From a virus: a stretch of 64,000 nt of DNA. Under the pieces are notes generated by a model that was given only the letters and a program-made list of their open reading frames with translations, did not search any database and had not been told where the DNA came from. This document shows, piece after piece, positions 1 to 64,000 of this stretch; position 1 is the first letter of the stretch; each line of letters starts with the position of its first letter. The stretch lies in the IMG/VR virus record IMGVR_UViG_3300024336_000001, positions 24,850 through 88,849 of that record; one strand, 5' to 3'. Both the position numbers and the translations under genes were made by a program.

Positions 1-33
1 TGTCCATTTTAAAATAAGAAGGGAGCTGAAATT

Positions 34-210
34 ATGAGTTTAATAGCGACAATAACAGAAGAAATATTGTCAGATGATACAGACCAATCAAATAGGTTAC
101 AGTCTCTTTATGAGAACGGAACAGAGCAGGACAGGAAGGCTATTGATGAAGCTATGATGTGCGTTTGTGGGTGGACACTAGAGACATTAATTCAAAGGGC
201 AGGTGGGTAG
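34..210 (+). CDS. Small hypothetical phage protein, 58 aa
   Basis: The ATG at 34 follows a GGGAG ribosome site about 8 bases upstream, and the frame closes with TAG at 210, two bases before the next start. The protein is acidic, with a Cys-x-Cys near the C-terminus and no recognisable domain. It is the first of a tightly packed row of tiny rightward genes that fills the left 2.4 kb, typical of accessory early genes in phages. Function unknown. The gene is called from ribosome site, spacing and gene density only. Confidence 0.6.
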   Translation: MSLIATITEEILSDDTDQSNRLQSLYENGTEQDRKAIDEAMMCVCGWTLETLIQRAGG

Positions 211-212
211 TT

Positions 213-452
213 ATGGACAAAGAAAGACTAGAAAGAATCAGAAAAGGGGAATCGATCGCTATTTTTTGGGGTTTTGAAGATATTTTAGGAGAAGCAAAAG
301 AAATGGGCATCAAACTAACAAAGGAACAGGCCAAGGAAATCTTACAGGAAATCGACATGCGACATGATGCAACAATAGGTGTTAATTGGGATGTTTTGAG
401 AGTCTATATTGAGAATTATTCTAGTGAAAGGGGGCTTGAGTCGAATGAATAA
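213..452 (+). CDS. Small hypothetical protein with LT-x2-Q...IG-x2-W module
   Basis: The frame is open from 159, but the ATG at 213, with AGGTGGG just upstream and a two-base gap from the preceding stop, is the better start and gives 79 aa. Residues about 37-70 (LTKEQAKEIL, then a D-A-T-IG-V-N-W-D-V stretch, then an IEN helix) closely resemble the C-terminus of the gene at 672-1100 (LTDKQCSDVL, then D-V-S-IG-I-G-W-D-T-V). The two genes therefore share a small helical module. Function unknown. Confidence 0.7.
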   Translation: MDKERLERIRKGESIAIFWGFEDILGEAKEMGIKLTKEQAKEILQEIDMRHDATIGVNWDVLRVYIENYSSERGLESNE

Positions 453-666
453 ATGTAACGATAAAGTTAGTGGCTTGATTTTTGACGATTGGACACCACA
501 AGAACAGGGGCAAAATTACGATACGGATACGTGGACGCAGGTATGTACCAAATGCGCTAATAAACACAAATTAAAAAACTTAGATGATGCAGGGCAAGGG
601 ATTTGTGGGGTTGAAGGCTGTGAAAACGAGTCAGATTATTATTATGATTTTAATAGAGAGGAGTAA
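445..666 (+). CDS. Small putative zinc-binding protein, 73 aa
   Basis: The ATG at 445 overlaps the end of the preceding gene by eight bases and is preceded by AAAGGGGG, making it preferable to the upstream ATG at 409. A CTKC pair followed about 18 residues later by CGVEGC gives four cysteines spaced like a zinc ribbon. The C-terminus is rich in Asp, Tyr and Glu. Such mini zinc proteins are common in phage early regions; the target cannot be told. Confidence 0.65.
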   Translation: MNKCNDKVSGLIFDDWTPQEQGQNYDTDTWTQVCTKCANKHKLKNLDDAGQGICGVEGCENESDYYYDFNREE

Positions 667-671
667 AGCAA

Positions 672-1100
672 ATGATTGAAGCAACAGTAAGAAAGGATTT
701 AAGAGAGCAAGGCGACCGGCCAGCAACAAACGCCGGAGCTTTGCCGGCAGAGTTAATGAATAGCACCTTTGAGGCAATACAGCCGGACGAATTGGGTGAG
801 TTTGGGGATTTTTATAACATGGCAATTAAAGTAAAGGGCGATACGGATCAAATGTATTTGGTTAATAGCATTGATTTTGATTTTGACCAATCAACAAGAA
901 TCAGAACAAAAGCCTTTGGATTTAATCACGATGATGTACGACAAAAGCACGAAGAAATGAGAGAGGACGACAAAGATTTGCCAGAAACCCTGACAGATAA
1001 GCAGTGTAGCGATGTGCTGGATTATATGCTAAATAAGGGCGATGTGAGCATAGGCATAGGTTGGGATACGGTTGAGTTCGCTATTGAGGAGGTGATTTAA
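672..1100 (+). CDS. Hypothetical phage protein, 142 aa
   Basis: GAGGAG lies upstream of the ATG at 672, and the stop overlaps the next ATG (TTTAATG). The C-terminal 35 residues carry the LT-x2-Q...D-x-SIG-x2-W-D module shared with the 213-452 gene, and the N-terminal 100 residues are a separate acidic region. I recognise no enzyme motif. Position and packing place it in the same small-gene operon. Confidence 0.7.
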   Translation: MIEATVRKDLREQGDRPATNAGALPAELMNSTFEAIQPDELGEFGDFYNMAIKVKGDTDQMYLVNSIDFDFDQSTRIRTKAFGFNHDDVRQKHEEMREDDKDLPETLTDKQCSDVLDYMLNKGDVSIGIGWDTVEFAIEEVI

Positions 1101-1291
1101 TGCAAAAAATGACAGAGAAAACAATCAAGGGCGAGCCAAGATGTAAGCACGTACTAATTGATGGGGCTGGTACTTATTGCGAAAAAAAACCGACACCCGA
1201 ACACAAATGGCATAAATACCATAGAACAGATTGCTATGGGCTAAAGGGTAGCTGTCGGTTTTTAGAAAATTATGAGCAAGGAGAGAATTAA
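1100..1291 (+). CDS. Small Cys/His-rich protein, 63 aa
   Basis: Translation starts at an ATG that overlaps the previous stop by one base, preceded by GGAGG. Four cysteines and several histidines are spread over 63 residues (RCKHV, TYCEKK, HKWHKYHRTDCYG, SCRFL), consistent with a single zinc finger. Highly basic. Possible nucleic-acid binding, but this is inferred only from composition. Confidence 0.6.
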   Translation: MQKMTEKTIKGEPRCKHVLIDGAGTYCEKKPTPEHKWHKYHRTDCYGLKGSCRFLENYEQGEN

Positions 1292-1292
1292 C

Positions 1293-1448
1293 ATGGCAAC
1301 CAAAGAATTAGTTGAAACACCAATTGAGGCATTGGAAGAAATAGTTAGGCTGCGAGAGCGAGGCAACACAAGGGGAATTCTTGATAATGACGAAGGGGTT
1401 AGAACGGTTTGGGACAAATATACCATTGAATCATTTGATAATAATTAG
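1293..1448 (+). CDS. Small hypothetical protein, 51 aa
   Basis: The ATG at 1293 starts one base after the previous stop, with AAGGAGAGAA in front, and the frame ends with TAG at 1448. The product is charged, probably helical, and shows no motif. It is called because of its ribosome site and its snug fit between two other small genes. Confidence 0.55.
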   Translation: MATKELVETPIEALEEIVRLRERGNTRGILDNDEGVRTVWDKYTIESFDNN

Positions 1449-1459
1449 GAGGAAATATT

Positions 1460-1639
1460 ATGTCAGAACAACAAACATTTTCAGTAACTTATGCCGAAAC
1501 AAGATATTACACTAAGCAATTTGAGGCTAAAACAAAAGAAGAGGCTCTTGATAAGGCATCCGAGGATTGGTGCGAAGTTGGCGATTGGAACGATACCCAA
1601 AGCCCCGATGTAGGGATGCATGATGTTGCCCAATTATAA
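1460..1639 (+). CDS. Small DpnD/PcfM-like protein, 59 aa
   Basis: AGGAGG precedes the ATG at 1460 and the frame stops at 1639. The N-terminal pattern (beta strand ending in a YAET-type turn, second strand, then an A-x-T-x-EEAL helix) resembles the DpnD/PcfM-like small phage and plasmid proteins. A similar fold pattern opens the gene at 3778. Family assignment is from pattern memory only, and no biochemical role is established for the family. Confidence 0.55.
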   Translation: MSEQQTFSVTYAETRYYTKQFEAKTKEEALDKASEDWCEVGDWNDTQSPDVGMHDVAQL

Positions 1640-1662
1640 AAATAAAGAAGGGAGCAAAAACA

Positions 1663-2160
1663 GTGAGTAAGCAAAAAGAATTAGCAAATAAATATCATAC
1701 TTGTAAGTGTAATGATAGGTTGATGGCGATTGATTGGGAATCCACAGCGTTGGTTGAAGTAGACTTTGAAAAAGCGAATAACATTAAGCCGTCAGGAAGA
1801 CTTATTTGGTTTGTATCTTCGTGCAGAACTTGTGACGGACGTATTTTGCATGGCTGTTCGTTTTGTGATTATAGGGTTGTTGGGGAAGAATTAATCAACA
1901 AGGCCCTCAAAGAAGCCAAGCGAAAAGTAAATAATTCATATGGCTTAATGGATACATTAAAAAAGTTGTGGCAAAAAAAGAACTTAGAGGTATTATGGGA
2001 AAAATTAGGAGATGTTCCGGTAAATGATGATGGAAAAATTGAAGAATCTTTTTTAGATTTTGAGGTTGGAACAGATAGAGAGGATATTTGGCATTGGTTT
2101 GAAGAACAGAACCCCGATATTTCGGTGGCAAAATTAATGTACAGTGGAAAGGGGCAATAA
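1663..2160 (+). CDS. Hypothetical protein with cysteine pairs, 165 aa
   Basis: The GTG start at 1663 lies seven bases after GGGAGCAAAAA. The N-terminal half contains HTCKCND and, about 45 residues later, SSCRTC...HGCSFCDYR, which could bind one or two zinc ions. The C-terminal half is helical and acidic with several Trp. Ordinary codon use in a strong frame. Function unrecognised. Confidence 0.7.
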   Translation: MSKQKELANKYHTCKCNDRLMAIDWESTALVEVDFEKANNIKPSGRLIWFVSSCRTCDGRILHGCSFCDYRVVGEELINKALKEAKRKVNNSYGLMDTLKKLWQKKNLEVLWEKLGDVPVNDDGKIEESFLDFEVGTDREDIWHWFEEQNPDISVAKLMYSGKGQ

Positions 2161-2163
2161 ACT

Positions 2164-2385
2164 ATGAACAAACTACACATTATATTTTCAGGTGATAGAG
2201 AGTTTAGGGTTTTAAGAACAGTCAGAACAACTCACGAGGAAGCTTGGGAAATAGCAAACAGACTAGCCCAACATCCAAACAAAGATTTTGACCACTACGA
2301 TGTCTTGGGTGGCTATGATACAGAACAGGAAATGGACGAGGATATTAGGCAGCATTACGCACAATCGAAGCTAGGGTATAGATAA
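2164..2385 (+). CDS. Small hypothetical protein, 73 aa
   Basis: The ATG at 2164 follows AAAGGGGC and lies three bases after the previous stop. The short product has a beta-beta-alpha start (LHIIFSGDREFRVLR, then THEEAWEIANRLAQ) and an acidic tail. It is the last gene of the left cluster before a 139-base gap. That gap holds an isolated TATAAT at 2402-2407, for which I see no convincing -35. Confidence 0.6.
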   Translation: MNKLHIIFSGDREFRVLRTVRTTHEEAWEIANRLAQHPNKDFDHYDVLGGYDTEQEMDEDIRQHYAQSKLGYR

Positions 2386-2524
2386 ACAGGAAAAAATGGT
2401 GTATAATGTCTGACCCTATAAGCAGCACAATAGGTAAAAAAGCAGTAAAAATGTAAAAAAATGAAATTTATTGGGTTGTTTATACGATAACTATATATGA
2501 AGTAGATTTTAACGGGGGTGGAGA

Positions 2525-2758
2525 ATGTTAACCGCTTGTAAGGAAGTCATAAATACAATCGAAGCAGCTACAGTTACAAGTTTTCTTGTATTTGGCACTT
2601 CCTATATTTCCGAAACCGATCTTTTACAAGGCATTGAAGGCAAGAGGGACAGAACTATTGTAAAAGAAGCTATCAATGAATTGTTTTTTGTTTTCTATAC
2701 AAAGGTGAAAAAAGAAGCTGTCCGTTACCCTACTAGACCAGAATTTATAGTAAATTAA
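2525..2758 (+). CDS. Hypothetical protein next to repressor, 77 aa
   Basis: GGGGGTGGAGA precedes the ATG at 2525. The protein is predicted to be a mixed helix/strand, with a segment like a winged helix (SETDLLQGIEG...VKEAINELF). Its 3' end overlaps the convergent repressor gene by 14 bases, so transcription of one could interfere with the other. A DNA-binding role is possible but unproven. Confidence 0.6.
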   Translation: MLTACKEVINTIEAATVTSFLVFGTSYISETDLLQGIEGKRDRTIVKEAINELFFVFYTKVKKEAVRYPTRPEFIVN

Positions 2759-3284
2759 ACACCAGGTTTAAAACGCCCTCGATTTTTTCGGGCTTATCTT
2801 TAAGTTTATCAATGATTTTGTACATAGCTACTTTCTCTCGCTCTTCTAGCTGCGTAAGACTTATATTGGCCTGAATTGCAGCAGGCGTAACCAAGTGATC
2901 TCTTAAATCAAGAGTTATAAACCCTTTTAGCTCGTTTTCAAAAAAGCTATCCAAAATTTCATCTTTTGCTGTAGATGTTAAAAAGTGGTATTTCCAGTAA
3001 TTTTTATTTAAGTGCGCAGATATTTCTTCTATGTACTTAAGTAGCCCAGGCTCTTTGTTTCTTTCTTCGAAAGCAGCCAGAGCAAAATCATAGGCTTCTT
3101 CATCTGTTAAATTAAGAAGTTTAGCCAACGTCCGAACTTTATCTACTGGTGGAGCGATATGTTTGCCTGTTTCTATGTTTGAGATATAGCAGCGAGCAGA
3201 AATGTTCCCCAGCCCATCTAGCAAGCTTTGTTGGGTCATTTTCTTTTCTTTTCTATGTTTAGCGAGTAATTCAGCAAAGCTCAT
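2745..3284 (-). CDS. XRE-family repressor (CI-like)
   Basis: A helix-turn-helix of the XRE/Cro type occupies about residues 5-60 (FAELLAKHRKEKKMTQQSL, then SNIETGK, then LAKLLNLTDEEA). A 100-residue helical C-terminal part follows, likely for dimerisation. No LexA-type Ser-Lys protease signature is seen, so RecA-driven self-cleavage is not supported. The promoter side of the gene carries a cluster of five 17-bp operator-like repeats, which suggests self-regulation. Most likely the lysogeny repressor or another switch regulator. Confidence 0.8.
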   Translation of the reverse strand: MSFAELLAKHRKEKKMTQQSLLDGLGNISARCYISNIETGKHIAPPVDKVRTLAKLLNLTDEEAYDFALAAFEERNKEPGLLKYIEEISAHLNKNYWKYHFLTSTAKDEILDSFFENELKGFITLDLRDHLVTPAAIQANISLTQLEEREKVAMYKIIDKLKDKPEKIEGVLNLVFNLL

Positions 3285-3325
3285 TATATTACTAATAATA
3301 ACTATATTTTGATTTCAGCACAAGT

Positions 3326-3494
3326 TATATATACTCAGTATACCCATATCTATATACTAGCGCAGTAGACAAAAGTATACAGCGGCAGTATACTTGAATA
3401 TAGAGCAAGGAAAGAGAACGCCTAATTATGGAGCTAATAAGCAAGGTGATAACGGTTACATATACTAGCTCAGTATATATGACAGCTTAGTAGA
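3326..3494. promoter_or_regulatory. Cluster of five operator-like 17-bp repeats
   Basis: Imperfect copies of TATACTAGCKCAGTATA lie at 3326-3342, 3353-3369, 3376-3392, 3461-3477 and, weakly, 3478-3494. The 3330-3342 part is a perfect palindrome around one base, and 3373-3395 forms AAGTATAC-N7-GTATACTT. The dyad form and position between two leftward XRE genes fit binding by a dimeric HTH protein, most simply the product of 2745-3284. Confidence 0.7.
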
Positions 3495-3514
3495 ACACTG
3501 GGCTAATCTTTATC

Positions 3515-3703
3515 TTATGAAAGGAGGTCGGTAAAAGGAACATTTAGTTTTTCGGCGACACGATCAAGCCAGTTGATACTTGGTACTCTTGCGCCGGATT
3601 CGATTTTTTTATAATAGCTTAAGGAGATGTGGAACTTTTGGGCAAATTCTTCTTGAGTCAAACCTAATTTGAGGCGAACCTCTTTAACTTTTATCTTATA
3701 CAT
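3515..3703 (-). CDS. Small XRE-family regulator (Cro-like), 62 aa
   Basis: The frame is open from 3748, but homology-like content begins at the MYKIKVKE methionine (3703). The protein is almost only a helix-turn-helix: VKEVRLKLGLTQEEFAQKF, then a recognition helix with SYYKKIESG, then WLDRVAEKLNVPF. Such single-domain proteins act as Cro-type repressors or excision/lysis switches. The start has no clear ribosome site, so it may be leaderless or begin upstream. Confidence 0.75.
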   Translation of the reverse strand: MYKIKVKEVRLKLGLTQEEFAQKFHISLSYYKKIESGARVPSINWLDRVAEKLNVPFTDLLS

Positions 3704-3777
3704 AATTAAAGATTGTAGTACGATAATGAGCTTAAGTAAGGGACACAAATAGGGAACTTTTTAAAAGGAGTAATGGG

Positions 3778-4170
3778 ATGAAAAACTACAAAGTAACGAT
3801 TGCTGAACAGCATCATTATAGTATTGCTGTAAAAGCTGCTGGGGAATTTGAGGCCGGAGAAATAGTAGAAAAGAAGTGGGATAACGGCAAGGGGCGTAAT
3901 GCATTTTCTGTAGAGGAAGTTAGTGGTTGTGATGTTGTGAGCACTGAACAGGTGTCAGATAAAAATGAAAAAATAGCGACTGTCCAAGATTTTAAAGATT
4001 ACAACAATAAAATGGAAAGGGCATTGAGAGACGTTTACCTATTTCTAAGGGCTAAAAATAAAGAAAACACATATAAATACCCAGAAGAAAATTTAGGGGA
4101 TATAAACCAACTCTTACAAGAGGTTTCAATTATATTTGAGCGAAAAATTCATCAGGAAGCACCAAGATAA
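3778..4170 (+). CDS. Hypothetical protein with DpnD/PcfM-like N-terminus
   Basis: AAAGGAG precedes the ATG at 3778. The first 45 residues (YKVTIAEQHHYSIAVKAAG, then helix) look like the small DpnD/PcfM-type fold also seen at 1460-1639. The remaining 85 residues are helical and charged. The gene diverges from the Cro-like regulator and so probably belongs to a regulated early transcript. Function unknown. Confidence 0.65.
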   Translation: MKNYKVTIAEQHHYSIAVKAAGEFEAGEIVEKKWDNGKGRNAFSVEEVSGCDVVSTEQVSDKNEKIATVQDFKDYNNKMERALRDVYLFLRAKNKENTYKYPEENLGDINQLLQEVSIIFERKIHQEAPR

Positions 4171-4267
4171 AAATATTATTTGATGTATAATATAAAAAAT
4201 GAGCTTTTAGGGAAATTGCAGAAGATAAACGAGAAATAAAATCACTTTTTTGATATACTAATATAAT

Positions 4268-4283
4268 GTTTGATGCGTCAAAC
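4268..4283. promoter_or_regulatory. Palindromic motif site 1 (TTTGATNNNYCAAA)
   Basis: GTTTGATGCGTCAAAC sits 33 bases before the start of the gene at 4316. The arms GTTTGA/TCAAAC are perfect. The same motif recurs at 11079, 13845 and 17775, always in an intergenic region close to a gene start. A TATAAT (4262-4267, inside ATATAATG) abuts the site, so a bound protein would block that promoter. Confidence 0.65.
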
Positions 4284-4315
4284 AAACAAGGGTAATTTAG
4301 GGCAGTAAGGGACGT

Positions 4316-4825
4316 ATGAAAGAAATAAAAACAGACAACATACAAATTATTCAATATAAGAACGGGAAGCAACATAGTTTAAAAGATGAAATGGTGCGGA
4401 TGTTCCATTTTGAAAAACGAGATTTTAAAAATGCCCTCCGTTATTCCCATGAATACATTGTGGCTTGTCTTGAGATATCAAACAACCCTGAATATGCTGT
4501 AGGTATAAACACCTGGTATTTTCGTGATAATAAGAACGAGCGATTATTTCCAACCTGGAAAAGAGCCTTAATTTCTCAGCCAGTGATACCAGCCTCAATA
4601 ATTCAAAGACGCAGGCTTAACAAATACCTTCAGAACAGAATAAAGGAGCTGAAAGACACCAGTTCTTTAGACACTTTTTATGTCTTTGCTCCTTATAAAA
4701 TTGATATAATGAAAAGAGTCCTTAACACAATTTATTCGGAATATGTTTATTATCGGGATAAAGTGGGTAATACATCTATATTGAGTAGAGATGAGAGGAG
4801 ATATATATGCCACAAAAGAAAATGA
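4316..4825 (+). CDS. Hypothetical protein, 169 aa
   Basis: The ATG at 4316 lies behind AGTAAGGGA and downstream of palindrome site 1. The protein is basic and rich in aromatic residues (HEYIVACLEIS, NTWYFRDN, FYVFAPYKID), with no family I recognise. It overlaps the next small gene by 19 bases, implying co-translation. It is a candidate member of the TTTGATNNNYCAAA regulon. Confidence 0.65.
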   Translation: MKEIKTDNIQIIQYKNGKQHSLKDEMVRMFHFEKRDFKNALRYSHEYIVACLEISNNPEYAVGINTWYFRDNKNERLFPTWKRALISQPVIPASIIQRRRLNKYLQNRIKELKDTSSLDTFYVFAPYKIDIMKRVLNTIYSEYVYYRDKVGNTSILSRDERRYICHKRK

Positions 4826-5049
4826 TAGCAACCCCTTTTGAAAAGCTTGCGGAAAAGTTAAGTCAGCGACTGGGCAAAAAAGTAGATTTAAACAAAGGCT
4901 GGGGAATATTTTTGCCCATAGCACTAAAAGCATCCTTGGGGAATTTACCTAAGAATGTTTTTTATTCAGCTACAGAACAAAAACCGTTTGCAGCTCCATT
5001 GCCTCCGAGATATTTAACCACAGCTTTTTCGACCATTTCCGTAAATTAG
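4807..5049 (+). CDS. Small hypothetical protein, 80 aa
   Basis: GAGAGGAGATATAT precedes the ATG at 4807, inside the end of the previous gene. The product is a short helical N-terminus (FEKLAEKLSQRLGKKVDL) followed by a Pro/Phe-rich tail. The N-terminal amphipathic helix could be an interaction module. No known domain. The 211 bases that follow hold a palindrome and a promoter for the signalling genes. Confidence 0.55.
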   Translation: MPQKKMIATPFEKLAEKLSQRLGKKVDLNKGWGIFLPIALKASLGNLPKNVFYSATEQKPFAAPLPPRYLTTAFSTISVN

Positions 5050-5073
5050 TCAAACCTAAACACGTCTTTAATC

Positions 5074-5087
5074 TTTTGAATTCAAAA
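5074..5087. repeat. Perfect 14-bp palindrome TTTTGAATTCAAAA
   Basis: This perfect dyad lies 33 bases upstream of the -35 element of the predicted synthase promoter. It could be an upstream operator or simply an AT-rich symmetry. No second copy was noticed. Confidence 0.45.
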
Positions 5088-5119
5088 ATTCTTTTAAAAA
5101 TGGTACAGTATAAAGTATA

Positions 5120-5148
5120 TTGACCGTATTGTTTGTATGCTTTATAGG
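5120..5148 (+). promoter_or_regulatory. Predicted sigma70-type promoter of the signalling operon
   Basis: TTGACC (5120-5125), 17 bases, TATAGG (5143-5148) is a good match to a sigma70 promoter. Directly over the expected start of transcription, 5148-5156 reads GATGCGTCA, the exact core of palindrome site 1 but with poorly matching flanks. The first gene downstream is the synthase at 5261. Confidence 0.5.
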
Positions 5149-5260
5149 ATGCGTCACCAGTATGATTTAATAGCAGTTGAATAATGTGGGAGGGGAGCTT
5201 ATATAAGTCAGTAAATACCTTATACCCGAAATAAGGGGTAGCAAAATAGGGAGCCAGAAG

Positions 5261-6967
5261 ATGAATAAATTAAAAAAGAAAACAAAAGAAAAAGAAACGC
5301 TTCTCTCTGCTAATTTTATCACAAAAGATGGTTTAGAACACAAAGAACTAGACCTTCCTGAAAGTCACCCTGGAAAACTATCCCTCGGAAGAAATGTAAC
5401 CGATACAAATATTATCCCGCATGAAGACAGATTAGATCTTGATGGCGAAGATGTTGCTGGTTTATTCCCAGAGGTAAAAAAAGAAGTATTTGAACCAACG
5501 ACCGGTATTCAAGATAAAGATAAAAATTATATTCTTGAAAACGAAATCACAAATCTAGTTGAGGATGTCCAAAAAACAAAAGAAACCCCACAAATTATCA
5601 ATGCTAACGACCTTGTTTTTACTGTTACCAAAAAAGAACCAGGAGATAGGGTTGAGATTATCCAGGATTACCCGGCTAAAGTTTTTCCAGAGCCTAAAAA
5701 TAAAGCTTTTATTGAAAAAATAGACGAAATATGGAGCGAGACATCTTCAGGGATGTCTTTTCATCATCTCTACACAGAAGACTTTGCGCTAGATGGCCGA
5801 GAAATACACATTAAAGGGCAAAAGGTTCTCAATTTTGGGTCTTGTAGTTATTTGGGCTTAGAGCACCACCCAAAGCTAAAAGAAGGAGCGATAGAGGCAA
5901 TACAGAGATACGGCACTCAATACTCTTCGTCCATTACTTATCTGTCATTAGGTTTATATAAAGAACTGAAAGAAAAATACACAAAAATATTTGGAAGTAA
6001 CGTTGTGTTAGCCCCAACGACAACCTTGGCTCATGCATCTAGCATTCCATTGATAGCTGATGAACACGACGTTTTTTTGTTAGACCAACAAGTTCACAAC
6101 TCTGTACAAATGGGCACTCAATTAGCCGCAGCGCAGGGGACACCTTTTTTTATAATGCCTCACAACAATATCGAGGCTCTTGAAGATAAAATCCAGAAAT
6201 TGAAAAATGAACATAGAAAAATTTGGTATTTTCTTGATGGGGTTTACTCAATGTATGGAGATCTAGCCCCTATTGCCGAGCTAGAAAAGTTGCGAGATAA
6301 ATATGACAATTTATATCTTTATATAGATGATGCTCACGGAACAAGCTGGCGAGGAAAAAATGGGAAAGGTCATGCGTTAAGCTGCCTGAAAAGCTTAAGG
6401 AAGACCATAGTCGCTGTTTCTAACAACAAGGCGTTTGCTGGGGCCGGAGGATCCTTGGTTATAGAAGATCCAGAACTTTATAATGTTATAAGCAATTTTG
6501 GTCAGACAATGATTTTTGGGGGACCAATTCAACCGGCCAACTTAGGAGCATGTTTGGCTTCTGCCGATATTCATTTATCAAAAGAAATTTATGTGCTTCA
6601 AGATAAGCTTAGATCAAAGATTGATCTAAGAAATAGATTGTTTGATAAATATGATATTCCGGTTTTTGGAGATCGCCAAACCCCCATATCCTTTATTTGT
6701 GTGGGATCCCCAAAATCCCTTGGGATCCTTTTTCATAAATTGTTTGAAGATGGCATTTACACTAATTGTGCAGTATATCCGGCTGTATCCAAACAAAAAA
6801 GTGGTCTTAGGACAACAATGACTAATCATCTTACAGATGCGGACATTGAAAAATTTGTTGAGCGAGTTGCCTATCATTTGCCCAAAATTCTTCAAGAAGA
6901 AGGGTCCTCGATAGAAAAAATTAAAAAGAGGTTTAAAATAAAAGAGAGAAACCTTGTAAAGGTTTAA
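5261..6967 (+). CDS. Alpha-oxoamine synthase, CqsA/LqsA/BioF/SPT superfamily
   Basis: PLP-dependent fold-type I enzyme that condenses an acyl-CoA with an amino-acid-derived substrate. The catalytic core spans about residues 150-560: FGSCSYLGL opening, His279 in QVHNSV stacking over PLP, DGVYSMYGDLAPI, Asp356 in YIDDAHG, and the Schiff-base Lys390 in NNKAFAGAGG. All key residues are present. It is 568 aa against about 390-420 for the family because of a charged, probably disordered N-terminal extension of about 150 aa. It lies two bases before a membrane histidine kinase, with a receiver protein nearby, which favours an autoinducer synthase of the CqsA/LqsA kind over biotin (BioF), threonine (Kbl) or sphingolipid (SPT) roles, for which no partner genes are seen. 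Superfamily call is firm; the signalling role is inferred. Confidence 0.88.
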   Translation: MNKLKKKTKEKETLLSANFITKDGLEHKELDLPESHPGKLSLGRNVTDTNIIPHEDRLDLDGEDVAGLFPEVKKEVFEPTTGIQDKDKNYILENEITNLVEDVQKTKETPQIINANDLVFTVTKKEPGDRVEIIQDYPAKVFPEPKNKAFIEKIDEIWSETSSGMSFHHLYTEDFALDGREIHIKGQKVLNFGSCSYLGLEHHPKLKEGAIEAIQRYGTQYSSSITYLSLGLYKELKEKYTKIFGSNVVLAPTTTLAHASSIPLIADEHDVFLLDQQVHNSVQMGTQLAAAQGTPFFIMPHNNIEALEDKIQKLKNEHRKIWYFLDGVYSMYGDLAPIAELEKLRDKYDNLYLYIDDAHGTSWRGKNGKGHALSCLKSLRKTIVAVSNNKAFAGAGGSLVIEDPELYNVISNFGQTMIFGGPIQPANLGACLASADIHLSKEIYVLQDKLRSKIDLRNRLFDKYDIPVFGDRQTPISFICVGSPKSLGILFHKLFEDGIYTNCAVYPAVSKQKSGLRTTMTNHLTDADIEKFVERVAYHLPKILQEEGSSIEKIKKRFKIKERNLVKV

Positions 6968-6969
6968 CC

Positions 6970-9837
6970 TTGGATATATTTTACTGGTCTTCGATAGCTG
7001 CTTTTTTTCTCACATTATTTTTGGCCGTCTTTGTGTATTTTGAGGACAAGCAACGAAGCACCCACAAAGTATTAGGCTTGTTTGTTTTAATCTTGGCCGT
7101 AGGCATCTTTGGTGATTTTTATTACAGAATTCCAATAATTAACTCTTCTTTTATACCCAATATATTGCGGGGCATTTTCGCCATTGTGCCGTTTTCTCCG
7201 GCTTTATGGGTACATTTTATTTTCTTGTTTACAAAAATTAAACCAAAAAAACACGTACTCTCGACTATATATTTAAGTTCATTGGTGTTATCGGTGTTAA
7301 ATGTGCTATTTCCTAAATTTATTTTTAGTGAAGTTTCTTTAACGGCGACACATCTTCTTAAGACAACCCCGTCCATAGGATTTTATTTATTTGCTATATA
7401 TATCTTCGGGGGGGCAACTCTAAGTCTGTATTTTGTTATTAAAGCAAGAAAGCGCAGCGCAGGGCATTTTAGAGAGCAACTAAACTATTATTTGTTTGCA
7501 AACGTTATTATTTTTATAGCTGTAATATTGTATGCAATAGCGGTTGGTTTCTTTCCGGGCTTTCCTCGCCTGGATAATGTGTTTTTAAGTATATATGTTT
7601 TAATTATTGTTTATAGTATTACTAGAAGAGAGCTATTAAACATAAAACTCCTTGTTGGCCGTCTGCTCACATATGGGCTATTAGTAGCGGGGGTCGGCTT
7701 TGTGATGTATATGTCTCGTTTTTCCGTAGACAGTTTCTATTTATCTTCGCTCGTGGCTTTCGTTATCTCTACTTGGCTGGCATCATTTATTTTTATCAAG
7801 GGCAAAAGAAGCTTAATTAATAGAGTATTTGCAGGGTTTTTATTAACGCTATCTGCCGGAATATTTGGCGATTACTTTTATTATACGCCAGTGGTTAACA
7901 ATATTGCTCCAAGAGAATTGTTAAGAGCAGCGTATGTAATAACACCTTTTTCTGCATCTACGTTATTACATTTTATATTCTTATTCACAAAGACTAAGCC
8001 TCCCAAGGGTATAGTCCCATTATTATATACTGGATCTATATTATTGATGGTATTGAACTTAGCGATACCAGCGTTTTATTTTCAATCAGCCACAGTTAAA
8101 ACGTTAGGGGAGTTGAGCACGACAACGACACTGGCTTATCACGTCTTTAGTAGTTATAACCTGATGGCAGTATTGCTTAGTTTTGTGTTTGTAATACGCC
8201 GAAGAAGAAAAAGCAGAGGGAAATTAAGGGCGCAGATGAATTATTATCTTTTTGCTGCGGTTAGTATTATATGTGCAGCACTTTTATATTCTATTGCAAT
8301 GGGAATTTCTCCAAATACTCCAAGATTAGATAATATATTCTTGGTTCTTTATGTTTGTACCATTGCATATAGCATTACTAAAAGTGAACTATTTCAAATT
8401 CAGATTGTTATTAGTCGAACGCTTGCTTATGGGTTAACCTATGCCTCTGTAATATTTATTTTTTTGCTAATGAACCTACATATTAAAGAGCCGAATATAA
8501 AAGTATGGTTTAATCTGTTTTATTGTTTACTGTGTGCATTGGTAGCTCCTAGAGTAAGAGGAAAGCTTCAGACTGGATTAGAAGAGAAATTTGTGTCAGA
8601 CGATTATGAGCCTAATAAGGTTATAGATGAAATAACAAAAGATATTACCGGTGTTTATGAAAGAGAAGGTATTTTTAAAATTTTAATCAAAGCCATAGAA
8701 GCAATTATCAAAACCAAAGATAGTCATTTATTAGTTTTGGAAAAAGGGACTGAAAGAACCAACAATATTTTTCATTTATATGACAAGGATATGATAGAAG
8801 TTGCAAGTATGGACCCAGATAATCCGGTTATCAAATATTTTCATAATAAATATAAGCCAATAAAATTCAGTAAGCTAGATAAGGAAGCGCAGGGCGAACT
8901 AAAAAAATATTATATTAATAGATTTAGCATTCTAATTCCCTTATACTCTCCTCCCAATTTATTTGACGGGCTGCTTATTGTTGGACAAAAAGTATCAGAG
9001 GCCGCTTACACGAATAAAGATATAGGTTTGTTTCAAACCATTATAAATTTTACAAAAGTGATTTTAGATAGACTCCGGCCATATGAGGAAATCAAGCAGG
9101 AGTACGCAGAAGATAGAGAGCGAGTATATGAAGCTAAAATGATGGAAATTCAAGCCAAAAAAAATGAGGACTTCGCTTATACTATTCAAGAGTATAACCA
9201 CGAGATCAGAACCCCTTTAACTATGCTAATTGGAGCTATTCACACCTTACTTTATAAAATTAAAGGACAAAAGCCTATTTCGAACTTAAAAGAAGAGTTA
9301 GATGATATGCTAAAAAATGGAGAGAGGATGAACGATATAGTTGGCACAACATTAAGGCTTACTCCAGGCAGCATTAGTGAAAGAAAGCGGAAAAGAGATC
9401 CCCAAGGAATAAATGAAATTATCCAGCAAGCACTTGATCTATATACGTTTGTACACGAGGTTAAGGTGATTAAGAATTTTAATGAAGAAGAGATATATGT
9501 ATTCGGTGTTAATAATGATATTGAACGCATTTTCATAAATCTAATTCGTAATGCCGATGAAGCAATGCCTAAAGGAGGAAAGCTTCAAATTAAAACCTCC
9601 CTGCAAAATCAAGAAGCTTGCATTGAGATAAAAGACACCGGAATAGGAATCCCGGAAGAAGATCAACAAAAAGTATGGGAAATACATCGCTCAAGACATG
9701 TAACAAAAGGCAGAGGCTTAGGTTTGTCGATAGTTCATAGATTAGTGACTGAGCACCAAGCCAGGATCACTTTAAATAGTATAGAAGGGGAAGGCACAAC
9801 TTTTACTGTGCTTTTTCCGACAGTGGAGGCTATTTAG
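6970..9837 (+). CDS. Membrane sensor histidine kinase with duplicated 7TM-type domain
   Basis: Start is TTG at 6970, two bases after the synthase stop, with AAAGG upstream. Two homologous multi-pass units occupy residues 1-252 and 253-505; matching blocks are GIFGDFYYRIP/GIFGDYFYYTP and HFIFLFTK in both, offset by 252 residues. They resemble the N-terminal 7TM region of bacterial histidine kinases. A GAF-like domain follows (about 555-700, with LIPLYSP...GLLIVGQK), then HisKA with His744 in NHEIRTPL, and an HATPase domain with Asn861 (RNADEAM), Asp889 (DTGIGIP) and GRGLGLS at 914-920. All kinase motifs are intact, so it should autophosphorylate. The likely ligand is a small hydrophobic molecule; the adjacent synthase suggests its product. 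Confidence 0.9.
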   Translation: MDIFYWSSIAAFFLTLFLAVFVYFEDKQRSTHKVLGLFVLILAVGIFGDFYYRIPIINSSFIPNILRGIFAIVPFSPALWVHFIFLFTKIKPKKHVLSTIYLSSLVLSVLNVLFPKFIFSEVSLTATHLLKTTPSIGFYLFAIYIFGGATLSLYFVIKARKRSAGHFREQLNYYLFANVIIFIAVILYAIAVGFFPGFPRLDNVFLSIYVLIIVYSITRRELLNIKLLVGRLLTYGLLVAGVGFVMYMSRFSVDSFYLSSLVAFVISTWLASFIFIKGKRSLINRVFAGFLLTLSAGIFGDYFYYTPVVNNIAPRELLRAAYVITPFSASTLLHFIFLFTKTKPPKGIVPLLYTGSILLMVLNLAIPAFYFQSATVKTLGELSTTTTLAYHVFSSYNLMAVLLSFVFVIRRRRKSRGKLRAQMNYYLFAAVSIICAALLYSIAMGISPNTPRLDNIFLVLYVCTIAYSITKSELFQIQIVISRTLAYGLTYASVIFIFLLMNLHIKEPNIKVWFNLFYCLLCALVAPRVRGKLQTGLEEKFVSDDYEPNKVIDEITKDITGVYEREGIFKILIKAIEAIIKTKDSHLLVLEKGTERTNNIFHLYDKDMIEVASMDPDNPVIKYFHNKYKPIKFSKLDKEAQGELKKYYINRFSILIPLYSPPNLFDGLLIVGQKVSEAAYTNKDIGLFQTIINFTKVILDRLRPYEEIKQEYAEDRERVYEAKMMEIQAKKNEDFAYTIQEYNHEIRTPLTMLIGAIHTLLYKIKGQKPISNLKEELDDMLKNGERMNDIVGTTLRLTPGSISERKRKRDPQGINEIIQQALDLYTFVHEVKVIKNFNEEEIYVFGVNNDIERIFINLIRNADEAMPKGGKLQIKTSLQNQEACIEIKDTGIGIPEEDQQKVWEIHRSRHVTKGRGLGLSIVHRLVTEHQARITLNSIEGEGTTFTVLFPTVEAI

Positions 9838-10072
9838 CCTCTGTAAGCGTCTGGGGTTTATTGATATATATAGACACTGGTTTATTTGAAGTAGGTCCAA
9901 ATAAAGCTTGCTTGCTTGATATCATGCTTTGAAAATTATCATCAGTATATTTGTGGCTATAGGGCACATATTTTTTTGCTAAATCGACAAATAGTTCCCC
10001 AGCCCTTTCAAAATTATCAACTATAATATTTTCAGCTAGACTAAAGTTTTCAATTACAATAAGGTTCCACAT
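9830..10072 (-). CDS. Small hypothetical protein of the signalling island, 80 aa
   Basis: The ATG at 10072 follows CTGGGGA on the minus strand. It is the last gene of the leftward operon (membrane protein, response regulator, this protein) and its end overlaps the histidine kinase end by eight bases. The product has a helical N-terminal half (NFERAGELFVDLAKKYV) and no recognised domain. It could be an output or phosphotransfer accessory, but no conserved His context supports that. Confidence 0.5.
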   Translation of the reverse strand: MWNLIVIENFSLAENIIVDNFERAGELFVDLAKKYVPYSHKYTDDNFQSMISSKQALFGPTSNKPVSIYINKPQTLTEAK

Positions 10073-10114
10073 AGATATTCCCCAGGGCAGTTAAGATTAG
10101 CTGCTATCTCTTGA

Positions 10115-10612
10115 TTATTTAGATTCGTCTTCTAGTTCTTTGCGTCTGACATAAGATTTTTCTCTTAGATCATCTTTCATGTATTCACCATGCTTTTTGA
10201 TGACAACCTTTTCTAAAACATCTACTAATTCGTCTGGGTTAAATGGTTTTTTAAGATACCCTACTGCACCCCCCACAATGGGGCTAGTAGCTTTAGCCCA
10301 TTTTTTTTGATCTTCGTAAGCACTTAGTATAATAACACTCATTTCTTCATAAAAGCCTTCAGATTTGCGCCACTCCCTGAGCATATCAAGCCCATCCAGG
10401 TCAGGCATTTTTATGTCTAAAATTACACAATCAATTTTATTTGGTCCTATACCAACCCAGGTTTTATGTTTTTTTAATGTTTTCAAGCCTTCTTTTCCGC
10501 CGTTAGCGGTAATGATATTCCATCCTAAACGATCCTCAACAGTATTTTTTATCAAGTTTGTAACGCCCACCTCATCATCAATAGCTAAAATTAAAGGTTT
10601 ACCTTTTTTCAT
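10115..10612 (-). CDS. Single-domain response regulator (CheY-like receiver)
   Basis: A complete receiver domain covers residues about 6-140: acidic pair Asp12-Asp13, phospho-acceptor Asp66 in VILDIKMPDLDG, Ser97 at the switch position (IILSAYED), and Lys122 in YLKKPF. A charged 25-residue tail follows, with no DNA-binding or enzymatic output domain. AAGGAGG lies upstream. It is convergent with the kinase gene and the most likely phospho-acceptor for it. Without an output domain it must act by protein contact or as a phosphate sink. Confidence 0.92.
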   Translation of the reverse strand: MKKGKPLILAIDDEVGVTNLIKNTVEDRLGWNIITANGGKEGLKTLKKHKTWVGIGPNKIDCVILDIKMPDLDGLDMLREWRKSEGFYEEMSVIILSAYEDQKKWAKATSPIVGGAVGYLKKPFNPDELVDVLEKVVIKKHGEYMKDDLREKSYVRRKELEDESK

Positions 10613-11024
10613 TTATGCCTCCTTTTTCAAATTTATTGTCCCAATAATCAAGACAATGCCCAAGAACATGATAAGGGCCTAAAAAGAAACCTTTAATTGG
10701 AAAATACACAATTAAAGGAAGATAGATAGCGAAAACAGTAAAAGCCTCTACAAACGGATGAGAGGGCTTTCTTTGACCGGCTTTATACTCTTTTTCAACC
10801 CGTGTTTTTTCGTATTCATTGCCAATGGCGTTTAGATAATAAGCCATATGTTTGTGGAAACTAGCTTGAGGATATGATTTTCTGTTCATAAGAGAATCAC
10901 GTATACAGCGAGCCATGTTTTTGTACCAAGAAACAAAGCCACCTAAAAAACCAATTATCGCTCCGTAAACTATTGACCATAACAATACGATTAAAAAGTA
11001 AATGTAAAATAAGATTTTTTTCAT
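10599..11024 (-). CDS. Small inner-membrane protein, 141 aa
   Basis: The best start is the ATG at 11024, preceded by GGAAGG; an ATG at 11039 lacks a site. An N-terminal hydrophobic helix (ILFYIYFLIVLLWSIVYGA) is followed by a second short one (AIIGFLGGFV), a basic cytoplasmic-type loop, and a third near residues 98-120 (FAIYLPLIVYFPIKGFF). It overlaps the response regulator start by 14 bases, so the two are translationally coupled and perhaps interact. No family recognised. Its promoter faces palindrome site 2. Confidence 0.7.
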   Translation of the reverse strand: MKKILFYIYFLIVLLWSIVYGAIIGFLGGFVSWYKNMARCIRDSLMNRKSYPQASFHKHMAYYLNAIGNEYEKTRVEKEYKAGQRKPSHPFVEAFTVFAIYLPLIVYFPIKGFFLGPYHVLGHCLDYWDNKFEKGGINEKR

Positions 11025-11078
11025 ATAATAGCCTTCCATAATGACATCATTATATCACTATTTTAGCATTGTATCACT

Positions 11079-11094
11079 GTTTGATGCATCAAAC
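11079..11094. promoter_or_regulatory. Palindromic motif site 2, perfect 16-bp dyad
   Basis: GTTTGATGCATCAAAC is a perfect palindrome placed between the divergent response-regulator operon (start 11024) and the rightward HU-like operon (start 11214). A protein bound here could control both. TATAAT-like boxes follow at 11111-11117 and near 11192. It is the best copy of the four-site TTTGATNNNYCAAA set. Confidence 0.7.
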
Positions 11095-11213
11095 AAATAA
11101 ACAATATGTTGTATAATGTAGAAATGTAAAATAACCATATGGCATAAGGCTATAAGTAACATTACATTCGGCTTATAATGCAATGTATTCTATAATAATG
11201 AGGGAGAATAAAA

Positions 11214-11480
11214 ATGAATAATGAATTTGGAATCAGCGATCTTCAAATAAAACTAATGGCAAATAAGCTGGGGTATCCAGGAGGGCTATCTGAGCAGGAA
11301 TTAGCGGATATTAAGGTGGGGCTTATTGGAGAAATATTCAAAAAAAGGGAAGAGCTAGTATACCCTGTTATTAAATATGCCCTTGAGCTAAGGCTTAAGA
11401 AAAATAAAGGTGTAGTTCGTACAAGATGTTGTGAAAAAGATGCTGCGAAAATAAGGTGCTGTGATAAGAATGAAGACTAA
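11214..11480 (+). CDS. Hypothetical protein, 88 aa
   Basis: GAGGGAG precedes the ATG at 11214. The protein is helical, and the C-terminus contains two near-repeats, RTRCCEKDAAK and IRCCDKNED, giving two Cys-Cys pairs that could bind metal. The stop overlaps the HU-like gene. No family recognised. Confidence 0.6.
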   Translation: MNNEFGISDLQIKLMANKLGYPGGLSEQELADIKVGLIGEIFKKREELVYPVIKYALELRLKKNKGVVRTRCCEKDAAKIRCCDKNED

Positions 11481-11787
11481 GTATCTTAAAGATATCCTCA
11501 CAAGGATGTGCAGGCATCCTAAAAAATATCCATTAACAAACAGGTCTTCGGTTACAAATGCCCAAAGACTAGAAATAATTAAGGGGGTTTTCGATGAAAT
11601 GATAGAATGTTTATTAGAGGGGTGTAATTTTGAAATAAAGAATTTTGGGACAATAAAACGGAAAGAAAGACCAGGGAGAACTTATAGGAACCCCAAAACA
11701 GGTGATAAAATTAAAAAGGATCCGGCAACAACATTGAAGTTTAATATAGCAAAAAAGATGAGAGACAGGCTAAATGAGCAATCCTGA
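11470..11787 (+). CDS. HU/IHF-family DNA-binding protein
   Basis: The frame opens with GTG at 11461 and ATG at 11470; the latter is used here, giving 105 aa. The second half matches the HU/IHF signature: IKNFGTIKRKERPGRTYRNP, then KTGDKIKKDPATTLKF, then helix. These proteins bend or coat DNA; phage copies can help integrase complexes, replication or nucleoid remodelling. Position two genes before the integrase makes an intasome role plausible. The N-terminal helix pair is slightly longer than usual (about 90 aa). Confidence 0.82.
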   Translation: MKTKYLKDILTRMCRHPKKYPLTNRSSVTNAQRLEIIKGVFDEMIECLLEGCNFEIKNFGTIKRKERPGRTYRNPKTGDKIKKDPATTLKFNIAKKMRDRLNEQS

Positions 11788-11828
11788 ATATAATGAGCCA
11801 AAGCAAGGAAATAAGTTCAAAGAGGGAA

Positions 11829-12062
11829 ATGATGGGAGAAATGGATCAAAAAAGGATTATGAAAAAACTCGGAAGTAAAATTACTACTTTAAAGAAAAAG
11901 GAAGGGTTAGTTACTGAGGAATTAGCAAAGAAAATAGACGTAGCAAGAAGTACCTTATGGTGTATTGAGACGGGAAAAGTAGACCCTAAAATGAGCACAG
12001 TAGTAAAGATAGCAAAGTTTTTTGGTATGAGCATTTCGGAATTATTAGATTTTAATAAATAG
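11829..12062 (+). CDS. XRE-family transcriptional regulator
   Basis: The frame is open from an ATG at 11793, but GAGGG just upstream of the ATG at 11829 favours the shorter 77-aa form. The HTH is clear: ITTLKKKEGLVTEELAKKI, then RSTLWCIETGK, then VVKIAKFFGMSISELL. It lies directly upstream of the integrase promoter, which contains a 10-bp inverted repeat, so it may control integrase. It is the third XRE protein of the window. Confidence 0.8.
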   Translation: MMGEMDQKRIMKKLGSKITTLKKKEGLVTEELAKKIDVARSTLWCIETGKVDPKMSTVVKIAKFFGMSISELLDFNK

Positions 12063-12091
12063 AATCAGCCATATATTTTTTAAACTCATAA

Positions 12092-12152
12092 TCTCGCATA
12101 AATAAATATATATACATTGACAAATACACTAATTATGCATTATTATGCGAGA
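12092..12152 (+). promoter_or_regulatory. Integrase promoter framed by a 10-bp inverted repeat
   Basis: TTGACA (12117-12122) and TATTAT (12141-12146) form a strong promoter with an 18-base spacer. TCTCGCATAA (12092-12101) and TTATGCGAGA (12143-12152) are perfect inverted repeats; the second overlaps the -10 box. The arrangement fits repression by looping or by a dimer at each arm, for example by the XRE protein just upstream or by the integrase itself. Confidence 0.6.
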
Positions 12153-12168
12153 AACAAGGAGGTTTAAA

Positions 12169-13239
12169 TTGAATACTGAATTAAAATTACATAATGATAT
12201 AGAAACAAGGATTGAAAAGTTACCTGAACACTATAAAAAGTTTTTTATATGGAAGCAGCCAAACAAATCTACAAGACGACATACGATCAAATCATATTTA
12301 TTGCATTTGAATAAAGTAGAAGATCTATTAGGGAAAAAGTTGATGGAGAAAAAGGGGGCAGCATATGTTTCTGTAACCAAAGATGAGTTGGTTCAACTAA
12401 AAGACACTCTATCACATAAGCTTAACCATAAACCTTCAAGCGTGAATGCTTATTTAGCTTCAATAAAATCTATTTTCAAATATTGGACACAAGAGTTGGA
12501 GATTGTAGAAAAATCCCCTATCCCGCTGGACTTTCAAGAAGAAGAACCATACGCAGAGAAGGAAATGTATATTACTGAAGAACATTTAAGGGAAATAAAT
12601 AATATATTAGATGAGCTGGTTAAGACAGTTACAACTAAAATACCGGCCAGCATGAATGTCACAAGCCTTTTCTTCCATGCTTTACAACGCAAGGCAATTA
12701 TTAGGTTAATGATTGATACAGGGGCTAGAGTTGGGGAAATTGCTGGAATTACTGCAAATGATTTTGACAGATACGAAATTATGATAGACAAGAGAAAGCA
12801 CAAACAATGGCAAGTGAAAATATATAATTCTAAAAAACGAGATGGATCTCCCTTAGCTCGCTGGCTACCTATATCAAAAGAAACAAAAAAAGCAGTGGAT
12901 GAAATGCTTTATCATGCTCAATTAAAAATAAAAAACGGGGAACTGCCTTTATCAACTGCAAACTTTAGTAAAGCCTTTCATAGAAAAAATAGATCTAGGG
13001 CAATTCAAACTTGGATTAACGAGATACAAAAAGACCTTAATAAAATGGGGTACAATATCCCGAAGCTGACACCCCATCATTTTAGACATCTGTTTGCTAC
13101 CAGACTAATTCTGGCAGGCGAAAACGATGCAACCGTACAGAAAATGTTAGGGCAAAAAAACATTCAAAGTATAATCAGGTATGTTAAAGCCAGCAACCAA
13201 ATGGCTGGAGCTGCCAGCTATAGAACCTTTGGTTTTTAA
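12169..13239 (+). CDS. int: Tyrosine recombinase (phage integrase)
   Basis: The start is taken as TTG at 12169, because AAGGAGG lies six bases upstream and the alternative ATG at 12145 falls inside the -10 box. A SAM-like core-binding domain (about 30-125) precedes the catalytic domain. Arg187 in GARVGEIAGI, His304-x-Arg306-His307 in HHFRH, and nucleophile Tyr338 in IIRYV are present. The position usually held by His or Trp after LG is Gln (LGQKNIQ), an accepted variant in some integrases. It supports a temperate, integrating life cycle. No attachment site could be defined. Confidence 0.92.
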   Translation: MNTELKLHNDIETRIEKLPEHYKKFFIWKQPNKSTRRHTIKSYLLHLNKVEDLLGKKLMEKKGAAYVSVTKDELVQLKDTLSHKLNHKPSSVNAYLASIKSIFKYWTQELEIVEKSPIPLDFQEEEPYAEKEMYITEEHLREINNILDELVKTVTTKIPASMNVTSLFFHALQRKAIIRLMIDTGARVGEIAGITANDFDRYEIMIDKRKHKQWQVKIYNSKKRDGSPLARWLPISKETKKAVDEMLYHAQLKIKNGELPLSTANFSKAFHRKNRSRAIQTWINEIQKDLNKMGYNIPKLTPHHFRHLFATRLILAGENDATVQKMLGQKNIQSIIRYVKASNQMAGAASYRTFGF

Positions 13240-13240
13240 C

Positions 13241-13483
13241 TTATATATCTTCAAAGATTAATGAGACGTGATCCCCGTCTTTAACAGCTAACAAATTTTT
13301 GTTTAGTTCGGGCCTATACCTAGTTAACCAGCCACCTACGTTTGCTAAAATGTTTTTTATGTAAGTTCCTTGATTTTCAGGATTTAATACTTGAGGATCC
13401 TTTATTACAAATTTCCCATCTGTCTCAATTATAGAGATGATTTTTTCTATAGTTGCCTCAGTTTTTTGTACCTTATCTGACAA
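13241..13483 (-). CDS. Hypothetical protein, 80 aa
   Basis: The probable start is TTG at 13483, ten bases after the stop of the secreted-protein gene at 13493-13759. The ribosome site is weak, so the start is uncertain. The product is alpha then beta, with GGWLTRYRPELNKNLL and an acidic end. It is convergent with the integrase (one-base gap). Function unknown. Confidence 0.5.
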   Translation of the reverse strand: MSDKVQKTEATIEKIISIIETDGKFVIKDPQVLNPENQGTYIKNILANVGGWLTRYRPELNKNLLAVKDGDHVSLIFEDI

Positions 13484-13492
13484 AATTAACGC

Positions 13493-13759
13493 CTAATAAG
13501 AGTACGAAGGGTAGCTGTAATAATCGCTTGATTTCTTTGTTTTATATTTATTGGTTCCGGTTTTCCCTGTGTAAGTATTATAGTTCCCAGAATAGCTGAA
13601 ATTATCTTTTACGGTGTTGTTTGATTTAGTTCTATAGTATCCGTTTACATATGTGCCATTTTTGCGAGTATAGCCTTTTACATAGGTCGAGCCTACACAA
13701 AACACAGTGGTAGTAAACATAAAAAGCATTAATAATGCTGAGATAAAATATTTTTTCAT
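13493..13759 (-). CDS. Secreted Tyr/Gly/Asn-rich small protein
   Basis: The better start is the ATG at 13759, after GAAGGGAG. It opens with a signal peptide (MKKYFISALLMLFMFTTTVF). The mature part contains the TYVKGYTRKNGTYVNGYYR and YSGNYNTYTGKTGTNKY pattern found in many small exported bacterial proteins of unknown role. On a prophage it may be a lysogenic conversion gene expressed from its own promoter, since it sits opposite in direction to its neighbours. The C-terminus is rich in Ser and Tyr. Confidence 0.75.
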   Translation of the reverse strand: MKKYFISALLMLFMFTTTVFCVGSTYVKGYTRKNGTYVNGYYRTKSNNTVKDNFSYSGNYNTYTGKTGTNKYKTKKSSDYYSYPSYSY

Positions 13760-13844
13760 TGAAAAAACTCCCTTCATTTAACTTAAGATAATGGTAGCAC
13801 AGCACCAACTTTTTTTTAAACCTTTTCCGGGGTTTTGTGCCTAA

Positions 13845-13860
13845 TTTTGATGTGCCAAAA
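13845..13860. promoter_or_regulatory. Palindromic motif site 4 (weaker copy)
   Basis: TTTTGATGTGCCAAAA matches TTTGATNNNYCAAA and lies between the divergent secreted-protein gene (start 13759) and the helicase operon (start about 13903). It agrees with site 1 at 12 of 16 positions. The location fits control of the replication operon. Confidence 0.5.
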
Positions 13861-13902
13861 ACTAAAATGTAGTAATTAGGCTATTACGCCATAATGTTGG
13901 CT

Positions 13903-14094
13903 ATGCCTAAAAACAAGATAAATAATTTTCCTCATTCAACAAAACTCAGATTTACAAAAAACAACTTCAATAAGTTAAGAAAAATCAAATACGACAATAA
14001 CTCTTCATTCAATAAAATCATAAACGCTTTAATTTCACAAATTGACGAAAAATCTATTTCAAGCACTATCAAAAGCTGGAAGGCGAGTCTATGA
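13903..14094 (+). CDS. Small putative ribbon-helix-helix protein
   Basis: The start may be the ATG at 13894 or 13903. The pattern of a short strand (STKLRFT) followed by two helices (KNNFNKLRKIKYD and SSFNKIINALISQI) is like Arc/CopG-type ribbon-helix-helix DNA binders. It overlaps the SNF2 helicase start (ATGA). It may autoregulate the replication operon, perhaps through the adjacent palindrome. Family call is by pattern only. Confidence 0.55.
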   Translation: MPKNKINNFPHSTKLRFTKNNFNKLRKIKYDNNSSFNKIINALISQIDEKSISSTIKSWKASL

Positions 14095-15908
14095 ATAAGC
14101 CTGGCCGACCTTTTGAAGAGTCTCTTTTAACAATGGAGCAAAACCGACTTGTATATTGTGGAACGGCTGCTCAATTAAGGAATTGCTCTAAATCAATACC
14201 TATAAAGTATAACGACAAAACAAGATATTTTGAATTTCCAATTTTCCCAACTATCGCAAAACACCTTGAAAAAATTGTCCCCCATATGCAGATAGATGTG
14301 AGGCTGAAAAAGCACCTAACCAGTAAGTCCAAACAGTTAAGCAACTTCTGGGATCTTAAGCTATCAAAGGACATAAAAGAAGATGCTCCATTAAAAGATG
14401 TTGGGCTTATTGATATTAAACTTTTTCCTCATCAAAAAGTTTCTTCCCGTATTAACGAGTTATTTACAAGGGTACTTTGTTTGGATGAAATGGGACTAGG
14501 TAAAACCATAGTAGCTCTTCGGTCGGCCTTGTACCGTAAAATTTTCAATAAAAACAAACGCTGCCTAATTATCTGCCCAAATTCTATCAGGGTTACTGTA
14601 TGGGCAAATGAAATAAAAAGCCGGACAGGGCTGGGGATTTGTGTGCCAGACGGCACGAAGATCAAGCGAGAAAAGCTAATCAAGCAATTTATGGATCTTA
14701 ATGCTTCTAATGAAGCTTATCATTTTATGGTTATCAACTATGAGATGACCTACAAATACCTGGATCTCATAAAGCAATTCGCTGATGACCAGATGCTTAT
14801 TATCGATGAATCTCACTACATGAAAAACAGATTATCTCAAAGAACTAAAGCGATTTTCAAAATTAATCCTAAGTATCTAATAAGTATGACCGGAACTCCA
14901 TTCGACAATAAAATCGAAGATATTTTTGCTTTAGCTGAATATGTCTGCCCTTTAATTTTTTCCGGGAGCTACACTAAATTTAAAGACCAGTATTGTATAG
15001 AGCGCACTATCCCTCTTAAATCAAAAGGCAGGGTAATCCAGCGCAATGTAATTGCAGGCTATAAAAATCTTGCTCAACTTAGAGCCACATTAGGGCTTAT
15101 TTCTTATAGGCGCACAAAAAAAGAAGTTCTTGATTTGCCACCTAAACTTTATGAAAACCGACAAATTCAAATGACTGTAGAGCAATGGAAATGTTACGAA
15201 AAAATGCGTCTGGAATGTTATGTAATGGTTGCCAAACTAGACGAAAGCCAAATAGAAGCAACGGCCAAGGGCATTTTGGCAAAAATGTTGCGACTTTCAC
15301 AGATTACAGATGGCTATTTAACTGATTTTGCTGATAAAAGCAAAACTTATTGGATTAAAAATAGTGGAAAAGTAGCCGAGCTTGATGATCTTCTGGAGCA
15401 AATAATAAATAGCGGACACAAGGCGGTTGTATGGTCCCGGTTTGTTGAAGTAGTAACCCACTTAACCAAAAGATATAAAGAAAAATACGGAGCTGTTTAT
15501 ATTAATGGGCAAGTCCCTACAAGTATGCGGCCAGAAATTATTGACCGCTTCCAAACAGACGAAAACACAAAAGTTTTTGTCGGCCAAATTCAAAGTTGCG
15601 GAGTTGGCATGACTCTTCATGCTGCCAGTTATGAGATTTTTTTTGATAAGTGCTTCATTTCCTCTTCAGGTATCACACAGGCGGAAGATCGTTGCCACAG
15701 AATAGGAATGAAAGATCGACTGACGATAATACATCTTATTGCAAAAAGTACAATCGATGAATATTGGGAAAAGAATCTTAAAAATAAGCTTCAGGCTGTC
15801 AATGAAGTTACTCAAGATAATCAAGAGCAAGAATACACAGTTATCCCCGGAAAAGTTACTAAAGGAGATTTACTAGATTTATTAAAAATAGGAAAGAAGG
15901 GGGCCTAA
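14091..15908 (+). CDS. SNF2-family DEAD/H ATPase (helicase-like)
   Basis: Superfamily 2 ATPase of SNF2 type, 605 aa. Walker A is DEMGLGKT (132-139), motif II is DESH (239-242), motif III is MTGTPFDN. The helicase C-terminal half shows VVWSRF, YINGQVP, a GVGMTL block near motif V, and AEDRCHRIGMKD, the SNF2 motif VI. Phage SNF2 proteins move along duplex DNA in replication, recombination or defence. The first large gene of the rightward replication module. Intact. Confidence 0.92.
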   Translation: MNKPGRPFEESLLTMEQNRLVYCGTAAQLRNCSKSIPIKYNDKTRYFEFPIFPTIAKHLEKIVPHMQIDVRLKKHLTSKSKQLSNFWDLKLSKDIKEDAPLKDVGLIDIKLFPHQKVSSRINELFTRVLCLDEMGLGKTIVALRSALYRKIFNKNKRCLIICPNSIRVTVWANEIKSRTGLGICVPDGTKIKREKLIKQFMDLNASNEAYHFMVINYEMTYKYLDLIKQFADDQMLIIDESHYMKNRLSQRTKAIFKINPKYLISMTGTPFDNKIEDIFALAEYVCPLIFSGSYTKFKDQYCIERTIPLKSKGRVIQRNVIAGYKNLAQLRATLGLISYRRTKKEVLDLPPKLYENRQIQMTVEQWKCYEKMRLECYVMVAKLDESQIEATAKGILAKMLRLSQITDGYLTDFADKSKTYWIKNSGKVAELDDLLEQIINSGHKAVVWSRFVEVVTHLTKRYKEKYGAVYINGQVPTSMRPEIIDRFQTDENTKVFVGQIQSCGVGMTLHAASYEIFFDKCFISSSGITQAEDRCHRIGMKDRLTIIHLIAKSTIDEYWEKNLKNKLQAVNEVTQDNQEQEYTVIPGKVTKGDLLDLLKIGKKGA

Positions 15909-15910
15909 AA

Positions 15911-16138
15911 ATGAAGCTGTCTAAATACCAAGAAAAGAGATTAGAAAAGCTGAAACAAAACAAAGGAACCCCTGTGTTTCTTGCAGGTACAGAAGGCTCC
16001 ACCAAAGTTTCCGGGACAATAGTTTCTTTTAAGGTGGTTAAACCAAGAAAAAACCTAAAAATTCTTTATGGCTTGTTGTTTGAAGGCCAAAACAGTCCTA
16101 TTTACGGCTCTAAAAAAGCCTTTGTTTTCGCATCTTAA
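15911..16138 (+). CDS. Small basic hypothetical protein, 75 aa
   Basis: AGAAGGGGG precedes the ATG at 15911, two bases after the helicase stop. The N-terminus is a basic helix (YQEKRLEKLKQNKG) and the rest is probably a small beta-barrel (GTIVSFKVVKP...YGLLFEG). Possible nucleic-acid binding, inferred from charge and fold pattern. No family recognised. Confidence 0.6.
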   Translation: MKLSKYQEKRLEKLKQNKGTPVFLAGTEGSTKVSGTIVSFKVVKPRKNLKILYGLLFEGQNSPIYGSKKAFVFAS

Positions 16139-16156
16139 ATTAAAAGGAGAAAAACC

Positions 16157-16732
16157 ATGACATCTATAAACGAAACTTTAGAAAGTGAAATTGATAAAGA
16201 ATTAAATGAGCTTCAAGAAAATAAACCTGAGATGGTTCCCATTGAAGCTCTTGATGAAGCAGTTCAGGGAGCTTTTGATAAACAGTTTAAAGAATATGCA
16301 GAAAGATATTTAAGCTCGTATAACAAATATGTGCAGGCTAAGGCTGTTATGGATGATTTAAAAAACAAATCTGATGCTGCGGAGGTAGCAATGATTTCTT
16401 TTGCAAGGGATATTGGGGTTTTAACCAGTGAAGTAGCTCTTACTTATGACGGAATGGGAACGTTCAAGATTAAAGAGGCATATTTCGGTAATGTGACAAA
16501 GGCAAATCGGGCGAAAGTGTTTGCATTCTTTCGAAACCAGAAACGAGAAAACGAATTTTTTGAATTGTCAGTACGGAAAGCTGAGGTCAATAAATTTGTT
16601 CGAGAGAAGGTCGATAAATGCAAGAAAAATAGTAAAGGAGGTGAGATCGAGCCTGATTTACCAGATGGCGTTTCTTTTGGAAAGAAACACAGCGTTTCAT
16701 TATCAAACCGAAACTCTAGTTTTGGTGTATAA
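16157..16732 (+). CDS. Hypothetical replication-module protein, 191 aa
   Basis: AAAAGGAG precedes the ATG at 16157. The acidic N-terminus leads into a long helical region (AERYLSSYNKYVQAKAVM and on), then a beta segment (GMGTFKIKEAYFGNVTK) and another helix. The build is common in phage proteins next to ssDNA-binding or recombination genes, but I cannot assign a family. It stands between the SNF2 ATPase and a putative ssDNA-binding-like protein. Confidence 0.65.
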   Translation: MTSINETLESEIDKELNELQENKPEMVPIEALDEAVQGAFDKQFKEYAERYLSSYNKYVQAKAVMDDLKNKSDAAEVAMISFARDIGVLTSEVALTYDGMGTFKIKEAYFGNVTKANRAKVFAFFRNQKRENEFFELSVRKAEVNKFVREKVDKCKKNSKGGEIEPDLPDGVSFGKKHSVSLSNRNSSFGV

Positions 16733-16758
16733 AAAATATTTTTAAGGAGGAAGTTATT

Positions 16759-17772
16759 ATGGATTGGCCAAACGAAGAAGTTGAAGAGGCAAAACAAAAT
16801 ACCGGGATAGTAGAACCGGCAAAAAAAGAAACAAAACAAGAAGACGCTCCAAGCGAGGAAGAAGCTTTCGAGCAGTTAGGAGAAGATATGATGCAAGATG
16901 CACCACAAGAAAAAACTGAGACACCATCCCCTGCCCCTGAACCAGAAAAAAAAGAAGAAAAGAAAGAGGATAAGTCACCAGAAACTCAAACAACGGCTGT
17001 TGAAGCAAAGCCAGAGCAAGCATTATCTACAGAAATTAATATGGAGGAGCACTTTATTGACGGAAAACCTAGAGGCTCTGTAGACATGGATGCTGGGGCA
17101 TTGAATACGCCGAGATGGGCGATTGTCCAAGGTATATCTGATATTGCAAAAACTCACCCAGACGCTCCAGGAAAAATTTATTTTTCAATGAACGATACTT
17201 TGCACAAAAAAGTAGAATTTTTGGTTATAGATTTTAAGCTTAACAGAAGGATGTTTGAACCTTTCAAGGATGAAAAGGGCAATAAGATAAAGGACCGATC
17301 AACACACCCCCTGTGTTACTCAGATACCGGACAGCTTAATGACGGTGGCGTTTTACACCCAGCCCTGCAATCTGTTCGATGTTCAGAATGCCCACATTCA
17401 AAATGGAAAGAAAGTGAGCAACCTGCCTGTACGATATTTCATAACTACCTTGTTATCTCGGTAGAGCAATTAATAGCTAAAGAAAGCTTGCCTTCCATTC
17501 TTGCTTGCTCAAAATCTCAAACCAGAGAAACAAAAAAATTCAATACAGAGCTTAATTCCAAAATGGTTAGCTACAAAGGAGCTTCTGTTCGAGCACCATA
17601 TTATTTTAATGTTTATTCATTAGAATCAATCGTGTCTCCAAACAATCCTGATGTCGGCTATATTCCAGTTTTCAATTTAGTTCGATCAGCGACAGCAGAA
17701 GAAATTAATGCGTGTCTGCAAATATCCAAGCAATTTGAATCTATTGAATGGGCAAGTTTAAGAGAAGGATAA
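16759..17772 (+). CDS. Hypothetical DNA-metabolism protein with acidic N-tail and Cys cluster
   Basis: AAGGAGG lies upstream of the ATG. The first 95 residues are a Glu/Lys/Pro-rich, surely disordered tail. The folded part (about 110-337) begins with NTPRWAIVQGISD and has a zinc-like cluster, RCSECPHSK...ACTIFHNY. Proteins of this build are found in phage replication regions and may bind ssDNA; this is inference. The gene ends just before palindrome site 3. Confidence 0.65.
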   Translation: MDWPNEEVEEAKQNTGIVEPAKKETKQEDAPSEEEAFEQLGEDMMQDAPQEKTETPSPAPEPEKKEEKKEDKSPETQTTAVEAKPEQALSTEINMEEHFIDGKPRGSVDMDAGALNTPRWAIVQGISDIAKTHPDAPGKIYFSMNDTLHKKVEFLVIDFKLNRRMFEPFKDEKGNKIKDRSTHPLCYSDTGQLNDGGVLHPALQSVRCSECPHSKWKESEQPACTIFHNYLVISVEQLIAKESLPSILACSKSQTRETKKFNTELNSKMVSYKGASVRAPYYFNVYSLESIVSPNNPDVGYIPVFNLVRSATAEEINACLQISKQFESIEWASLREG

Positions 17773-17774
17773 TC

Positions 17775-17790
17775 GTTTGATACACCAAAC
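17775..17790. promoter_or_regulatory. Palindromic motif site 3
   Basis: GTTTGATACACCAAAC follows the previous stop by two bases and precedes the ATG at 17818 by 27 bases. It keeps the TTTGAT...CCAAA arms of the four-site set. Because it lies inside an apparent operon, it may mark an internal promoter for the primase genes or an RNA-level site. Confidence 0.55.
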
Positions 17791-17817
17791 AAAAACAACT
17801 ACAAGGAGGTATAATGT

Positions 17818-18282
17818 ATGTATAAATTAAAAGGAATAACACATTTTGAGGGGCGACAAATCTTGGACTGCCTGGGAGCGCAAAACGAGGGCAAGGCTTC
17901 TATTAGCGAAATCCGAAAGATGTTGGGATTAATTGACAAAATAGAGGAGGTTGGCAAAGGGGTTCCTAGCGAAAGTGTAAACGATATGAATAAAATCATC
18001 GACACTTTCTCTGATGAGGCTAAAAAAACTTTAACAAAAGCTGATGTTGAGAAAAAGCAAGATGTGATTTGGGATACAATTTATATTGCTGAATTGGTAT
18101 TAGAAAACAAAGAATTCGAAACTATCAAAAAAGCTTTTGACGATATTAGCGATAAGCGGGCATTACCAAGAGATCTTCGGTATGCAAGACGATTTGATAG
18201 GTTTTACAAAGCCCTTGAGAAAACAGAGTCATTTGATGTGAACCAGAAAAAAGATGACCAAGTTGCTAAAGAGGACAAATAG
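17818..18282 (+). CDS. Hypothetical protein, 154 aa
   Basis: AAGGAGG stands upstream of the ATG at 17818. The product is almost wholly alpha-helical and charged (SEIRKMLGLIDKIEEVG, KKAFDDISDKRALPRD, RRFDRFYKALEKTE). The gene directly precedes the primase-helicase. A helicase loader or accessory role would fit the position but has no motif support. Confidence 0.65.
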   Translation: MYKLKGITHFEGRQILDCLGAQNEGKASISEIRKMLGLIDKIEEVGKGVPSESVNDMNKIIDTFSDEAKKTLTKADVEKKQDVIWDTIYIAELVLENKEFETIKKAFDDISDKRALPRDLRYARRFDRFYKALEKTESFDVNQKKDDQVAKEDK

Positions 18283-18308
18283 GGGGATCCCTTGTAAAGC
18301 AAAATTTT

Positions 18309-21300
18309 ATGGATTTAGAACGGGTAAAGGGACAAGTAAAAGAGAGGTTTGATTATGAAAGTTATTATCATAACTTAGGTCTTCAAACCTCAAATCCACC
18401 AAAGCATACTCAAGATAGGCTAAGATTCTGCTGCCCATTTCACACCGATAAAACACCCTCTTTTTATGCCTATGTAAGCGGGCCAAAAAAAGGAAGATGG
18501 GAGTGTTATGGGGGAAGCTGTGGAAAATCCGGTGATATTTTCGACTTCATACAAGAGTATGAAAAGTGCGATTTTATGACCGCCCTTAAGAAAGCGGCTG
18601 AAATATGTGGCGTGGATACTGACGAAACACGTACCTACGAACCAAAAGGCAGACCACTTTTAAAAGAAAAGCTTGTAGACGATTACCATAAGAATTTAAT
18701 TGAAAACGAAGAATATAAACCACAGTTACAATGGCTAAAAGATATCCGTGGATTAACAGAGAAAACTATCCGAAAGTGGAAAATTGGATGGCGGCCACCA
18801 TATATAAAAGGGCAGCTTGGTCGATATTCTATTCCTATCTATGGCCCAGATAAACAGCTTTGGAATATTAAATACTATAACAGGGACGAAGAAGCAAAAT
18901 ATATTTTTCATACCTATAAGCCGAAAGGCGGTGAAAAATATAGTTACCATGAGCCACATCACGCCTTTGCTAATTGGCATCACAAACAAGCCTCTGGGCA
19001 TGTTTTAATTTGCGAAGGGGAAATGGACGGGCTAACTTTAGATCAATATAATTTTCCTTTCATTTGTGAATTAACCGGAGCTGGTAGCTGGAGTGGACAC
19101 AACAATGAATATTTAAGAGGTAAAACCGTACTAATTGCCTATGATAATGATGATGCGGGCAAAGAGGGGGCCGATAAGCTTCTTAAAAAAATAAGTGGCT
19201 ATCCAAAAGACATAGGGATATTAGATCTTTCTATAGCGGGGAAAGGTGCTGACATCACAGATTATTTTAATTTTCCGAAAACAAGAGAAGATTTTACTAC
19301 ATTAATTCAAGAAACAGAGCCAGTGGTAATTAACGAACCCAAAGAAGAAGAAAAAGTCAGCGAAAACATAGTTTCTTTAAACGATGTTTTGAAAAAAGCA
19401 TCTCTTTTTAATACTCATAACCGTTTTAAGATCAGGGTGGTTGGCGTATCGGAGCAACCAGGAACCATACCTACTAAAGCTTGCCTAACTTGTAATATGG
19501 ATGTGAAATGCACTTCTAAACGATGGTGTCCTGTTATAAGAAACCACAGTGCTAACCTAGAATTTGACCTTAAAAAAGACAAGAAATCCTTTATTACTTA
19601 CTTAACTTCGTCTCAAAGCGAAGCTGAGGGGGCTTTTAAGCGGTTAGCGGAAATCCCTAAAAGATGTTTTCAATCGGTACGCTTTTTAGACCAAGAAGTT
19701 TTGTCTTTTGTTGAAGCAAAAGTTGTTCAGAAAGTAGCTCTTGGTAATTTGAGTAATAAAATAGAAAGCACAGCTACCGTTTTTTATCTTGGTGAGGAAG
19801 AGATTAAGGCTAATTCTTGCTATGAAATGATCGGGAAAAGGGTTGAGCACCCCAAGAATCACGGAACCTTTATTATAGCAGACAAAGCTATCCCTGAAAT
19901 CGATGACCTCGATGCGTTTAAGATCACAGAAAAAGAATACGAGTTGTTAAATATATTTAGAAAACCATCCAACGTTAACGCCTATGATTGGATTCACCAA
20001 CAAAATAAAGATGTTTCTCAAAACGTATTAAAATTAGTTGGAACAACTATTATGGCAGATTCTATTTTAACCACTACTTTTTCACCGCTTAATTTTACTT
20101 TTATGAATGAGTTTATACCAAGAGGTCATCCTAATACATTAGTGGTTGGGGATACTGGCACGGGCAAATCTTCTGCTATCAGAAAATGGAATGAGTTTTG
20201 CCCATCTTTTGACATGGTATCCGGGGAACATTGTTCAGTGGCAGGTATGGTGGGCGGTCAAAAAAAGGGCGAAAAACAAGACATTCTGACACCCGGAGCC
20301 TTGCCACGAAATACCAGAAGAGCCATAGCAATAGATGAATTTAAAAAAATGCCAAAAGAGGTAAGACATGCTTTGACCCAGGTGCGCTCTGAAGGACGAG
20401 TTGATTATACAAAAATACAAAATATTACCTGGGAGGCCAGAACTAGGATTTTATTCTTTTCTTCTCCGGTTGGCCGAAACAATTCCTTGTCTTCCTATAA
20501 CCCACCGGTTAAAGCTGTTGCTGCAATGTTTGATTCCAGCAATGAAGATGTGCGGCGAACCGATCATATATATTTAATGCACAAAGATGAAGTTCCTATT
20601 GAAGCAATAAACAGAGTAATTCTTGATAATGAGAAGGTTGAGCATAAGTTTAAGTCGGATAATTTTAAATGCCTTCTAACTTATGCTTGGACAAGTAACG
20701 CAAACAATATTTGCATCACTGAAGAAGCAGAAGAGCTAATTTTAAGCGAAACTGTCCGTCTTTCAAAAAAATATGTGGATAAAATTACCATTGTAGACGG
20801 TAAGTCCCACCGCTATAAGCTTTGTATTGGCGCAATGAACCACGCTGTCAGATGTTTTTCAACCAATGAAGAGGCTGTTAGTAAAAAAATTAACGGAGAA
20901 ATCAGGACATTTGAAAAAGGGCGATTGTTAATCGTTTTACCAGAGCATGTTGAAAGCTATATCGAAATGTTTGAAGAGCATATGGATAGTGAAAAAGTTG
21001 GTTTCCTTGAGTTCAGTAGACAAATGCAAAGAAAAGATCGCTTAGTAGATGAGCACCTGGATCTTGGAAGTCTATTTAACCACGTCCTTCCAACGTTACA
21101 ACTAAAATACATCAAATTCAAAGAGATTATTTTCTCCCGTAATGTCAAAAATTTGGCTACATTAAAAATGCAGTTATGCCCAACAGACTCATTAAGGGGC
21201 GCAGATCTATTAATTGATTGGCTCTTAGGCTATGACTTCATAAAAATATCTGATGGCAAATATGTTGTTTATAATGCAAATCAGATAAAAAAATTACGAG

Positions 21301-21515
21301 TTAAGTGTGAAAAATATTATAGCCTTGGCATTACCAGCATCAGAAAAAAAGAAGCGGAATATACCGATAAAGTAAGCCGGGTAAGCTTAGATGATGTTGA
21401 TAAGAAAAAACAAAGTCTTGAAGAAGATGAAGAAGATCAAGAGGGGCAGTTTGATTTTAATACAAACCAATGGAAGGAGGGTCTTGATGAAGAGAATCAA
21501 GCTGACCTCACTTAA
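18309..21515 (+). CDS. Primase-helicase: CHC2 zinc finger, Toprim and MCM-like AAA+ domain
   Basis: A 1068-aa replication protein. The CHC2 primase finger uses Cys42, His45, Cys66 and Cys71. The Toprim domain shows EGEMD (236-240) and DNDDAG (from 279). A second Cys cluster follows (392, 395, 401, 407), in a region that may be the OB/zinc domain found before MCM motors. The AAA+ domain has Walker A GDTGTGKS (614-621), Walker B AIDEF (Asp676, Glu677), then SEGRVDYTKI and ARTRILFFSSPVGR, which resemble MCM pre-sensor and sensor-1 segments rather than a DnaB/T7 RecA fold. It should unwind and prime at the phage fork. The primase half is certain; MCM affinity is a motif-based judgement. Confidence 0.88.
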   Translation: MDLERVKGQVKERFDYESYYHNLGLQTSNPPKHTQDRLRFCCPFHTDKTPSFYAYVSGPKKGRWECYGGSCGKSGDIFDFIQEYEKCDFMTALKKAAEICGVDTDETRTYEPKGRPLLKEKLVDDYHKNLIENEEYKPQLQWLKDIRGLTEKTIRKWKIGWRPPYIKGQLGRYSIPIYGPDKQLWNIKYYNRDEEAKYIFHTYKPKGGEKYSYHEPHHAFANWHHKQASGHVLICEGEMDGLTLDQYNFPFICELTGAGSWSGHNNEYLRGKTVLIAYDNDDAGKEGADKLLKKISGYPKDIGILDLSIAGKGADITDYFNFPKTREDFTTLIQETEPVVINEPKEEEKVSENIVSLNDVLKKASLFNTHNRFKIRVVGVSEQPGTIPTKACLTCNMDVKCTSKRWCPVIRNHSANLEFDLKKDKKSFITYLTSSQSEAEGAFKRLAEIPKRCFQSVRFLDQEVLSFVEAKVVQKVALGNLSNKIESTATVFYLGEEEIKANSCYEMIGKRVEHPKNHGTFIIADKAIPEIDDLDAFKITEKEYELLNIFRKPSNVNAYDWIHQQNKDVSQNVLKLVGTTIMADSILTTTFSPLNFTFMNEFIPRGHPNTLVVGDTGTGKSSAIRKWNEFCPSFDMVSGEHCSVAGMVGGQKKGEKQDILTPGALPRNTRRAIAIDEFKKMPKEVRHALTQVRSEGRVDYTKIQNITWEARTRILFFSSPVGRNNSLSSYNPPVKAVAAMFDSSNEDVRRTDHIYLMHKDEVPIEAINRVILDNEKVEHKFKSDNFKCLLTYAWTSNANNICITEEAEELILSETVRLSKKYVDKITIVDGKSHRYKLCIGAMNHAVRCFSTNEEAVSKKINGEIRTFEKGRLLIVLPEHVESYIEMFEEHMDSEKVGFLEFSRQMQRKDRLVDEHLDLGSLFNHVLPTLQLKYIKFKEIIFSRNVKNLATLKMQLCPTDSLRGADLLIDWLLGYDFIKISDGKYVVYNANQIKKLRVKCEKYYSLGITSIRKKEAEYTDKVSRVSLDDVDKKKQSLEEDEEDQEGQFDFNTNQWKEGLDEENQADLT

Positions 21516-21903
21516 AATTAGAAACTTTGACCGCATGAACGATGATGTGTTTGTTCGTTATAAATACAGCAATAAAAATGAACTTGATGTTATTTGTTAT
21601 GAGATCCACAAACTCCAAAGAGGTTTATATAAAGGTGAATTTACTGGCGAACTAAAAGAAATGTATCACCACTTAACAAGTCAGTTGGCTAAGTATTATA
21701 AAAACCCAGATCATTGGCTCACTAAGGTTGAGGCAGCAAAGCTACTTAACTGCCATCCAAGAAAAATAGATGCTTATTATCAACGTGGCTGTATCAGAGC
21801 CGAGGCTGTAGATACCTCCCGTGGAGAAGCCTTAAGACTTAGATATTGCAAAAATGATATTGAGGACCTAAAGGAAGAAATAGATGCCAAGACCAAAAAT
21901 TAA
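21487..21903 (+). CDS. Protein with MerR/excisionase-like HTH
   Basis: The ATG at 21487 follows AAGGAGGG and lies inside the primase end; an upstream ATG at 21391 has no such site. In the 138-aa product, residues about 79-130 read WLTKVEAAKLLNCHPRKIDA, then YYQRGCIRAE, then RYCKNDIEDL, the pattern of a helix-turn-helix of the excisionase/HTH_17 kind. It may be an excisionase or a replication-site binding protein, despite its distance from the integrase. Confidence 0.7.
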   Translation: MKRIKLTSLKIRNFDRMNDDVFVRYKYSNKNELDVICYEIHKLQRGLYKGEFTGELKEMYHHLTSQLAKYYKNPDHWLTKVEAAKLLNCHPRKIDAYYQRGCIRAEAVDTSRGEALRLRYCKNDIEDLKEEIDAKTKN

Positions 21904-22489
21904 ATTCATAGCTTACCAACCAGAGGGTTTTAAAAAGTCTTTAGCAGAAGGAGCGTACACGAAGTTCTTTTTTAAACCAGTTGATGAGTTTGTTTATGTT
22001 ATAAAGGACAAGTTAGACAAAGATCTGTTTCCCTTTAAGGACCACGCTGTTTATTACCAAGAAGAAATCTTGTTTTGCAAGGAAATGCTAGAAGCTGTAA
22101 AGGCAGGCAAAATCCCTGAAGATATGGCAATAAAAAACGTAAGATCCATTCATTATTTGGTTAAAATGTTTGAAGGCACAATACAAAGAGGTCGTCATAT
22201 AGACCCAGATCCAACTATAGGGAAAACCCCGGACGTTCGGTATTGGAAGCGATTGAATGATTATGCTTTTACTGTGATAAAGGATGCCGAATTTGACGAG
22301 GCTATCAAAGCGTTAAGAATGAAACACTTTAAAATTTGGCCTAACAGTACCGGCGCACTGGGCTTGTTTCCACCTAATAAAATGGGAAAAGAAGAAAAGC
22401 AGGCCGTATCTTACAAATATATCATTCCGAACAAAGAACATATTAAAGAAGCCTTGAGCTGCATTTCAGACGTTACACCCAGGAATTAA
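21884..22489 (+). CDS. Hypothetical protein, 201 aa
   Basis: The start overlaps the previous gene by 20 bases. The sequence is rich in aromatic and basic residues (FFFKPVDEFVYVIKDKL, HYLVKMFEGTIQRGRH, YWKRLNDYAF). No motif is recognised. Tight packing suggests a role with its replication neighbours. Confidence 0.6.
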   Translation: MPRPKIKFIAYQPEGFKKSLAEGAYTKFFFKPVDEFVYVIKDKLDKDLFPFKDHAVYYQEEILFCKEMLEAVKAGKIPEDMAIKNVRSIHYLVKMFEGTIQRGRHIDPDPTIGKTPDVRYWKRLNDYAFTVIKDAEFDEAIKALRMKHFKIWPNSTGALGLFPPNKMGKEEKQAVSYKYIIPNKEHIKEALSCISDVTPRN

Positions 22490-22491
22490 AT

Positions 22492-22722
22492 ATGCCATTA
22501 ATAGTGAAAGTGTTTGTAAATAAACGGCAGATTGATGAAATAAAAATAGAACGCCTGGAGAGTTTTAATAAGAGGGATCAAGACTATCGATACGAAATTA
22601 TTAAGCCAAAAAATAAGGGGGGTGCTTTAAGACATCGGTATTCAAAGGGCTGGAAGCCTTTACTTATTAAAGCTTTGAAAAAACTAATTACGGAGGAAAC
22701 AAATGAGCGAAACTCAAGTTGA
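22492..22722 (+). CDS. Small basic hypothetical protein, 76 aa
   Basis: Translation begins at the ATG two bases after the previous stop. The product has an N-terminal beta hairpin (LIVKVFVNKRQIDEIKIERL) and a basic helix at the end. It overlaps the next gene by 20 bases. Function unknown. Confidence 0.6.
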   Translation: MPLIVKVFVNKRQIDEIKIERLESFNKRDQDYRYEIIKPKNKGGALRHRYSKGWKPLLIKALKKLITEETNERNSS

Positions 22723-23065
22723 ATCAAAAATAAAAACAATTACCTTTGAAGAACTTTTAAAGCAAGGAGAGACGCTGTACGGAAAAGATAAAAAGCTATG
22801 GAGGTTTAAATGTCCCATGTGCAACACTGTTCAATCTTTTTATGATTTTGTTGAAGCTGGCGTTGAAAAAAAACAAATAGAAAACTATCTGGGGTTTTCT
22901 TGTATAGGTAGATATAACGGCAACGGTAAATCAGCATTATTCGGAAAACCAACAAAAAAAACCGGTTGTGATTGGTCATTGGGCGGTTTGTTTACCTTGC
23001 ATAAAAAAGTAATTATCAAGGACGGCAAAGAATATCCTCGGTTTGAATTTGCAGACGAAGACTAA
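22703..23065 (+). CDS. VVA0879-like zinc protein, 120 aa
   Basis: GGAGG precedes the ATG at 22703. It follows the layout I associate with the VVA0879 family: T-x-EEL...YGKDKKLWRFKCPMC, VQSFYDFVEAG, FSCIGRYNG, GCDWSLGGLFTLHK, then PRFEFADED. Four or more cysteines probably bind zinc. The family is common in phages and has no defined function. The call rests on recall of that pattern. Confidence 0.65.
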   Translation: MSETQVESKIKTITFEELLKQGETLYGKDKKLWRFKCPMCNTVQSFYDFVEAGVEKKQIENYLGFSCIGRYNGNGKSALFGKPTKKTGCDWSLGGLFTLHKKVIIKDGKEYPRFEFADED

Positions 23066-23066
23066 A

Positions 23067-23486
23067 ATGGCAGAAGGCACTAAACGCAAAAAGTGGGAAG
23101 AGCAGATACTAAAACTAGGTTTTAGAACTTGGAAATCTATCAAAATTCCTGATGCCCCAATGACCGGAAACAAAATATGCGACTCTATATTAGATAATGG
23201 CCAAACGTTTTATCTTGAATGGAAGGACCTGGATGTAAGTAAAACTGTAAATTATTTCAATCCTAAAAGCATCTTCCGGCCACATCAAATTAGAGAGCTT
23301 AACGAAATTGAGGATATGTCTTTGCGGAATTATAAATGCGCTTTTGGTATGTGCGGGAAAAAAATAAGCAACCGGATCCACATATACATAATTCCTGCTA
23401 AAGCCCTTAAACAAGATCGGATTTACTTGAAAGATTATGAGGCATATTCATTAGAAGGGGCGGTGAAGTTTTTTTGTCCAAGATAA
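23067..23486 (+). CDS. RecU-like Holliday junction resolvase / PD-(D/E)XK nuclease
   Basis: The ATG at 23067, one base after the previous stop, is preferred to 23043. A PD-(D/E)XK core is visible: Asp39 in CDSIL and Glu51-x-Lys53 in YLEWKD, followed by SIFRPHQIRELNEI. The spaced pattern of acid, E-x-K, then a HQ-x2-L helix is that of RecU and related small resolvases. It would cut recombination intermediates for the phage. Length (139 aa) is short for RecU but normal for phage members. Confidence 0.68.
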   Translation: MAEGTKRKKWEEQILKLGFRTWKSIKIPDAPMTGNKICDSILDNGQTFYLEWKDLDVSKTVNYFNPKSIFRPHQIRELNEIEDMSLRNYKCAFGMCGKKISNRIHIYIIPAKALKQDRIYLKDYEAYSLEGAVKFFCPR

Positions 23487-24034
23487 ATTGTACAAACTGC
23501 AACCAGGATAAATTTTTAAAGATACCTCTTGTATCACTGGCAAACGAGGATACCGAAAAACTTTGTCTTGATAACTTAAAAGACATTCCTAGCGGTTTTT
23601 ACTATGTATGTGCCGGATGCAACAAGCCTTTAACCGAAGGCCCTCTTAACAAGCCAATTCTGCGCTTAATTAAAGTCGGGTGTTATACACACAAGATAAA
23701 GGAAGCTGGAAAGGCGCACAGCGAATATAAAGACGCTGTGTGTTTTTTAATGAGTCATAAAAAAGACACCGATTATCTCCAGGAGATTATCGGAGATCCG
23801 GGAGCCATTGGTGAACGCCCTCAGTGGCAACTAATACGAGACTTGGTAGATGTTGAATCAATAAAAGAAAAATATATTTTTGTTACTAAATTTGATGAGA
23901 AATTATTTTTAAACCATCCTCGCAACTATATTGTCTGTCTTACCCACAAAGAATACGACCAGCTAGAGTTAGATGCTTTTGTTTTGGATGCTAAATTTAG
24001 CGGAGTCTATAATTTCCAGGAATTTGAATCATGA
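23474..24034 (+). CDS. Zinc-ribbon hypothetical protein, 186 aa
   Basis: Start is a TTG at 23474 behind a G-rich stretch (GGGGCGGTGAAG), overlapping the nuclease by 13 bases. An N-terminal CTNCNQ...CAGCNK pair looks like a zinc ribbon. A His/Cys segment (VGCYTHKIKEAGKAH) and an acidic C-terminal part follow. It overlaps the Pif1-like helicase start (ATGA). Function unknown. Confidence 0.62.
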   Translation: MSKINCTNCNQDKFLKIPLVSLANEDTEKLCLDNLKDIPSGFYYVCAGCNKPLTEGPLNKPILRLIKVGCYTHKIKEAGKAHSEYKDAVCFLMSHKKDTDYLQEIIGDPGAIGERPQWQLIRDLVDVESIKEKYIFVTKFDEKLFLNHPRNYIVCLTHKEYDQLELDAFVLDAKFSGVYNFQEFES

Positions 24035-25314
24035 TAAAAATAGAAATCAACGATGAATTTAAAGAAGCCTTGATGCTGATGGAAGATACAAAAGAAAACC
24101 TTTTTATCACCGGAAAAGCCGGTACTGGTAAATCTACTTTGCTGTCTTATTTCATAGAAAACACGGGAAAGGACGTTGTTGTTTTAGCCCCCACCGGAAC
24201 GGCAGCCTTGAATATCAAAGGATCAACAATCCATTCATTTTTTCGTTTCAAGCCAGGAATTACCGTTGATAATGCAGAAGAAACGGCTTCTAAACTAACC
24301 GACCCTTCTCTTTATCGAAAAATCGACACTATCGTTATTGATGAAATATCAATGGTTAGGGCCGACCTTTTGGACTGTATAGACGTTTTTTTAAGAAAAG
24401 CCCGGAAGGAATACTTTCCCTTCGGAGGTGTACAGATGGTTTTTTTAGGGGATTTTTACCAGCTATCTCCGGTATTAAGCGGTTATGAAAAAGATGCTTT
24501 TTTGCAAATCTACAAAACTCCTTATATTTTTTCTTCAGAAGTTATGCAGGGTGAAGACTTTGATTTGCATTATATAGAGCTTAAGAAAATTTACCGTCAA
24601 AAAGATTCTCGTTTTATAGAGATCTTAAATGCGGTTCGCAAAAACTCTATTACAAACGAGCACCTGAGTATTTTAAATAGCAGATACTCCCCTTTCGCCA
24701 GAAAAAAAGATGCCGGTTTTATTTGCTTAACATCTACTAATAGCGGGGCTGACCACATTAACGCCATAGAACTAGAGGAGATTAAATCTAAAATGTCCGT
24801 TTTTAATGCAAGCGTAAGAGGGGATTTTGGTTTAAAGATGGATCCTACAGAGCGTAACTTAAAATTAAAAGTTGGCGCACAGGTGATGTGTTTAGCAAAT
24901 CATTCTGAAGGAGCTTATGTCAACGGCAGCATAGGAAATATATTAAACATAGAAGACGAAGTAATTACCGTAAAGTTGTTAAATGGAAACACTGTATTTA
25001 TCCAGCATTTTAAGTGGCAAATTTATGGGTACGAGCTTAATAGCAAAACCAGGCGATTGCAACAGATTATTATGGGATCATTTCAGCAATTTCCTTTAAA
25101 GCTTGCTTGGGCTATGACCATACATAAAAGCCAAGGGAAAACTTTTAATAAGATTATAATAGACTTAGGGAAAAGGGCTTTTGCTCACGGGCAAGTATAT
25201 GTTGCTTTAAGCCGTTGCACATCCTTAGAGGGACTTGCCTTTAAAAGACCTTTGCGAAGACAAGATGTCCTCGTAGATAGTTGCTTAGAATATTTTCTAG
25301 CGCAAATGGAGTAA
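24031..25314 (+). CDS. Pif1/RecD-type superfamily 1B DNA helicase
   Basis: A 427-aa helicase with Walker A GKAGTGKS (28-35), LAPTGTAALNIKGSTIHSFF (Pif1 motif Ia), DEISM (104-108), FGGVQMVFLGDFYQLSP (motif III region), and the C-terminal AMTIHKSQGKTF and YVALSRC blocks. All helicase motifs are intact. It is a 5'-3' helicase by family rule, used by phages for replication restart and recombination. The last gene of the packed replication operon. Confidence 0.93.
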   Translation: MIKIEINDEFKEALMLMEDTKENLFITGKAGTGKSTLLSYFIENTGKDVVVLAPTGTAALNIKGSTIHSFFRFKPGITVDNAEETASKLTDPSLYRKIDTIVIDEISMVRADLLDCIDVFLRKARKEYFPFGGVQMVFLGDFYQLSPVLSGYEKDAFLQIYKTPYIFSSEVMQGEDFDLHYIELKKIYRQKDSRFIEILNAVRKNSITNEHLSILNSRYSPFARKKDAGFICLTSTNSGADHINAIELEEIKSKMSVFNASVRGDFGLKMDPTERNLKLKVGAQVMCLANHSEGAYVNGSIGNILNIEDEVITVKLLNGNTVFIQHFKWQIYGYELNSKTRRLQQIIMGSFQQFPLKLAWAMTIHKSQGKTFNKIIIDLGKRAFAHGQVYVALSRCTSLEGLAFKRPLRRQDVLVDSCLEYFLAQME

Positions 25315-25406
25315 AAAGTTTTAGTCCCTTAAAAAATATGCTACCTTAAAAAGGGGGACAAATAGCAGCGAAACAATGATGCTTTTATATTATTTCGGAG
25401 GTTAAA

Positions 25407-25952
25407 ATGAGATTATTTAAACAAGTCTTTATAATAATATTGCTTTTATCAATGCCTCTATTGGCGGAGGAAATATTAACCCTAAGCAATGGAAAAAAAA
25501 TTACAATTAAAGATAATTATACCTGGAAGTATGTTACGTCTAACAAACCATCAACCATTAAATATGCAGAAGAGGCCGTCACAATTTGGGACAAATCTTT
25601 ACTAAGAAAAGATAAAGATTATAGCAAAGCCTTGGGCCTATTTTTACACTATCAAAATCATACAAACAAAAAAATAATTGGTGTTGTTACGCAGGTGTCT
25701 ATCATCAATCCTTTTGGCAAACAAATCTTTAAAACAACATATGAAGATGAGGTTGTTTTAAAGCCAAGTCAAAGGATAAAGAATAATCAATATTGGGTGT
25801 ATAAAGACAATCAGTTTGTCTCTGATGAACCCTATGATCGTATGTGGCAAATGGCCGATAACGGTACAGCTAAAATAAAAACAAAGATAACAAAAGTAAT
25901 ATTTGAAGATGGCACTATACTAAAAGCAAAGCCCTCGAAACCAAGGAAATAG
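25407..25952 (+). CDS. Exported hypothetical protein, 181 aa
   Basis: CGGAGG precedes the ATG. A signal peptide (MRLFKQVFIIILLLSMPLLA) precedes a short repeat-like opening, LTLSNGKKITIKDNYTWKYV, that resembles DUF3157-type periplasmic proteins. The mature domain is mostly beta. It lies between replication genes and the late region; its own upstream 90 bases hold an imperfect GTCCCTT...GGGGGAC dyad. A moron-like envelope gene is likely. Confidence 0.7.
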   Translation: MRLFKQVFIIILLLSMPLLAEEILTLSNGKKITIKDNYTWKYVTSNKPSTIKYAEEAVTIWDKSLLRKDKDYSKALGLFLHYQNHTNKKIIGVVTQVSIINPFGKQIFKTTYEDEVVLKPSQRIKNNQYWVYKDNQFVSDEPYDRMWQMADNGTAKIKTKITKVIFEDGTILKAKPSKPRK

Positions 25953-25963
25953 GATCTAAGTTC

Positions 25964-26641
25964 GTGAATAATTACTCTTTTTCTGATAATTCCCCCGTAT
26001 ATAAAATGAATGATATCTCTGAGAGAGAGTATAAGGAACTCGACAATATTTTACTCGACAAAAACGGGAAGCTAAAGCTTATTAAGGCGGCTGCGTTAAA
26101 AAATATTCCTCAGCAAAATATCGCTTGCTGGTGTAGAAAAAACTCAATATATTCTATCGTCACAACCGAATTAATTGATTGGCTTAAAGATCAAATAAAG
26201 GACAAAGTTGCCATTGAAATAGGCGCAGGCAAAAACATCTTAGGTAAAGAGCTTGGCATTGTTCAAACAGACTCGTATATCCAAAACACGCCTGAAGTAG
26301 TTGAAAAGTTCATACAGATGAGACAGCCTATAATTGAATATCCTGAGCGAGTCCAAAAATATGAAGCACGAGAAGCGTGTACTCGCTATCGCCCTCAAGT
26401 TGTTATTGGAACGTGGATAACACAATTAGGCGGGTCAACTGTCCCTCAAAGCAGCCCTTATGGAGTTAATGAAACCAAGGTAGTTAATTGGGTTGAAAAA
26501 TACATACTTATTGGACACGAGGATTCCCATAATATGAAAAAAATAATGGATATCCCTCACAAAACATATGAATTCCCCTGGCTATACTCAAGAGCTATGA
26601 ATGTAAATGGCAATAAAATCTGGGTCTGGGAAACTACTTAA
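25964..26641 (+). CDS. Putative SAM-dependent methyltransferase, 225 aa
   Basis: The start is GTG at 25964. A motif I-like stretch, AIEIGAGKNILGKELGIVQTD (Glu85 to Gly89 and on), fits the glycine loop of class I methyltransferases, and the following YIQNTP...PRVQ region resembles phage proteins annotated this way. The target (DNA, protein or small molecule) is unknown; no DPPY or related DNA-adenine motif is seen. It is convergent with the late operon, overlapping it by eight bases. Confidence 0.55.
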   Translation: MNNYSFSDNSPVYKMNDISEREYKELDNILLDKNGKLKLIKAAALKNIPQQNIACWCRKNSIYSIVTTELIDWLKDQIKDKVAIEIGAGKNILGKELGIVQTDSYIQNTPEVVEKFIQMRQPIIEYPERVQKYEAREACTRYRPQVVIGTWITQLGGSTVPQSSPYGVNETKVVNWVEKYILIGHEDSHNMKKIMDIPHKTYEFPWLYSRAMNVNGNKIWVWETT

Positions 26642-27068
26642 CTAAAGCCAAAATAGCTGATAGCACCCCAGTTACAACGCTAACCAAGGTGAAAAAAGTT
26701 ACAACTAACCACTTTAGCCTTGATTCTGTCCAAGCCCTAAGCTTTCCTATTTCTTCTTCAATGTTTTTTTTATGTTCCCCAACATCTTCTTTTATACCAC
26801 CTATTTCTTTCCATTGGCTCTTATGGGACTGCTGCAACAAACTTAGTGTTTTTGTTACCTCTTGCTGCTGATTTTTTATATCTTCTGTGTTTTTCAGTAT
26901 CTTATATTGATCTTCGTGGCTTGATTTTATAGCTTGTTCAGTTAAAGCGATCCTCACCTCGTAATTAACGAGTTTTTCTTGTTTGGATTTGAGATCTTCT
27001 ACATTATTTTGGAGGACCGCAATTTCTGTATCCGTACTTTTTTTTGTGCTTTTTTTACTGGCAACCAT
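26634..27068 (-). CDS. Coiled-coil protein with C-terminal membrane anchor (lysis accessory-like)
   Basis: A long heptad region (about 15-115: EIAVLQNNVEDLKSKQEKL and on) ends in one hydrophobic helix, WLVVTFFTLVSVVTGVLSAI. This shape is that of XhlA-type haemolysin/lysis proteins and some spanin components, though it is longer than XhlA. It is the last gene of the leftward late operon. Its ATG overlaps the previous stop. Confidence 0.65.
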   Translation of the reverse strand: MVASKKSTKKSTDTEIAVLQNNVEDLKSKQEKLVNYEVRIALTEQAIKSSHEDQYKILKNTEDIKNQQQEVTKTLSLLQQSHKSQWKEIGGIKEDVGEHKKNIEEEIGKLRAWTESRLKWLVVTFFTLVSVVTGVLSAILALVK

Positions 27069-27523
27069 TAAAACACAAACTCTTTTACAACCGGAAATGT
27101 AATACCAAAACTTTGATAATTTAATACACCTAGCATATCTAAATTAGTTTTTGCTCCCGGAGCTTTTGCGCCAATATTAATTCCATAAAAGAAACGAGCT
27201 GCCCAATTAAATGGGGACCATTCCAGACGACCAGAAAATCTGTAGCCGTAGTGATTTAATGTGCCAAATGGCTTGTTGTGTCTTTCTTGTTCAAATACAT
27301 ATCCAGCACTCCATTTCATAGCAATTTCAGGAATTACCTGCCATTCCATTTGAAACGGAACGAGATTAACAAAAGCTGGGCCATTGTCTATACCCCCGAA
27401 TTCTAAAGTTGGACTAATAGCAAGTCTTGGCCGACCGGCTGCGTTTCCTTTATTGAAAGCTGACTTAGCAATAATGTTTGAAGATAAAGCTAAAATTAAA
27501 AGTAAAAATATTATTCGTCTCAT
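27068..27523 (-). CDS. Exported beta-rich protein, probable outer-membrane protein
   Basis: AAGGAGAG precedes the ATG. A signal peptide (MRRIIFLLLILALSSNIIA) is followed by alternating hydrophobic strands such as FQMEWQVIPEIAMKWSAGYVF and GYRFSGRLEW. The last residue is Phe (EFVF), the mark of outer-membrane barrels in Gram-negatives. It may alter the host surface (superinfection exclusion) or help disrupt the outer membrane at lysis. The barrel size is small, about 8 strands at most. Confidence 0.62.
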   Translation of the reverse strand: MRRIIFLLLILALSSNIIAKSAFNKGNAAGRPRLAISPTLEFGGIDNGPAFVNLVPFQMEWQVIPEIAMKWSAGYVFEQERHNKPFGTLNHYGYRFSGRLEWSPFNWAARFFYGINIGAKAPGAKTNLDMLGVLNYQSFGITFPVVKEFVF

Positions 27524-27534
27524 TTGATCTCTCC

Positions 27535-27897
27535 TTATTTTTTATTAACATTTGTTCCAATACCCGGAGTATTGTGTAGAAGATCGCCCAAAAAGCCGAT
27601 TGGTCCTTCTAATAATATTGTTGCAACATCCGGGATTGATTTATTTATTATCGGGATTTTAGTATTTACAACCGGCACATAATTAAGAAGTTTAATTACT
27701 TTTGTAATAGGCTTCACAACCTCACTGGCCGCAGAGTTCTTGGCCTCCCATTTACCAATCAGCCCTTTTTGTTTTTTTTGCTCCGCTATAAACTGCTTTT
27801 TCGTAATCCTTCCCGTAAGGTATAAGATTGAAGAAAGGCAGCCTAATAGCCACATTACAACCTCTGGTTCTGACAATTTTGATATAATTTCTTGCAT
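27535..27897 (-). CDS. Holin-like small membrane protein, 120 aa
   Basis: AGGAGG precedes the ATG. One N-terminal hydrophobic helix (VVMWLLGCLSSILYLTG) is followed by a basic segment and a moderately hydrophobic C-terminal half (VATILLEGPIGFLGDLL). The size, position behind the fibre gene and next to the coiled-coil lysis-like protein suggest a holin or antiholin. No holin family motif is recognised. Confidence 0.5.
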   Translation of the reverse strand: MQEIISKLSEPEVVMWLLGCLSSILYLTGRITKKQFIAEQKKQKGLIGKWEAKNSAASEVVKPITKVIKLLNYVPVVNTKIPIINKSIPDVATILLEGPIGFLGDLLHNTPGIGTNVNKK

Positions 27898-27983
27898 AGA
27901 AAATCCTCCTGTTTTTTATTTTATTTATGTCTAAAAATGTCTAACTATTTCTATGGATTTCTATTTATGGCTATCTGAAAAAG

Positions 27984-30900
27984 CTAAATACTCCCTGAAA
28001 CTACGGTGACGGACAAAACATCGGTTGCTCCTGATGTTTGCCTTATGTCCAGATAATTGCCACTATATTGAAGGTCAAAAGGACTACTGCCCGTGCTACT
28101 CAAAACAGCTTCATTCCAATATATACCCTTTCCTGAATAAGAATAGGCAATAATCGCTGAATGCCCATTTGTGCTTAAATTAGCAAAAACAAGCCCTGAT
28201 TCTCTTGAACCATTAAAAGCCTTCAGTGTATACCAAACATTGTTTGATGCGCTTTCAATTCTCTTAGTTGTAAAGTTCCCTCTCCCATATAAAGATAATC
28301 GGCTATCATTTTGATATAAATCTAAAAAACCTTCTTGCGTTAAACACATTTTCTCAGAAATGGCATCTGAGGATCTGGTATAAAATGAAAGATCTCCTGA
28401 TACACCAGAATCTCGCCGCTTCCCTTTAATCATTGCCGACAAATGGTCATCGTCAGACTCGTAATTGCTGGTTGTTGTATGAAATCTTAGCTCTGGCCCT
28501 GCACCATCCGATGTAGATGAATGTGAAAGTACCAGCAAATTAGCACTAGAGTCTTTAATAATACATTTTGTATCAATAACTGTAGTGCCTATCCCTACTT
28601 GACCATCTCCCGTAAACCTTATTGCCTCTGCCCCACCGGGCTTGAAAATTATATGGCCAGTTGAATTCCAGCCTGCTGTAATTGTTAGCTCGTTTGATTG
28701 TCCCACTCTTAAAACATCTATTCCGCTGTGATTAATTCCAAACCTATTCCCAGAGTTGTAATTATTTTCTATTGTTGTTTTATAGGCACTTTCTTCTGTT
28801 CCTAAGACTATTTGGGTTGTTGCATGATATTTACTTATTTCAAGGCCGTTAGTCGCTGCCGGAGCCGTAGTACCAATACCAACTTTCCCATCATTTTTAA
28901 TTACAAATTTTGTTGAGTGGCTGTCACCTGGTGTATAAAACTGGAAGTCGTATGTATTAGAATATGTGTTTGGAATCGCTTTAATCCCCGCCGTAACTGT
29001 TCCTGCCATATTTGACTGAAACTTAATCTCACAAGGATAAACATCCAAATTAGTAGTATTCATATTATGTAACAACAACACAGTTCCAGCCGTGCTATTT
29101 GATTTGTATAGTTCTAATAATTGGCTTGGGGAAGATGTGCCAATCCCAACTCGTCCGCTCGAATTTTCACTCAGTATTTTTCGGCCATCGGTATCACTTG
29201 TAGGCGCACTTCCTTTTAGCCTAAGATCCGCATTGTCATCTAACCAAATTCTATGATTAGCTGTATGGGTGGCTAATCCTAAAGACACTCTCTCTGCATC
29301 AGAACCTAACTCAAGATTTATGAAACCACCACCGTTACCTGTCCCGTGCGCCCAAATGATTCGCTTATCGTCCCCTGTATCCTTTACGTCTAATTTATAA
29401 AGAGGGTCCCCATCATCAAGCCCTATGCCAGTATTCCCACTGCTATTGATAGTTAATCGATGCTCTCCCGCATCACTGTCATAAAAACTTAAAAAACCTC
29501 CGCCTATTGTCCAAGAACTATCAGTTGAAATCATGTTGTATTTTCTGCCGCCGGTCCCGCTCGACCAAACGCCAACCCAGGGAGAAGCTGTCTGGCTAAG
29601 AATTGCTCCAGCCACTTCTAATTTTTGACCTGGGTTAGTTGCTCCTATCCCAACGTTTCCGTCACTTGCTATTCTTATGCGCTCCGCACTATTAACATGA
29701 AACACCATATAATCCACAGGTGTGCCACCTGTAAAATGGTAATAGCCTATCATTCCTGGAGATCCATCTTTATCGCTAAAATGTATTCTATTTCCAATGC
29801 TTGTAGGTGAAGTGGCTGAAGCAAATAAGTTTATTTGCGATGCGTTATATGCCTCAGCGTGTGTACCTTCTATTGTTAGTGTGGATGTATCTCCATAAGA
29901 GCCATATATATGAAGTCTTGTAGAGGGGCTGCTAGTCCCAATCCCAACCTCTCCCGTAGGAGTAACCGCAAGTTTGCTTACCCCGCCTGTTGTTAAATTT
30001 CTTATTTCAAAATTATCACCACTCGCCCCATTAATTCGCATTCCCCAATTAATCGCATCATTTCCTATTCCTATGCCTATGATTCCATTAGCTGTGGTCC
30101 CATTATGTACATAGAGTGGGTACTGATTATCTGTGGCTACTTCAACATGCAGCAACTCCGTTGGCTGATCTGTACCTATTCCAACTCGCCCAGTAGCGTT
30201 TTTTATTGTAACGGCCCGACTCCAAGCTGTTGAATCGTGTCTCCATAAAGCTAAATCTGAGTTTGCTTGTAATTGCCATGCCATTTTTTTATTTGAATCA
30301 GAGTTATAAAACTCTACCCCTGATACGCCTGTCGAAGAGTTTGTGTTTTCTAATGTGAGATAAGAATAATCAGCGTGTTTTATATGAAATATTGTACTAG
30401 GACTAGATATGCCAATCCCCCATTTCCCATCACTAGTTATCCTTGCCGCTTCATTGCTCGTAAGTAACCCATTAAGAGAAAAAATAATAGGGATCGCACT
30501 TTCTGTTGCCAGCACTAAGCCTGATGTTGACGCTTGCGCTGATACAAAACATCGTCCCGTTAAAATTGTGTGTGTAGAGTGCGCTGTTCCTGCCACACCA
30601 ATGTTACAACCGCCTCCGGTATCATTTAATGTTCCCCAATAAACTAATCCAGCACTGTTTATGTTTTCAGCCCTTGCTCTCAAGGAGCTTGCTGTTGATT
30701 TATAGACGTGAAGCTCATAGTCTGGGTTTGTTGTGCCAAGACCGACATTGCCACCATTGTAATAGATTTCACTCCCATTAGCAGACCAGTAGGTATCACT
30801 TGAGGTTCCCACAGGCACTCCATTAATCGTGATGCTATCAGCCTCGATATTTCCAACAACTTCAAGCGGGTGTCCTGGTGAAGTTGTACCAATGCCAACA

Positions 30901-33900
30901 TTTCCATTATTTCTTATATATACTTTAGGCGTTGCAGATGATGCGCTATTTCCTGGGGCATAAAGTGCAAGGAAATCGTAGTTATTTTCCCACCCTGTTT
31001 TAATAACTTTGTTGTAAGCAGCGGTTGGGTTAATGATTGCACTACCATAGTTGAATCCTATGTCACCCCTAACATCAAGCTTAACAACAGGTGATGCTGT
31101 GCCAATACCAACGCTGCCCTCCTCATCTATGGTCATTCTCTTTAAAAGGCCAGCCGAGTGGTTATATGTCCAAAAATCTAAGGCCGTATGGTTATTGGTC
31201 GATGGGTTCAATCTGTATGCGTTTATCCTGGCATAGCCTCCAGCCCAAGTGATTCCCCCCATGCTGCTGGGGTTAGATGTTGTCCCCCCTGACCAGCTAT
31301 AATCGATATTAATCGTGTCATGAACGGCTTCCCCATATTCAAAATAATCTTTTATATGTAATCGAGTAGACGGAGAACCTGTTCCTATACCAACATCACC
31401 TGAAAAATCAATCATAAAGGGAATTTCTGATTTAGATTCGTTTTTTAAATAAAAATTATCATTGCCTGCGTCCATCCCCAATGTATAAGCGCATTGACCA
31501 TTTTGGATCAATAAGATTCGACAAGCTTCCCCGTCTTCAGTAGCTATACGAAGTGGCCCTTGGTTATACCCAACATTAACGGCACTTCCAATATGTAACA
31601 AAGCTTCGGGTGTCGTGTTTCCTATGCCTATATTTCCATCACCATCAACAACAAAATCAAATCTGGCATCATCATTGTTATAAAGAATAAAGCCCAATCC
31701 ATCCACACCCAATTTAAAAGAATCTCTGCCCCCGTCCGTAGACTCTATAAAAAGATAGGTGCTTGAAGAGGAACTTAAGTGTAAAAGACTTTGTGGGTCT
31801 GAGACTCCTATTCCAACGTCTCCGGCATTGTAATAAGCTTTTGGTCCATTAACTGACCAAACATTAGAGGCTGTTGTTAAATTAGTTTCTGCCCCTGCTG
31901 AACTCTTGTAGTATAAAAAACCATCCGAAGCTTTTACATACAGCTTCCCATATCCTGCCGAAACCCCCGGCGGCGTTACCATCTCATCAAATGAAACAGC
32001 TCCCTCTACAGTAAGTTTTTCGTTAATGCTGCTTGTACCAACTCCAAAATTACCGCTCTTAACATAGCTATCTCCACCTGGATTAAAAGCTATTCGAGCA
32101 GTCGCCCCGTCATAAAGATAAAGCTTTATAGCTGAAACGCCATCATACAATGAAACAGCTCCGGCATTGGGAGCAAGATGTAAGTTGCCAGCCACGGTTT
32201 TTATGGTTGGCGTACCCCCGCCAGACAAAGCAATATTTCCCTCAACACCCAATGCTTCACTTGGGATGCTTGTGCCTATCCCGACTCTCCCCTCCCCAGT
32301 TATTCTCATTTTTTCGGTTCCCGTGCGTACACTACGATCATCACTGGTGTAAAAGCGAATATACTTTGTTGTATTATAACTATTCAAACCCCCGCCAATA
32401 AATAAATGGTTTTCGACAGAATTAGAGTCAAAAAACAACCCCAGGTAGCCTTCGGATTCTGCTGCTGAATTATACTGAGAACCAATGATAGCTCCAAATT
32501 TTTGAGTATCATTGTCTTCGTTAGAAGATAATCTTAGCTCATAGTTAACATGAAAAGTGTCCAGTGGGTTTTCTATTCCTATACCCACCTTGCCATCAGT
32601 TCTAAACGTTGCCCAGGTTGAAGCTTTATCGGTAGACCCTATTTTCAATACCGAGTCGGTTCTTCCCCAAATAGCACCTGCACTATGAAATATAATCGTA
32701 GCCGCATTTGCATCAGACCCGACTCCTGCTGCGGTAATGCGTAAAGTAGCTCCTCCTGAAACGACTGGGTTTTGTGTTAGCTTCACGGTTTTGTCATCAC
32801 CGAAAACTTCCAATATTTCATCTGGGCTGGTAGTTCCTATCCCAATTTTTCCAGTTGGATCTACAGTTAAAGCTCGAATTGGAGCTAAGTTAACTCCTGA
32901 GCTTTGGGTTAGAATATTAAAGCGGCTCTCACTTGCCTCAAACCCAAAAACATTTGCATAAGAAGACGTTACAGTTTGAGTTGCGTAGGTAGTTGCATCT
33001 CCTAATGTTCCGTTAAGAAATATAAATTGTTTTGCCCCGGAACCAGAGTAAACCTGAGCAATATTTACCTGCCTGTTTGTTGCGCCGGTTGGTGAATAAC
33101 CCCCAATAAACATATAGTGAACTTGATCGTATCCTTCATTTTTAACCATTATTCGGCCAGTTTTACACAAGATATTCCCGGATACATCAAGCTTTTCTGT
33201 CGGGTTGCTTTCAGCGATACCAACTTTCCCGGTATTAAATCGAAAACCCGTATCCGCAGTAAAATCCAAATACCCATCGTTTAAAGATCCGATATGAATA
33301 GCTGAATCTCTGAATTTAATCGTATTATTACTTGTTATCGTTCCGCCAGCTAAAGGAAGAAACCCTGAAATTTGGTGGGTATGGCTTGTCGCTGTCAAAG
33401 CATTTGTTGATCCTGTATCACAAGTGCTTGGGGTTCCCATAGTTATAGATCCTGAGCTTGTGATAGTAGAAAAATCCATCCCGTTTCCGGCAGAAACACT
33501 CAAAACTCCATCATCCGGGCTTAAAAGAGACTGCCAATCGGACATAGCCGTATTATTGCCAGTTGAATTTATATAGGTTTGGTCTTCGTCTGTCCTTACA
33601 CAGACATCACCTTTTTGTACTGTTAATGCCAGTTGCGCCGTTTCGTTGGCTGCTACATACGTTTCCGTAATAGCCAAAGCCGGTAATACAGAATTTTCAA
33701 GCTTTCCGCTTCCATTAAGGACAGGGATATTTCCTGATCCGGTTCCTGTGTCTTTTATGGCCGCTGTGCCTAATCCCAAAGTGCCTCTAGCTGTGCTAAC
33801 GTTTGCATCATCTAGCAATGTCCTGGCAAAAGAAGATAAGCTCGTTACTGCATAGGTATCATACGCCGTTGTATAAATCATTTTATCTGTATCAGTAACC

Positions 33901-36900
33901 AGATCTGCTATAGAAGCTAGTCCTACATCATAACTTTGGATATCAACATCGATCTCCAAGCCCAAATTATTTCTGGCCGCCTCTGCGCTACTTGCGCCTG
34001 TGCCACCATTAACAATTTCAAGGTCTGCTCCACTCCAGTTATTATTGTTAATTGTATTTAATGTAGACAGGCTTCCAAAGCCCGCCTCAGTTCTTGTTTG
34101 ATTAATCCATTTACTAGAGCCAAAATCATATGCAAGCAATTCATTGTCTGCCGGGGAAGAAATGACCGTATCATCTAAACCGGCTAAGGTTCCTGCTGGC
34201 AAGTCACCCCAAGCAACAACACCCAAGCCGTTCGTTTTTAAAACCTGTTCATCAGAGCCATCAACTGAAGGTAAAACATATGCCCCTATTTTCACGGATC
34301 CATTTACGTGTAATTTTTCTGTTGGGGTATCTATTCCAATTCCTAGTCCGGTGCTGGTCAATTTCATTCTGGTGCTTGTAAGGCTCTGGTCAGTAAAATA
34401 AATATTGATTCCGCCTAAATAGATGTTGTTCGTGTCTGAATAAACAACCGCACCTTTTCCGCTTGCAATTCCTAGCCGCACCTTATTTGCTCCTGAGCCA
34501 GCCATAACCCTAACAAAAGAATCCGCTGCGCTTGTATCGATATCTAATTTTTCACTTGGACCTGTTGTCCCAATCCCAACGTTCCCATCCCAGCTTACAG
34601 TTAATTGTTTTTGATTAGATGTCATTAAACTTAGATTCGTGGCATTTGCATAAGCCGAAGCAGAATAAGCAACCATTCCTCCCATTTTGCTAGACTCTCC
34701 TGCGGATCCCTCTGTTGCTAGTTTCAATAAGAAACCAAGCTCTCTTGTGCCAGAACTACTGCTTGCGCCCCTGTGTCCGATTACAACTGCTTCTGAATAT
34801 GCGCCTGTACTTGTCCCGGTTGATACCTCCATTTTTGGAGTAACCCCAGCAAACATACCCGCACTTCCGTTCATTGTCATTGGGTTACTTACACCAATCC
34901 CAACCTCTCCTGAACTTAATATTGTCATTCGCTCAACTAAATCAGCATAAAGATACGTGCCTGCGTTTTGTACCAAAAAGGCAAGGCGAGGGTTTAAAGG
35001 ACTTGGATTGCTTGCCATTGTAATAAGCCTAAGTTCAGCCGAATACTCTGATATTGAAGCTCCTGTGGTATTACTAATATTTATAGATGTGTATTCATTT
35101 TGAAGTATTGATTGGCTTTTTACCCGTAACCCAATAGTGTCTTTGTCTGTTGAAACATCAAGTTTATAATTTGGATTAGTGTCCATAATCCCGACATTGC
35201 CACCGCTTAATATTCTCATTGCCTCCAACGCAGTAGCCACATCATTCACATAAAACCTTAAAGCATGACTCCCCTTTAACATCTCATTTGCCGGATTAAA
35301 TATCATATACCTTGAGTTTGTTGTAGCCTCTATCTTTAGGTTAGGGTCGTTGGCTTTGATATGCAGTAAAGAATCTGGTGTCGATGTTCCAATGCCCATC
35401 TCTCCTGAGCTTAATATTGTCATCCGTTCTACAATGTCCGCATATTCGTGTGTATATTTATTTTGCAGCAAAAAAGCCAAGCGAGGATTAAAAAAATTAG
35501 GGCTAGACTCTGTGGTAATCAGCCTTAGCTCGCCTGAATATGACGAAGGGTTAGAGCTTGAATTGCTTATATTAATCGCCGTGTAATTTCCCGCTATTCC
35601 GCAGTTGTTTCTTATTCTAAACGCAATGGTGCTAGGCTCTGACATAATATCAAATAAATAATAAGGATCAGCCTTTATCCCAAATTTATTATCGACTCTC
35701 GTTTGATCGTAATTATGCTTAAGCCTATAGACAAAAGCTCCGCCGGAATTGGGCGTTGAGCCAATCTGAAACTCGGCTTTATTACTATCAATAGTCTCAC
35801 TTTTTAATATAAGATTAGGGTTCCCGGTAGCCTGCATTTTAAAATCAATGAATGGCGAACTTCCCCTTAATCTTAAGTTTCCCTCAACATCTACTTTTTG
35901 TTCTGGTGAAGTAACACCAACACCTAAAGTCCCATCTACAGTAAAACCGCTACTATTAAGTTTTGCTCTTTTAATACCTCCTGTCCCAAAAACAATATTT
36001 TGGTTCATATCAGCATCAGTGCTATAACCAGACACATCTATATAAGATTGATATACAGTATCCAACCCTCCGCCAGCAGAAAGACGTAAAAACCCATCAT
36101 TTTGTGCTAATGAATTTTCTCTGTAGCCTCTAACTTCGCCATCAATAACGGTTGTACTTAAAGATGGCCGAGCCATTGCTTCTCCTGTAGAACCTGGTAA
36201 AGCAAGTGAATTTGTATAAATCTGTGGTATGGGCTGTGTTTCTTCTCCAATTAAATTTCTAAAAAAGGGATCATCTTTTGCATTAAGAAATGATCTTTTG
36301 TCCGCAACATTCGTAATATTTGTTGCATCTGTTGTTGCCACACAAATAGGATAACAACGGGTCAAAAAGCCAGTAGTGTTTGAAGCTAAGACCCCTGAAC
36401 CATTGATAAAAACATATGAGGTGGACAACGCAGGCAAGGTTATCGTCTGGTCATTATGTGAATAAAAGTTGGAACCATAAATAACCCTGCCGTTGTTGAC
36501 TGTAAGATTTAAAGTTGGCGGTGCAACTACTGATGGTCTGTAATCCTGCGAAGTAGTAAACGGCTCCGATGTAAAAGAAGCCCGCTCATATTCAATTTTG
36601 TATTCGTGTTCAGATACAAAAAAATTCTGTTTATTTTGTTGAGAAGAGGCACTGTTAATGTGCTTAATTCCTTCTCCTTGAGGAATGCCCGTATTTTTAA
36701 TGGTTATATATAAATATCCATTGTAGTAAATCCAAGCCCACTGCTCATTTAAAATTTCTGCCGAAGTTAATGAAAGCATATTAACCACCGAAGTTAGTGG
36801 TTGTATAAAATACAATCTAGGTGAAATTGTTGGAGCTACAGTTGTTTTGATTCGAAGCCAATATTTTGTAACAATATTTACTGTGTCAGTTGTAAAATCG

Positions 36901-37547
36901 CCCGGCAATGTAAATCTAATGCGCCCGGAACGTGTAAAATTTTCAGTGTCATCAACAAGCCCGGAAACGACTTCCCAGGTATCCCCGCCTTTAGAATATT
37001 CAATGCTAATATTTAACCCTAAACCAAGTGTTTCAAATTCAAGATCAAGCCCATTAAAAACAGCATCGCTTCCAATATAAAGAACATCATCTGTCTCGTC
37101 TCGCAAAACATCAAAAGGAGTTCCGAATTCACTGGCTGCCTCTGCTGTTTGATCGTTATAAGTTGTCCCGTCATAATCTAAAATAGAGTCAAAAGATGTG
37201 GCCGCTTCACTTGTAGCTTCACCCCGGTTATCAAGTTCTTTATCGTCAAAATAAAGATTATTAACAGTATTAACTTTAAAATCAGAAATCGGATATTTCC
37301 ATATAGAATATCCGGCCTCTGCCTTCAGATGTGCCCAATTAGTAAACGTAGACACATCATTGCCAAGCTTAATGTCACGTTTCCATTGCCGATCCAAACC
37401 CAGGTCCACAAAGATCTGATCCATTTCATTTTGATTGAATTTGGCCTCTTTGATCTTGCCGTCAAGCTTAAGGTCGTTATCAACCAAAGCTTTCACGGCC
37501 TGTTCTTGAGGTATCCTAGTATTAATTATTTGTATGTCTGAACTCAT
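27984..37547 (-). CDS. Giant tail fibre with about 25 VGIGTTSP-type repeats, 3187 aa
   Basis: The ATG at 37547 follows AGAGGGA. After a 500-residue N-terminal part, the chain is built of about 25 units each marked by G-x-VGIGTTSP-x3-LDV and linked by beta-rich spacers, the pattern of long trimeric phage tail fibres and adhesins. Its C-terminus (DVLSVTVVSGSI) lacks a peptidase S74 intramolecular chaperone, which such fibres often carry. It is by far the largest gene in the window and surely binds the host. Antisense frames within it are artefacts of repeats. Confidence 0.9.
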   Translation of the reverse strand: MSSDIQIINTRIPQEQAVKALVDNDLKLDGKIKEAKFNQNEMDQIFVDLGLDRQWKRDIKLGNDVSTFTNWAHLKAEAGYSIWKYPISDFKVNTVNNLYFDDKELDNRGEATSEAATSFDSILDYDGTTYNDQTAEAASEFGTPFDVLRDETDDVLYIGSDAVFNGLDLEFETLGLGLNISIEYSKGGDTWEVVSGLVDDTENFTRSGRIRFTLPGDFTTDTVNIVTKYWLRIKTTVAPTISPRLYFIQPLTSVVNMLSLTSAEILNEQWAWIYYNGYLYITIKNTGIPQGEGIKHINSASSQQNKQNFFVSEHEYKIEYERASFTSEPFTTSQDYRPSVVAPPTLNLTVNNGRVIYGSNFYSHNDQTITLPALSTSYVFINGSGVLASNTTGFLTRCYPICVATTDATNITNVADKRSFLNAKDDPFFRNLIGEETQPIPQIYTNSLALPGSTGEAMARPSLSTTVIDGEVRGYRENSLAQNDGFLRLSAGGGLDTVYQSYIDVSGYSTDADMNQNIVFGTGGIKRAKLNSSGFTVDGTLGVGVTSPEQKVDVEGNLRLRGSSPFIDFKMQATGNPNLILKSETIDSNKAEFQIGSTPNSGGAFVYRLKHNYDQTRVDNKFGIKADPYYLFDIMSEPSTIAFRIRNNCGIAGNYTAINISNSSSNPSSYSGELRLITTESSPNFFNPRLAFLLQNKYTHEYADIVERMTILSSGEMGIGTSTPDSLLHIKANDPNLKIEATTNSRYMIFNPANEMLKGSHALRFYVNDVATALEAMRILSGGNVGIMDTNPNYKLDVSTDKDTIGLRVKSQSILQNEYTSINISNTTGASISEYSAELRLITMASNPSPLNPRLAFLVQNAGTYLYADLVERMTILSSGEVGIGVSNPMTMNGSAGMFAGVTPKMEVSTGTSTGAYSEAVVIGHRGASSSSGTRELGFLLKLATEGSAGESSKMGGMVAYSASAYANATNLSLMTSNQKQLTVSWDGNVGIGTTGPSEKLDIDTSAADSFVRVMAGSGANKVRLGIASGKGAVVYSDTNNIYLGGINIYFTDQSLTSTRMKLTSTGLGIGIDTPTEKLHVNGSVKIGAYVLPSVDGSDEQVLKTNGLGVVAWGDLPAGTLAGLDDTVISSPADNELLAYDFGSSKWINQTRTEAGFGSLSTLNTINNNNWSGADLEIVNGGTGASSAEAARNNLGLEIDVDIQSYDVGLASIADLVTDTDKMIYTTAYDTYAVTSLSSFARTLLDDANVSTARGTLGLGTAAIKDTGTGSGNIPVLNGSGKLENSVLPALAITETYVAANETAQLALTVQKGDVCVRTDEDQTYINSTGNNTAMSDWQSLLSPDDGVLSVSAGNGMDFSTITSSGSITMGTPSTCDTGSTNALTATSHTHQISGFLPLAGGTITSNNTIKFRDSAIHIGSLNDGYLDFTADTGFRFNTGKVGIAESNPTEKLDVSGNILCKTGRIMVKNEGYDQVHYMFIGGYSPTGATNRQVNIAQVYSGSGAKQFIFLNGTLGDATTYATQTVTSSYANVFGFEASESRFNILTQSSGVNLAPIRALTVDPTGKIGIGTTSPDEILEVFGDDKTVKLTQNPVVSGGATLRITAAGVGSDANAATIIFHSAGAIWGRTDSVLKIGSTDKASTWATFRTDGKVGIGIENPLDTFHVNYELRLSSNEDNDTQKFGAIIGSQYNSAAESEGYLGLFFDSNSVENHLFIGGGLNSYNTTKYIRFYTSDDRSVRTGTEKMRITGEGRVGIGTSIPSEALGVEGNIALSGGGTPTIKTVAGNLHLAPNAGAVSLYDGVSAIKLYLYDGATARIAFNPGGDSYVKSGNFGVGTSSINEKLTVEGAVSFDEMVTPPGVSAGYGKLYVKASDGFLYYKSSAGAETNLTTASNVWSVNGPKAYYNAGDVGIGVSDPQSLLHLSSSSSTYLFIESTDGGRDSFKLGVDGLGFILYNNDDARFDFVVDGDGNIGIGNTTPEALLHIGSAVNVGYNQGPLRIATEDGEACRILLIQNGQCAYTLGMDAGNDNFYLKNESKSEIPFMIDFSGDVGIGTGSPSTRLHIKDYFEYGEAVHDTINIDYSWSGGTTSNPSSMGGITWAGGYARINAYRLNPSTNNHTALDFWTYNHSAGLLKRMTIDEEGSVGIGTASPVVKLDVRGDIGFNYGSAIINPTAAYNKVIKTGWENNYDFLALYAPGNSASSATPKVYIRNNGNVGIGTTSPGHPLEVVGNIEADSITINGVPVGTSSDTYWSANGSEIYYNGGNVGLGTTNPDYELHVYKSTASSLRARAENINSAGLVYWGTLNDTGGGCNIGVAGTAHSTHTILTGRCFVSAQASTSGLVLATESAIPIIFSLNGLLTSNEAARITSDGKWGIGISSPSTIFHIKHADYSYLTLENTNSSTGVSGVEFYNSDSNKKMAWQLQANSDLALWRHDSTAWSRAVTIKNATGRVGIGTDQPTELLHVEVATDNQYPLYVHNGTTANGIIGIGIGNDAINWGMRINGASGDNFEIRNLTTGGVSKLAVTPTGEVGIGTSSPSTRLHIYGSYGDTSTLTIEGTHAEAYNASQINLFASATSPTSIGNRIHFSDKDGSPGMIGYYHFTGGTPVDYMVFHVNSAERIRIASDGNVGIGATNPGQKLEVAGAILSQTASPWVGVWSSGTGGRKYNMISTDSSWTIGGGFLSFYDSDAGEHRLTINSSGNTGIGLDDGDPLYKLDVKDTGDDKRIIWAHGTGNGGGFINLELGSDAERVSLGLATHTANHRIWLDDNADLRLKGSAPTSDTDGRKILSENSSGRVGIGTSSPSQLLELYKSNSTAGTVLLLHNMNTTNLDVYPCEIKFQSNMAGTVTAGIKAIPNTYSNTYDFQFYTPGDSHSTKFVIKNDGKVGIGTTAPAATNGLEISKYHATTQIVLGTEESAYKTTIENNYNSGNRFGINHSGIDVLRVGQSNELTITAGWNSTGHIIFKPGGAEAIRFTGDGQVGIGTTVIDTKCIIKDSSANLLVLSHSSTSDGAGPELRFHTTTSNYESDDDHLSAMIKGKRRDSGVSGDLSFYTRSSDAISEKMCLTQEGFLDLYQNDSRLSLYGRGNFTTKRIESASNNVWYTLKAFNGSRESGLVFANLSTNGHSAIIAYSYSGKGIYWNEAVLSSTGSSPFDLQYSGNYLDIRQTSGATDVLSVTVVSGSI

Positions 37548-37564
37548 ATTAATCCCTCTTTACA

Positions 37565-37626
37565 TAATCTTAGGTTAGTTTATTAAAAAAAACATTTTAG
37601 TATCTGCTAAAGAAAAACTAAGATTA
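37565..37626. repeat. 9-bp inverted repeat with internal hairpin near fibre gene start
   Basis: TAATCTTAG (37565-37573) and CTAAGATTA (37618-37626) are perfect inverted repeats. Inside, on the minus strand, TTTAG-N6-CTAAA is followed by ATG and eight T. This could be a weak terminator or attenuator between the DUF5675-type gene and the giant fibre gene. Confidence 0.4.
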
Positions 37627-38082
37627 ACTAAAGGTTTTATCCTTGATTTCTATGTATCGTATCTTTTTTTCTTCTATCGCTTTTGCGATTTCCGGGTAGA
37701 CTCTTTTGTACGCTCCGGTAGAACTTGAAATAAATCCATTTTGGACCGTATTGTTGTTTGCTGAATCACCAAGAAGCAAGCACCCATCCGTGTTTCCTTT
37801 GTGGTTTCCTATGTGAATTAATATGTATTTAAAATTGGGAACTTTTTTTATGTGCAACATCCCTTTATGAAAATCAGGAAACTTTTTTTTGTATCTATTA
37901 TGAAGTTTTCCTGCTTTTCTAAGCCCTAACTGGTATTTGCCTTCCGGGATCCTGGTTTTCCCGGCCACCTTTTCCTTTCTAAAAGTATCTTCTAGTGTGT
38001 AACACATAAATTCCTCATTAAGAAAAAGCAACCCTAGTGTGCTTTCCCCATTATCTGAATACCTAATTAATTTTAATGACAT
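37624..38082 (-). CDS. DUF5675-family protein, 152 aa
   Basis: AAGGAGG precedes the ATG. The sequence shows the family's landmarks: YTLEDTFRKEKVAGKTRIPE, GKYQLGLRK, then YILIHIGNHKGNTDGCLLLG. The H-x-GN...GC arrangement resembles the active-site layout of L,D-transpeptidase-like folds, so it may act on cell-wall peptides, perhaps as the endolysin or a tail-tip enzyme. It lies between the two giant fibre genes. The enzymatic role is inference. Confidence 0.78.
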   Translation of the reverse strand: MSLKLIRYSDNGESTLGLLFLNEEFMCYTLEDTFRKEKVAGKTRIPEGKYQLGLRKAGKLHNRYKKKFPDFHKGMLHIKKVPNFKYILIHIGNHKGNTDGCLLLGDSANNNTVQNGFISSSTGAYKRVYPEIAKAIEEKKIRYIEIKDKTFS

Positions 38083-38094
38083 TTGTTTTCCTCC

Positions 38095-41000
38095 TTATAT
38101 ATCGTTTAATCCTGTTGTTCCGGCACTTATCGTTCCTAAAGAATCCGAGCCATAACAGGAATTACATAAAACAGTCCCGTTAGTAACATTAACGCCTATT
38201 GCGTACCCTGTTCCTGATCCGGGATTTGTGACCTTTATTCGATTGCTGTTTACACAAAGTCCTTTTGAGCTTGTAACCCAGTTTTCGTTATAAATCCCAT
38301 AAGAATTTGAAGAGCTACTTACATTAATCTGAATTGTGTTGCCGACTATTGCGTTATTTCCGTAGTTATCAATCCCCCAGTTAGAGGTTGATCCCCTTAG
38401 CTCTCTAATGACATTGCCTGTAATTGTCGCTTCATCAGTTCTCGCATCAATCCCGATTACCGACCCCGACCTTGCTAAATCCGTAATAAGATTCCCCTGA
38501 ACCACTGCTCCATCATCCAAAATACTAATCCCCACGCCACCAGTATTGTTATGGATGTTATTGTTTGAAATTACTGCGCCTTCTTCATAGTAGTCATAGC
38601 TGTTTGTGACCATATTGCAATGGATTCCAGTACCAACAGTACAATCAGTAATTACGTTACTGGAAATAATGACTGAATTTGTATATGAGTCTCCGCCACC
38701 ATCGATGTATATACCAATACTCAAAGAGCAACCTTTTATAATATTTCCAGTAATAGACCCTCCTCTCGAATCTTCAATATAGATTCCGTAATCACCGCTT
38801 CCATCCCAAATATGATTGTTAGAAATAACATAATTACCCTGAGCATTTTTCAAATGAATAGCGGAAGAATTTGAAGATCGTAGTTTGTTATTAACAATCG
38901 TTGTTCTATATGATGATGTATTGCAGTAGACCCCATAATCACAGTTTTCAAAATTATTGCCGTCAATAACAGCATGCACGTCATAACCTTCGGTTTGAAC
39001 CCCTACATCTAGGTTCTCAAAACGACAATCTTTTATGCTTGAAAACTGATAAACCCCTGTCCCTGCCCCACCTGTTCTCGCAAAGAAAACACAGTCCCGT
39101 ACAATCCCGTTGTCCTGGATAAACCCACCGTCTCCCTGAAGCCCAACAGATCCCGATTTGACAGTAAAAGAGCAATCTATAACTTTCAAAATATCGTAGT
39201 TATAACACCTTACATTTACGCTCGTGGCATCTTTAAATACACAGTTTTTAATTTCTATATGCTTTGCATTACTGCCAACATACACACAATAACTCGCATC
39301 ATAGCTTGAGTCGTAAATATCAACTGCAAGATCCTGAATTTTTACATTGTCTCTATATGTAGCAACATTAATAACAGAGCTTAAGGTTGTGCTTGCTCGC
39401 AACTCTGTTTGATAAGGCCCAGCACCTTTGATCGTAATATTGTTATAACCTACGCTTACGGTTGTGTTTATGTAGTGGATCCCGCTTGTAAGATAAACTA
39501 TCCCTCCGGCAGAGCCTAAATACGAAATTGCATTATTTATAGCTGTCCCTGAAGAACTACTGGCATCTACTTTTACAATCCGTTGTCCAATGTCTGCCTC
39601 TCTTGCAAAAACTCGGCCATCAGCAGCCGTTAATGAAAACTTTTGTGTGCTATCTCCGTATCCTTTTAATCCGGTATTATCTAGCACCAGCCCGTTTACT
39701 GTGGCCGATGACGAAGTTCTTATTTTAGCTCCGCTCCCAGCAGTCAAAGCACTAGATGTTATCGTCCACCCTGCAATGTTTCCTGAAGCTGTAGCCGTAA
39801 GCGTATTACAAGAAATATCTCCGGTTATTACCGCATTGCTCGCATAAAGCTGGCCGTTAAAATTTACCCTGAAGGGAGCTGATGAAGGCGTTGCATTCCC
39901 TGTATAAAAAGCATATGTGCCGGATGCGCTTACCCCAACAGAAGTAGCCCCGGATCCTGCGGTTAGCGAACTATTATTTACAGTAAAGCCTCCAAGCGTA
40001 ACCGTTCCCGATGCGCTCCAGGAAAATGTGCTTGATGAACCTAAAAAACCGGCCCCGTCTGTCCCTAACTTAAAACGTTCATTACTTGAAGCGTCATATC
40101 CTCGAAACGAGCTGCCATCAAGCTTTATCCCAGCGTTTGCCGCTCCGTCTGTTTGGATCACACCATTGCCTACATTGGTCAAAGCACTAGACGTAATGCT
40201 CCAGCCATTAGCCACCGAGCCAATATAGCCAGAGGTCGCTTTTACTTGTCCTGTTATATCTGCGTTTTCTGCTATCAAATTCCCATTTTTATTAACCCTG
40301 AATGGTGCGGATCCTGACGTGGCGTGACCGACCCATAATCTATACGTGCCATCCACCGAACTCATTTTTGCTACATCATTACTAACCCCAACCGTCACAA
40401 CTCCGGTACTGGAAAGCTCTGTGTTTCCTCCGGTTAGTGTTGTCGCTCCTAATGTCCAGCCACCGATTGTTCCACTGGTAGCTTTAATAACACCTGCCAT
40501 AGTGACGCTGAAAGGAGCAAGGGCCTGTAAAGAGTTACCTAAAAATAACCCATCCGTATTATTAATTTTTATAATTGAATTGCCAGTACCCAGTGAAACT
40601 GAAGATGTCGTCCCGGAAATAGTAAGCCCGGAAGAATTTAAAACAGCATCCCCGGCTTTTAAGCCATAATTTGAACCATCATATTTGCCAAGAATAATTT
40701 GTGAACTTGAGCCATTTGTAATAGTGATCGTTCCTGCGGCCCCAGATAAAATACTTATTATCGGGGTTCCGCCTGAATCTGAAACTATTCCGCTCGAATT
40801 TATAATCCAACCGCCGACCTCACCTTTCTTTGCTATTATTTTGCCAGTTGCTCCATCCAGGTAGACATCATTGATACTACCAACAATTATTTTCCCCCCT
40901 GCATTTCCGTCAATATCTATAAAGGATCCAACATCTATTTTGTTATTAGCTCCGTCAATGATGATTGTATCCACTGTGATTTTTTCAGTTGAGCTATCAA

Positions 41001-43662
41001 GAATAATTTTATCGTTGCTGGATTTTATCTGGTTCCCAGATATTTCCCAGTTTGCAACAGCCCCGGAAGTAGCTGTGATTTTTCCGGTAAGAAAAACATT
41101 CTCAGACCACAAACCAAATCCAGTTGCGCCACTAATTCCGTTAATGTTTCCGATTCTAGCCCGGACCGATTCTGTGAAATCGCCAGTTCTTTCAATAATA
41201 TCTATATAAGGTAAGTTGGCGTATCCGCTTGCGACCAAAGACACCCTGGACTCTATTGAAACAACTGCCGTACCTTTATTCCAAGAAAAAGCTCCCCCAC
41301 TATCAAAGTTTCGGGTAACATTAATAAAATCTCCAATACCATCAGATCCCGTACCGGTCACTTTTAGCATCTCGTCTCTTGTGGCTCCGTCTTTCATTCT
41401 TAATCGGTCGCCAATAAAAAAGACGCTCTCTGTTACATATAATTTTGTTTGTGTGTTATCAATATCATCCAGCAAACTAGCCGCATCCGTAATCAAAAGC
41501 TGTCCGTTCGTTGCGTGGATCTGATCTTTTACAAATATTGATGTATGCAAACGACCTCTAACAACACAGTTTCTAAACTCTGAATCTCCGTTGCCATCAA
41601 TACGCCAACCACTTACCCCTGATGCGTAGTTAGTGCTTTCAATTCTTTCGTTAGCTCCATCAATAAGCACTGTGCCGCCAACGTTTATGCGCTTATTAGC
41701 CGAATCAAAAATCAGATTACTTCCTGGAGAAATTAGGGCATATGAAGAAATCACCCATCCGGCGATCTCGCCATAAGTTGATTTCAGCTCACCTTGCATC
41801 GTTACCGAAAACGGCGCAGAGGCTTTGACTGCATTTCCTAAATAAATACCATCTGAATTGTTGATCTTGATAACATTATTACTTGTTCCCAATGAAATCC
41901 TGGAATAAGTCCCATTAATCGTTAATCCGTTGCTGGTCAGTGTTGCATCTCCGGCAACAAAGGATCCTGTATCCGCTAAGGTTATTTTTTGTAATGACCC
42001 ATCTATTGTTATTCCTGTCCCAACAGTTATCGAACCCGATCCTGTTCCAATAATATCTATGGCCGTGCCAACATCTATCCTGGAAGCGGAGCCTGTAATT
42101 AAAATGTCTCCAGCCTTGATTGTCCCGCCGGAACTTGAATCAATATCAATGTTAGTAGAAAAGATTTTTGATGCGCTTAAAGACCATCCGGCAATTTGAC
42201 CTATCGTTGCTTGAATGGATCCGGCACTACCATTTAAAGTAACCCCAGCCCCAACAGTTATTGTGCCTCCACCCGCACCGGAAATGTTTATATCCGTGCC
42301 AACTAAAATAGATCCTGTGCCCGCCCCCAATAAATCAATCCCAGTGCCAACATCTATTGTTGAGTTCGAGCCTGTAATAGTTACTCCACCTGCGGTTATC
42401 ACGCCTCCGGCAGCAGAAGACAAAGAAACGCTTCCTGAAGAAAGCTCTGTTGCCCCAATGCTCCAGCCACCAATCAAACCTGAAACACTATTTAATTTTC
42501 CGTCCCGCTCAACATTAAATGGGGCAAGCAAAGGGTTTTCATGTCCTATCCAAAGCCGATGCGTTGCGTGTCCGGCATCCAAGGTCGCAATATTATTGCT
42601 AGTTCCAAGTTCAAGCCTGCCGGTAGATTTCAAAGATGCGTCCCCACCAGACAGTTCCGTTGCCCCTATTGTCCAACCTCCAATTTCCCCTACCTGTGAG
42701 TAAATTGTCCCTCTGACAGTTACATTATTAAATTCTGCGTTTCCATCTGCTTTTATCTGAAAACCGGAACTACCAGATTGATAGCCAACTGATTCTAAAG
42801 TTGATGGCGTAACTCTTATTTTCCCTACACGGGCATCGTTTCTTCCGAAATGAGAAAATTCCTCGCCTAGTGAGCTATAGAAAAAAACTCCGTTTGCGTT
42901 AAACTTGGCCAAAACATTTTGAGAAGGATCTTTGATTTTTACTTCCCTAGAATCCATTGCAAGGCTACCTTGGATATTTTCTATTGTTAAATTTTCGTGA
43001 AGCTTGATTACCCCAAAAATGTTCTCAGCAAAAAGCTCCTGCATCGTATTTTTCAGAGAAATAATTGTGTCATCGTCAAACTGATGGTTATTATCAAAAA
43101 GAGGGTCTGAAGACTGCACAATATAAGCGTTTATTCCGTTCCCATCTAAGTCTGCGTGATTTTGTATTTTGTTTGAATATGGCGACTGCTTATCAATTCT
43201 TGCTAAAACTAAAGCGTTTTGTGGTGGGGTTAAAGATATCTCAAGCAATCCAATAGTCGTTATGTATACATACATTGAGGTTGAGATATTTAAGTCCACA
43301 TCAAGCACTGTATCTGTCGCTAACTCAATTTTTTTGCCGGAAATATAGCCAAAACCTTTTTGGATCCTTATTTTATCGCTTATAGGGTTTGTCGAAATAA
43401 CAGCTAACCCCTGGACTACAATCCCACCAATTCCGTTTTGAATAAAATCTTGTAGCCGAAAAAGATAGTTGCTAATCTCATTAACTTTTTCCATCAAAAA
43501 CGCTGGCGTAGAGCTTGAAATACCGGCCAGGTTTGCCATATCCGAAGTTCCAGGGCTTAATAATCTATCTGCCAAAGCATTTGCTATAGATGAATCTGAA
43601 GTAACCTTTTTAATTAGATCCTCTAAAACATTATGTAGCGTTTGTGTTGTTATGGTTTTCAT
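38095..43662 (-). CDS. Repeat-rich tail protein with C-terminal beta-helix, 1855 aa
   Basis: The N-terminal part (1-270) looks like a tail-attachment domain. Residues about 330-1350 hold many units marked by IGGWSIGATELSSG, GWTITSSAL and related, typical of phage tail tip/fibre proteins. From about 1370 to 1850 a right-handed beta-helix runs (AINNAISYLGSAGGIVYLTS, then many N-x-I-x-N-N turns), as in pectate-lyase-like depolymerases and NosD-type proteins. No catalytic residues can be assigned. It overlaps the next gene by four bases. Probably a receptor-binding or polysaccharide-degrading tailspike. Confidence 0.88.
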   Translation of the reverse strand: MKTITTQTLHNVLEDLIKKVTSDSSIANALADRLLSPGTSDMANLAGISSSTPAFLMEKVNEISNYLFRLQDFIQNGIGGIVVQGLAVISTNPISDKIRIQKGFGYISGKKIELATDTVLDVDLNISTSMYVYITTIGLLEISLTPPQNALVLARIDKQSPYSNKIQNHADLDGNGINAYIVQSSDPLFDNNHQFDDDTIISLKNTMQELFAENIFGVIKLHENLTIENIQGSLAMDSREVKIKDPSQNVLAKFNANGVFFYSSLGEEFSHFGRNDARVGKIRVTPSTLESVGYQSGSSGFQIKADGNAEFNNVTVRGTIYSQVGEIGGWTIGATELSGGDASLKSTGRLELGTSNNIATLDAGHATHRLWIGHENPLLAPFNVERDGKLNSVSGLIGGWSIGATELSSGSVSLSSAAGGVITAGGVTITGSNSTIDVGTGIDLLGAGTGSILVGTDINISGAGGGTITVGAGVTLNGSAGSIQATIGQIAGWSLSASKIFSTNIDIDSSSGGTIKAGDILITGSASRIDVGTAIDIIGTGSGSITVGTGITIDGSLQKITLADTGSFVAGDATLTSNGLTINGTYSRISLGTSNNVIKINNSDGIYLGNAVKASAPFSVTMQGELKSTYGEIAGWVISSYALISPGSNLIFDSANKRINVGGTVLIDGANERIESTNYASGVSGWRIDGNGDSEFRNCVVRGRLHTSIFVKDQIHATNGQLLITDAASLLDDIDNTQTKLYVTESVFFIGDRLRMKDGATRDEMLKVTGTGSDGIGDFINVTRNFDSGGAFSWNKGTAVVSIESRVSLVASGYANLPYIDIIERTGDFTESVRARIGNINGISGATGFGLWSENVFLTGKITATSGAVANWEISGNQIKSSNDKIILDSSTEKITVDTIIIDGANNKIDVGSFIDIDGNAGGKIIVGSINDVYLDGATGKIIAKKGEVGGWIINSSGIVSDSGGTPIISILSGAAGTITITNGSSSQIILGKYDGSNYGLKAGDAVLNSSGLTISGTTSSVSLGTGNSIIKINNTDGLFLGNSLQALAPFSVTMAGVIKATSGTIGGWTLGATTLTGGNTELSSTGVVTVGVSNDVAKMSSVDGTYRLWVGHATSGSAPFRVNKNGNLIAENADITGQVKATSGYIGSVANGWSITSSALTNVGNGVIQTDGAANAGIKLDGSSFRGYDASSNERFKLGTDGAGFLGSSSTFSWSASGTVTLGGFTVNNSSLTAGSGATSVGVSASGTYAFYTGNATPSSAPFRVNFNGQLYASNAVITGDISCNTLTATASGNIAGWTITSSALTAGSGAKIRTSSSATVNGLVLDNTGLKGYGDSTQKFSLTAADGRVFAREADIGQRIVKVDASSSSGTAINNAISYLGSAGGIVYLTSGIHYINTTVSVGYNNITIKGAGPYQTELRASTTLSSVINVATYRDNVKIQDLAVDIYDSSYDASYCVYVGSNAKHIEIKNCVFKDATSVNVRCYNYDILKVIDCSFTVKSGSVGLQGDGGFIQDNGIVRDCVFFARTGGAGTGVYQFSSIKDCRFENLDVGVQTEGYDVHAVIDGNNFENCDYGVYCNTSSYRTTIVNNKLRSSNSSAIHLKNAQGNYVISNNHIWDGSGDYGIYIEDSRGGSITGNIIKGCSLSIGIYIDGGGDSYTNSVIISSNVITDCTVGTGIHCNMVTNSYDYYEEGAVISNNNIHNNTGGVGISILDDGAVVQGNLITDLARSGSVIGIDARTDEATITGNVIRELRGSTSNWGIDNYGNNAIVGNTIQINVSSSSNSYGIYNENWVTSSKGLCVNSNRIKVTNPGSGTGYAIGVNVTNGTVLCNSCYGSDSLGTISAGTTGLNDI

Positions 43663-46600
43663 GGGTAATACGCAAGCTCCATTGAATAGTTGCCATTATT
43701 GGAAACTACCGACTCTATAAAATAATTTCTGTCTATCTCAAACGAAGGCGAATATTGGTCAGTTAATCTAGCTGTTTGACCAACAAAGGCGTATGGGGCA
43801 AACACGTTTTCTATCCGAACCTTGTTATGGTTTTTATAATATTCGGCCAAAAGATCCCTAGCTTTCTTGTTTAGCTTTTCTTGAGTGGTTAGTATCTGCG
43901 ATATTCCACGTTGCTTATAAACTTTATCGCCAATTTCTTTGAGCAATGCGTTTGGATCCCTGACATATAGCCCTTCTTCTTCCCAGACATTTTCTTTAGC
44001 AATATAAGCTCCTTGATAATGTCCTTCAGAAAGCCCGAAAACTCCGGTAAATGTTGTGGCTGTTTTGCCCGTATAAGTAAATTTTTCCGTTCCCAAATAT
44101 GCGGTCCCGGACGAAGAAAAAAGCGAGGTGTCTTTTACTTGCAATGTTGATGGCGGAGAAGAAAACCCTGTCTCCAAAGTAGTAGTGGCCGACAATTTTG
44201 CATCGGCTTCAAATTCAACATCCTCAAATACATTAAAAGAAGCCAGAGATACCGGATAAGCAATTACCCGTCTTGCATATTCCACTGGCTCTACGTGATC
44301 TACAACTGCCCGGATCATACGACATTCAAACGAATCCCCAAGCTGATCTTTTGTTATGCTGATAGCATCCCCGGACTTTAAAGAAATATTCGTTGTTTCT
44401 TGAGAAATATTTGAAAAACGATCTATCAAAATAAGTGCGTATCGGTTTCTTCTGTGTGATGCTCCGGTTTCAGGGTCAGTTGTCCATTCATATCCAATGT
44501 CGTGCGTTTCAGACAAACCAGAAACCCCAGTAAAAGAATTGCTTGTTTTTCCTGTATAAGTAAAGGAGTCATCGCCAACAAAAGCCGTCCCGGATGAGGG
44601 GAAATTTGCTGTCTGCCCCCACTTTACTTTAAGGCTGGTAGAAGATGGCCCCGCATCGCTTATTAAAGTCGCAAATGCTGTTGAGTTTGAGCTTTGTAGC
44701 GTTAAAGCAAACTCGCAGTCCAGCGCAAACCCTGAGTCATAAGCTCTATGCGGATAAAATTTCCCTGCAATAATATCTATAGCCTGAACTTTAAGGTTCC
44801 TCTGAAAATCAATAATAAAAGCAGGCTGTCCAGCGATTGACGTTCTATTGAAAAATAAAAGCTGTGCCTCTGTTGCAGAATCGCCATCCTTTAAATTTTG
44901 AGGTTCATCTACTCTTGCTAAAGTTGACCTATATCTAAATGACGCTGTGATCTGACTATATATACCTAAAACCAATGAGCCGCCGCCACGATAATAATTA
45001 GTTTGAAAAGTATCTACTCCATCTGGAATATCGCCTATATTATGAAAAATTTGATAACTAAAAAGATCCCTATGAATCCAAAAATAGCACCCTTTCAAAT
45101 ACCAAGCGGGCTTCCCATTAATCTGCTGAGGCATTATTACCGAATAAGAAACATACGCTATCTTTCTTACAAACGACTTGATAAAAGTCCAATCGTAAAA
45201 ATATGCGTGATCTTCAGCCTGAAATACTCTACATATTTTTCTCCCCTCTGGATGGTATGGCGTAATTTGAAGCAAATCAAAAGAATGGATATCCATATTT
45301 GCTGTGTTTGCTTTAGTGATTACCAAGTCCGATAAAGAATTCATAACATTGCCGTCTACATCATAAAAAACAATACTCGTTTCACTGTTTGTTGGTGGAA
45401 TAATATTTTTATGCGGAATTCGAACGTGGTAATTTACTGTTTTTTCTTTAGGGTCCATCTTTACAATAAAATCCCATCCCCACTCTGTCTTTGTTATAGA
45501 CTCTAAAGAAACCGGCATCCTGGATTTTCTTACAATTTGATTCCCCAAAACCGCTCCATCTATTTTTAAAGTTGGAGTAACTGTTCTTTCATCCTCAACC
45601 CAGCTTGAGTAAATCATCATGGAATCTGTTGTCCATCTCCAAGCTTCGCTTTCCATCCGATAAATTGAGAAAGGATAATAGTCTGTCCGAAAATTCCCTC
45701 TTTCCGGTATCCTCAAAGGCTGGTCTGTTGCATAAGAATTAAAGGTTAACCCGTATTCATTAATATTTAATATATTAGTCGTTTCCTCCAGCATTACGTT
45801 TCTTGGATTATTATTTTTCCCTCGAAGAAAAACACGGCTATAAACTTCTTGATCTGTTACATATTGAATCTGCTTGTTGAGTTTGAGCTGATAATCTTCT
45901 TTACCGTCCGGCTTTTGGGCTAAAAATTTACCCCAAACCCTTGATGTCCCTTGAGTAAACAAAACATAGTTCGGCGGCAAGAGAGTAAGAAGGTCCCTTT
46001 TTATAGCTTCAAATCTATTTGCGTGTTTTGCTTTAGATAAGCGCAAATATGGAATCTCAATCCCTGTAGACTGAAGTGTTATGAAATTGTAATCTTTGTT
46101 TAGGGTAACGGATGTAGTTGACACAATTTGTGTGTCTACTAAGAGAACCCCCTGTCTTTCATCAAAGGTTTCAAAGCTGGCTCCGGGTATCGTGAAGTCC
46201 CCAGAGCTAATAGTATCGGTAACATTGTTATAGGTAGTCTTCCACGCTCTTGTTGTTATCCCATCCCCAATATCATAAAAAGCCTCTACCTTAGATCCTC
46301 TTAATAGTGCCGCCGAATGGCTGCCTGAAACATTCAAAAGCTTTGTCATTTCTATGCCGCCAATAGTAACGTCCGACTTGCCGTTATATTGAAAATCAAC
46401 GCTATCAATTTTAAATTTATATGTTGAGATGAATTTCCAGCTATCCGCACGAGGAATATATACCTCTGTATCAGAGGTTCCTTTTTTTACTAAAAGTTGA
46501 GAATTTAGATTTAAGGGCGTAGTAATCGGAATCAAACTATCCGTGCTTGTATCCTCTTCAGCACTTAAAGATGAGCTTAATTCGGCCAAAGTAAAAACGT

Positions 46601-47363
46601 CATTCCCAAAAGAATCTGGCTCAAGCATAATGTCTTTGATGATATCTTCTGCAAGTAAGCCTTTTTTGAAATAGTAATAGCTTGCCTTAACATCAAAATC
46701 CTCAACATTAATAACCTGATTTAAAGCAACCTGCCCGGATTTATATACAATTTCAAACCCGTCAGTTGTAGTTTTTGCAACATTTGAGCTGCCCTTTTCG
46801 GTAATTTGTACTGTAGGCGGTGGCAAGTTTGCCCAGGCTGCGTAATTGCCATCAAAAACTTGCGCCAAATGATCCCTTGGCTCTTCTAATGTGTTTGGGG
46901 TTAATAAATCATTTTCAATAAAATCTTTGTCCGGGCTTTCAAATACTTTCTCAATATCGGTTTCCTGGAGCTTAATTAATGAATCATAGCAGGTGATTTC
47001 AACTTCATTTCCCGAAGACTTTTTAACGGGATTAATCTGCTTTACTGTCCCGTAAAATCGCTCAAACTTAATTGATGAATATTCATCAAAATACTCTTTT
47101 ATAGTAAGTGTATAACCCCTCTTAATAATGGCAAATTCATTGTCTGGCGAAAAAGCCCCTGTTGTATTTTTTACAACTATTGTGGCTGTTGAAGATTGAA
47201 ATTTACGACTTAGACTAAATGAATAATTTTTTATGGAATTTAGGTACTGGGAATCATTTACTACATTGCCATCTAAGTCACGTATCTCAAAATAAACACT
47301 TTTGGTGACATTTTTTTTATTGATGATATTGTCAATAATCGCTTGCGATAACTTTTTTGGCAC
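43659..47363 (-). CDS. Tail hub / tip protein, 1234 aa
   Basis: Start is GTG at 47363 after GGGAAAG. The N-terminal 140 residues (FEIRDLDG, RKFQSSTATIVVKNT, FYGTVKQINP, then YDSLIKLQET) resemble the baseplate hub/tail protein opening seen in many siphophages. Two copies of a small beta module (FPSSGTAFVGDDSFTYTGKT and FSSSGTAYLGTEKFTYTGKT, each followed by a GV-x-GLSE-x-H segment) occur near residues 930 and 1080; a relative of it appears in the gene at 53976. It follows the tape measure and a small tail gene, the usual place of the hub. Confidence 0.8.
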   Translation of the reverse strand: MPKKLSQAIIDNIINKKNVTKSVYFEIRDLDGNVVNDSQYLNSIKNYSFSLSRKFQSSTATIVVKNTTGAFSPDNEFAIIKRGYTLTIKEYFDEYSSIKFERFYGTVKQINPVKKSSGNEVEITCYDSLIKLQETDIEKVFESPDKDFIENDLLTPNTLEEPRDHLAQVFDGNYAAWANLPPPTVQITEKGSSNVAKTTTDGFEIVYKSGQVALNQVINVEDFDVKASYYYFKKGLLAEDIIKDIMLEPDSFGNDVFTLAELSSSLSAEEDTSTDSLIPITTPLNLNSQLLVKKGTSDTEVYIPRADSWKFISTYKFKIDSVDFQYNGKSDVTIGGIEMTKLLNVSGSHSAALLRGSKVEAFYDIGDGITTRAWKTTYNNVTDTISSGDFTIPGASFETFDERQGVLLVDTQIVSTTSVTLNKDYNFITLQSTGIEIPYLRLSKAKHANRFEAIKRDLLTLLPPNYVLFTQGTSRVWGKFLAQKPDGKEDYQLKLNKQIQYVTDQEVYSRVFLRGKNNNPRNVMLEETTNILNINEYGLTFNSYATDQPLRIPERGNFRTDYYPFSIYRMESEAWRWTTDSMMIYSSWVEDERTVTPTLKIDGAVLGNQIVRKSRMPVSLESITKTEWGWDFIVKMDPKEKTVNYHVRIPHKNIIPPTNSETSIVFYDVDGNVMNSLSDLVITKANTANMDIHSFDLLQITPYHPEGRKICRVFQAEDHAYFYDWTFIKSFVRKIAYVSYSVIMPQQINGKPAWYLKGCYFWIHRDLFSYQIFHNIGDIPDGVDTFQTNYYRGGGSLVLGIYSQITASFRYRSTLARVDEPQNLKDGDSATEAQLLFFNRTSIAGQPAFIIDFQRNLKVQAIDIIAGKFYPHRAYDSGFALDCEFALTLQSSNSTAFATLISDAGPSSTSLKVKWGQTANFPSSGTAFVGDDSFTYTGKTSNSFTGVSGLSETHDIGYEWTTDPETGASHRRNRYALILIDRFSNISQETTNISLKSGDAISITKDQLGDSFECRMIRAVVDHVEPVEYARRVIAYPVSLASFNVFEDVEFEADAKLSATTTLETGFSSPPSTLQVKDTSLFSSSGTAYLGTEKFTYTGKTATTFTGVFGLSEGHYQGAYIAKENVWEEEGLYVRDPNALLKEIGDKVYKQRGISQILTTQEKLNKKARDLLAEYYKNHNKVRIENVFAPYAFVGQTARLTDQYSPSFEIDRNYFIESVVSNNGNYSMELAYYP

Positions 47364-47387
47364 TTTCCCATCCTTTTATGCTAAAAT
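47357..47387 (+). promoter_or_regulatory. Candidate promoter of the inserted rightward gene
   Basis: TTGGCA (47357-47362) and an extended -10 TGCTAAAAT (TAAAAT at 47382-47387) are spaced by 19 bases. Transcription would begin within a few bases of the ATG at 47395, giving a nearly leaderless message, which agrees with the lack of a ribosome site. Confidence 0.4.
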
Positions 47388-47394
47388 ATTTTTA

Positions 47395-47724
47395 ATGCTA
47401 AAACGTTTGTCTTTTATTATTTTCTTGTGTTGTCTAATAAATTTCTATTTAGTTTCTAGCCCAACTTTCGGGCAGGGGAAATACACAACAAAATTCCAGT
47501 TAATCGATGCTCCTCGTGAAGCAGGCGGCGGTTCACATTTCTCAAGACTTAAAGTCCCTGGTGGTTGGCTAGTTAAATATGAGTGTTGGGATGATTCTGC
47601 TAACCCTATGGTTTCCACCATGACCTTTTTACCTGACCCCAACAATGAATGGAAAGTTGAAAGCAAATTTTTAGATCGTGTCAAAAAACTTGAAAAAGAA
47701 AACGCTAAAAAACAAAAAAAGTAA
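47395..47724 (+). CDS. Exported small protein on opposite strand within tail genes (moron)
   Basis: The frame is open from 47302, but the signal peptide starts at the ATG at 47395 (MLKRLSFIIFLCCLINFYLV), so this start is used, giving 109 aa. The mature part has a GGGSHFSRLKVPGGWLVKYE core and a Lys-rich tail. It is the only rightward gene in the 37-kb leftward late block, placed exactly between two tail genes, as expected for a moron expressed in the lysogen. Function unknown; secretion is well supported. Confidence 0.75.
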   Translation: MLKRLSFIIFLCCLINFYLVSSPTFGQGKYTTKFQLIDAPREAGGGSHFSRLKVPGGWLVKYECWDDSANPMVSTMTFLPDPNNEWKVESKFLDRVKKLEKENAKKQKK

Positions 47725-47728
47725 TTCA

Positions 47729-48163
47729 TCATGATATTTGAAATGGTTGAAACATCGCTGTTATTTGATAAAGCTGTTCGTTTCCATCTCGACCAATAAC
47801 CCACTCTGCTACAACATCCCCGATAAGATACCCTTCAACACCAAAGCCCTCGCCAAAAAAATCTCCATCGTATGACTCGCCGCTATCCTTACATTCAACT
47901 TGTAATCCAGTGGCATTATTAATATAGTTTTGTAGTTTTTGTTTTAATTCCGTTCTGTTTTTAAACTGCCATATCCAGGTAATAGGGCTTTTCACAGCTT
48001 TTGTAGATGGCCGCTCCAAACAGTTATCTCCATCCGCAAGCTGTGTAACCACAGTATTGGACTTAACGACCTCCCTAAAATTACGATTTGGAGAAGGAAG
48101 CGTCCCGTCTGAGACAAAAGCTGCACCATTCCACGTATATACATTCCATAAAGTCTCTATCAT
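47729..48163 (-). CDS. Tail protein between tape measure and hub, 144 aa
   Basis: The ATG overlaps the tape-measure stop (ATGA). The opening WNVYTWNGAAFVSDGTLPSP and later VEGYLIGDVVAEWVIG are beta-rich. The place after the tape measure gene is that of a distal tail protein, though it is shorter than typical Dit proteins. No direct family match is recalled. Confidence 0.65.
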   Translation of the reverse strand: MIETLWNVYTWNGAAFVSDGTLPSPNRNFREVVKSNTVVTQLADGDNCLERPSTKAVKSPITWIWQFKNRTELKQKLQNYINNATGLQVECKDSGESYDGDFFGEGFGVEGYLIGDVVAEWVIGRDGNEQLYQITAMFQPFQIS

Positions 48164-51100
48164 GCCTGTGCGCCTCTAACCCCTTCCTCTGATAATGTTT
48201 GCAACACAGCCTCTCCAACACTTTGCGGTGTTATGTCGCCTTCTGCCGCAGAACCATTTAAAATAAAATCACCCTCAAAGATTACTCCTCCAGATGCAGG
48301 GCTTCTGTTTGCTGAAAAATAAAATGAGCTTTGGAGGGCATAGGCCGTAGAATCTTCACGTATCGCCGTGAGATTTCTATTGATATCCCTGAGAATAGTG
48401 TTTGATAAATCCAGCCTAAACGCCACGGCTGGAGCTTCTTCTTTTTCTTCCTCTTTTTTTCCACCAAATAAGCTTCCTAAAAAACCGCCAACAATTCCCC
48501 CAATTCCGGGCAAAATAGCATTACCTATCGCACCGCCCACGGCTCCCATAACTTGACTTGTCTGATCTCCACCTCTAGCGTTTGCCAAAGATGCTCCTGA
48601 CATAGCCCCGGAAAAAACATTACCTAATCCCTTCATAAAGTCAGACCCGCCCCCTGCCTGTGCGCCCTTACCTCCGCCTATAGAGATGTTGCCACCTCCA
48701 CCACCTTCCGGGAAACCAGGCATCCCCATTCCTTCCCGTCCAATTTGGGTTGCGGCCATTTTTCTCGCAACAATATCTCCAAGACTATTAAATAATGGAG
48801 GTAGGCTTGTTTGTAATTTAGTAACCAATAAATCCCCGCCTTTTCCTATCTGGGATTCAACCGTCATCCCGCCAATATCAAACACCCCTAACAACTGATC
48901 CATTAAGTTGTTAAACTGTTTTTCTAAAATAATTTTACCGATAGTATCTCCAACATTGTTTAACGCTTCATCCAGTCGCTTTGCGTTCATCAAGGAATCA
49001 AATAGGGATTGCTTTATTCCATCATTAATCTCTTGCGCCACATCATAGCTAATCTGAGTCAGCGCAAGCATTTCTTCTCTTTGAGCAGACAACAATGTTA
49101 CCCCTTGAGCCTCAAGGGTATTTTTTATTTGCGCCGCCTCATTGTTCCCGGCAGCAAGTTCATTTAAACGAGCTAAATATTCAACTTTTATTCTTGCCCT
49201 CTCTAACTCATTATCTCCTTGAATAACCGCCTGCTCTTGTAAAAACAAAAACTCTTCGGTCAATAATTTTCGTCTTTCTTCTATTGGGATTAGTTTTTCA
49301 CTGAGCACCACTGTCTCTTGAAGCTGCTGATTTAATTTAGCGATCTTTTCTTCTACCGCTTTATATTTTATATCCTGGGTATCTAGTGTTTCTTTGATGT
49401 TTTTTAATGCCGTAACTTCCTGCTCAATATATTTTATTTTTTCTTTTGCAATAACGCTGTTTTTTGAGCCATATGCCTTAAGAATACTTAATCGTTCTTT
49501 TCGCTCCATTTCTATAGCAGCTATTGTGTCTTTATCATTTTTTTTACGCATATCTACTTCTTTGCGAAGTCCTTGTAGCTTCTCATCGTTTAAAGCCTTT
49601 GCTAATTTCACCAAATCTTTTTTGGCATCTTCATCTGCGTACCCCATCGACAATATTTCTTTTTCTGTTTTTTTTCTGGCATCCTCCAAAGACAAAATAA
49701 TTCCATATTCATTTTTTAGCTTGTTTAGTATTTGCTGTACCTTAGTTTTTAAAACAACCTCATCCTTGGTATTTTTTATAGTTAAAGACTCAATTTGATA
49801 CCGATTTCTAAGCTCCCTCAATGAATCCTTTGTGAATTTTGCTATCTCTCTTTTCTTTTTCAGGCTATCATCTTCAATCTCAAGTAGAAGTTTATGTATA
49901 GCCAAAACCTCTTTTTCTGCGCCCACATGCTTAGATGTTTGATTTATAAGCGTTTGCAATAACGTCAGCCTGCGTTTGTTGATGTCTAAATTTTTTGTTA
50001 ATACAAATTTTTGTTCCGAAAGATGTTTAACTGTTGCTGCTCCAACTTTTTTGTTGGTCTGTGCTCTTTTGACAATCTCGGCAATAGCATCATTAACCTG
50101 CGATACCTTAACAAAGATATCTCCATTAACTTGCGCTGCAATCTGGCTCTGCTCTCTGAACTTAGCCATGCTCTCCATAGCTTCACGGATAGATTTTGGT
50201 AAAGCTCCTGGATCTATTTCTACCCCAAAAGCCCCTTTAATAGCCTTCGCTGTGTCGTTAGCCTCTCCCTTTAAAACAGATAAATATTTTTTTTGGACAT
50301 CGATCTGGTGCTTTAATTGATCCAACTTGCTCATATCCTTTTGTAAGGCCGGGCCAATAACGAAAACATCTGATTTCTGCCCACTTATCTCTTTTTCAAC
50401 CCTACGCCTAACCACCTTAGCTATTATTTCTAGCCTTCTTAGTTTTCTTTCTTCATTCTTGATGTTTTCCCCAGCTCTAAACTTAACCATTTTCCCGGCC
50501 AAAGGCTCTATCCCTTTGTTAAACGCCCCAGATAATTTAGATAAAAAGACAAAGGTGTTTTTTAATCCATTAGTAACTCCCAGGATGTCATTTAATAAAA
50601 CAAAGCTTTCACCTAAAGTATTTTTCCATCTAGTAAAAGCCCCCACCAACGTATCTGTTTGTATTTTCGCAAGAACCTCTGCCATATGCTTACTTTCTTC
50701 GGCTGACCTGCCAACGGCATCTTTATATCGCTCCATATTATTTACAATTTGAGCAACTGCACGAGCACCCCTGATACCAAAAGCTTCAATAAGTTCTTTA
50801 AATTCCTCTGTTGAAACCCCACCCTCTTTTATTTGCTCTGCAACCTGAGTAATCACTTCATTGAATTTCAAGGGTTTGGTTGGGTCAAAAGAGACATTAA
50901 ATGTAGTTTTTAATTTATCTGCGTTCTTAGCAAGCTGGATAGTGGCATTCATCAAGGCCGTACCCGCCCGTGTTCCTTTTAGCATACCGGTATTAAGGAA
51001 GCCCAAAGTACCAACAAGCTCATTAAAATCAACATCTAAAAGAGAAACTGCACTGGCCGCAATCCTAAACCCTGCCTCTAATTCAGAAAGCTCTATCTGC

Positions 51101-51837
51101 TGTCTTGAAAAAGTATCGGCCACCGTATCTGCAATGGCCCTGAATTTTTCTAAGTCGGTTTCGGCATTGCCAAGTTTTTCAGAAAAAACATTAAAGGATC
51201 CAGCAACAAGTTTGGCCGTAAATTCCATATCTCCCAAAGTGCCAACCACTAAATCTGATACAGGCTTTATTGATGCTATTTGCTGAGAAACTGTAAGCCC
51301 TGCGGATCCGGCAGCATAAGCAGCTACCGTAATCTCCTGAAAAGATTTTTTGGTTTCTTTTGCTACACTAAAAACTTCTTTACGGATCTCCCATAATGCA
51401 GAGGCTAACGTTTGAGATGTCGCCCTCGTGACTGTAGCAACTCTAGCCATAGCCTCTTCAAGCTCAACTATCGATTTAACCAAATCAAACACAAAAGCCT
51501 GAACCTTAACAATCGCTGCTGTCAGTGTTACAAATAAGCTAATCTTTCCGGCAAGTTTACCTATAGATTCTCCAAACACAGTAAAGCCTTTGGCTGTTTT
51601 TTTTGTTTTCTCGGCCTCATCATTTACTTTTTTTAATGCTGCCTTCGCCTTATTTGCATTGGCCGCTGCCTTATCCAATGGCTTAAACGTTTTGTCCAGG
51701 CCCGGACCTAAATTTCTGATCCTTGCCAATGATTTTTCTATGCGCTCTAAATGTGCAGAGATCCTTTTAAGCCGATCCTCGCCTTTTGATCCGATCTCAA
51801 AATCTAGTTTAATTAAATCCTGGAAGCGTTTACCCAT
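48160..51837 (-). CDS. Tail tape measure protein, 1225 aa
   Basis: The ATG at 51837 after GGGAGG is preferred over an upstream frame start. Very long helical chain with coiled-coil stretches, a hydrophobic segment (ISLFVTLTAAIVKVQAFVF) near residue 100, and a Gly-rich C-terminal part (GGAIGNAILPGIGGIVGGFL). The 100-450 part resembles the conserved tape-measure domain (TRATSQTLASALWEIRK, AAYAAGSAGLTVSQQI, GFLNTGMLKGTRAGTAL). By the known rule of about 0.15 nm per residue, it predicts a tail near 180 nm. Confidence 0.93.
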   Translation of the reverse strand: MGKRFQDLIKLDFEIGSKGEDRLKRISAHLERIEKSLARIRNLGPGLDKTFKPLDKAAANANKAKAALKKVNDEAEKTKKTAKGFTVFGESIGKLAGKISLFVTLTAAIVKVQAFVFDLVKSIVELEEAMARVATVTRATSQTLASALWEIRKEVFSVAKETKKSFQEITVAAYAAGSAGLTVSQQIASIKPVSDLVVGTLGDMEFTAKLVAGSFNVFSEKLGNAETDLEKFRAIADTVADTFSRQQIELSELEAGFRIAASAVSLLDVDFNELVGTLGFLNTGMLKGTRAGTALMNATIQLAKNADKLKTTFNVSFDPTKPLKFNEVITQVAEQIKEGGVSTEEFKELIEAFGIRGARAVAQIVNNMERYKDAVGRSAEESKHMAEVLAKIQTDTLVGAFTRWKNTLGESFVLLNDILGVTNGLKNTFVFLSKLSGAFNKGIEPLAGKMVKFRAGENIKNEERKLRRLEIIAKVVRRRVEKEISGQKSDVFVIGPALQKDMSKLDQLKHQIDVQKKYLSVLKGEANDTAKAIKGAFGVEIDPGALPKSIREAMESMAKFREQSQIAAQVNGDIFVKVSQVNDAIAEIVKRAQTNKKVGAATVKHLSEQKFVLTKNLDINKRRLTLLQTLINQTSKHVGAEKEVLAIHKLLLEIEDDSLKKKREIAKFTKDSLRELRNRYQIESLTIKNTKDEVVLKTKVQQILNKLKNEYGIILSLEDARKKTEKEILSMGYADEDAKKDLVKLAKALNDEKLQGLRKEVDMRKKNDKDTIAAIEMERKERLSILKAYGSKNSVIAKEKIKYIEQEVTALKNIKETLDTQDIKYKAVEEKIAKLNQQLQETVVLSEKLIPIEERRKLLTEEFLFLQEQAVIQGDNELERARIKVEYLARLNELAAGNNEAAQIKNTLEAQGVTLLSAQREEMLALTQISYDVAQEINDGIKQSLFDSLMNAKRLDEALNNVGDTIGKIILEKQFNNLMDQLLGVFDIGGMTVESQIGKGGDLLVTKLQTSLPPLFNSLGDIVARKMAATQIGREGMGMPGFPEGGGGGNISIGGGKGAQAGGGSDFMKGLGNVFSGAMSGASLANARGGDQTSQVMGAVGGAIGNAILPGIGGIVGGFLGSLFGGKKEEEKEEAPAVAFRLDLSNTILRDINRNLTAIREDSTAYALQSSFYFSANRSPASGGVIFEGDFILNGSAAEGDITPQSVGEAVLQTLSEEGVRGAQA

Positions 51838-52322
51838 TATGCAACCTCCCAAGTAAGCAGCAGCTCATTCGTCAAGGTAAGTAATACTTGATAAAACTCT
51901 TCTGTGTGTGCGGGAATAGGTGCAGATAAAATGTTCTTACTAAGTCCTTTTTTTCCTAAGTGATAACCAGCTTTTCTAAAAGCATAATCAAGCCTTCCGA
52001 CATATCTTGATAGTTTTAAAGCTCCGCCTGTTGCATCATCGGTTGTGATACGAAAAGACCAAGTAAGTGCCTTCGTTTCTCCACGCACAGGATTTAAACC
52101 AACTGTATCTACTCCGCCTTTTTTATGTCCGTCTCCACCAGCTATTTGAAAAAATATTTGTGGCTTCGACAAAGGATTGTTTAGCTTTCTGTCTATAATT
52201 TCTATATCCGCATCAAAGCCAGCCGCTTCATTAAAAAATTCTGTTAAAAACTCATTCATTAAAACCAAGGCGGTTTCAACATAATTATCAGGATCAATAA
52301 CGTTAATAAGAGGTAATGTCAT
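51837..52322 (-). CDS. Putative tail terminator/completion protein, 161 aa
   Basis: The gene overlaps both neighbours by 1-4 bases. An alpha/beta protein with LPLINVIDPDNYVETALVLM at the start and an aromatic strand-rich middle (KALTWSFRITTDD). Size and shape resemble tail terminator (gpU-like) or minor tail proteins. The call rests on size and place in the tail block. Confidence 0.5.
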   Translation of the reverse strand: MTLPLINVIDPDNYVETALVLMNEFLTEFFNEAAGFDADIEIIDRKLNNPLSKPQIFFQIAGGDGHKKGGVDTVGLNPVRGETKALTWSFRITTDDATGGALKLSRYVGRLDYAFRKAGYHLGKKGLSKNILSAPIPAHTEEFYQVLLTLTNELLLTWEVA

Positions 52323-52795
52323 CTAAGCATCCCCCTTATTACAGCCTTATAATAATCAGAAGAAAATCGCTTACCAAAAACATTTAGCCAGCCGCTTGGA
52401 CTATAATAAAAATCACGCCTAGGGTAGCCCTCAACTGGGTATACAGAAGTTATCCCTTCAATTACCAACATCGGGTAATACTGATGATTGCTATTTGGTC
52501 TATCCATTTCCAAAGAATTCGTTAAAGGTATGTGAAGAGTAAATTTATGCCTATCTAATTGACTTACAAGCACTGCATTAAATAGGTTGAATGTCCTTTG
52601 ATATTCTTTTGGCTGGTAGGCTCTATAAACCTCATCCAAAACAATCTCTTGCGCTCTTGTCCTATACTCAGTTCTTTTTTGGTTCAAAAATGAACGAACT
52701 GTACCGTCCCTTTTAAAATTGCGGATATTTTTTGCAAGTTTGCGATATTTTTTAAAAACTCTGCCAGCATTGCTGCTCACCTTTACATTAATCAC
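52319..52795 (-). CDS. Putative head-tail joining protein (gp10-like), 158 aa
   Basis: Start is GTG at 52795. A basic N-terminus with long helices (RVFKKYRKLAKNIRNFK, then RTRAQEIVLDEVYRAY) leads to a beta-rich end with PRRDFYYSPSGWLNVFG. HK97 gp10-like proteins have this build and place. Not a firm family match. Confidence 0.5.
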   Translation of the reverse strand: MINVKVSSNAGRVFKKYRKLAKNIRNFKRDGTVRSFLNQKRTEYRTRAQEIVLDEVYRAYQPKEYQRTFNLFNAVLVSQLDRHKFTLHIPLTNSLEMDRPNSNHQYYPMLVIEGITSVYPVEGYPRRDFYYSPSGWLNVFGKRFSSDYYKAVIRGMLR

Positions 52796-53253
52796 GCACC
52801 GACCTCCTCTTTAATGCCTGAGCGGCCTTTGATCCGTGAGCAAATTAATGTTTGAAAAATATGGTCATCTCCTATGGATGTTGTTAATATTTCTTGCTGC
52901 TCCGGGGAAAAAATAATAGGGTAATAATCCACTTCAAGATGAGTTACAACTAATTCCGGCTTGCTTAAATCTTCACCTCTACTAAACCGGAAAATAACAT
53001 CGCCAATTTTTATATCGCCAAAGTCATAGGTAGAAATCGTTGCCGGAGTAATAATAATTTTTTCTGCTTTAATCCATTCTTTTACAGCTCTTTTATCTTC
53101 ACCGCCGTCATGCTGTTTAAATAAGTCGTTAAAAGCTCCTCCCGTATTCCCTACTTTCCAGCTCAGAGTTACTGTGGCTGCCTGGGCACTAAAAAGGAAT
53201 CTTCCTTCGTCTCTTAATATTTTTGCTTTTGCTAATTTCGTTAAAAAGCTCAC
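52792..53253 (-). CDS. Hypothetical tail/connector protein, 153 aa
   Basis: The GTG start at 53253 overlaps the stop of the frameshift extension (GTGA). Mostly beta (AATVTLSWKVGNTGGAF, FGDIKIGDVIFRFSRG, HLEVDYYPIIFSPEQQ). In the tail block between the chaperone and the gp10-like gene. No family recognised. Confidence 0.65.
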   Translation of the reverse strand: MSFLTKLAKAKILRDEGRFLFSAQAATVTLSWKVGNTGGAFNDLFKQHDGGEDKRAVKEWIKAEKIIITPATISTYDFGDIKIGDVIFRFSRGEDLSKPELVVTHLEVDYYPIIFSPEQQEILTTSIGDDHIFQTLICSRIKGRSGIKEEVGA

Positions 53254-53519
53254 CTTACTTTTCTCCTTTGAGTTGTTTGCCTTGGCTCTGGCGGCGGCTG
53301 TCTATGTATCCACTCCGAATAATATGCCTCTGTTAGGTGCATAATTTCTGTGGTGGCAAGCATTTCCGCTCTAGTTTTCTTATCTTTTCTAAAAAACTCG
53401 TCTGGAGGGATTCCCCACTCTTTTGCTGTGCGTAGCTGAATGTAATAAAAGCTAAAGGTTAGCGGTGGAACTCGTTTGCTAGGTTTCCAACCCCGGAGTT
53501 CCTTCGGGGTTAATTCTCC
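53250..53519 (-). CDS. Tail assembly chaperone -1 frameshift extension (T-like), 89 aa
   Basis: An open frame without any start codon near its beginning runs from the slip site to TGA at 53252-53250. It encodes a coding-like peptide (WKPSKRVPPLTFSFYYIQLR, then EWGIPPDEFFRKDKKTRAEM, MHLTEAYYSEWIHRQ). It lies -1 relative to the 53510-53971 gene. The arrangement G, then T by frameshift, then tape measure is conserved in long-tailed phages. Full GT product about 239 aa. Confidence 0.72.
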   Translation of the reverse strand, partial: GELTPKELRGWKPSKRVPPLTFSFYYIQLRTAKEWGIPPDEFFRKDKKTRAEMLATTEIMHLTEAYYSEWIHRQPPPEPRQTTQRRKVR

Positions 53520-53522
53520 TTT
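53489..53522 (-). promoter_or_regulatory. -1 programmed frameshift signal
   Basis: On the minus strand, A_AAG (53522-53519) in the zero frame allows the Lys tRNA to slip back to AAA. Seven bases later begins a perfect 7-bp hairpin, AACCCCG (53511-53505), 9-nt loop, CGGGGTT (53495-53489). The zero-frame stop TAA (53512-53510) overlaps its foot. An AAGGAG sequence at the slip site could also stall the ribosome. Confidence 0.65.
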
Positions 53523-53971
53523 AGCGCATCTACTTCTGCTGGAAGTAAACTGCTGATTCTTAATATTTCCAGTGTTAAATTTTCTATACTTCCTGCGGAT
53601 CCTTTCTTAAGAAAGTTCCATTTATCACGATCCGTTTCGCCAGGGATATTGTGTCCATCTGGATCTACCAACCCAAACTCAAGAATTTTTAAGGCTCTCT
53701 TTATTTCAACTTCCTCTAACTGTTTTGAATAACTTTCTGCGTCATAATCCGGTTCGTGTTGCGGTTTCCCTTGAATAATAATCGGAGATCCATCCTGTTT
53801 TGTTTTTACTTTCATCGGCGGAACCGGGGCAGGAATATTTTTAATCAAATCGTATTCCTCACCATCTAGTTCCTGTATTACAAAGCTCCGGCCACCAATG
53901 ACCACACTTTGCTTGTTTTTAACTGACCAATTATCCCAACTGCTTTTTTCTTGATTTTGTTGCTTATTCAT
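53510..53971 (-). CDS. Tail assembly chaperone, short form (G-like), 153 aa
   Basis: The ATG at 53971 follows AAAGGAG; the longer frame to 54025 overlaps the previous gene and lacks a site. The product is acidic, with a beta opening (VVIGGRSFVIQELDGEEYDL) and helical end, like gpG-type chaperones that cover the tape measure before tube assembly. A -1 frameshift near its 3' end would extend it by 89 residues. Confidence 0.72.
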   Translation of the reverse strand: MNKQQNQEKSSWDNWSVKNKQSVVIGGRSFVIQELDGEEYDLIKNIPAPVPPMKVKTKQDGSPIIIQGKPQHEPDYDAESYSKQLEEVEIKRALKILEFGLVDPDGHNIPGETDRDKWNFLKKGSAGSIENLTLEILRISSLLPAEVDALKEN

Positions 53972-53975
53972 AGCT

Positions 53976-54812
53976 TTACTCCTTTGTAAATGTGTCTTTA
54001 AATGTCGTTGTGTAAGAAAATTCACTCACACTATTTTGGTTATCTTGGTTTCCTATGTTCTCCGAATCTAGGGAGCAGCCAATCAAATTAAAGCCGTCCT
54101 CTTGAAACGTTTCTGGCATAGAATAAAAAACCCTTATCGAATATTCTTTGTCTCCTTCCTTTAGTCTCCTGTCATAATCTAAATCAGCTAAAAATGCTGA
54201 AAAAGCTATCTGAGTGTCTTCAGAGAGCTTTATTTTCTTTTTATATTTTGTTCTGAACTGTGGAACGCTGGCCTTTTGTATCCTTGTGTTCATCCTTAAA
54301 GATTGCACGAAAAGAAGCTCTGCTCTGTCAAATTCCTGGTAAACAGTTTCGCCTTTAGTGTGGCTTCCTAAACCACTCACCCCTTTCAAAATATTTCCCT
54401 CTCTTGAGGTGTATGCAAAAGCGTCTTGTCCTACAATCGCCGAATACGAACCTGAAAGAATCCCATCAAAAGTAGCTGCATCAAGTAAAGTAAGATCTCC
54501 TGACCCTGCATATTTCTGAGCTATTACAGACCGCCGCCTTTGCTTGATATCTTTTGCCACAGAAAACTTTAAATCTGTCCCAGCCACAACGTTTCTATCT
54601 AAAGTTAATTGCGTCTCAAGGGTAGGGTTTGATGCAACAGTAAAAAATCCTTTACCTATAACAAAAACCCTATCCCCGGAAACGACACCTTGACTTATAA
54701 ACTTCGCTTTGGCAGAGGTTAAAACAGTGTTGCCGGTAGCAACGCCATCCGCCTGAAGCTCAACCTCTTCATAGATGCTCAAGTAAACATCATTTAATGA
54801 ATGCACTTGCAT
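53976..54812 (-). CDS. Candidate major tail tube protein, 278 aa
   Basis: AAGGAGC precedes the ATG. It lies directly upstream of the G/GT chaperone, the usual site of the tail tube gene. It is beta-rich and contains an inserted module with FAYTSREGNILKGVSGLGSH, which resembles the small module of the tail hub gene. The C-terminus, SVSEFSYTTTFKDTF, suits a tube-fold strand. Assigned by place and composition. Confidence 0.55.
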   Translation of the reverse strand: MQVHSLNDVYLSIYEEVELQADGVATGNTVLTSAKAKFISQGVVSGDRVFVIGKGFFTVASNPTLETQLTLDRNVVAGTDLKFSVAKDIKQRRRSVIAQKYAGSGDLTLLDAATFDGILSGSYSAIVGQDAFAYTSREGNILKGVSGLGSHTKGETVYQEFDRAELLFVQSLRMNTRIQKASVPQFRTKYKKKIKLSEDTQIAFSAFLADLDYDRRLKEGDKEYSIRVFYSMPETFQEDGFNLIGCSLDSENIGNQDNQNSVSEFSYTTTFKDTFTKE

Positions 54813-54827
54813 TAACGATGCTCCTTA

Positions 54828-55166
54828 CTAGCTTTCCAATACGTCTTCTGCATCTGCAAATTCCGGTAGAGTCTTTAGATAGTTGTACGCATTTTTTATC
54901 AAATTCGCATCAACCGCATCCATAGCCGCTATTGAAAAATTGTCTGCAAATGGAGTTACTGGGGTTTCCCCCTCTGCCACGTCTTGAGAAACGTGAAGGT
55001 TGTGCTCCGAAACTTTAATTGGCTGCGCTTGCTCTTTTGCGGTATATGCCCCCAAAAGCAAACAAACCCTTTGCTCGTTTATTATGTCTACACGCATAAT
55101 CTTGTAATAAGCATCCGTGATCGATAATCCGGTGTTATTGTCTACATACGTTTGTTTTAATCCCAT
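54828..55166 (-). CDS. Hypothetical virion-module protein, 112 aa
   Basis: AAGGGAG precedes the ATG. The product begins MGLKQTYVDNNTGLSITDAY and then has a beta strand pair (YYKIMRVDIINEQRVCLLLG). Similar small tail-adjacent proteins are common, with no assigned role. Confidence 0.62.
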   Translation of the reverse strand: MGLKQTYVDNNTGLSITDAYYKIMRVDIINEQRVCLLLGAYTAKEQAQPIKVSEHNLHVSQDVAEGETPVTPFADNFSIAAMDAVDANLIKNAYNYLKTLPEFADAEDVLES

Positions 55167-55180
55167 GCTAAACTCCCTTC

Positions 55181-55993
55181 TTAAATGATAAACATTTCTC
55201 TAAAATTCCCATCAGCGTCCATAGTTCCATCAGCACCATCGCCACCAAATGAAACCGGAACGTTTAACCGGGATTTTGAGAAGAAATAAGTCTCTGCTAT
55301 TTCAGCACTGCCATCTTCTGTGATATCCAGCTTGATAGTCACATCTCTATCCCTTAAAAACTGAAGGGATCCTCCAAACACAGTGTAAAACTGGCTTATG
55401 TTCAGCGTGTTTTCTGCACGTTGTCTCTTGTAATGATCTACGGCTTCATACTTCAAAGGAATTGCACGAGAAGTCGTGCCTTTGTTCCAGCCAAATCCGT
55501 TATCAAATTTGATTAAGCCACCTTTGCCTGGCGTTGAGTAATCCGCTTGTTGTGGAACCATTAATAATTTAAACTTCGTTCCTACTGTAATGGAGTGGTT
55601 TGCTGGTTGAGTTCCTTTAACAAGTACACTTGTTACGGTCTTCCATTTCTTACCGACTGCCGCTTCAGGGACTACTATGCCTTGGTCTACTTGAGTCCTG
55701 GCGGGAATTGTTACCTCTTGTGTAGCTGCCGCATCATCTTCATCAGTACCTACAACCTCAAGAACCACCGGCTCATCTCCTTGCGCCCTGGCATTTACCT
55801 TCACATACAAATTATCTCCATATGTACCACCAACAAGAGCTGCTTGGTTTTCGGCTGACATTTCCGTGACCTTATCAGCATAATCACCGGCATCGGTTCC
55901 ATCATCATCAACCAACAACTCCCCGATTATCCCTAGTTCTCTGAATGTGTAATACAAAAGACCTTCATTTTGGTTTTTTACACTCACTGTCAT
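55181..55993 (-). CDS. Structural protein, alternative major tail candidate, 270 aa
   Basis: AAAGGAGAG fits the ATG at 55993 better than the GTG at 56002. Long beta-rich chain with LYYTFRELGIIGELLVDD, a Gly/Asp-rich middle, and SAEIAETYFFSKSRLNVPVS near the end. It could be a tail sheath-like or tube protein or a decoration protein. Overall tail type is siphovirus-like, so no sheath is expected. Confidence 0.6.
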   Translation of the reverse strand: MTVSVKNQNEGLLYYTFRELGIIGELLVDDDGTDAGDYADKVTEMSAENQAALVGGTYGDNLYVKVNARAQGDEPVVLEVVGTDEDDAAATQEVTIPARTQVDQGIVVPEAAVGKKWKTVTSVLVKGTQPANHSITVGTKFKLLMVPQQADYSTPGKGGLIKFDNGFGWNKGTTSRAIPLKYEAVDHYKRQRAENTLNISQFYTVFGGSLQFLRDRDVTIKLDITEDGSAEIAETYFFSKSRLNVPVSFGGDGADGTMDADGNFREMFII

Positions 55994-55998
55994 CTTAA

Positions 55999-56484
55999 TC
56001 ACTCTCCTTTCGAGTTAGATATTTTTTTGTTTCTTATTGCATACGAAACTGTTTTCAAAACCCCAGAAGCTACCAAGAGAATTTTTCTGAAATTCTCATC
56101 CAATAACTTTTTAAGATCTTCGTTTTCATCTGGCACAAGAACCTCTACAGCATTCAAGATATTATGAGCAAAAAAAGCTAACCGCTCAGAGTCTTTTCCA
56201 ACCTTCGCCCAGCCCTGCTCATCTTCAGCTATCTCTCCAAAAACAAAGCCCCGCACTTCTTTTGATGTGTTTTTAAGATGCCCTGAAATTATTCCAAAAT
56301 ATTTCTTGAAATAGGCATCCCTCAACGCAATCAATCTTGCGTCTGCATCGTCTGGAATGATCTGGTCCATATCTCTTGCAAGATTAAGCATTTGAAAGCC
56401 CAGCTTTTCACAGTCTGATGCTAACTCAACACAAATCTTTACAGGGATTTTTCCCTTACCTGGTATCTCAATTTTTCTAGCCAT
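55999..56484 (-). CDS. Helical hypothetical protein, 161 aa
   Basis: The ATG at 56484 is preceded by AAGGAGAA. Nearly all helix (KICVELASDCEKLGFQMLNL, RLALRDAYFKKYFGI-like and on). No motif. Lies in the head-tail connector part of the late operon. Confidence 0.62.
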   Translation of the reverse strand: MARKIEIPGKGKIPVKICVELASDCEKLGFQMLNLARDMDQIIPDDADARLIALRDAYFKKYFGIISGHLKNTSKEVRGFVFGEIAEDEQGWAKVGKDSERLAFFAHNILNAVEVLVPDENEDLKKLLDENFRKILLVASGVLKTVSYAIRNKKISNSKGE

Positions 56485-56502
56485 AAAAATTCTCCTTTTG
56501 TC

Positions 56503-56859
56503 TTATTTTTTCTTTTTTTCTTTCTTAGAAACTTTTCTTGATTCCTCTTCAGCCTCTTCAGTTAATTCTTCAGAGCTATCAACCTCAGAAACTTCATTTT
56601 CTTCAGAAACCGACTCTTCATCAGATACCGGTTCTGCGACCTCAATAGGTTCGCTCTCCATTTTTTCAGGAGCCACTTGCTTTTCTTCTTGCCCCACATA
56701 TTTTATGTGGCCAAGATCAATGTTCTTTTTCACATCGTCTCGTTTCAGCTCTTCTTCAGTAACTAAAAACACTTTGTTCATCTTTCGAAAAATGCCTTTA
56801 ACTATGATTCCTGTGCTACACGAGCAGATGTATTTACCCGTTTTATATTTATTGCTCAT
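56503..56859 (-). CDS. Small protein with Cys pair and acidic Glu/Ser tail
   Basis: GGAGG precedes the ATG. The N-terminus is a short KYICSCSTGIIVKG fold, then KVFLVTEEELKRDDVKKN. The last 60 residues are Glu/Ser-rich and disordered, ending in a Lys run. Function unknown; charged tails of this kind occur in head-associated phage proteins. Confidence 0.58.
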   Translation of the reverse strand: MSNKYKTGKYICSCSTGIIVKGIFRKMNKVFLVTEEELKRDDVKKNIDLGHIKYVGQEEKQVAPEKMESEPIEVAEPVSDEESVSEENEVSEVDSSEELTEEAEEESRKVSKKEKKKK

Positions 56860-56871
56860 TATGACAACCTC

Positions 56872-57327
56872 CTATCCATTGGTTTGAGCCTCTAAAACTG
56901 TTGTCTCAAGTCTATTCGCCCGGTTTAAATAGTTATCAAACTCGTTCGTAGACCGGACAACTATAGCCGTTCCGCCAGACTCTATTTCCATTATTCGCTT
57001 CCGTAGATCCTGCCTTTGCTCTTCTAGTCCTGGCATCCCTTCAATAAATTTTGATAAAGATGCTGTCCTATAAGAAAAAGAGTCCTCCGGTAACAAAATT
57101 GATAGAGCTGTCTTTAAAATGAGTAATTTCTTTTGTTCTTTGGTTAAGCTTGGCTGTATCTCTTTGTTCCCAGAAGATTCAACAACAGAAAACTCACCAT
57201 CAAAATCAAATTGAATGATGTACTCAATGGCTAAATTAAGATCCAAATTGGGCAAAACGTTTTCATCGTCTTGCCTCATTATCTGGTATCGAATAAAGCT
57301 ATAAAGATCCTTTAAAGGTGTGCTCAT
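56872..57327 (-). CDS. Putative head-tail connector protein, 151 aa
   Basis: Helical protein (LYSFIRYQIMRQDDENVLPN, then LNLAIEYIIQFDFDG, LILKTALSILLPEDSF). The layout and place after the capsid gene are like gp6-type connector proteins. It overlaps the Pro/Glu-rich gene by four bases. Confidence 0.5.
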   Translation of the reverse strand: MSTPLKDLYSFIRYQIMRQDDENVLPNLDLNLAIEYIIQFDFDGEFSVVESSGNKEIQPSLTKEQKKLLILKTALSILLPEDSFSYRTASLSKFIEGMPGLEEQRQDLRKRIMEIESGGTAIVVRSTNEFDNYLNRANRLETTVLEAQTNG

Positions 57328-57875
57328 CTACTCTTTTTGTCTCCGTGCTGTTTAGCTGGGTTTCCCGACAAAGTTGGTTGAGAATCACGTTTTTCAGCCC
57401 CCTTGGACTTTTCCTGAAGAGGTGGGGTTATTCCCCCTATCTGGTCTTCGGGTTCAACCTTTGGAGGTTCCGGGGACTTCTCTTCTTTTGCTGGCTCTGC
57501 TTCTTTTTCAGGTTCTTGTGCTGCTGGTTCAGTGGGTTCCTCTTTTGGAGGCTCTGGCACATCTTCCTCTTTTGCTGGTTCTGGTTCCGCTTCCTTCTCT
57601 GGCTCTGGAGCTACCGGTTCAGGATCTTCAGTTTTTGGGGGTTCCTGATCCTTTTCTCCCTTGTCCTTGCCTGTGTCCTTTTCAGCGTTAGGTTTACTTG
57701 CTTTTTTGGATTCTGCAAACGCTCCCTCAGCTTTAAAATGCTCATATGCCTGCTTAACTTGCGGGTCATCTAGGTTAAGCGTATATTCACGCCCAAAATA
57801 AATAACCTGCTTGCCAATACCAGGAGCACCATCTTTATAATTTTTCTTTAATCTCACTTTGATTAAGTTAGCCAT
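57324..57875 (-). CDS. Pro/Glu-rich repeat protein in head module, 183 aa
   Basis: AAAGGAGAAA precedes the ATG. The first 55 residues are a small folded part (LIKVRLKKNYKDGAPGIGKQ, YFGREYTLNLDDPQVKQ) of the kind found in head-completion proteins. The rest is a low-complexity tail with repeated PEPEKEAEP and PEPPKEEP blocks, surely disordered. The nucleotide repeats make antisense frames appear; these are not genes. Confidence 0.66.
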   Translation of the reverse strand: MANLIKVRLKKNYKDGAPGIGKQVIYFGREYTLNLDDPQVKQAYEHFKAEGAFAESKKASKPNAEKDTGKDKGEKDQEPPKTEDPEPVAPEPEKEAEPEPAKEEDVPEPPKEEPTEPAAQEPEKEAEPAKEEKSPEPPKVEPEDQIGGITPPLQEKSKGAEKRDSQPTLSGNPAKQHGDKKSR

Positions 57876-57899
57876 GTTATTTCTCCTTTTTATCTGTCA

Positions 57900-59051
57900 T
57901 TAATTGATCTTTACTCTTAATGAATTAAGCTTCCAAGGCGAAGGTATAATTGGTACAACCACCTTAGATATTTGGATCCCCTCGTGATTTTGAATGCTAT
58001 TTCTAGCTTCAAGATCATCTTCCGAATAACGCTTAACACGATCAAACTCAGGCTTCATATACAACCTTCCAAAAGGACGGTCAGTAGAAACCCTTACATA
58101 GGTGTTTGCAAATGTGTTGGTTATTCTTAGTCGGAATGTATGCCCAAAAAGGTTGCCTATAATTCCTTTTGTTTGGATCTCGTTTTCTATTGCTTGAGAA
58201 ACTTGCTGACCTGGCTGGATAGTTCCGCCAGTAAAGCCAGAAACTACAGATCCAATACTCCAAAGGTTTTCAAGCTCTGTAGATGGAATCCAAATAGTTC
58301 TAACTTTGGGTCCGCTATCGCCCATATTGGCGTAATGCTGGAATATCTTTTTAAACATATTCAGATTTACACCTGGGGTTGCAGAAAGATTCAAAGCGTT
58401 TCCTGCCGGGTATGCACCCGCATTCGCAATCTTAGGATCTAGGTCATAAATCGTTTCTGGCGCACCAAATGTTGTTTCATAGTTAGCGTCCATCAACGTA
58501 AATAGATCATCGTCCATTTTACGATCCCAATCGTGAGCAACACGGTTATTAACTCGCTCTGCAACTTCAACAAATCGTCCTATAATTGGAGACATGATTG
58601 GATACGTTGCAACGTCACTCTTTAAGATATAAGGAATGAATTGAGATAATGTGTCTAAGTTTTGGAATTGATCGTATGGCGCACCGCCATGCATACCAAT
58701 CTGACTCGTAACCCATCTTTGATCTCTTTGTAAAACAAGCTGCGGAATTTCATCGTGAGCCAATTCAGTAACTTCAAAGAAATCCATCCCTATAAGGGCC
58801 TCTAAAACATTTAGCTTGATCCTGTCTATTCTGGCTGACGCTATTTCGTTTTTCTGAGATTCAGTCCCAGAAAAAACAAGCCCCGCCACTTCTTTTTTAA
58901 CAGTCTCGTCCATTGCAGGAAGAGCCGCTATTTCTTGTTGTTTACTCTTAACGAGTTCTGCGTTTTGCGACAAAACCGATCCTGGATCAAAGTTTTTTCT
59001 GTACTCTGATCCAGGATACCCTTTCACTAATGGTAATTTTTTTAAACTCAT
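57900..59051 (-). CDS. Major capsid protein, 383 aa
   Basis: GGAGGTGTT precedes the ATG. Size and sequence type suit an HK97-like capsid protein: N-terminal helical region, an aromatic domain (FIPYILKSDVATYPIMSPII), AERVNNRVAHDWDRKMDDDL, and a final VPIIPSPWKLNSLRVKIN. It follows a protease-scaffold gene and a small decoration-like gene, the normal order of head genes. No direct family profile is recalled. Confidence 0.78.
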   Translation of the reverse strand: MSLKKLPLVKGYPGSEYRKNFDPGSVLSQNAELVKSKQQEIAALPAMDETVKKEVAGLVFSGTESQKNEIASARIDRIKLNVLEALIGMDFFEVTELAHDEIPQLVLQRDQRWVTSQIGMHGGAPYDQFQNLDTLSQFIPYILKSDVATYPIMSPIIGRFVEVAERVNNRVAHDWDRKMDDDLFTLMDANYETTFGAPETIYDLDPKIANAGAYPAGNALNLSATPGVNLNMFKKIFQHYANMGDSGPKVRTIWIPSTELENLWSIGSVVSGFTGGTIQPGQQVSQAIENEIQTKGIIGNLFGHTFRLRITNTFANTYVRVSTDRPFGRLYMKPEFDRVKRYSEDDLEARNSIQNHEGIQISKVVVPIIPSPWKLNSLRVKIN

Positions 59052-59081
59052 CTTGTAACACCTCCTGTTAATTTAGTTTTG

Positions 59082-59534
59082 TTATGGCGTAACTACGGCA
59101 GTTCGTAGAACTTCGATTCGATAATCACCTGTAACACCATTAAAATCTTTTTCTAGTAAACGACCGATAACCTTATCGCCCGCTATAGCTACACGCCATT
59201 TGCCAGCGTTAATGCCTAGATCAGCATTAATCGCAGCAGCAGCAAGACCAGCATCAGCTTGACCAGTAACGATCTCACCTTCTCCGCTTCTTACTGTGAC
59301 ACGCTGTCCAATAGGAACTTCGTCAACAGGAATTCCCGCATTTTGTATCTCAAAAGCCGGTCCTGTAACTGTTACCTCTTGAAGCAAAAAACCAATGGTT
59401 CCATTACCACCAGCTTCAATAATTGTTGGATCAGCAGCTTTTTCTTGAACCGCCAATCCCTTTTCTAACGCAGCGTCAGTGTTGTAACTTCTCGCTTCTG
59501 TTAGTCCTCTCAATACTCTTAATTTAGTTGTCAT
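59082..59534 (-). CDS. Capsid decoration-like protein, 150 aa
   Basis: GAGGTG precedes the ATG. Beta-rich with many Gly, Ala, Val (GNGTIGFLLQEVTVTGPAF, IPVDEVPIGQRVTVRSGEGE, KVIGRLLEKD). This is the pattern of DUF2190-type or lambda gpD-like head stabilising proteins placed just before the capsid gene. Confidence 0.68.
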   Translation of the reverse strand: MTTKLRVLRGLTEARSYNTDAALEKGLAVQEKAADPTIIEAGGNGTIGFLLQEVTVTGPAFEIQNAGIPVDEVPIGQRVTVRSGEGEIVTGQADAGLAAAAINADLGINAGKWRVAIAGDKVIGRLLEKDFNGVTGDYRIEVLRTAVVTP

Positions 59535-59563
59535 TTAAAACACCTCCTCGTGTTATGTATTAA

Positions 59564-60169
59564 TTACTTAAACATTGATGCTAATACGGGCTTTTCTGTG
59601 CCTTCTGTATCGGTTGCGCCATTTGTGTTTAAAGTGGAGCCAATAGAGGCTGTTTCATTGCCTTTGTTGTCTTTTGTTTTATCTGTCTTATCGTCTTTTT
59701 TATCTTTAGAAGAAAGGCTTGCAACCTCTTTTAATTCTTCTAAATAAGAGGCAAACTCTTTGTTGCCTTCATCATCAAAAGAAAAAGTTTTAATCTTTTC
59801 TTTTCGTGAATCAGTCAAAGGTATCTTTGCGTCTGCAACTTGCTTTTCTCTGTCTACTACTGATGATTGCTCTGTTTCCCAGGCTTTTCTTGCCTTTGGC
59901 ACTTCCGATGCAATAGCCGTATCCACAGCCGTTTTGATAGCTGACTCGTGATCGGCTTTCTTAACAAATCCTTCACCAAACTTTTTCTCCGCTTCTGATG
60001 CGATTTCCTGAACTTTCGATTGAAGTTCGGCTTTAATGCCTTCGATAACGTTCTTAGCCTTTGAAGCTTCCAGGCCAGATGCCTCAATAACGCTTTGCAA
60101 TGCTGGAGAAAGGCTGGCTAATTGTGCCTTGAACTCCTCCATCAATTTCTTTTTTTGTTCTTCTGTCAT
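59564..60169 (-). CDS. Nested scaffold protein from internal start, 201 aa
   Basis: Within the protease-scaffold gene, GGAGGTGA (60184-60177) lies seven bases upstream of an in-frame ATG at 60169 (MTEEQKKKLMEEF). This predicts a free scaffold that shares the fusion's C-terminus, as with lambda Nu3 inside gene C. It is acidic and coiled-coil-like. Confidence 0.68.
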   Translation of the reverse strand: MTEEQKKKLMEEFKAQLASLSPALQSVIEASGLEASKAKNVIEGIKAELQSKVQEIASEAEKKFGEGFVKKADHESAIKTAVDTAIASEVPKARKAWETEQSSVVDREKQVADAKIPLTDSRKEKIKTFSFDDEGNKEFASYLEELKEVASLSSKDKKDDKTDKTKDNKGNETASIGSTLNTNGATDTEGTEKPVLASMFK

Positions 60170-60988
60170 TTCAGAATCACCTCCATTAATATTTGATTTT
60201 TCTTTGTCTTGGTCATTAACTGACGCTTTTTCTTTTTTTGGCTCCTTCTCTGCTGTTGAAAGAAATACAAATTTCTTTTTCTCAATAGATGCTGTCTCAA
60301 GTTCAATCTCTGGGTTTCGTCTGTCTGCGGGCGTTAAAGTTAGTCCCGCACCCCAATAATCAACAAAACCGTCACGTCCTCCCAACACGTAAACAACTCT
60401 TTCTCCATCTAAGGATCCGGTACTAGATGGGCCGATTTTTTCTATCAATTCTTCGGATGCTTCCGATATTGGAATGAACCTATCTCCCAGCAATATTTCA
60501 TCTTCTGAACGATTGCTGATTTCAAAAGATGCCTTCCAGCTCGCAAAGCCGGTCTGTACATCTTCGATGATCTTTCTTGCTTGATCGATCCGGTTCCATA
60601 AAACAGCCCAAACGACCGTAGGCACGGCCTTATCTGGTATGATTGGATTTCCAGGGATATCTTCTATTTGTGCTCCGACCATAACCCCCAAAATAAGATC
60701 TTCGTCCGAAAATCCGGGGTTTGAGGACATCAAATGCTCCATGTTCAATGGGTTCAGCTTAACGCTTGATATGGAATTTTTTTGGGTTCTATAAGTGACT
60801 GCTCTACCTTTAGCATTAACCGCCGGAAGCGTGTGTACTAAGGTAAATTTGGCTATGGTTTGGTTCTCGTTTGGCTCAATATTAAAAGGTAGAGCCGGTA
60901 AACTGGCTATTTCTTTTGGCTGATATAATCTAAGTTTTTCTACTTTCCAATCAAGCGTGATTGTGTCTTGCTTGAGTTTAGTAGGAAT
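59564..60988 (-). CDS. Prohead protease-scaffold fusion, AUU start
   Basis: About 474 aa if started at ATT (60988), which lies nine bases after a perfect GGGAGGTGA. A later TTG (60748) has no good site and would cut off a strongly coding stretch (FTLVHTLPAVNAKGRAVTYR). Residues about 30-260 look like a capsid maturation protease: His85 in NMEHLM and Ser150 or Ser154 in TGFASWKASFEI are likely catalytic residues. Residues about 260-470 are helical, charged and scaffold-like (ALQSVIEASGLEASKAKNVI). Protease-scaffold fusions upstream of the capsid gene are common in phages. Confidence 0.75.
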   Translation of the reverse strand: MPTKLKQDTITLDWKVEKLRLYQPKEIASLPALPFNIEPNENQTIAKFTLVHTLPAVNAKGRAVTYRTQKNSISSVKLNPLNMEHLMSSNPGFSDEDLILGVMVGAQIEDIPGNPIIPDKAVPTVVWAVLWNRIDQARKIIEDVQTGFASWKASFEISNRSEDEILLGDRFIPISEASEELIEKIGPSSTGSLDGERVVYVLGGRDGFVDYWGAGLTLTPADRRNPEIELETASIEKKKFVFLSTAEKEPKKEKASVNDQDKEKSNINGGDSEMTEEQKKKLMEEFKAQLASLSPALQSVIEASGLEASKAKNVIEGIKAELQSKVQEIASEAEKKFGEGFVKKADHESAIKTAVDTAIASEVPKARKAWETEQSSVVDREKQVADAKIPLTDSRKEKIKTFSFDDEGNKEFASYLEELKEVASLSSKDKKDDKTDKTKDNKGNETASIGSTLNTNGATDTEGTEKPVLASMFK

Positions 60989-61094
60989 GTTAATTCACCT
61001 CCCTCTCTGCCATAATAAATATCTTTTTTCAGCATATTTAAAACTATAGCAACTTAGGGAAAGGAAAATAATTTAGTTTTTGGTATAGGATAAT

Positions 61095-61784
61095 TTATAT
61101 GGTATTTGCTCTGTATACTTCGAAATTCACAACCGCTTTAAAGCTTTTTGCTGCCTCTTGATCGGACTTAGCCCCATCTGAGTTGCCGATTGTAATTTTT
61201 ATTTTTGCCAGATTCGGAAACGTCCCTCTGCCCTCTGTGTTTAATGGAATAGGAACCGTTCCCAACAGATTATAATATTTTGAGTATCTTCCAATCACAG
61301 CATCTTGACTATCAAGGTATTCAATATGTGCGTAAGCACCTATTGGTGCTTCTGTACAAATAATAAAAACGTCCTTTATATCAACCGATTCATTAAAAGA
61401 TATTTCTTTATCCTTGGTTGGATCTGATGCCGTCATATTAAAAAGTAACCTAACCCCTTCACCAATACCGTTTTCAGAATGATCTCCCGCCCCTGAAAAA
61501 TAAGTTTCGCTCCCATCTTTTCGTGTAGACGAATAAACCATTTGCCTTGAATCATCTGACCTGTGCTCCAGGGCTGGTTTGTTTATATCTATATCAGATT
61601 TAAAGTTGTCATAAAAATCTTTGCAATCCGTTCCTTCTGTTGCATATTCAGACTTCAAAAAGCTTGTAAACCAGCTTCGAATACCATCTATTTTATATGG
61701 CTCGTATTCTTTGCCGTCTTCGTTGTAATCTAAAACACCTGGCTTTTCTTTTAAATCGATCCATTCAACCCATTTTGCTTTCAT
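61095..61784 (-). CDS. Hypothetical structural protein, 229 aa
   Basis: The ATG overlaps the previous stop (TAATG). Mixed sequence with a C-terminal beta domain (KDVFIICTEAPIGAYAHIEY, FPNLAKIKITIGNS, VVNFEVYRANTI). Last gene before a 106-base gap (60989-61094) that holds the protease ribosome site and otherwise only AT-rich sequence. Possibly a virion surface protein. Confidence 0.62.
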   Translation of the reverse strand: MKAKWVEWIDLKEKPGVLDYNEDGKEYEPYKIDGIRSWFTSFLKSEYATEGTDCKDFYDNFKSDIDINKPALEHRSDDSRQMVYSSTRKDGSETYFSGAGDHSENGIGEGVRLLFNMTASDPTKDKEISFNESVDIKDVFIICTEAPIGAYAHIEYLDSQDAVIGRYSKYYNLLGTVPIPLNTEGRGTFPNLAKIKITIGNSDGAKSDQEAAKSFKAVVNFEVYRANTI

Positions 61785-62401
61785 TAGCCTTCCTCTCTCG
61801 ACACATAACGCTCTTCTCGCAACATAATTAAACTAGCCAATATTTTTTTTGATTTTGATTCGTTGTTATATGCCTTTACAACTAGGCTGCTACAAAAGTC
61901 AGCAGGCGTTAAAAAAGCATTTATAAATTGCTTTTTATCTGCGCCAACTCCAATAAAAAAACCATTCTCTTCATGCCTCTCTTTTAATTTATATTCGTCC
62001 TTTAAATCTTTAAGGTTCAGCTTATACACCTGGATTTCGTCTACTACCAGCTCTATATCAAATGTATCCTTTTCAACCCTAACCATAATAAACTCAACTT
62101 GCCCCGGAGAAATACCAAACTCGCCAGTGTCCAATATGGTATAAGAACCACCATTGCCAGTAACGAGTCTGTCCGTCTTGTCAGCAAAAACCCTCGGTCC
62201 AAATCTGGGCATATCCGTAATAACAGTATCCCCAACAACATCTACCTTTAACCGCTGATTTTTTAATTCGAAAGGAAGGAAGATCCCGCTCGTCTCATCT
62301 TTAGCAAAGTTAGCCGCCATCGTTGGAAGATAACCGCTAATATTATCTAAATTAGCCGGGATATTTTCTTCTCCCACAACTTGAGCAACAACAAATGGCA
62401 T
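61784..62401 (-). CDS. Hypothetical structural protein, 205 aa
   Basis: Begins MPFVVAQVVGEENIPANLDN and is beta-rich (RLKVDVVGDTVITDMPRFGP, QVEFIMVRVEKDTFDIELVV). Coupled to both neighbours by overlapping start/stop. No family recognised; packaged with other unknown genes between the right edge and the protease gene. Confidence 0.62.
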   Translation of the reverse strand: MPFVVAQVVGEENIPANLDNISGYLPTMAANFAKDETSGIFLPFELKNQRLKVDVVGDTVITDMPRFGPRVFADKTDRLVTGNGGSYTILDTGEFGISPGQVEFIMVRVEKDTFDIELVVDEIQVYKLNLKDLKDEYKLKERHEENGFFIGVGADKKQFINAFLTPADFCSSLVVKAYNNESKSKKILASLIMLREERYVSREEG

Positions 62402-62725
62402 TTAAGTCACCGCCCTTGCAATATTTTGTACCCGGCTTCCCTGATAAGTTAATGTGTCCGTAACTGTTTTTGTCATAGTGTTGTCATCCGGGTTATGTAT
62501 TACCGTAGATATTTGGGATACTTTTCCTTGGCTATAGGTCATTGCCTGGCTATACAAAGTTACCGCCTTAGATGAGTCCTTATACCCAACCAAGCTTGTA
62601 AGCTTCGAGCCAGAGTAAACCATCTCCTCATAGACATCCTGATCCGTCACTCCCAAATTTGTTTCAAAGTTCGTTGAGAACTCTTTTTTTGATTGATCGG
62701 ATTGTAGTTTGGTTTTAAAGGTCAT
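62402..62725 (-). CDS. Hypothetical structural protein, 107 aa
   Basis: A Ser/Thr-rich beta protein with several near-parallel strands (EMVYSGSKLTSLVGYKDSSK, QAMTYSQGKVSQISTVIHNP, DTLTYQGSRVQNIARAV). The repeated T/S-Y-S/Q-G-S/K-K/R-V-x-x-I/L pattern suggests a small beta-repeat or fibre segment. Confidence 0.6.
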   Translation of the reverse strand: MTFKTKLQSDQSKKEFSTNFETNLGVTDQDVYEEMVYSGSKLTSLVGYKDSSKAVTLYSQAMTYSQGKVSQISTVIHNPDDNTMTKTVTDTLTYQGSRVQNIARAVT

Positions 62726-63072
62726 TATTTAGCCTTTTTTTTGCCTTTTTTCTTAGACTCTTCCTCAATAGGTGGTGTAATTTTTTCAATTATAGAAACG
62801 CCCTTTTTCTTTTTAACTTTAGGTTTTTGGTAATCCTCTTCAGCTTCTTGTAGTTCTTGTTTTCTCAACACAGCATCTTTTTCCAACATTGTGATGCTCT
62901 GGATATAGCGATCACTGTCATAATCGATTGCTCTTAAAATATCGTTTATCTCCCCTATCTGTCCCTGTAAACGATGGATCTCGTCTTGATGTTTCAGCCT
63001 TCGTTTATGAAGCCTTTGCCTAAAGGCGGTCATATACTCTGGCGATCTTGGGTCTAAAATTTGTTCTGTCAT
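62725..63072 (-). CDS. Coiled-coil protein, 115 aa
   Basis: The ATG at 63072 follows AAGGAG and is preferred to 63090. The middle is a long coiled coil (FRQRLHKRRLKHQDEIHRLQ, then GEINDILRAIDYDSDRYI) and the end is Lys-rich and disordered. May bind DNA or bridge virion parts. No family. Confidence 0.62.
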   Translation of the reverse strand: MTEQILDPRSPEYMTAFRQRLHKRRLKHQDEIHRLQGQIGEINDILRAIDYDSDRYIQSITMLEKDAVLRKQELQEAEEDYQKPKVKKKKGVSIIEKITPPIEEESKKKGKKKAK

Positions 63073-63091
63073 TATTTTTCTCCTTCTCAAA

Positions 63092-63112
63092 GTGGCCGGT
63101 TTTCCCGGCCAC
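63092..63112. terminator. Strong 8-bp hairpin between late genes
   Basis: GTGGCCGG, 5-base loop, CCGGCCAC. It lies between the end of the right-edge gene and the next leftward gene. There is no clear T-run on the minus side (TTTGAG follows), so it may be an mRNA-stabilising or partial-termination hairpin rather than a full terminator. Confidence 0.5.
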
Positions 63113-63123
63113 CTTCATTGTTC

Positions 63124-64000
63124 TTACGCTTTTCTAATTATGTATGTCAAAATAGCTGGTCTTGCTGCACTAGCTGTAACGTTTCCACGAAATGTTACTT
63201 GGGTTGTACTTGTTTCCTCGTAATCAACCTCATCTGTTGCTGTGTCTGGAGACAATAGCTGCCCATTCAAATACACATCCATATGCAAACCATTGTCGGC
63301 TGAATCTGGGGTGTATGTTTTTGAGCTAGGTAAAGTATGGGCTGTATTCTTTGGAATCAAAGAAGTAACCAACTCAACAATCTTCTCAACGTCTGTGTCA
63401 GACAGTTTTTCTGCTAAGTCTTCCAATGAATCCGTAATAGTATCTCCGTCATTAATGATGTTGTTTGCCAAGGTAGAATACTGCCGTGACCCAACTGCAT
63501 CATTTATGTCATTGATAGCTGTCTCAAGATTGTCTGGATCTGCATCAAGTGGATATGTTGCAGATGTGTTGGTCCAAGTTGGCCTTGTTTCCCCGTCTGA
63601 CCCGCCAGTAAATGATTGAAGATCATCGATGTCTTGCCCAACTTCAGCATCTTCATTTAGCCCTAGAATACGCTTCCTTCTGTTTACGTCTTCCGGTAAA
63701 TCGGTCAACGTGTAACGCTCGGCATAAACAACGTTGATTGTTGTAGGATCATCTGCTGTCCAAGCATACGGCGTTGCTGAAGCATCGTTTGTTCCGGTGA
63801 AAAACTTGATTTTGATGTTGGTTCCTTCTACGCCTTTAAAAATTCGGCCAAAAACAACAGCTCCATCGCCTCCCGCTTTTAGGACACTTCCGGTTTCTGG
63901 ATCTTTTAACTCAACTATGGTCGCCAAGTAATTTGTCTCGTCCAACTCTCCAGAGTCCGCCACAGGGACACCGGTTTTATCTATCGCATCTGCATATTGA
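63124..64000 (-). CDS. Fibre-like structural protein, partial (runs off right edge)
   Basis: The frame stays open to the window edge, so the GTG at 63963 need not be the start; the true start lies outside. The C-terminal 90 residues (HMDVYLNGQLLSP, then VDYEETSTTQVTF, then ILTYIIRK) are a beta module typical of phage fibre or head-fibre proteins. The rest is Asp/Thr-rich. Role probably virion surface. Confidence 0.65.
   Translation of the reverse strand, partial: QYADAIDKTGVPVADSGELDETNYLATIVELKDPETGSVLKAGGDGAVVFGRIFKGVEGTNIKIKFFTGTNDASATPYAWTADDPTTINVVYAERYTLTDLPEDVNRRKRILGLNEDAEVGQDIDDLQSFTGGSDGETRPTWTNTSATYPLDADPDNLETAINDINDAVGSRQYSTLANNIINDGDTITDSLEDLAEKLSDTDVEKIVELVTSLIPKNTAHTLPSSKTYTPDSADNGLHMDVYLNGQLLSPDTATDEVDYEETSTTQVTFRGNVTASAARPAILTYIIRKA

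Follow-up and report, generated by a model that had tools for sequence, protein, structure and literature searches.

A phage-borne alpha-oxoamine synthase adjoining a double-sensor histidine kinase: a candidate small-molecule signalling module

Introduction

Signalling based on alpha-oxoamine synthases (AOSs) is represented by the CqsA/CqsS and LqsA/LqsS/LqsR systems (PMC3376566). In these alpha-hydroxyketone quorum-sensing systems, found in Vibrio and Legionella respectively, a synthase of the AOS fold, a multipass membrane histidine kinase (HK) and a receiver are encoded in one small locus. Pairs of cqsA and cqsS have also been annotated in green sulfur bacteria (PMC10158934). With regard to phages, complete LuxI/LuxR systems that control lysogeny have already been reported in Phaeobacter prophages (PMC13345283), and LuxI/LuxR, VqmA of phage VP882, arbitrium and the phage agr sets all tie communication or signal sensing to lysogeny. 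These systems rely on acyl-homoserine lactones, peptides or host signals and on other types of receptor, and among the known phage communication systems compared here none was found to combine an AOS with a histidine kinase. The openly accessible literature likewise yielded no paper on such a pair in a phage.

The locus analysed here also brings together a synthase of the AOS fold, a multipass membrane HK and a receiver, but it differs from the CqsA and LqsA systems in that its synthase belongs to another AOS clade, its sensor has no detectable similarity to theirs, and it is carried by a phage. Should the pair work as proposed below, phages would be communicating by a class of signal that they are not known to use, and an unrecognised group of synthase–kinase systems, open to direct testing, would exist among the bacterial relatives. 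The repeated occurrence of two-component genes next to members of this AOS clade is in itself, the phage aside, a concrete and testable lead.

The phage record and its genome

The window, meaning the whole stretch of DNA analysed, is 64,000 nucleotides long and corresponds to bases 24850-88849 of an 88,849-base IMG/VR virus record. The record is a genuine tailed phage, in which the island is situated between the terminase end and the part that carries the tail genes. The main landmarks are as follows.

L002:3405-5270, terminase large subunit, near one end of the 88.8-kb record
L002 10946-12645, ParA and ParB
11461-11787, + strand, HU-type DNA-binding protein
11793-12062, + strand, Cro/C1-type helix-turn-helix (HTH) protein
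12145-13239, + strand, tyrosine integrase
14-25 kb, primase/helicase, SNF2 helicase and PIF1-type helicase genes
Right part of the window, tape-measure, baseplate and tail-fibre genes

The phage looks temperate, since it encodes a tyrosine integrase, a Cro/C1-type HTH protein, an HU-type protein and ParA/ParB; the presence of ParA/ParB alongside an integrase in one phage might point to a plasmid-like prophage stage. Its terminase and integrase have only distant phage kin, at 22-24% and 22-25% identity, respectively. Shine-Dalgarno sequences precede 27 of 45 genes, against 12 expected, a frequency that would argue against a typical Bacteroidota host. A single ORF of 3187 aa (27984-37547) has several tail-fibre matches, including eight stretches that match phrog_18345.

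Organisation of the island

The island consists of two genes on the + strand that face a unit on the − strand.

5261-6967, + strand, PLP-dependent AOS of a PRK07505-related clade, 568 aa
6970-9837, + strand, membrane HK, 955 aa, TTG start
6994-7644, + strand, first HisKA_7TM sensor module of the HK, residues 9-225
7726-8406, + strand, second, tandem HisKA_7TM-like module, approximately residues 253-479
9196-9822, + strand, catalytic core of the HK, HisKA (His744) and HATPase_c
9830-10072, − strand, 80-aa ORF with no family match, between the HK and receiver genes
10115-10612, − strand, single-domain response-regulator receiver (RR) with no output domain, 165 aa, Asp66
10599-11039, − strand, 146-aa protein with two predicted transmembrane (TM) segments, first gene of the RR unit
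11040-11213, intergenic region between the RR unit (−) and the HU/HTH/integrase row (+)

The initial annotation had described an intact AOS two bases upstream of an intact multi-pass kinase, together with a convergent unit encoding a receiver protein, and this layout is borne out by the present analysis, with the genes for the AOS, the HK, the RR and the 146-aa protein all intact. The TTG start of the HK lies 2 nt past the AOS stop codon, and this spacing on one strand suggests that both genes are co-expressed. The convergent unit comprises two genes on the − strand, where the end of the gene for the 146-aa membrane protein overlaps the RR gene by 14 nt. The RR matches Response_reg in Pfam (E 1e-20), with D66 in the position previously assigned to it, and differs from LqsR in being a lone domain without the LqsR-type C-terminal part. 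The 80-aa ORF is an addition to the annotated gene content.

The synthase and its family

The AOS ORF matches Aminotran_1_2 in Pfam (E 1e-24), with a catalytic core at approximately residues 178-540. In the structure prediction, this core takes the AOS fold with high model confidence (pLDDT mostly above 80-90 between residues 170 and 560), and is preceded by an N-terminal extension of about 140-175 residues, newly recognised here, which is modelled as disordered up to residue 90. His279, Asp356 and the PLP lysine Lys390 are all present where the initial annotation had located them and, together with the fold, place the protein in the AOS superfamily. Across the family alignments H279, D356, K390 and R517 are invariant, while residue 225, a nearly invariant Arg in the clade described below, is Ile in the phage enzyme. 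By both sequence and fold, the closest solved structure is Alb29 of Streptomyces albogriseolus (PDB 8XHA/8I7U; 26-28% identity), an AOS from the natural-product pathway of albogrisin; the next solved structures are other AOSs.

Of all NCBIfam families, PRK07505 (NF005697) gives the best score for the phage AOS, with 272 bits, followed by BioF (174), SPT (164), Kbl (144) and HemA (107), all of them below their cut-offs. The PRK07505 score also falls short of its cut-off of 342 bits, as do those of two bacterial relatives, L010 and L031 (294 and 286 bits), so that the phage enzyme is of PRK07505 type in the wide sense of best family match and tree position beside rhizobial proteins, and lies outside the family in the strict sense of 342 bits. 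In the phylogenetic tree it is nested within a clade of Bacteroidota and Myxococcota proteins, here termed the AOS(-GNAT) clade, to which rhizobial PRK07505-type enzymes are the closest outside group. A long, fully supported branch separates the clade and these rhizobial enzymes from BioF, Kbl, HemA, SPT and CqsA; HemA forms a long branch, and no conclusion depends on its placement.

These scores and the tree position reject membership of SPT, BioF, Kbl or HemA, and the clustering within SPT or BioF that the initial annotation had named as contrary to its reading is thus not seen. Its suggestion of a CqsA/LqsA-like synthase, on the other hand, fails: the phage AOS reaches 88.5 bits on NF005526, the CqsA/LqsA family, against a cut-off of 428, and a grouping of the phage AOS with the CqsA-family proteins is rejected both by the tree and by the AU test (p-AU = 5e-6). 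On these sequence comparisons, membership of the Cqs/Lqs family is refuted.

The relatives in the clade, at 37-47% identity, come from Bacteroidota, Myxococcota, a few gammaproteobacterial MAGs and one cyanobacterial MAG. The clade is rare, being found in 9 of 395 Bacteroidota and 8 of 193 Myxococcota genomes. Most of its members have about 800-940 aa, and the one that was scanned is a fusion of an AOS with a GNAT domain (Acetyltransf_6); the remaining relatives are stand-alone enzymes of about 430 aa. The phage AOS shares with PRK07505/NF005697 and the clade its best score, 38-47% identity in the core, the motifs SCSYLGLE, DGVYSMYGD and YIDDAHG, its place in the tree and the frequent two-component neighbours. 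It differs from them in its sub-cut-off score, its long N-terminal extension, Ile225 and its phage location, and, unlike its nearest relatives, it has no GNAT domain; the parts of the record that were read contain no gene for a GNAT or DUF7793 partner. The best reading of these comparisons is that the enzyme belongs to an undescribed AOS family close to the uncharacterised PRK07505 family, a name that was not found in any paper in the openly accessible literature.

The double-sensor kinase

The HK matches HATPase_c (E 9e-23), HisKA (E 1.5e-7) and, in two stretches, HisKA_7TM (E 7e-17) in Pfam. His744 is correctly placed, and the N, G1 and G2 boxes are present, in line with the earlier view of an intact kinase. 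The two sensor modules, a duplication that had escaped the initial annotation, are 42% identical over 228 aa without gaps, an alignment that identifies the double sensor as an internal tandem duplication.

The CqsS-type sensing proposed earlier finds no support in the sensor, since either module, when compared with a profile of four CqsS-like sensors, gave an hhalign probability of 0.1%, and a homologous six-TM sensor of the CqsS/LqsS type is rejected on this basis. Profile similarity was also lacking between the HK sensor and the membrane sensors of the kinases that lie beside bacterial AOS relatives; because these sensors are dissimilar, the AOS–HK pairing does not appear to have been inherited as one unit from the sampled bacterial loci. 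A single-sequence model of the 7TM region (pLDDT 47) was too poor for use. An anti-phage defence system was considered and rejected, as the PADLOC models gave a weak partial match to SspG in the HK only (E 1e-3).

Two-component genes beside bacterial relatives

The neighbourhoods of AOS genes were searched with HMMs for kinase cores and receivers made in this analysis, counting any HK or RR within 1 kb. Such genes were found at 28 of 65 clade loci, in comparison with none of 22 BioF/Kbl/SPT/HemA-type loci and 4 of 6 CqsA-family loci, which served as the positive control. For the rhizobial sister clade the HMMs gave 0 of 36, although 1 of 36 is the fairer count since an annotated response regulator 111 bp from the AOS at one locus (L004) escaped the HMM. 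With relatedness ignored, the contrasts of 28/65 with 0/36 and with 0/22 correspond to Fisher p values of 3e-7 and 5e-5, respectively. HK/RR ORFs reach a density of 1.49 per 10 kb at distances of up to 2.5 kb from the AOS, compared with 0.20 at more than 4 kb. By parsimony, adjacency changes state 10 times on the tree and involves unlike kinases, which indicates that unlike kinases have joined this AOS family repeatedly; such repeated joining is predicted if synthases acquire sensors, but would also be seen if a biosynthetic gene had come under regulation several times. Under the grouping proposed here as an "AOS-associated two-component module", i.e. a clade AOS with an HK or receiver within 1 kb, the phage island is included, with its HK at 2 nt.

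A separate draw of 16 loci, taken from phylum-wide searches and not from the pattern search, contained six with an HK/RR within 2.5 kb, namely five myxococcotal loci and L120, where a membrane HK follows the AOS after about 170 bp on the same strand, as in the phage. The association is patchy, since the eight other Bacteroidota loci of the draw had no HK/RR; among the 65 relatives, 37 lack a two-component gene within 1 kb. A fixed arrangement was observed in a group of nine Bacteroidota loci (L017, L024, L026, L028, L029, L031, L032, L034 and L035), in which a stand-alone AOS is accompanied by an HK with several TM segments and by a single-domain receiver encoded on the other strand; these are the same three kinds of part as in the phage island, but in another order. 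Their kinases have 4-5 predicted TM segments, with a PAS domain in the one that was scanned, and many of the kinases beside bacterial relatives are predicted to be soluble PAS or hybrid kinases.

With regard to other neighbours, AOS copies in Sphingobacterium adjoin a TetR gene, RteC is found beside some other copies, and a gene for DUF7793 (SpoIIAA-like) is a conserved neighbour in 16 Bacteroidota loci (L014, L015, L018-L020, L025, L027, L040 and L121-L128) and adjoins many of the Bacteroidota fusions. On a Mesorhizobium plasmid (L008, 1474-7086), a rhizobial PRK07505-type AOS is separated by about 4 kb, including an annotated response regulator, from two genes, one for an acyl-homoserine-lactone synthase and one for a protein with an autoinducer-binding domain. 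In a Pseudomonadales MAG (L010, 3914-16272), genes for a TonB receptor, an ABC substrate-binding protein and a hybrid histidine kinase come after two paralogues of the AOS-GNAT type.

Phage origin of the island

The GC content of the island (0.34-0.37) is continuous with that of the surrounding phage genes, and the codon usage of the AOS and HK genes is as near to the phage genes as these are to one another, and unlike that of the bacterial homologues. Searches of IMG/VR and INPHARED with the AOS (a single query and two alignments), the HK, the terminase and the RR as queries gave no further viral copy of the AOS clade; since the IMG/VR scans rely on short conserved peptides, strongly diverged viral copies may have escaped them. 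In INPHARED the matches reach 23-29% identity and consist of BioF/Kbl-type genes and of fragments that carry no annotation, several of them clearly bacterial, and the AOS matched no PHROG family. Two circumstances had been held in advance to count against a phage system, absence of the pair from other phage genomes and a chimaeric assembly; the absence holds for the collections searched, whereas nothing points to a chimaera.

Proposed function and alternatives

Taking together the anatomy, clade, neighbourhood association and phage context described above, our main reading, to which we assign a probability of roughly 45%, is that the island is a phage-borne synthase–two-component module that makes and senses a small molecule, similar in working to CqsA/CqsS or LqsA/LqsS/LqsR but built from other families. 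The pair may make and read such a molecule because the bacterial AOS relatives also tend to adjoin sensor kinases. As for the product, ligand, phosphotransfer and effect on lysogeny, we infer the following course. In lysogens, the AOS would carry out the reaction typical of its superfamily, a decarboxylative condensation between an amino acid and an acyl thioester, and the resulting small molecule of aminoketone type would leave the cell unchanged or after processing by the host. At the membrane, the double-7TM HK would detect the product itself or a compound derived from it, and would hand a phosphate to the phage receiver or to a host receiver. As it has no DNA-binding domain, the receiver would act on phage or host regulation by protein contact, plausibly on lysogeny control, since the RR unit and the HTH/integrase genes point away from each other. 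A broader version, in which the phage reads its own AOS-derived signal through the double-7TM HK as part of an undescribed AOS/two-component signalling class of Bacteroidota, Myxococcota and others, is put forward more tentatively. Against the main reading, the sensor is unlike CqsS and the membrane kinases beside bacterial relatives, and soluble types are frequent among the bacterial kinases, so that a common mechanism would be conjectural. Further points against it are the 37 of 65 relatives that lack a two-component gene within 1 kb, the TetR and DUF7793 neighbours of some copies, the missing GNAT domain and the lack of a second viral example in the collections searched. The initial annotation had proposed that the phage makes and senses its own alpha-hydroxyketone-like signal, possibly to count lysogens or to control induction; the synthase-plus-sensor part of this idea gains from the repeated linkage of the clade to two-component genes, while a CqsA-type alpha-hydroxyketone is not supported and, with CqsA/LqsA membership and CqsS-type sensing unsupported, such a product is only one possibility. 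The quorum-sensing-like idea thus appears plausible and is strengthened by the comparative evidence.

The same genes could instead form a regulated auxiliary metabolic unit with no cell-to-cell signal, where the product of the AOS is a lipid or a metabolite, such as a long-chain aminoketone by which the host envelope is changed, and where the HK and receiver do no more than sense the envelope and regulate the pathway or the host. The AOS superfamily includes SPT and sulfonolipid enzymes (with solved structures of SPT and cysteate-C-fatty acyltransferase), the Acetyltransf_6 GNAT fused to the nearest relatives would suit N-acylation of a product, several neighbouring kinases look soluble, and TetR and RteC beside some copies are as expected of regulated biosynthesis. 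Nevertheless, the phage AOS falls outside the SPT clade and lacks the GNAT domain on which the N-acylation argument draws, and a DNA-binding output is absent from the receivers of the phage and of the stand-alone bacterial loci, which are therefore not simple transcriptional controllers of the AOS. We regard this explanation as rather unlikely, if deserving of attention.

Chance neighbourhood is improbable in our estimation: here the HK would serve lysis-lysogeny or host takeover and the AOS something else, as independent cargo. Unrelated cargo genes are common next to phage integrases, and the sensor type is unlike those beside the bacterial relatives, but the gap of only 2 nt between genes of the same strand and the recurrence of two-component genes beside the bacterial AOSs argue otherwise. 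That a bacterial fragment was misassembled or freshly inserted into the phage contig would account for the lack of other viral contigs or phage records with the AOS clade and for a multipass kinase, unusual on a phage; it seems highly improbable in view of the position between terminase and tail genes of the 88.8-kb record, the continuous GC and the phage-like codon usage. A canonical Cqs/Lqs alpha-hydroxyketone system carried by the phage has the same superfamily and a superficially similar set of synthase, membrane kinase and receiver genes (PMC3376566) in its favour, yet the family score, the AU test and a sensor unlike CqsS leave it next to no credence.

Candidate regulatory sequences

The intergenic region between the RR unit and the integrase row contains a perfect 16-bp palindrome, GTTTGATGCATCAAAC, at about 11079-11094 (TTTGATGCATCAAA at 11080-11093). 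Two near-copies of TTTGATGCATCAAA occur in the window, a count that was reached in 7 of 100 shuffles and is thus not clearly above chance. A promoter-like site on the − strand within 11040-11213 is a consensus match only, and such sites are overall not above shuffles. The copy of TTTGATGCATCAAA at 4269-4282, with one mismatch, lies upstream of the gene at 4316-4825, and might be a shared operator. Elsewhere in the window, repeated GTATAC/CAGTATAC dyads at 3336-3483, immediately upstream of an HTH gene (2745-3284, − strand), resemble the repressor operators of an immunity region.
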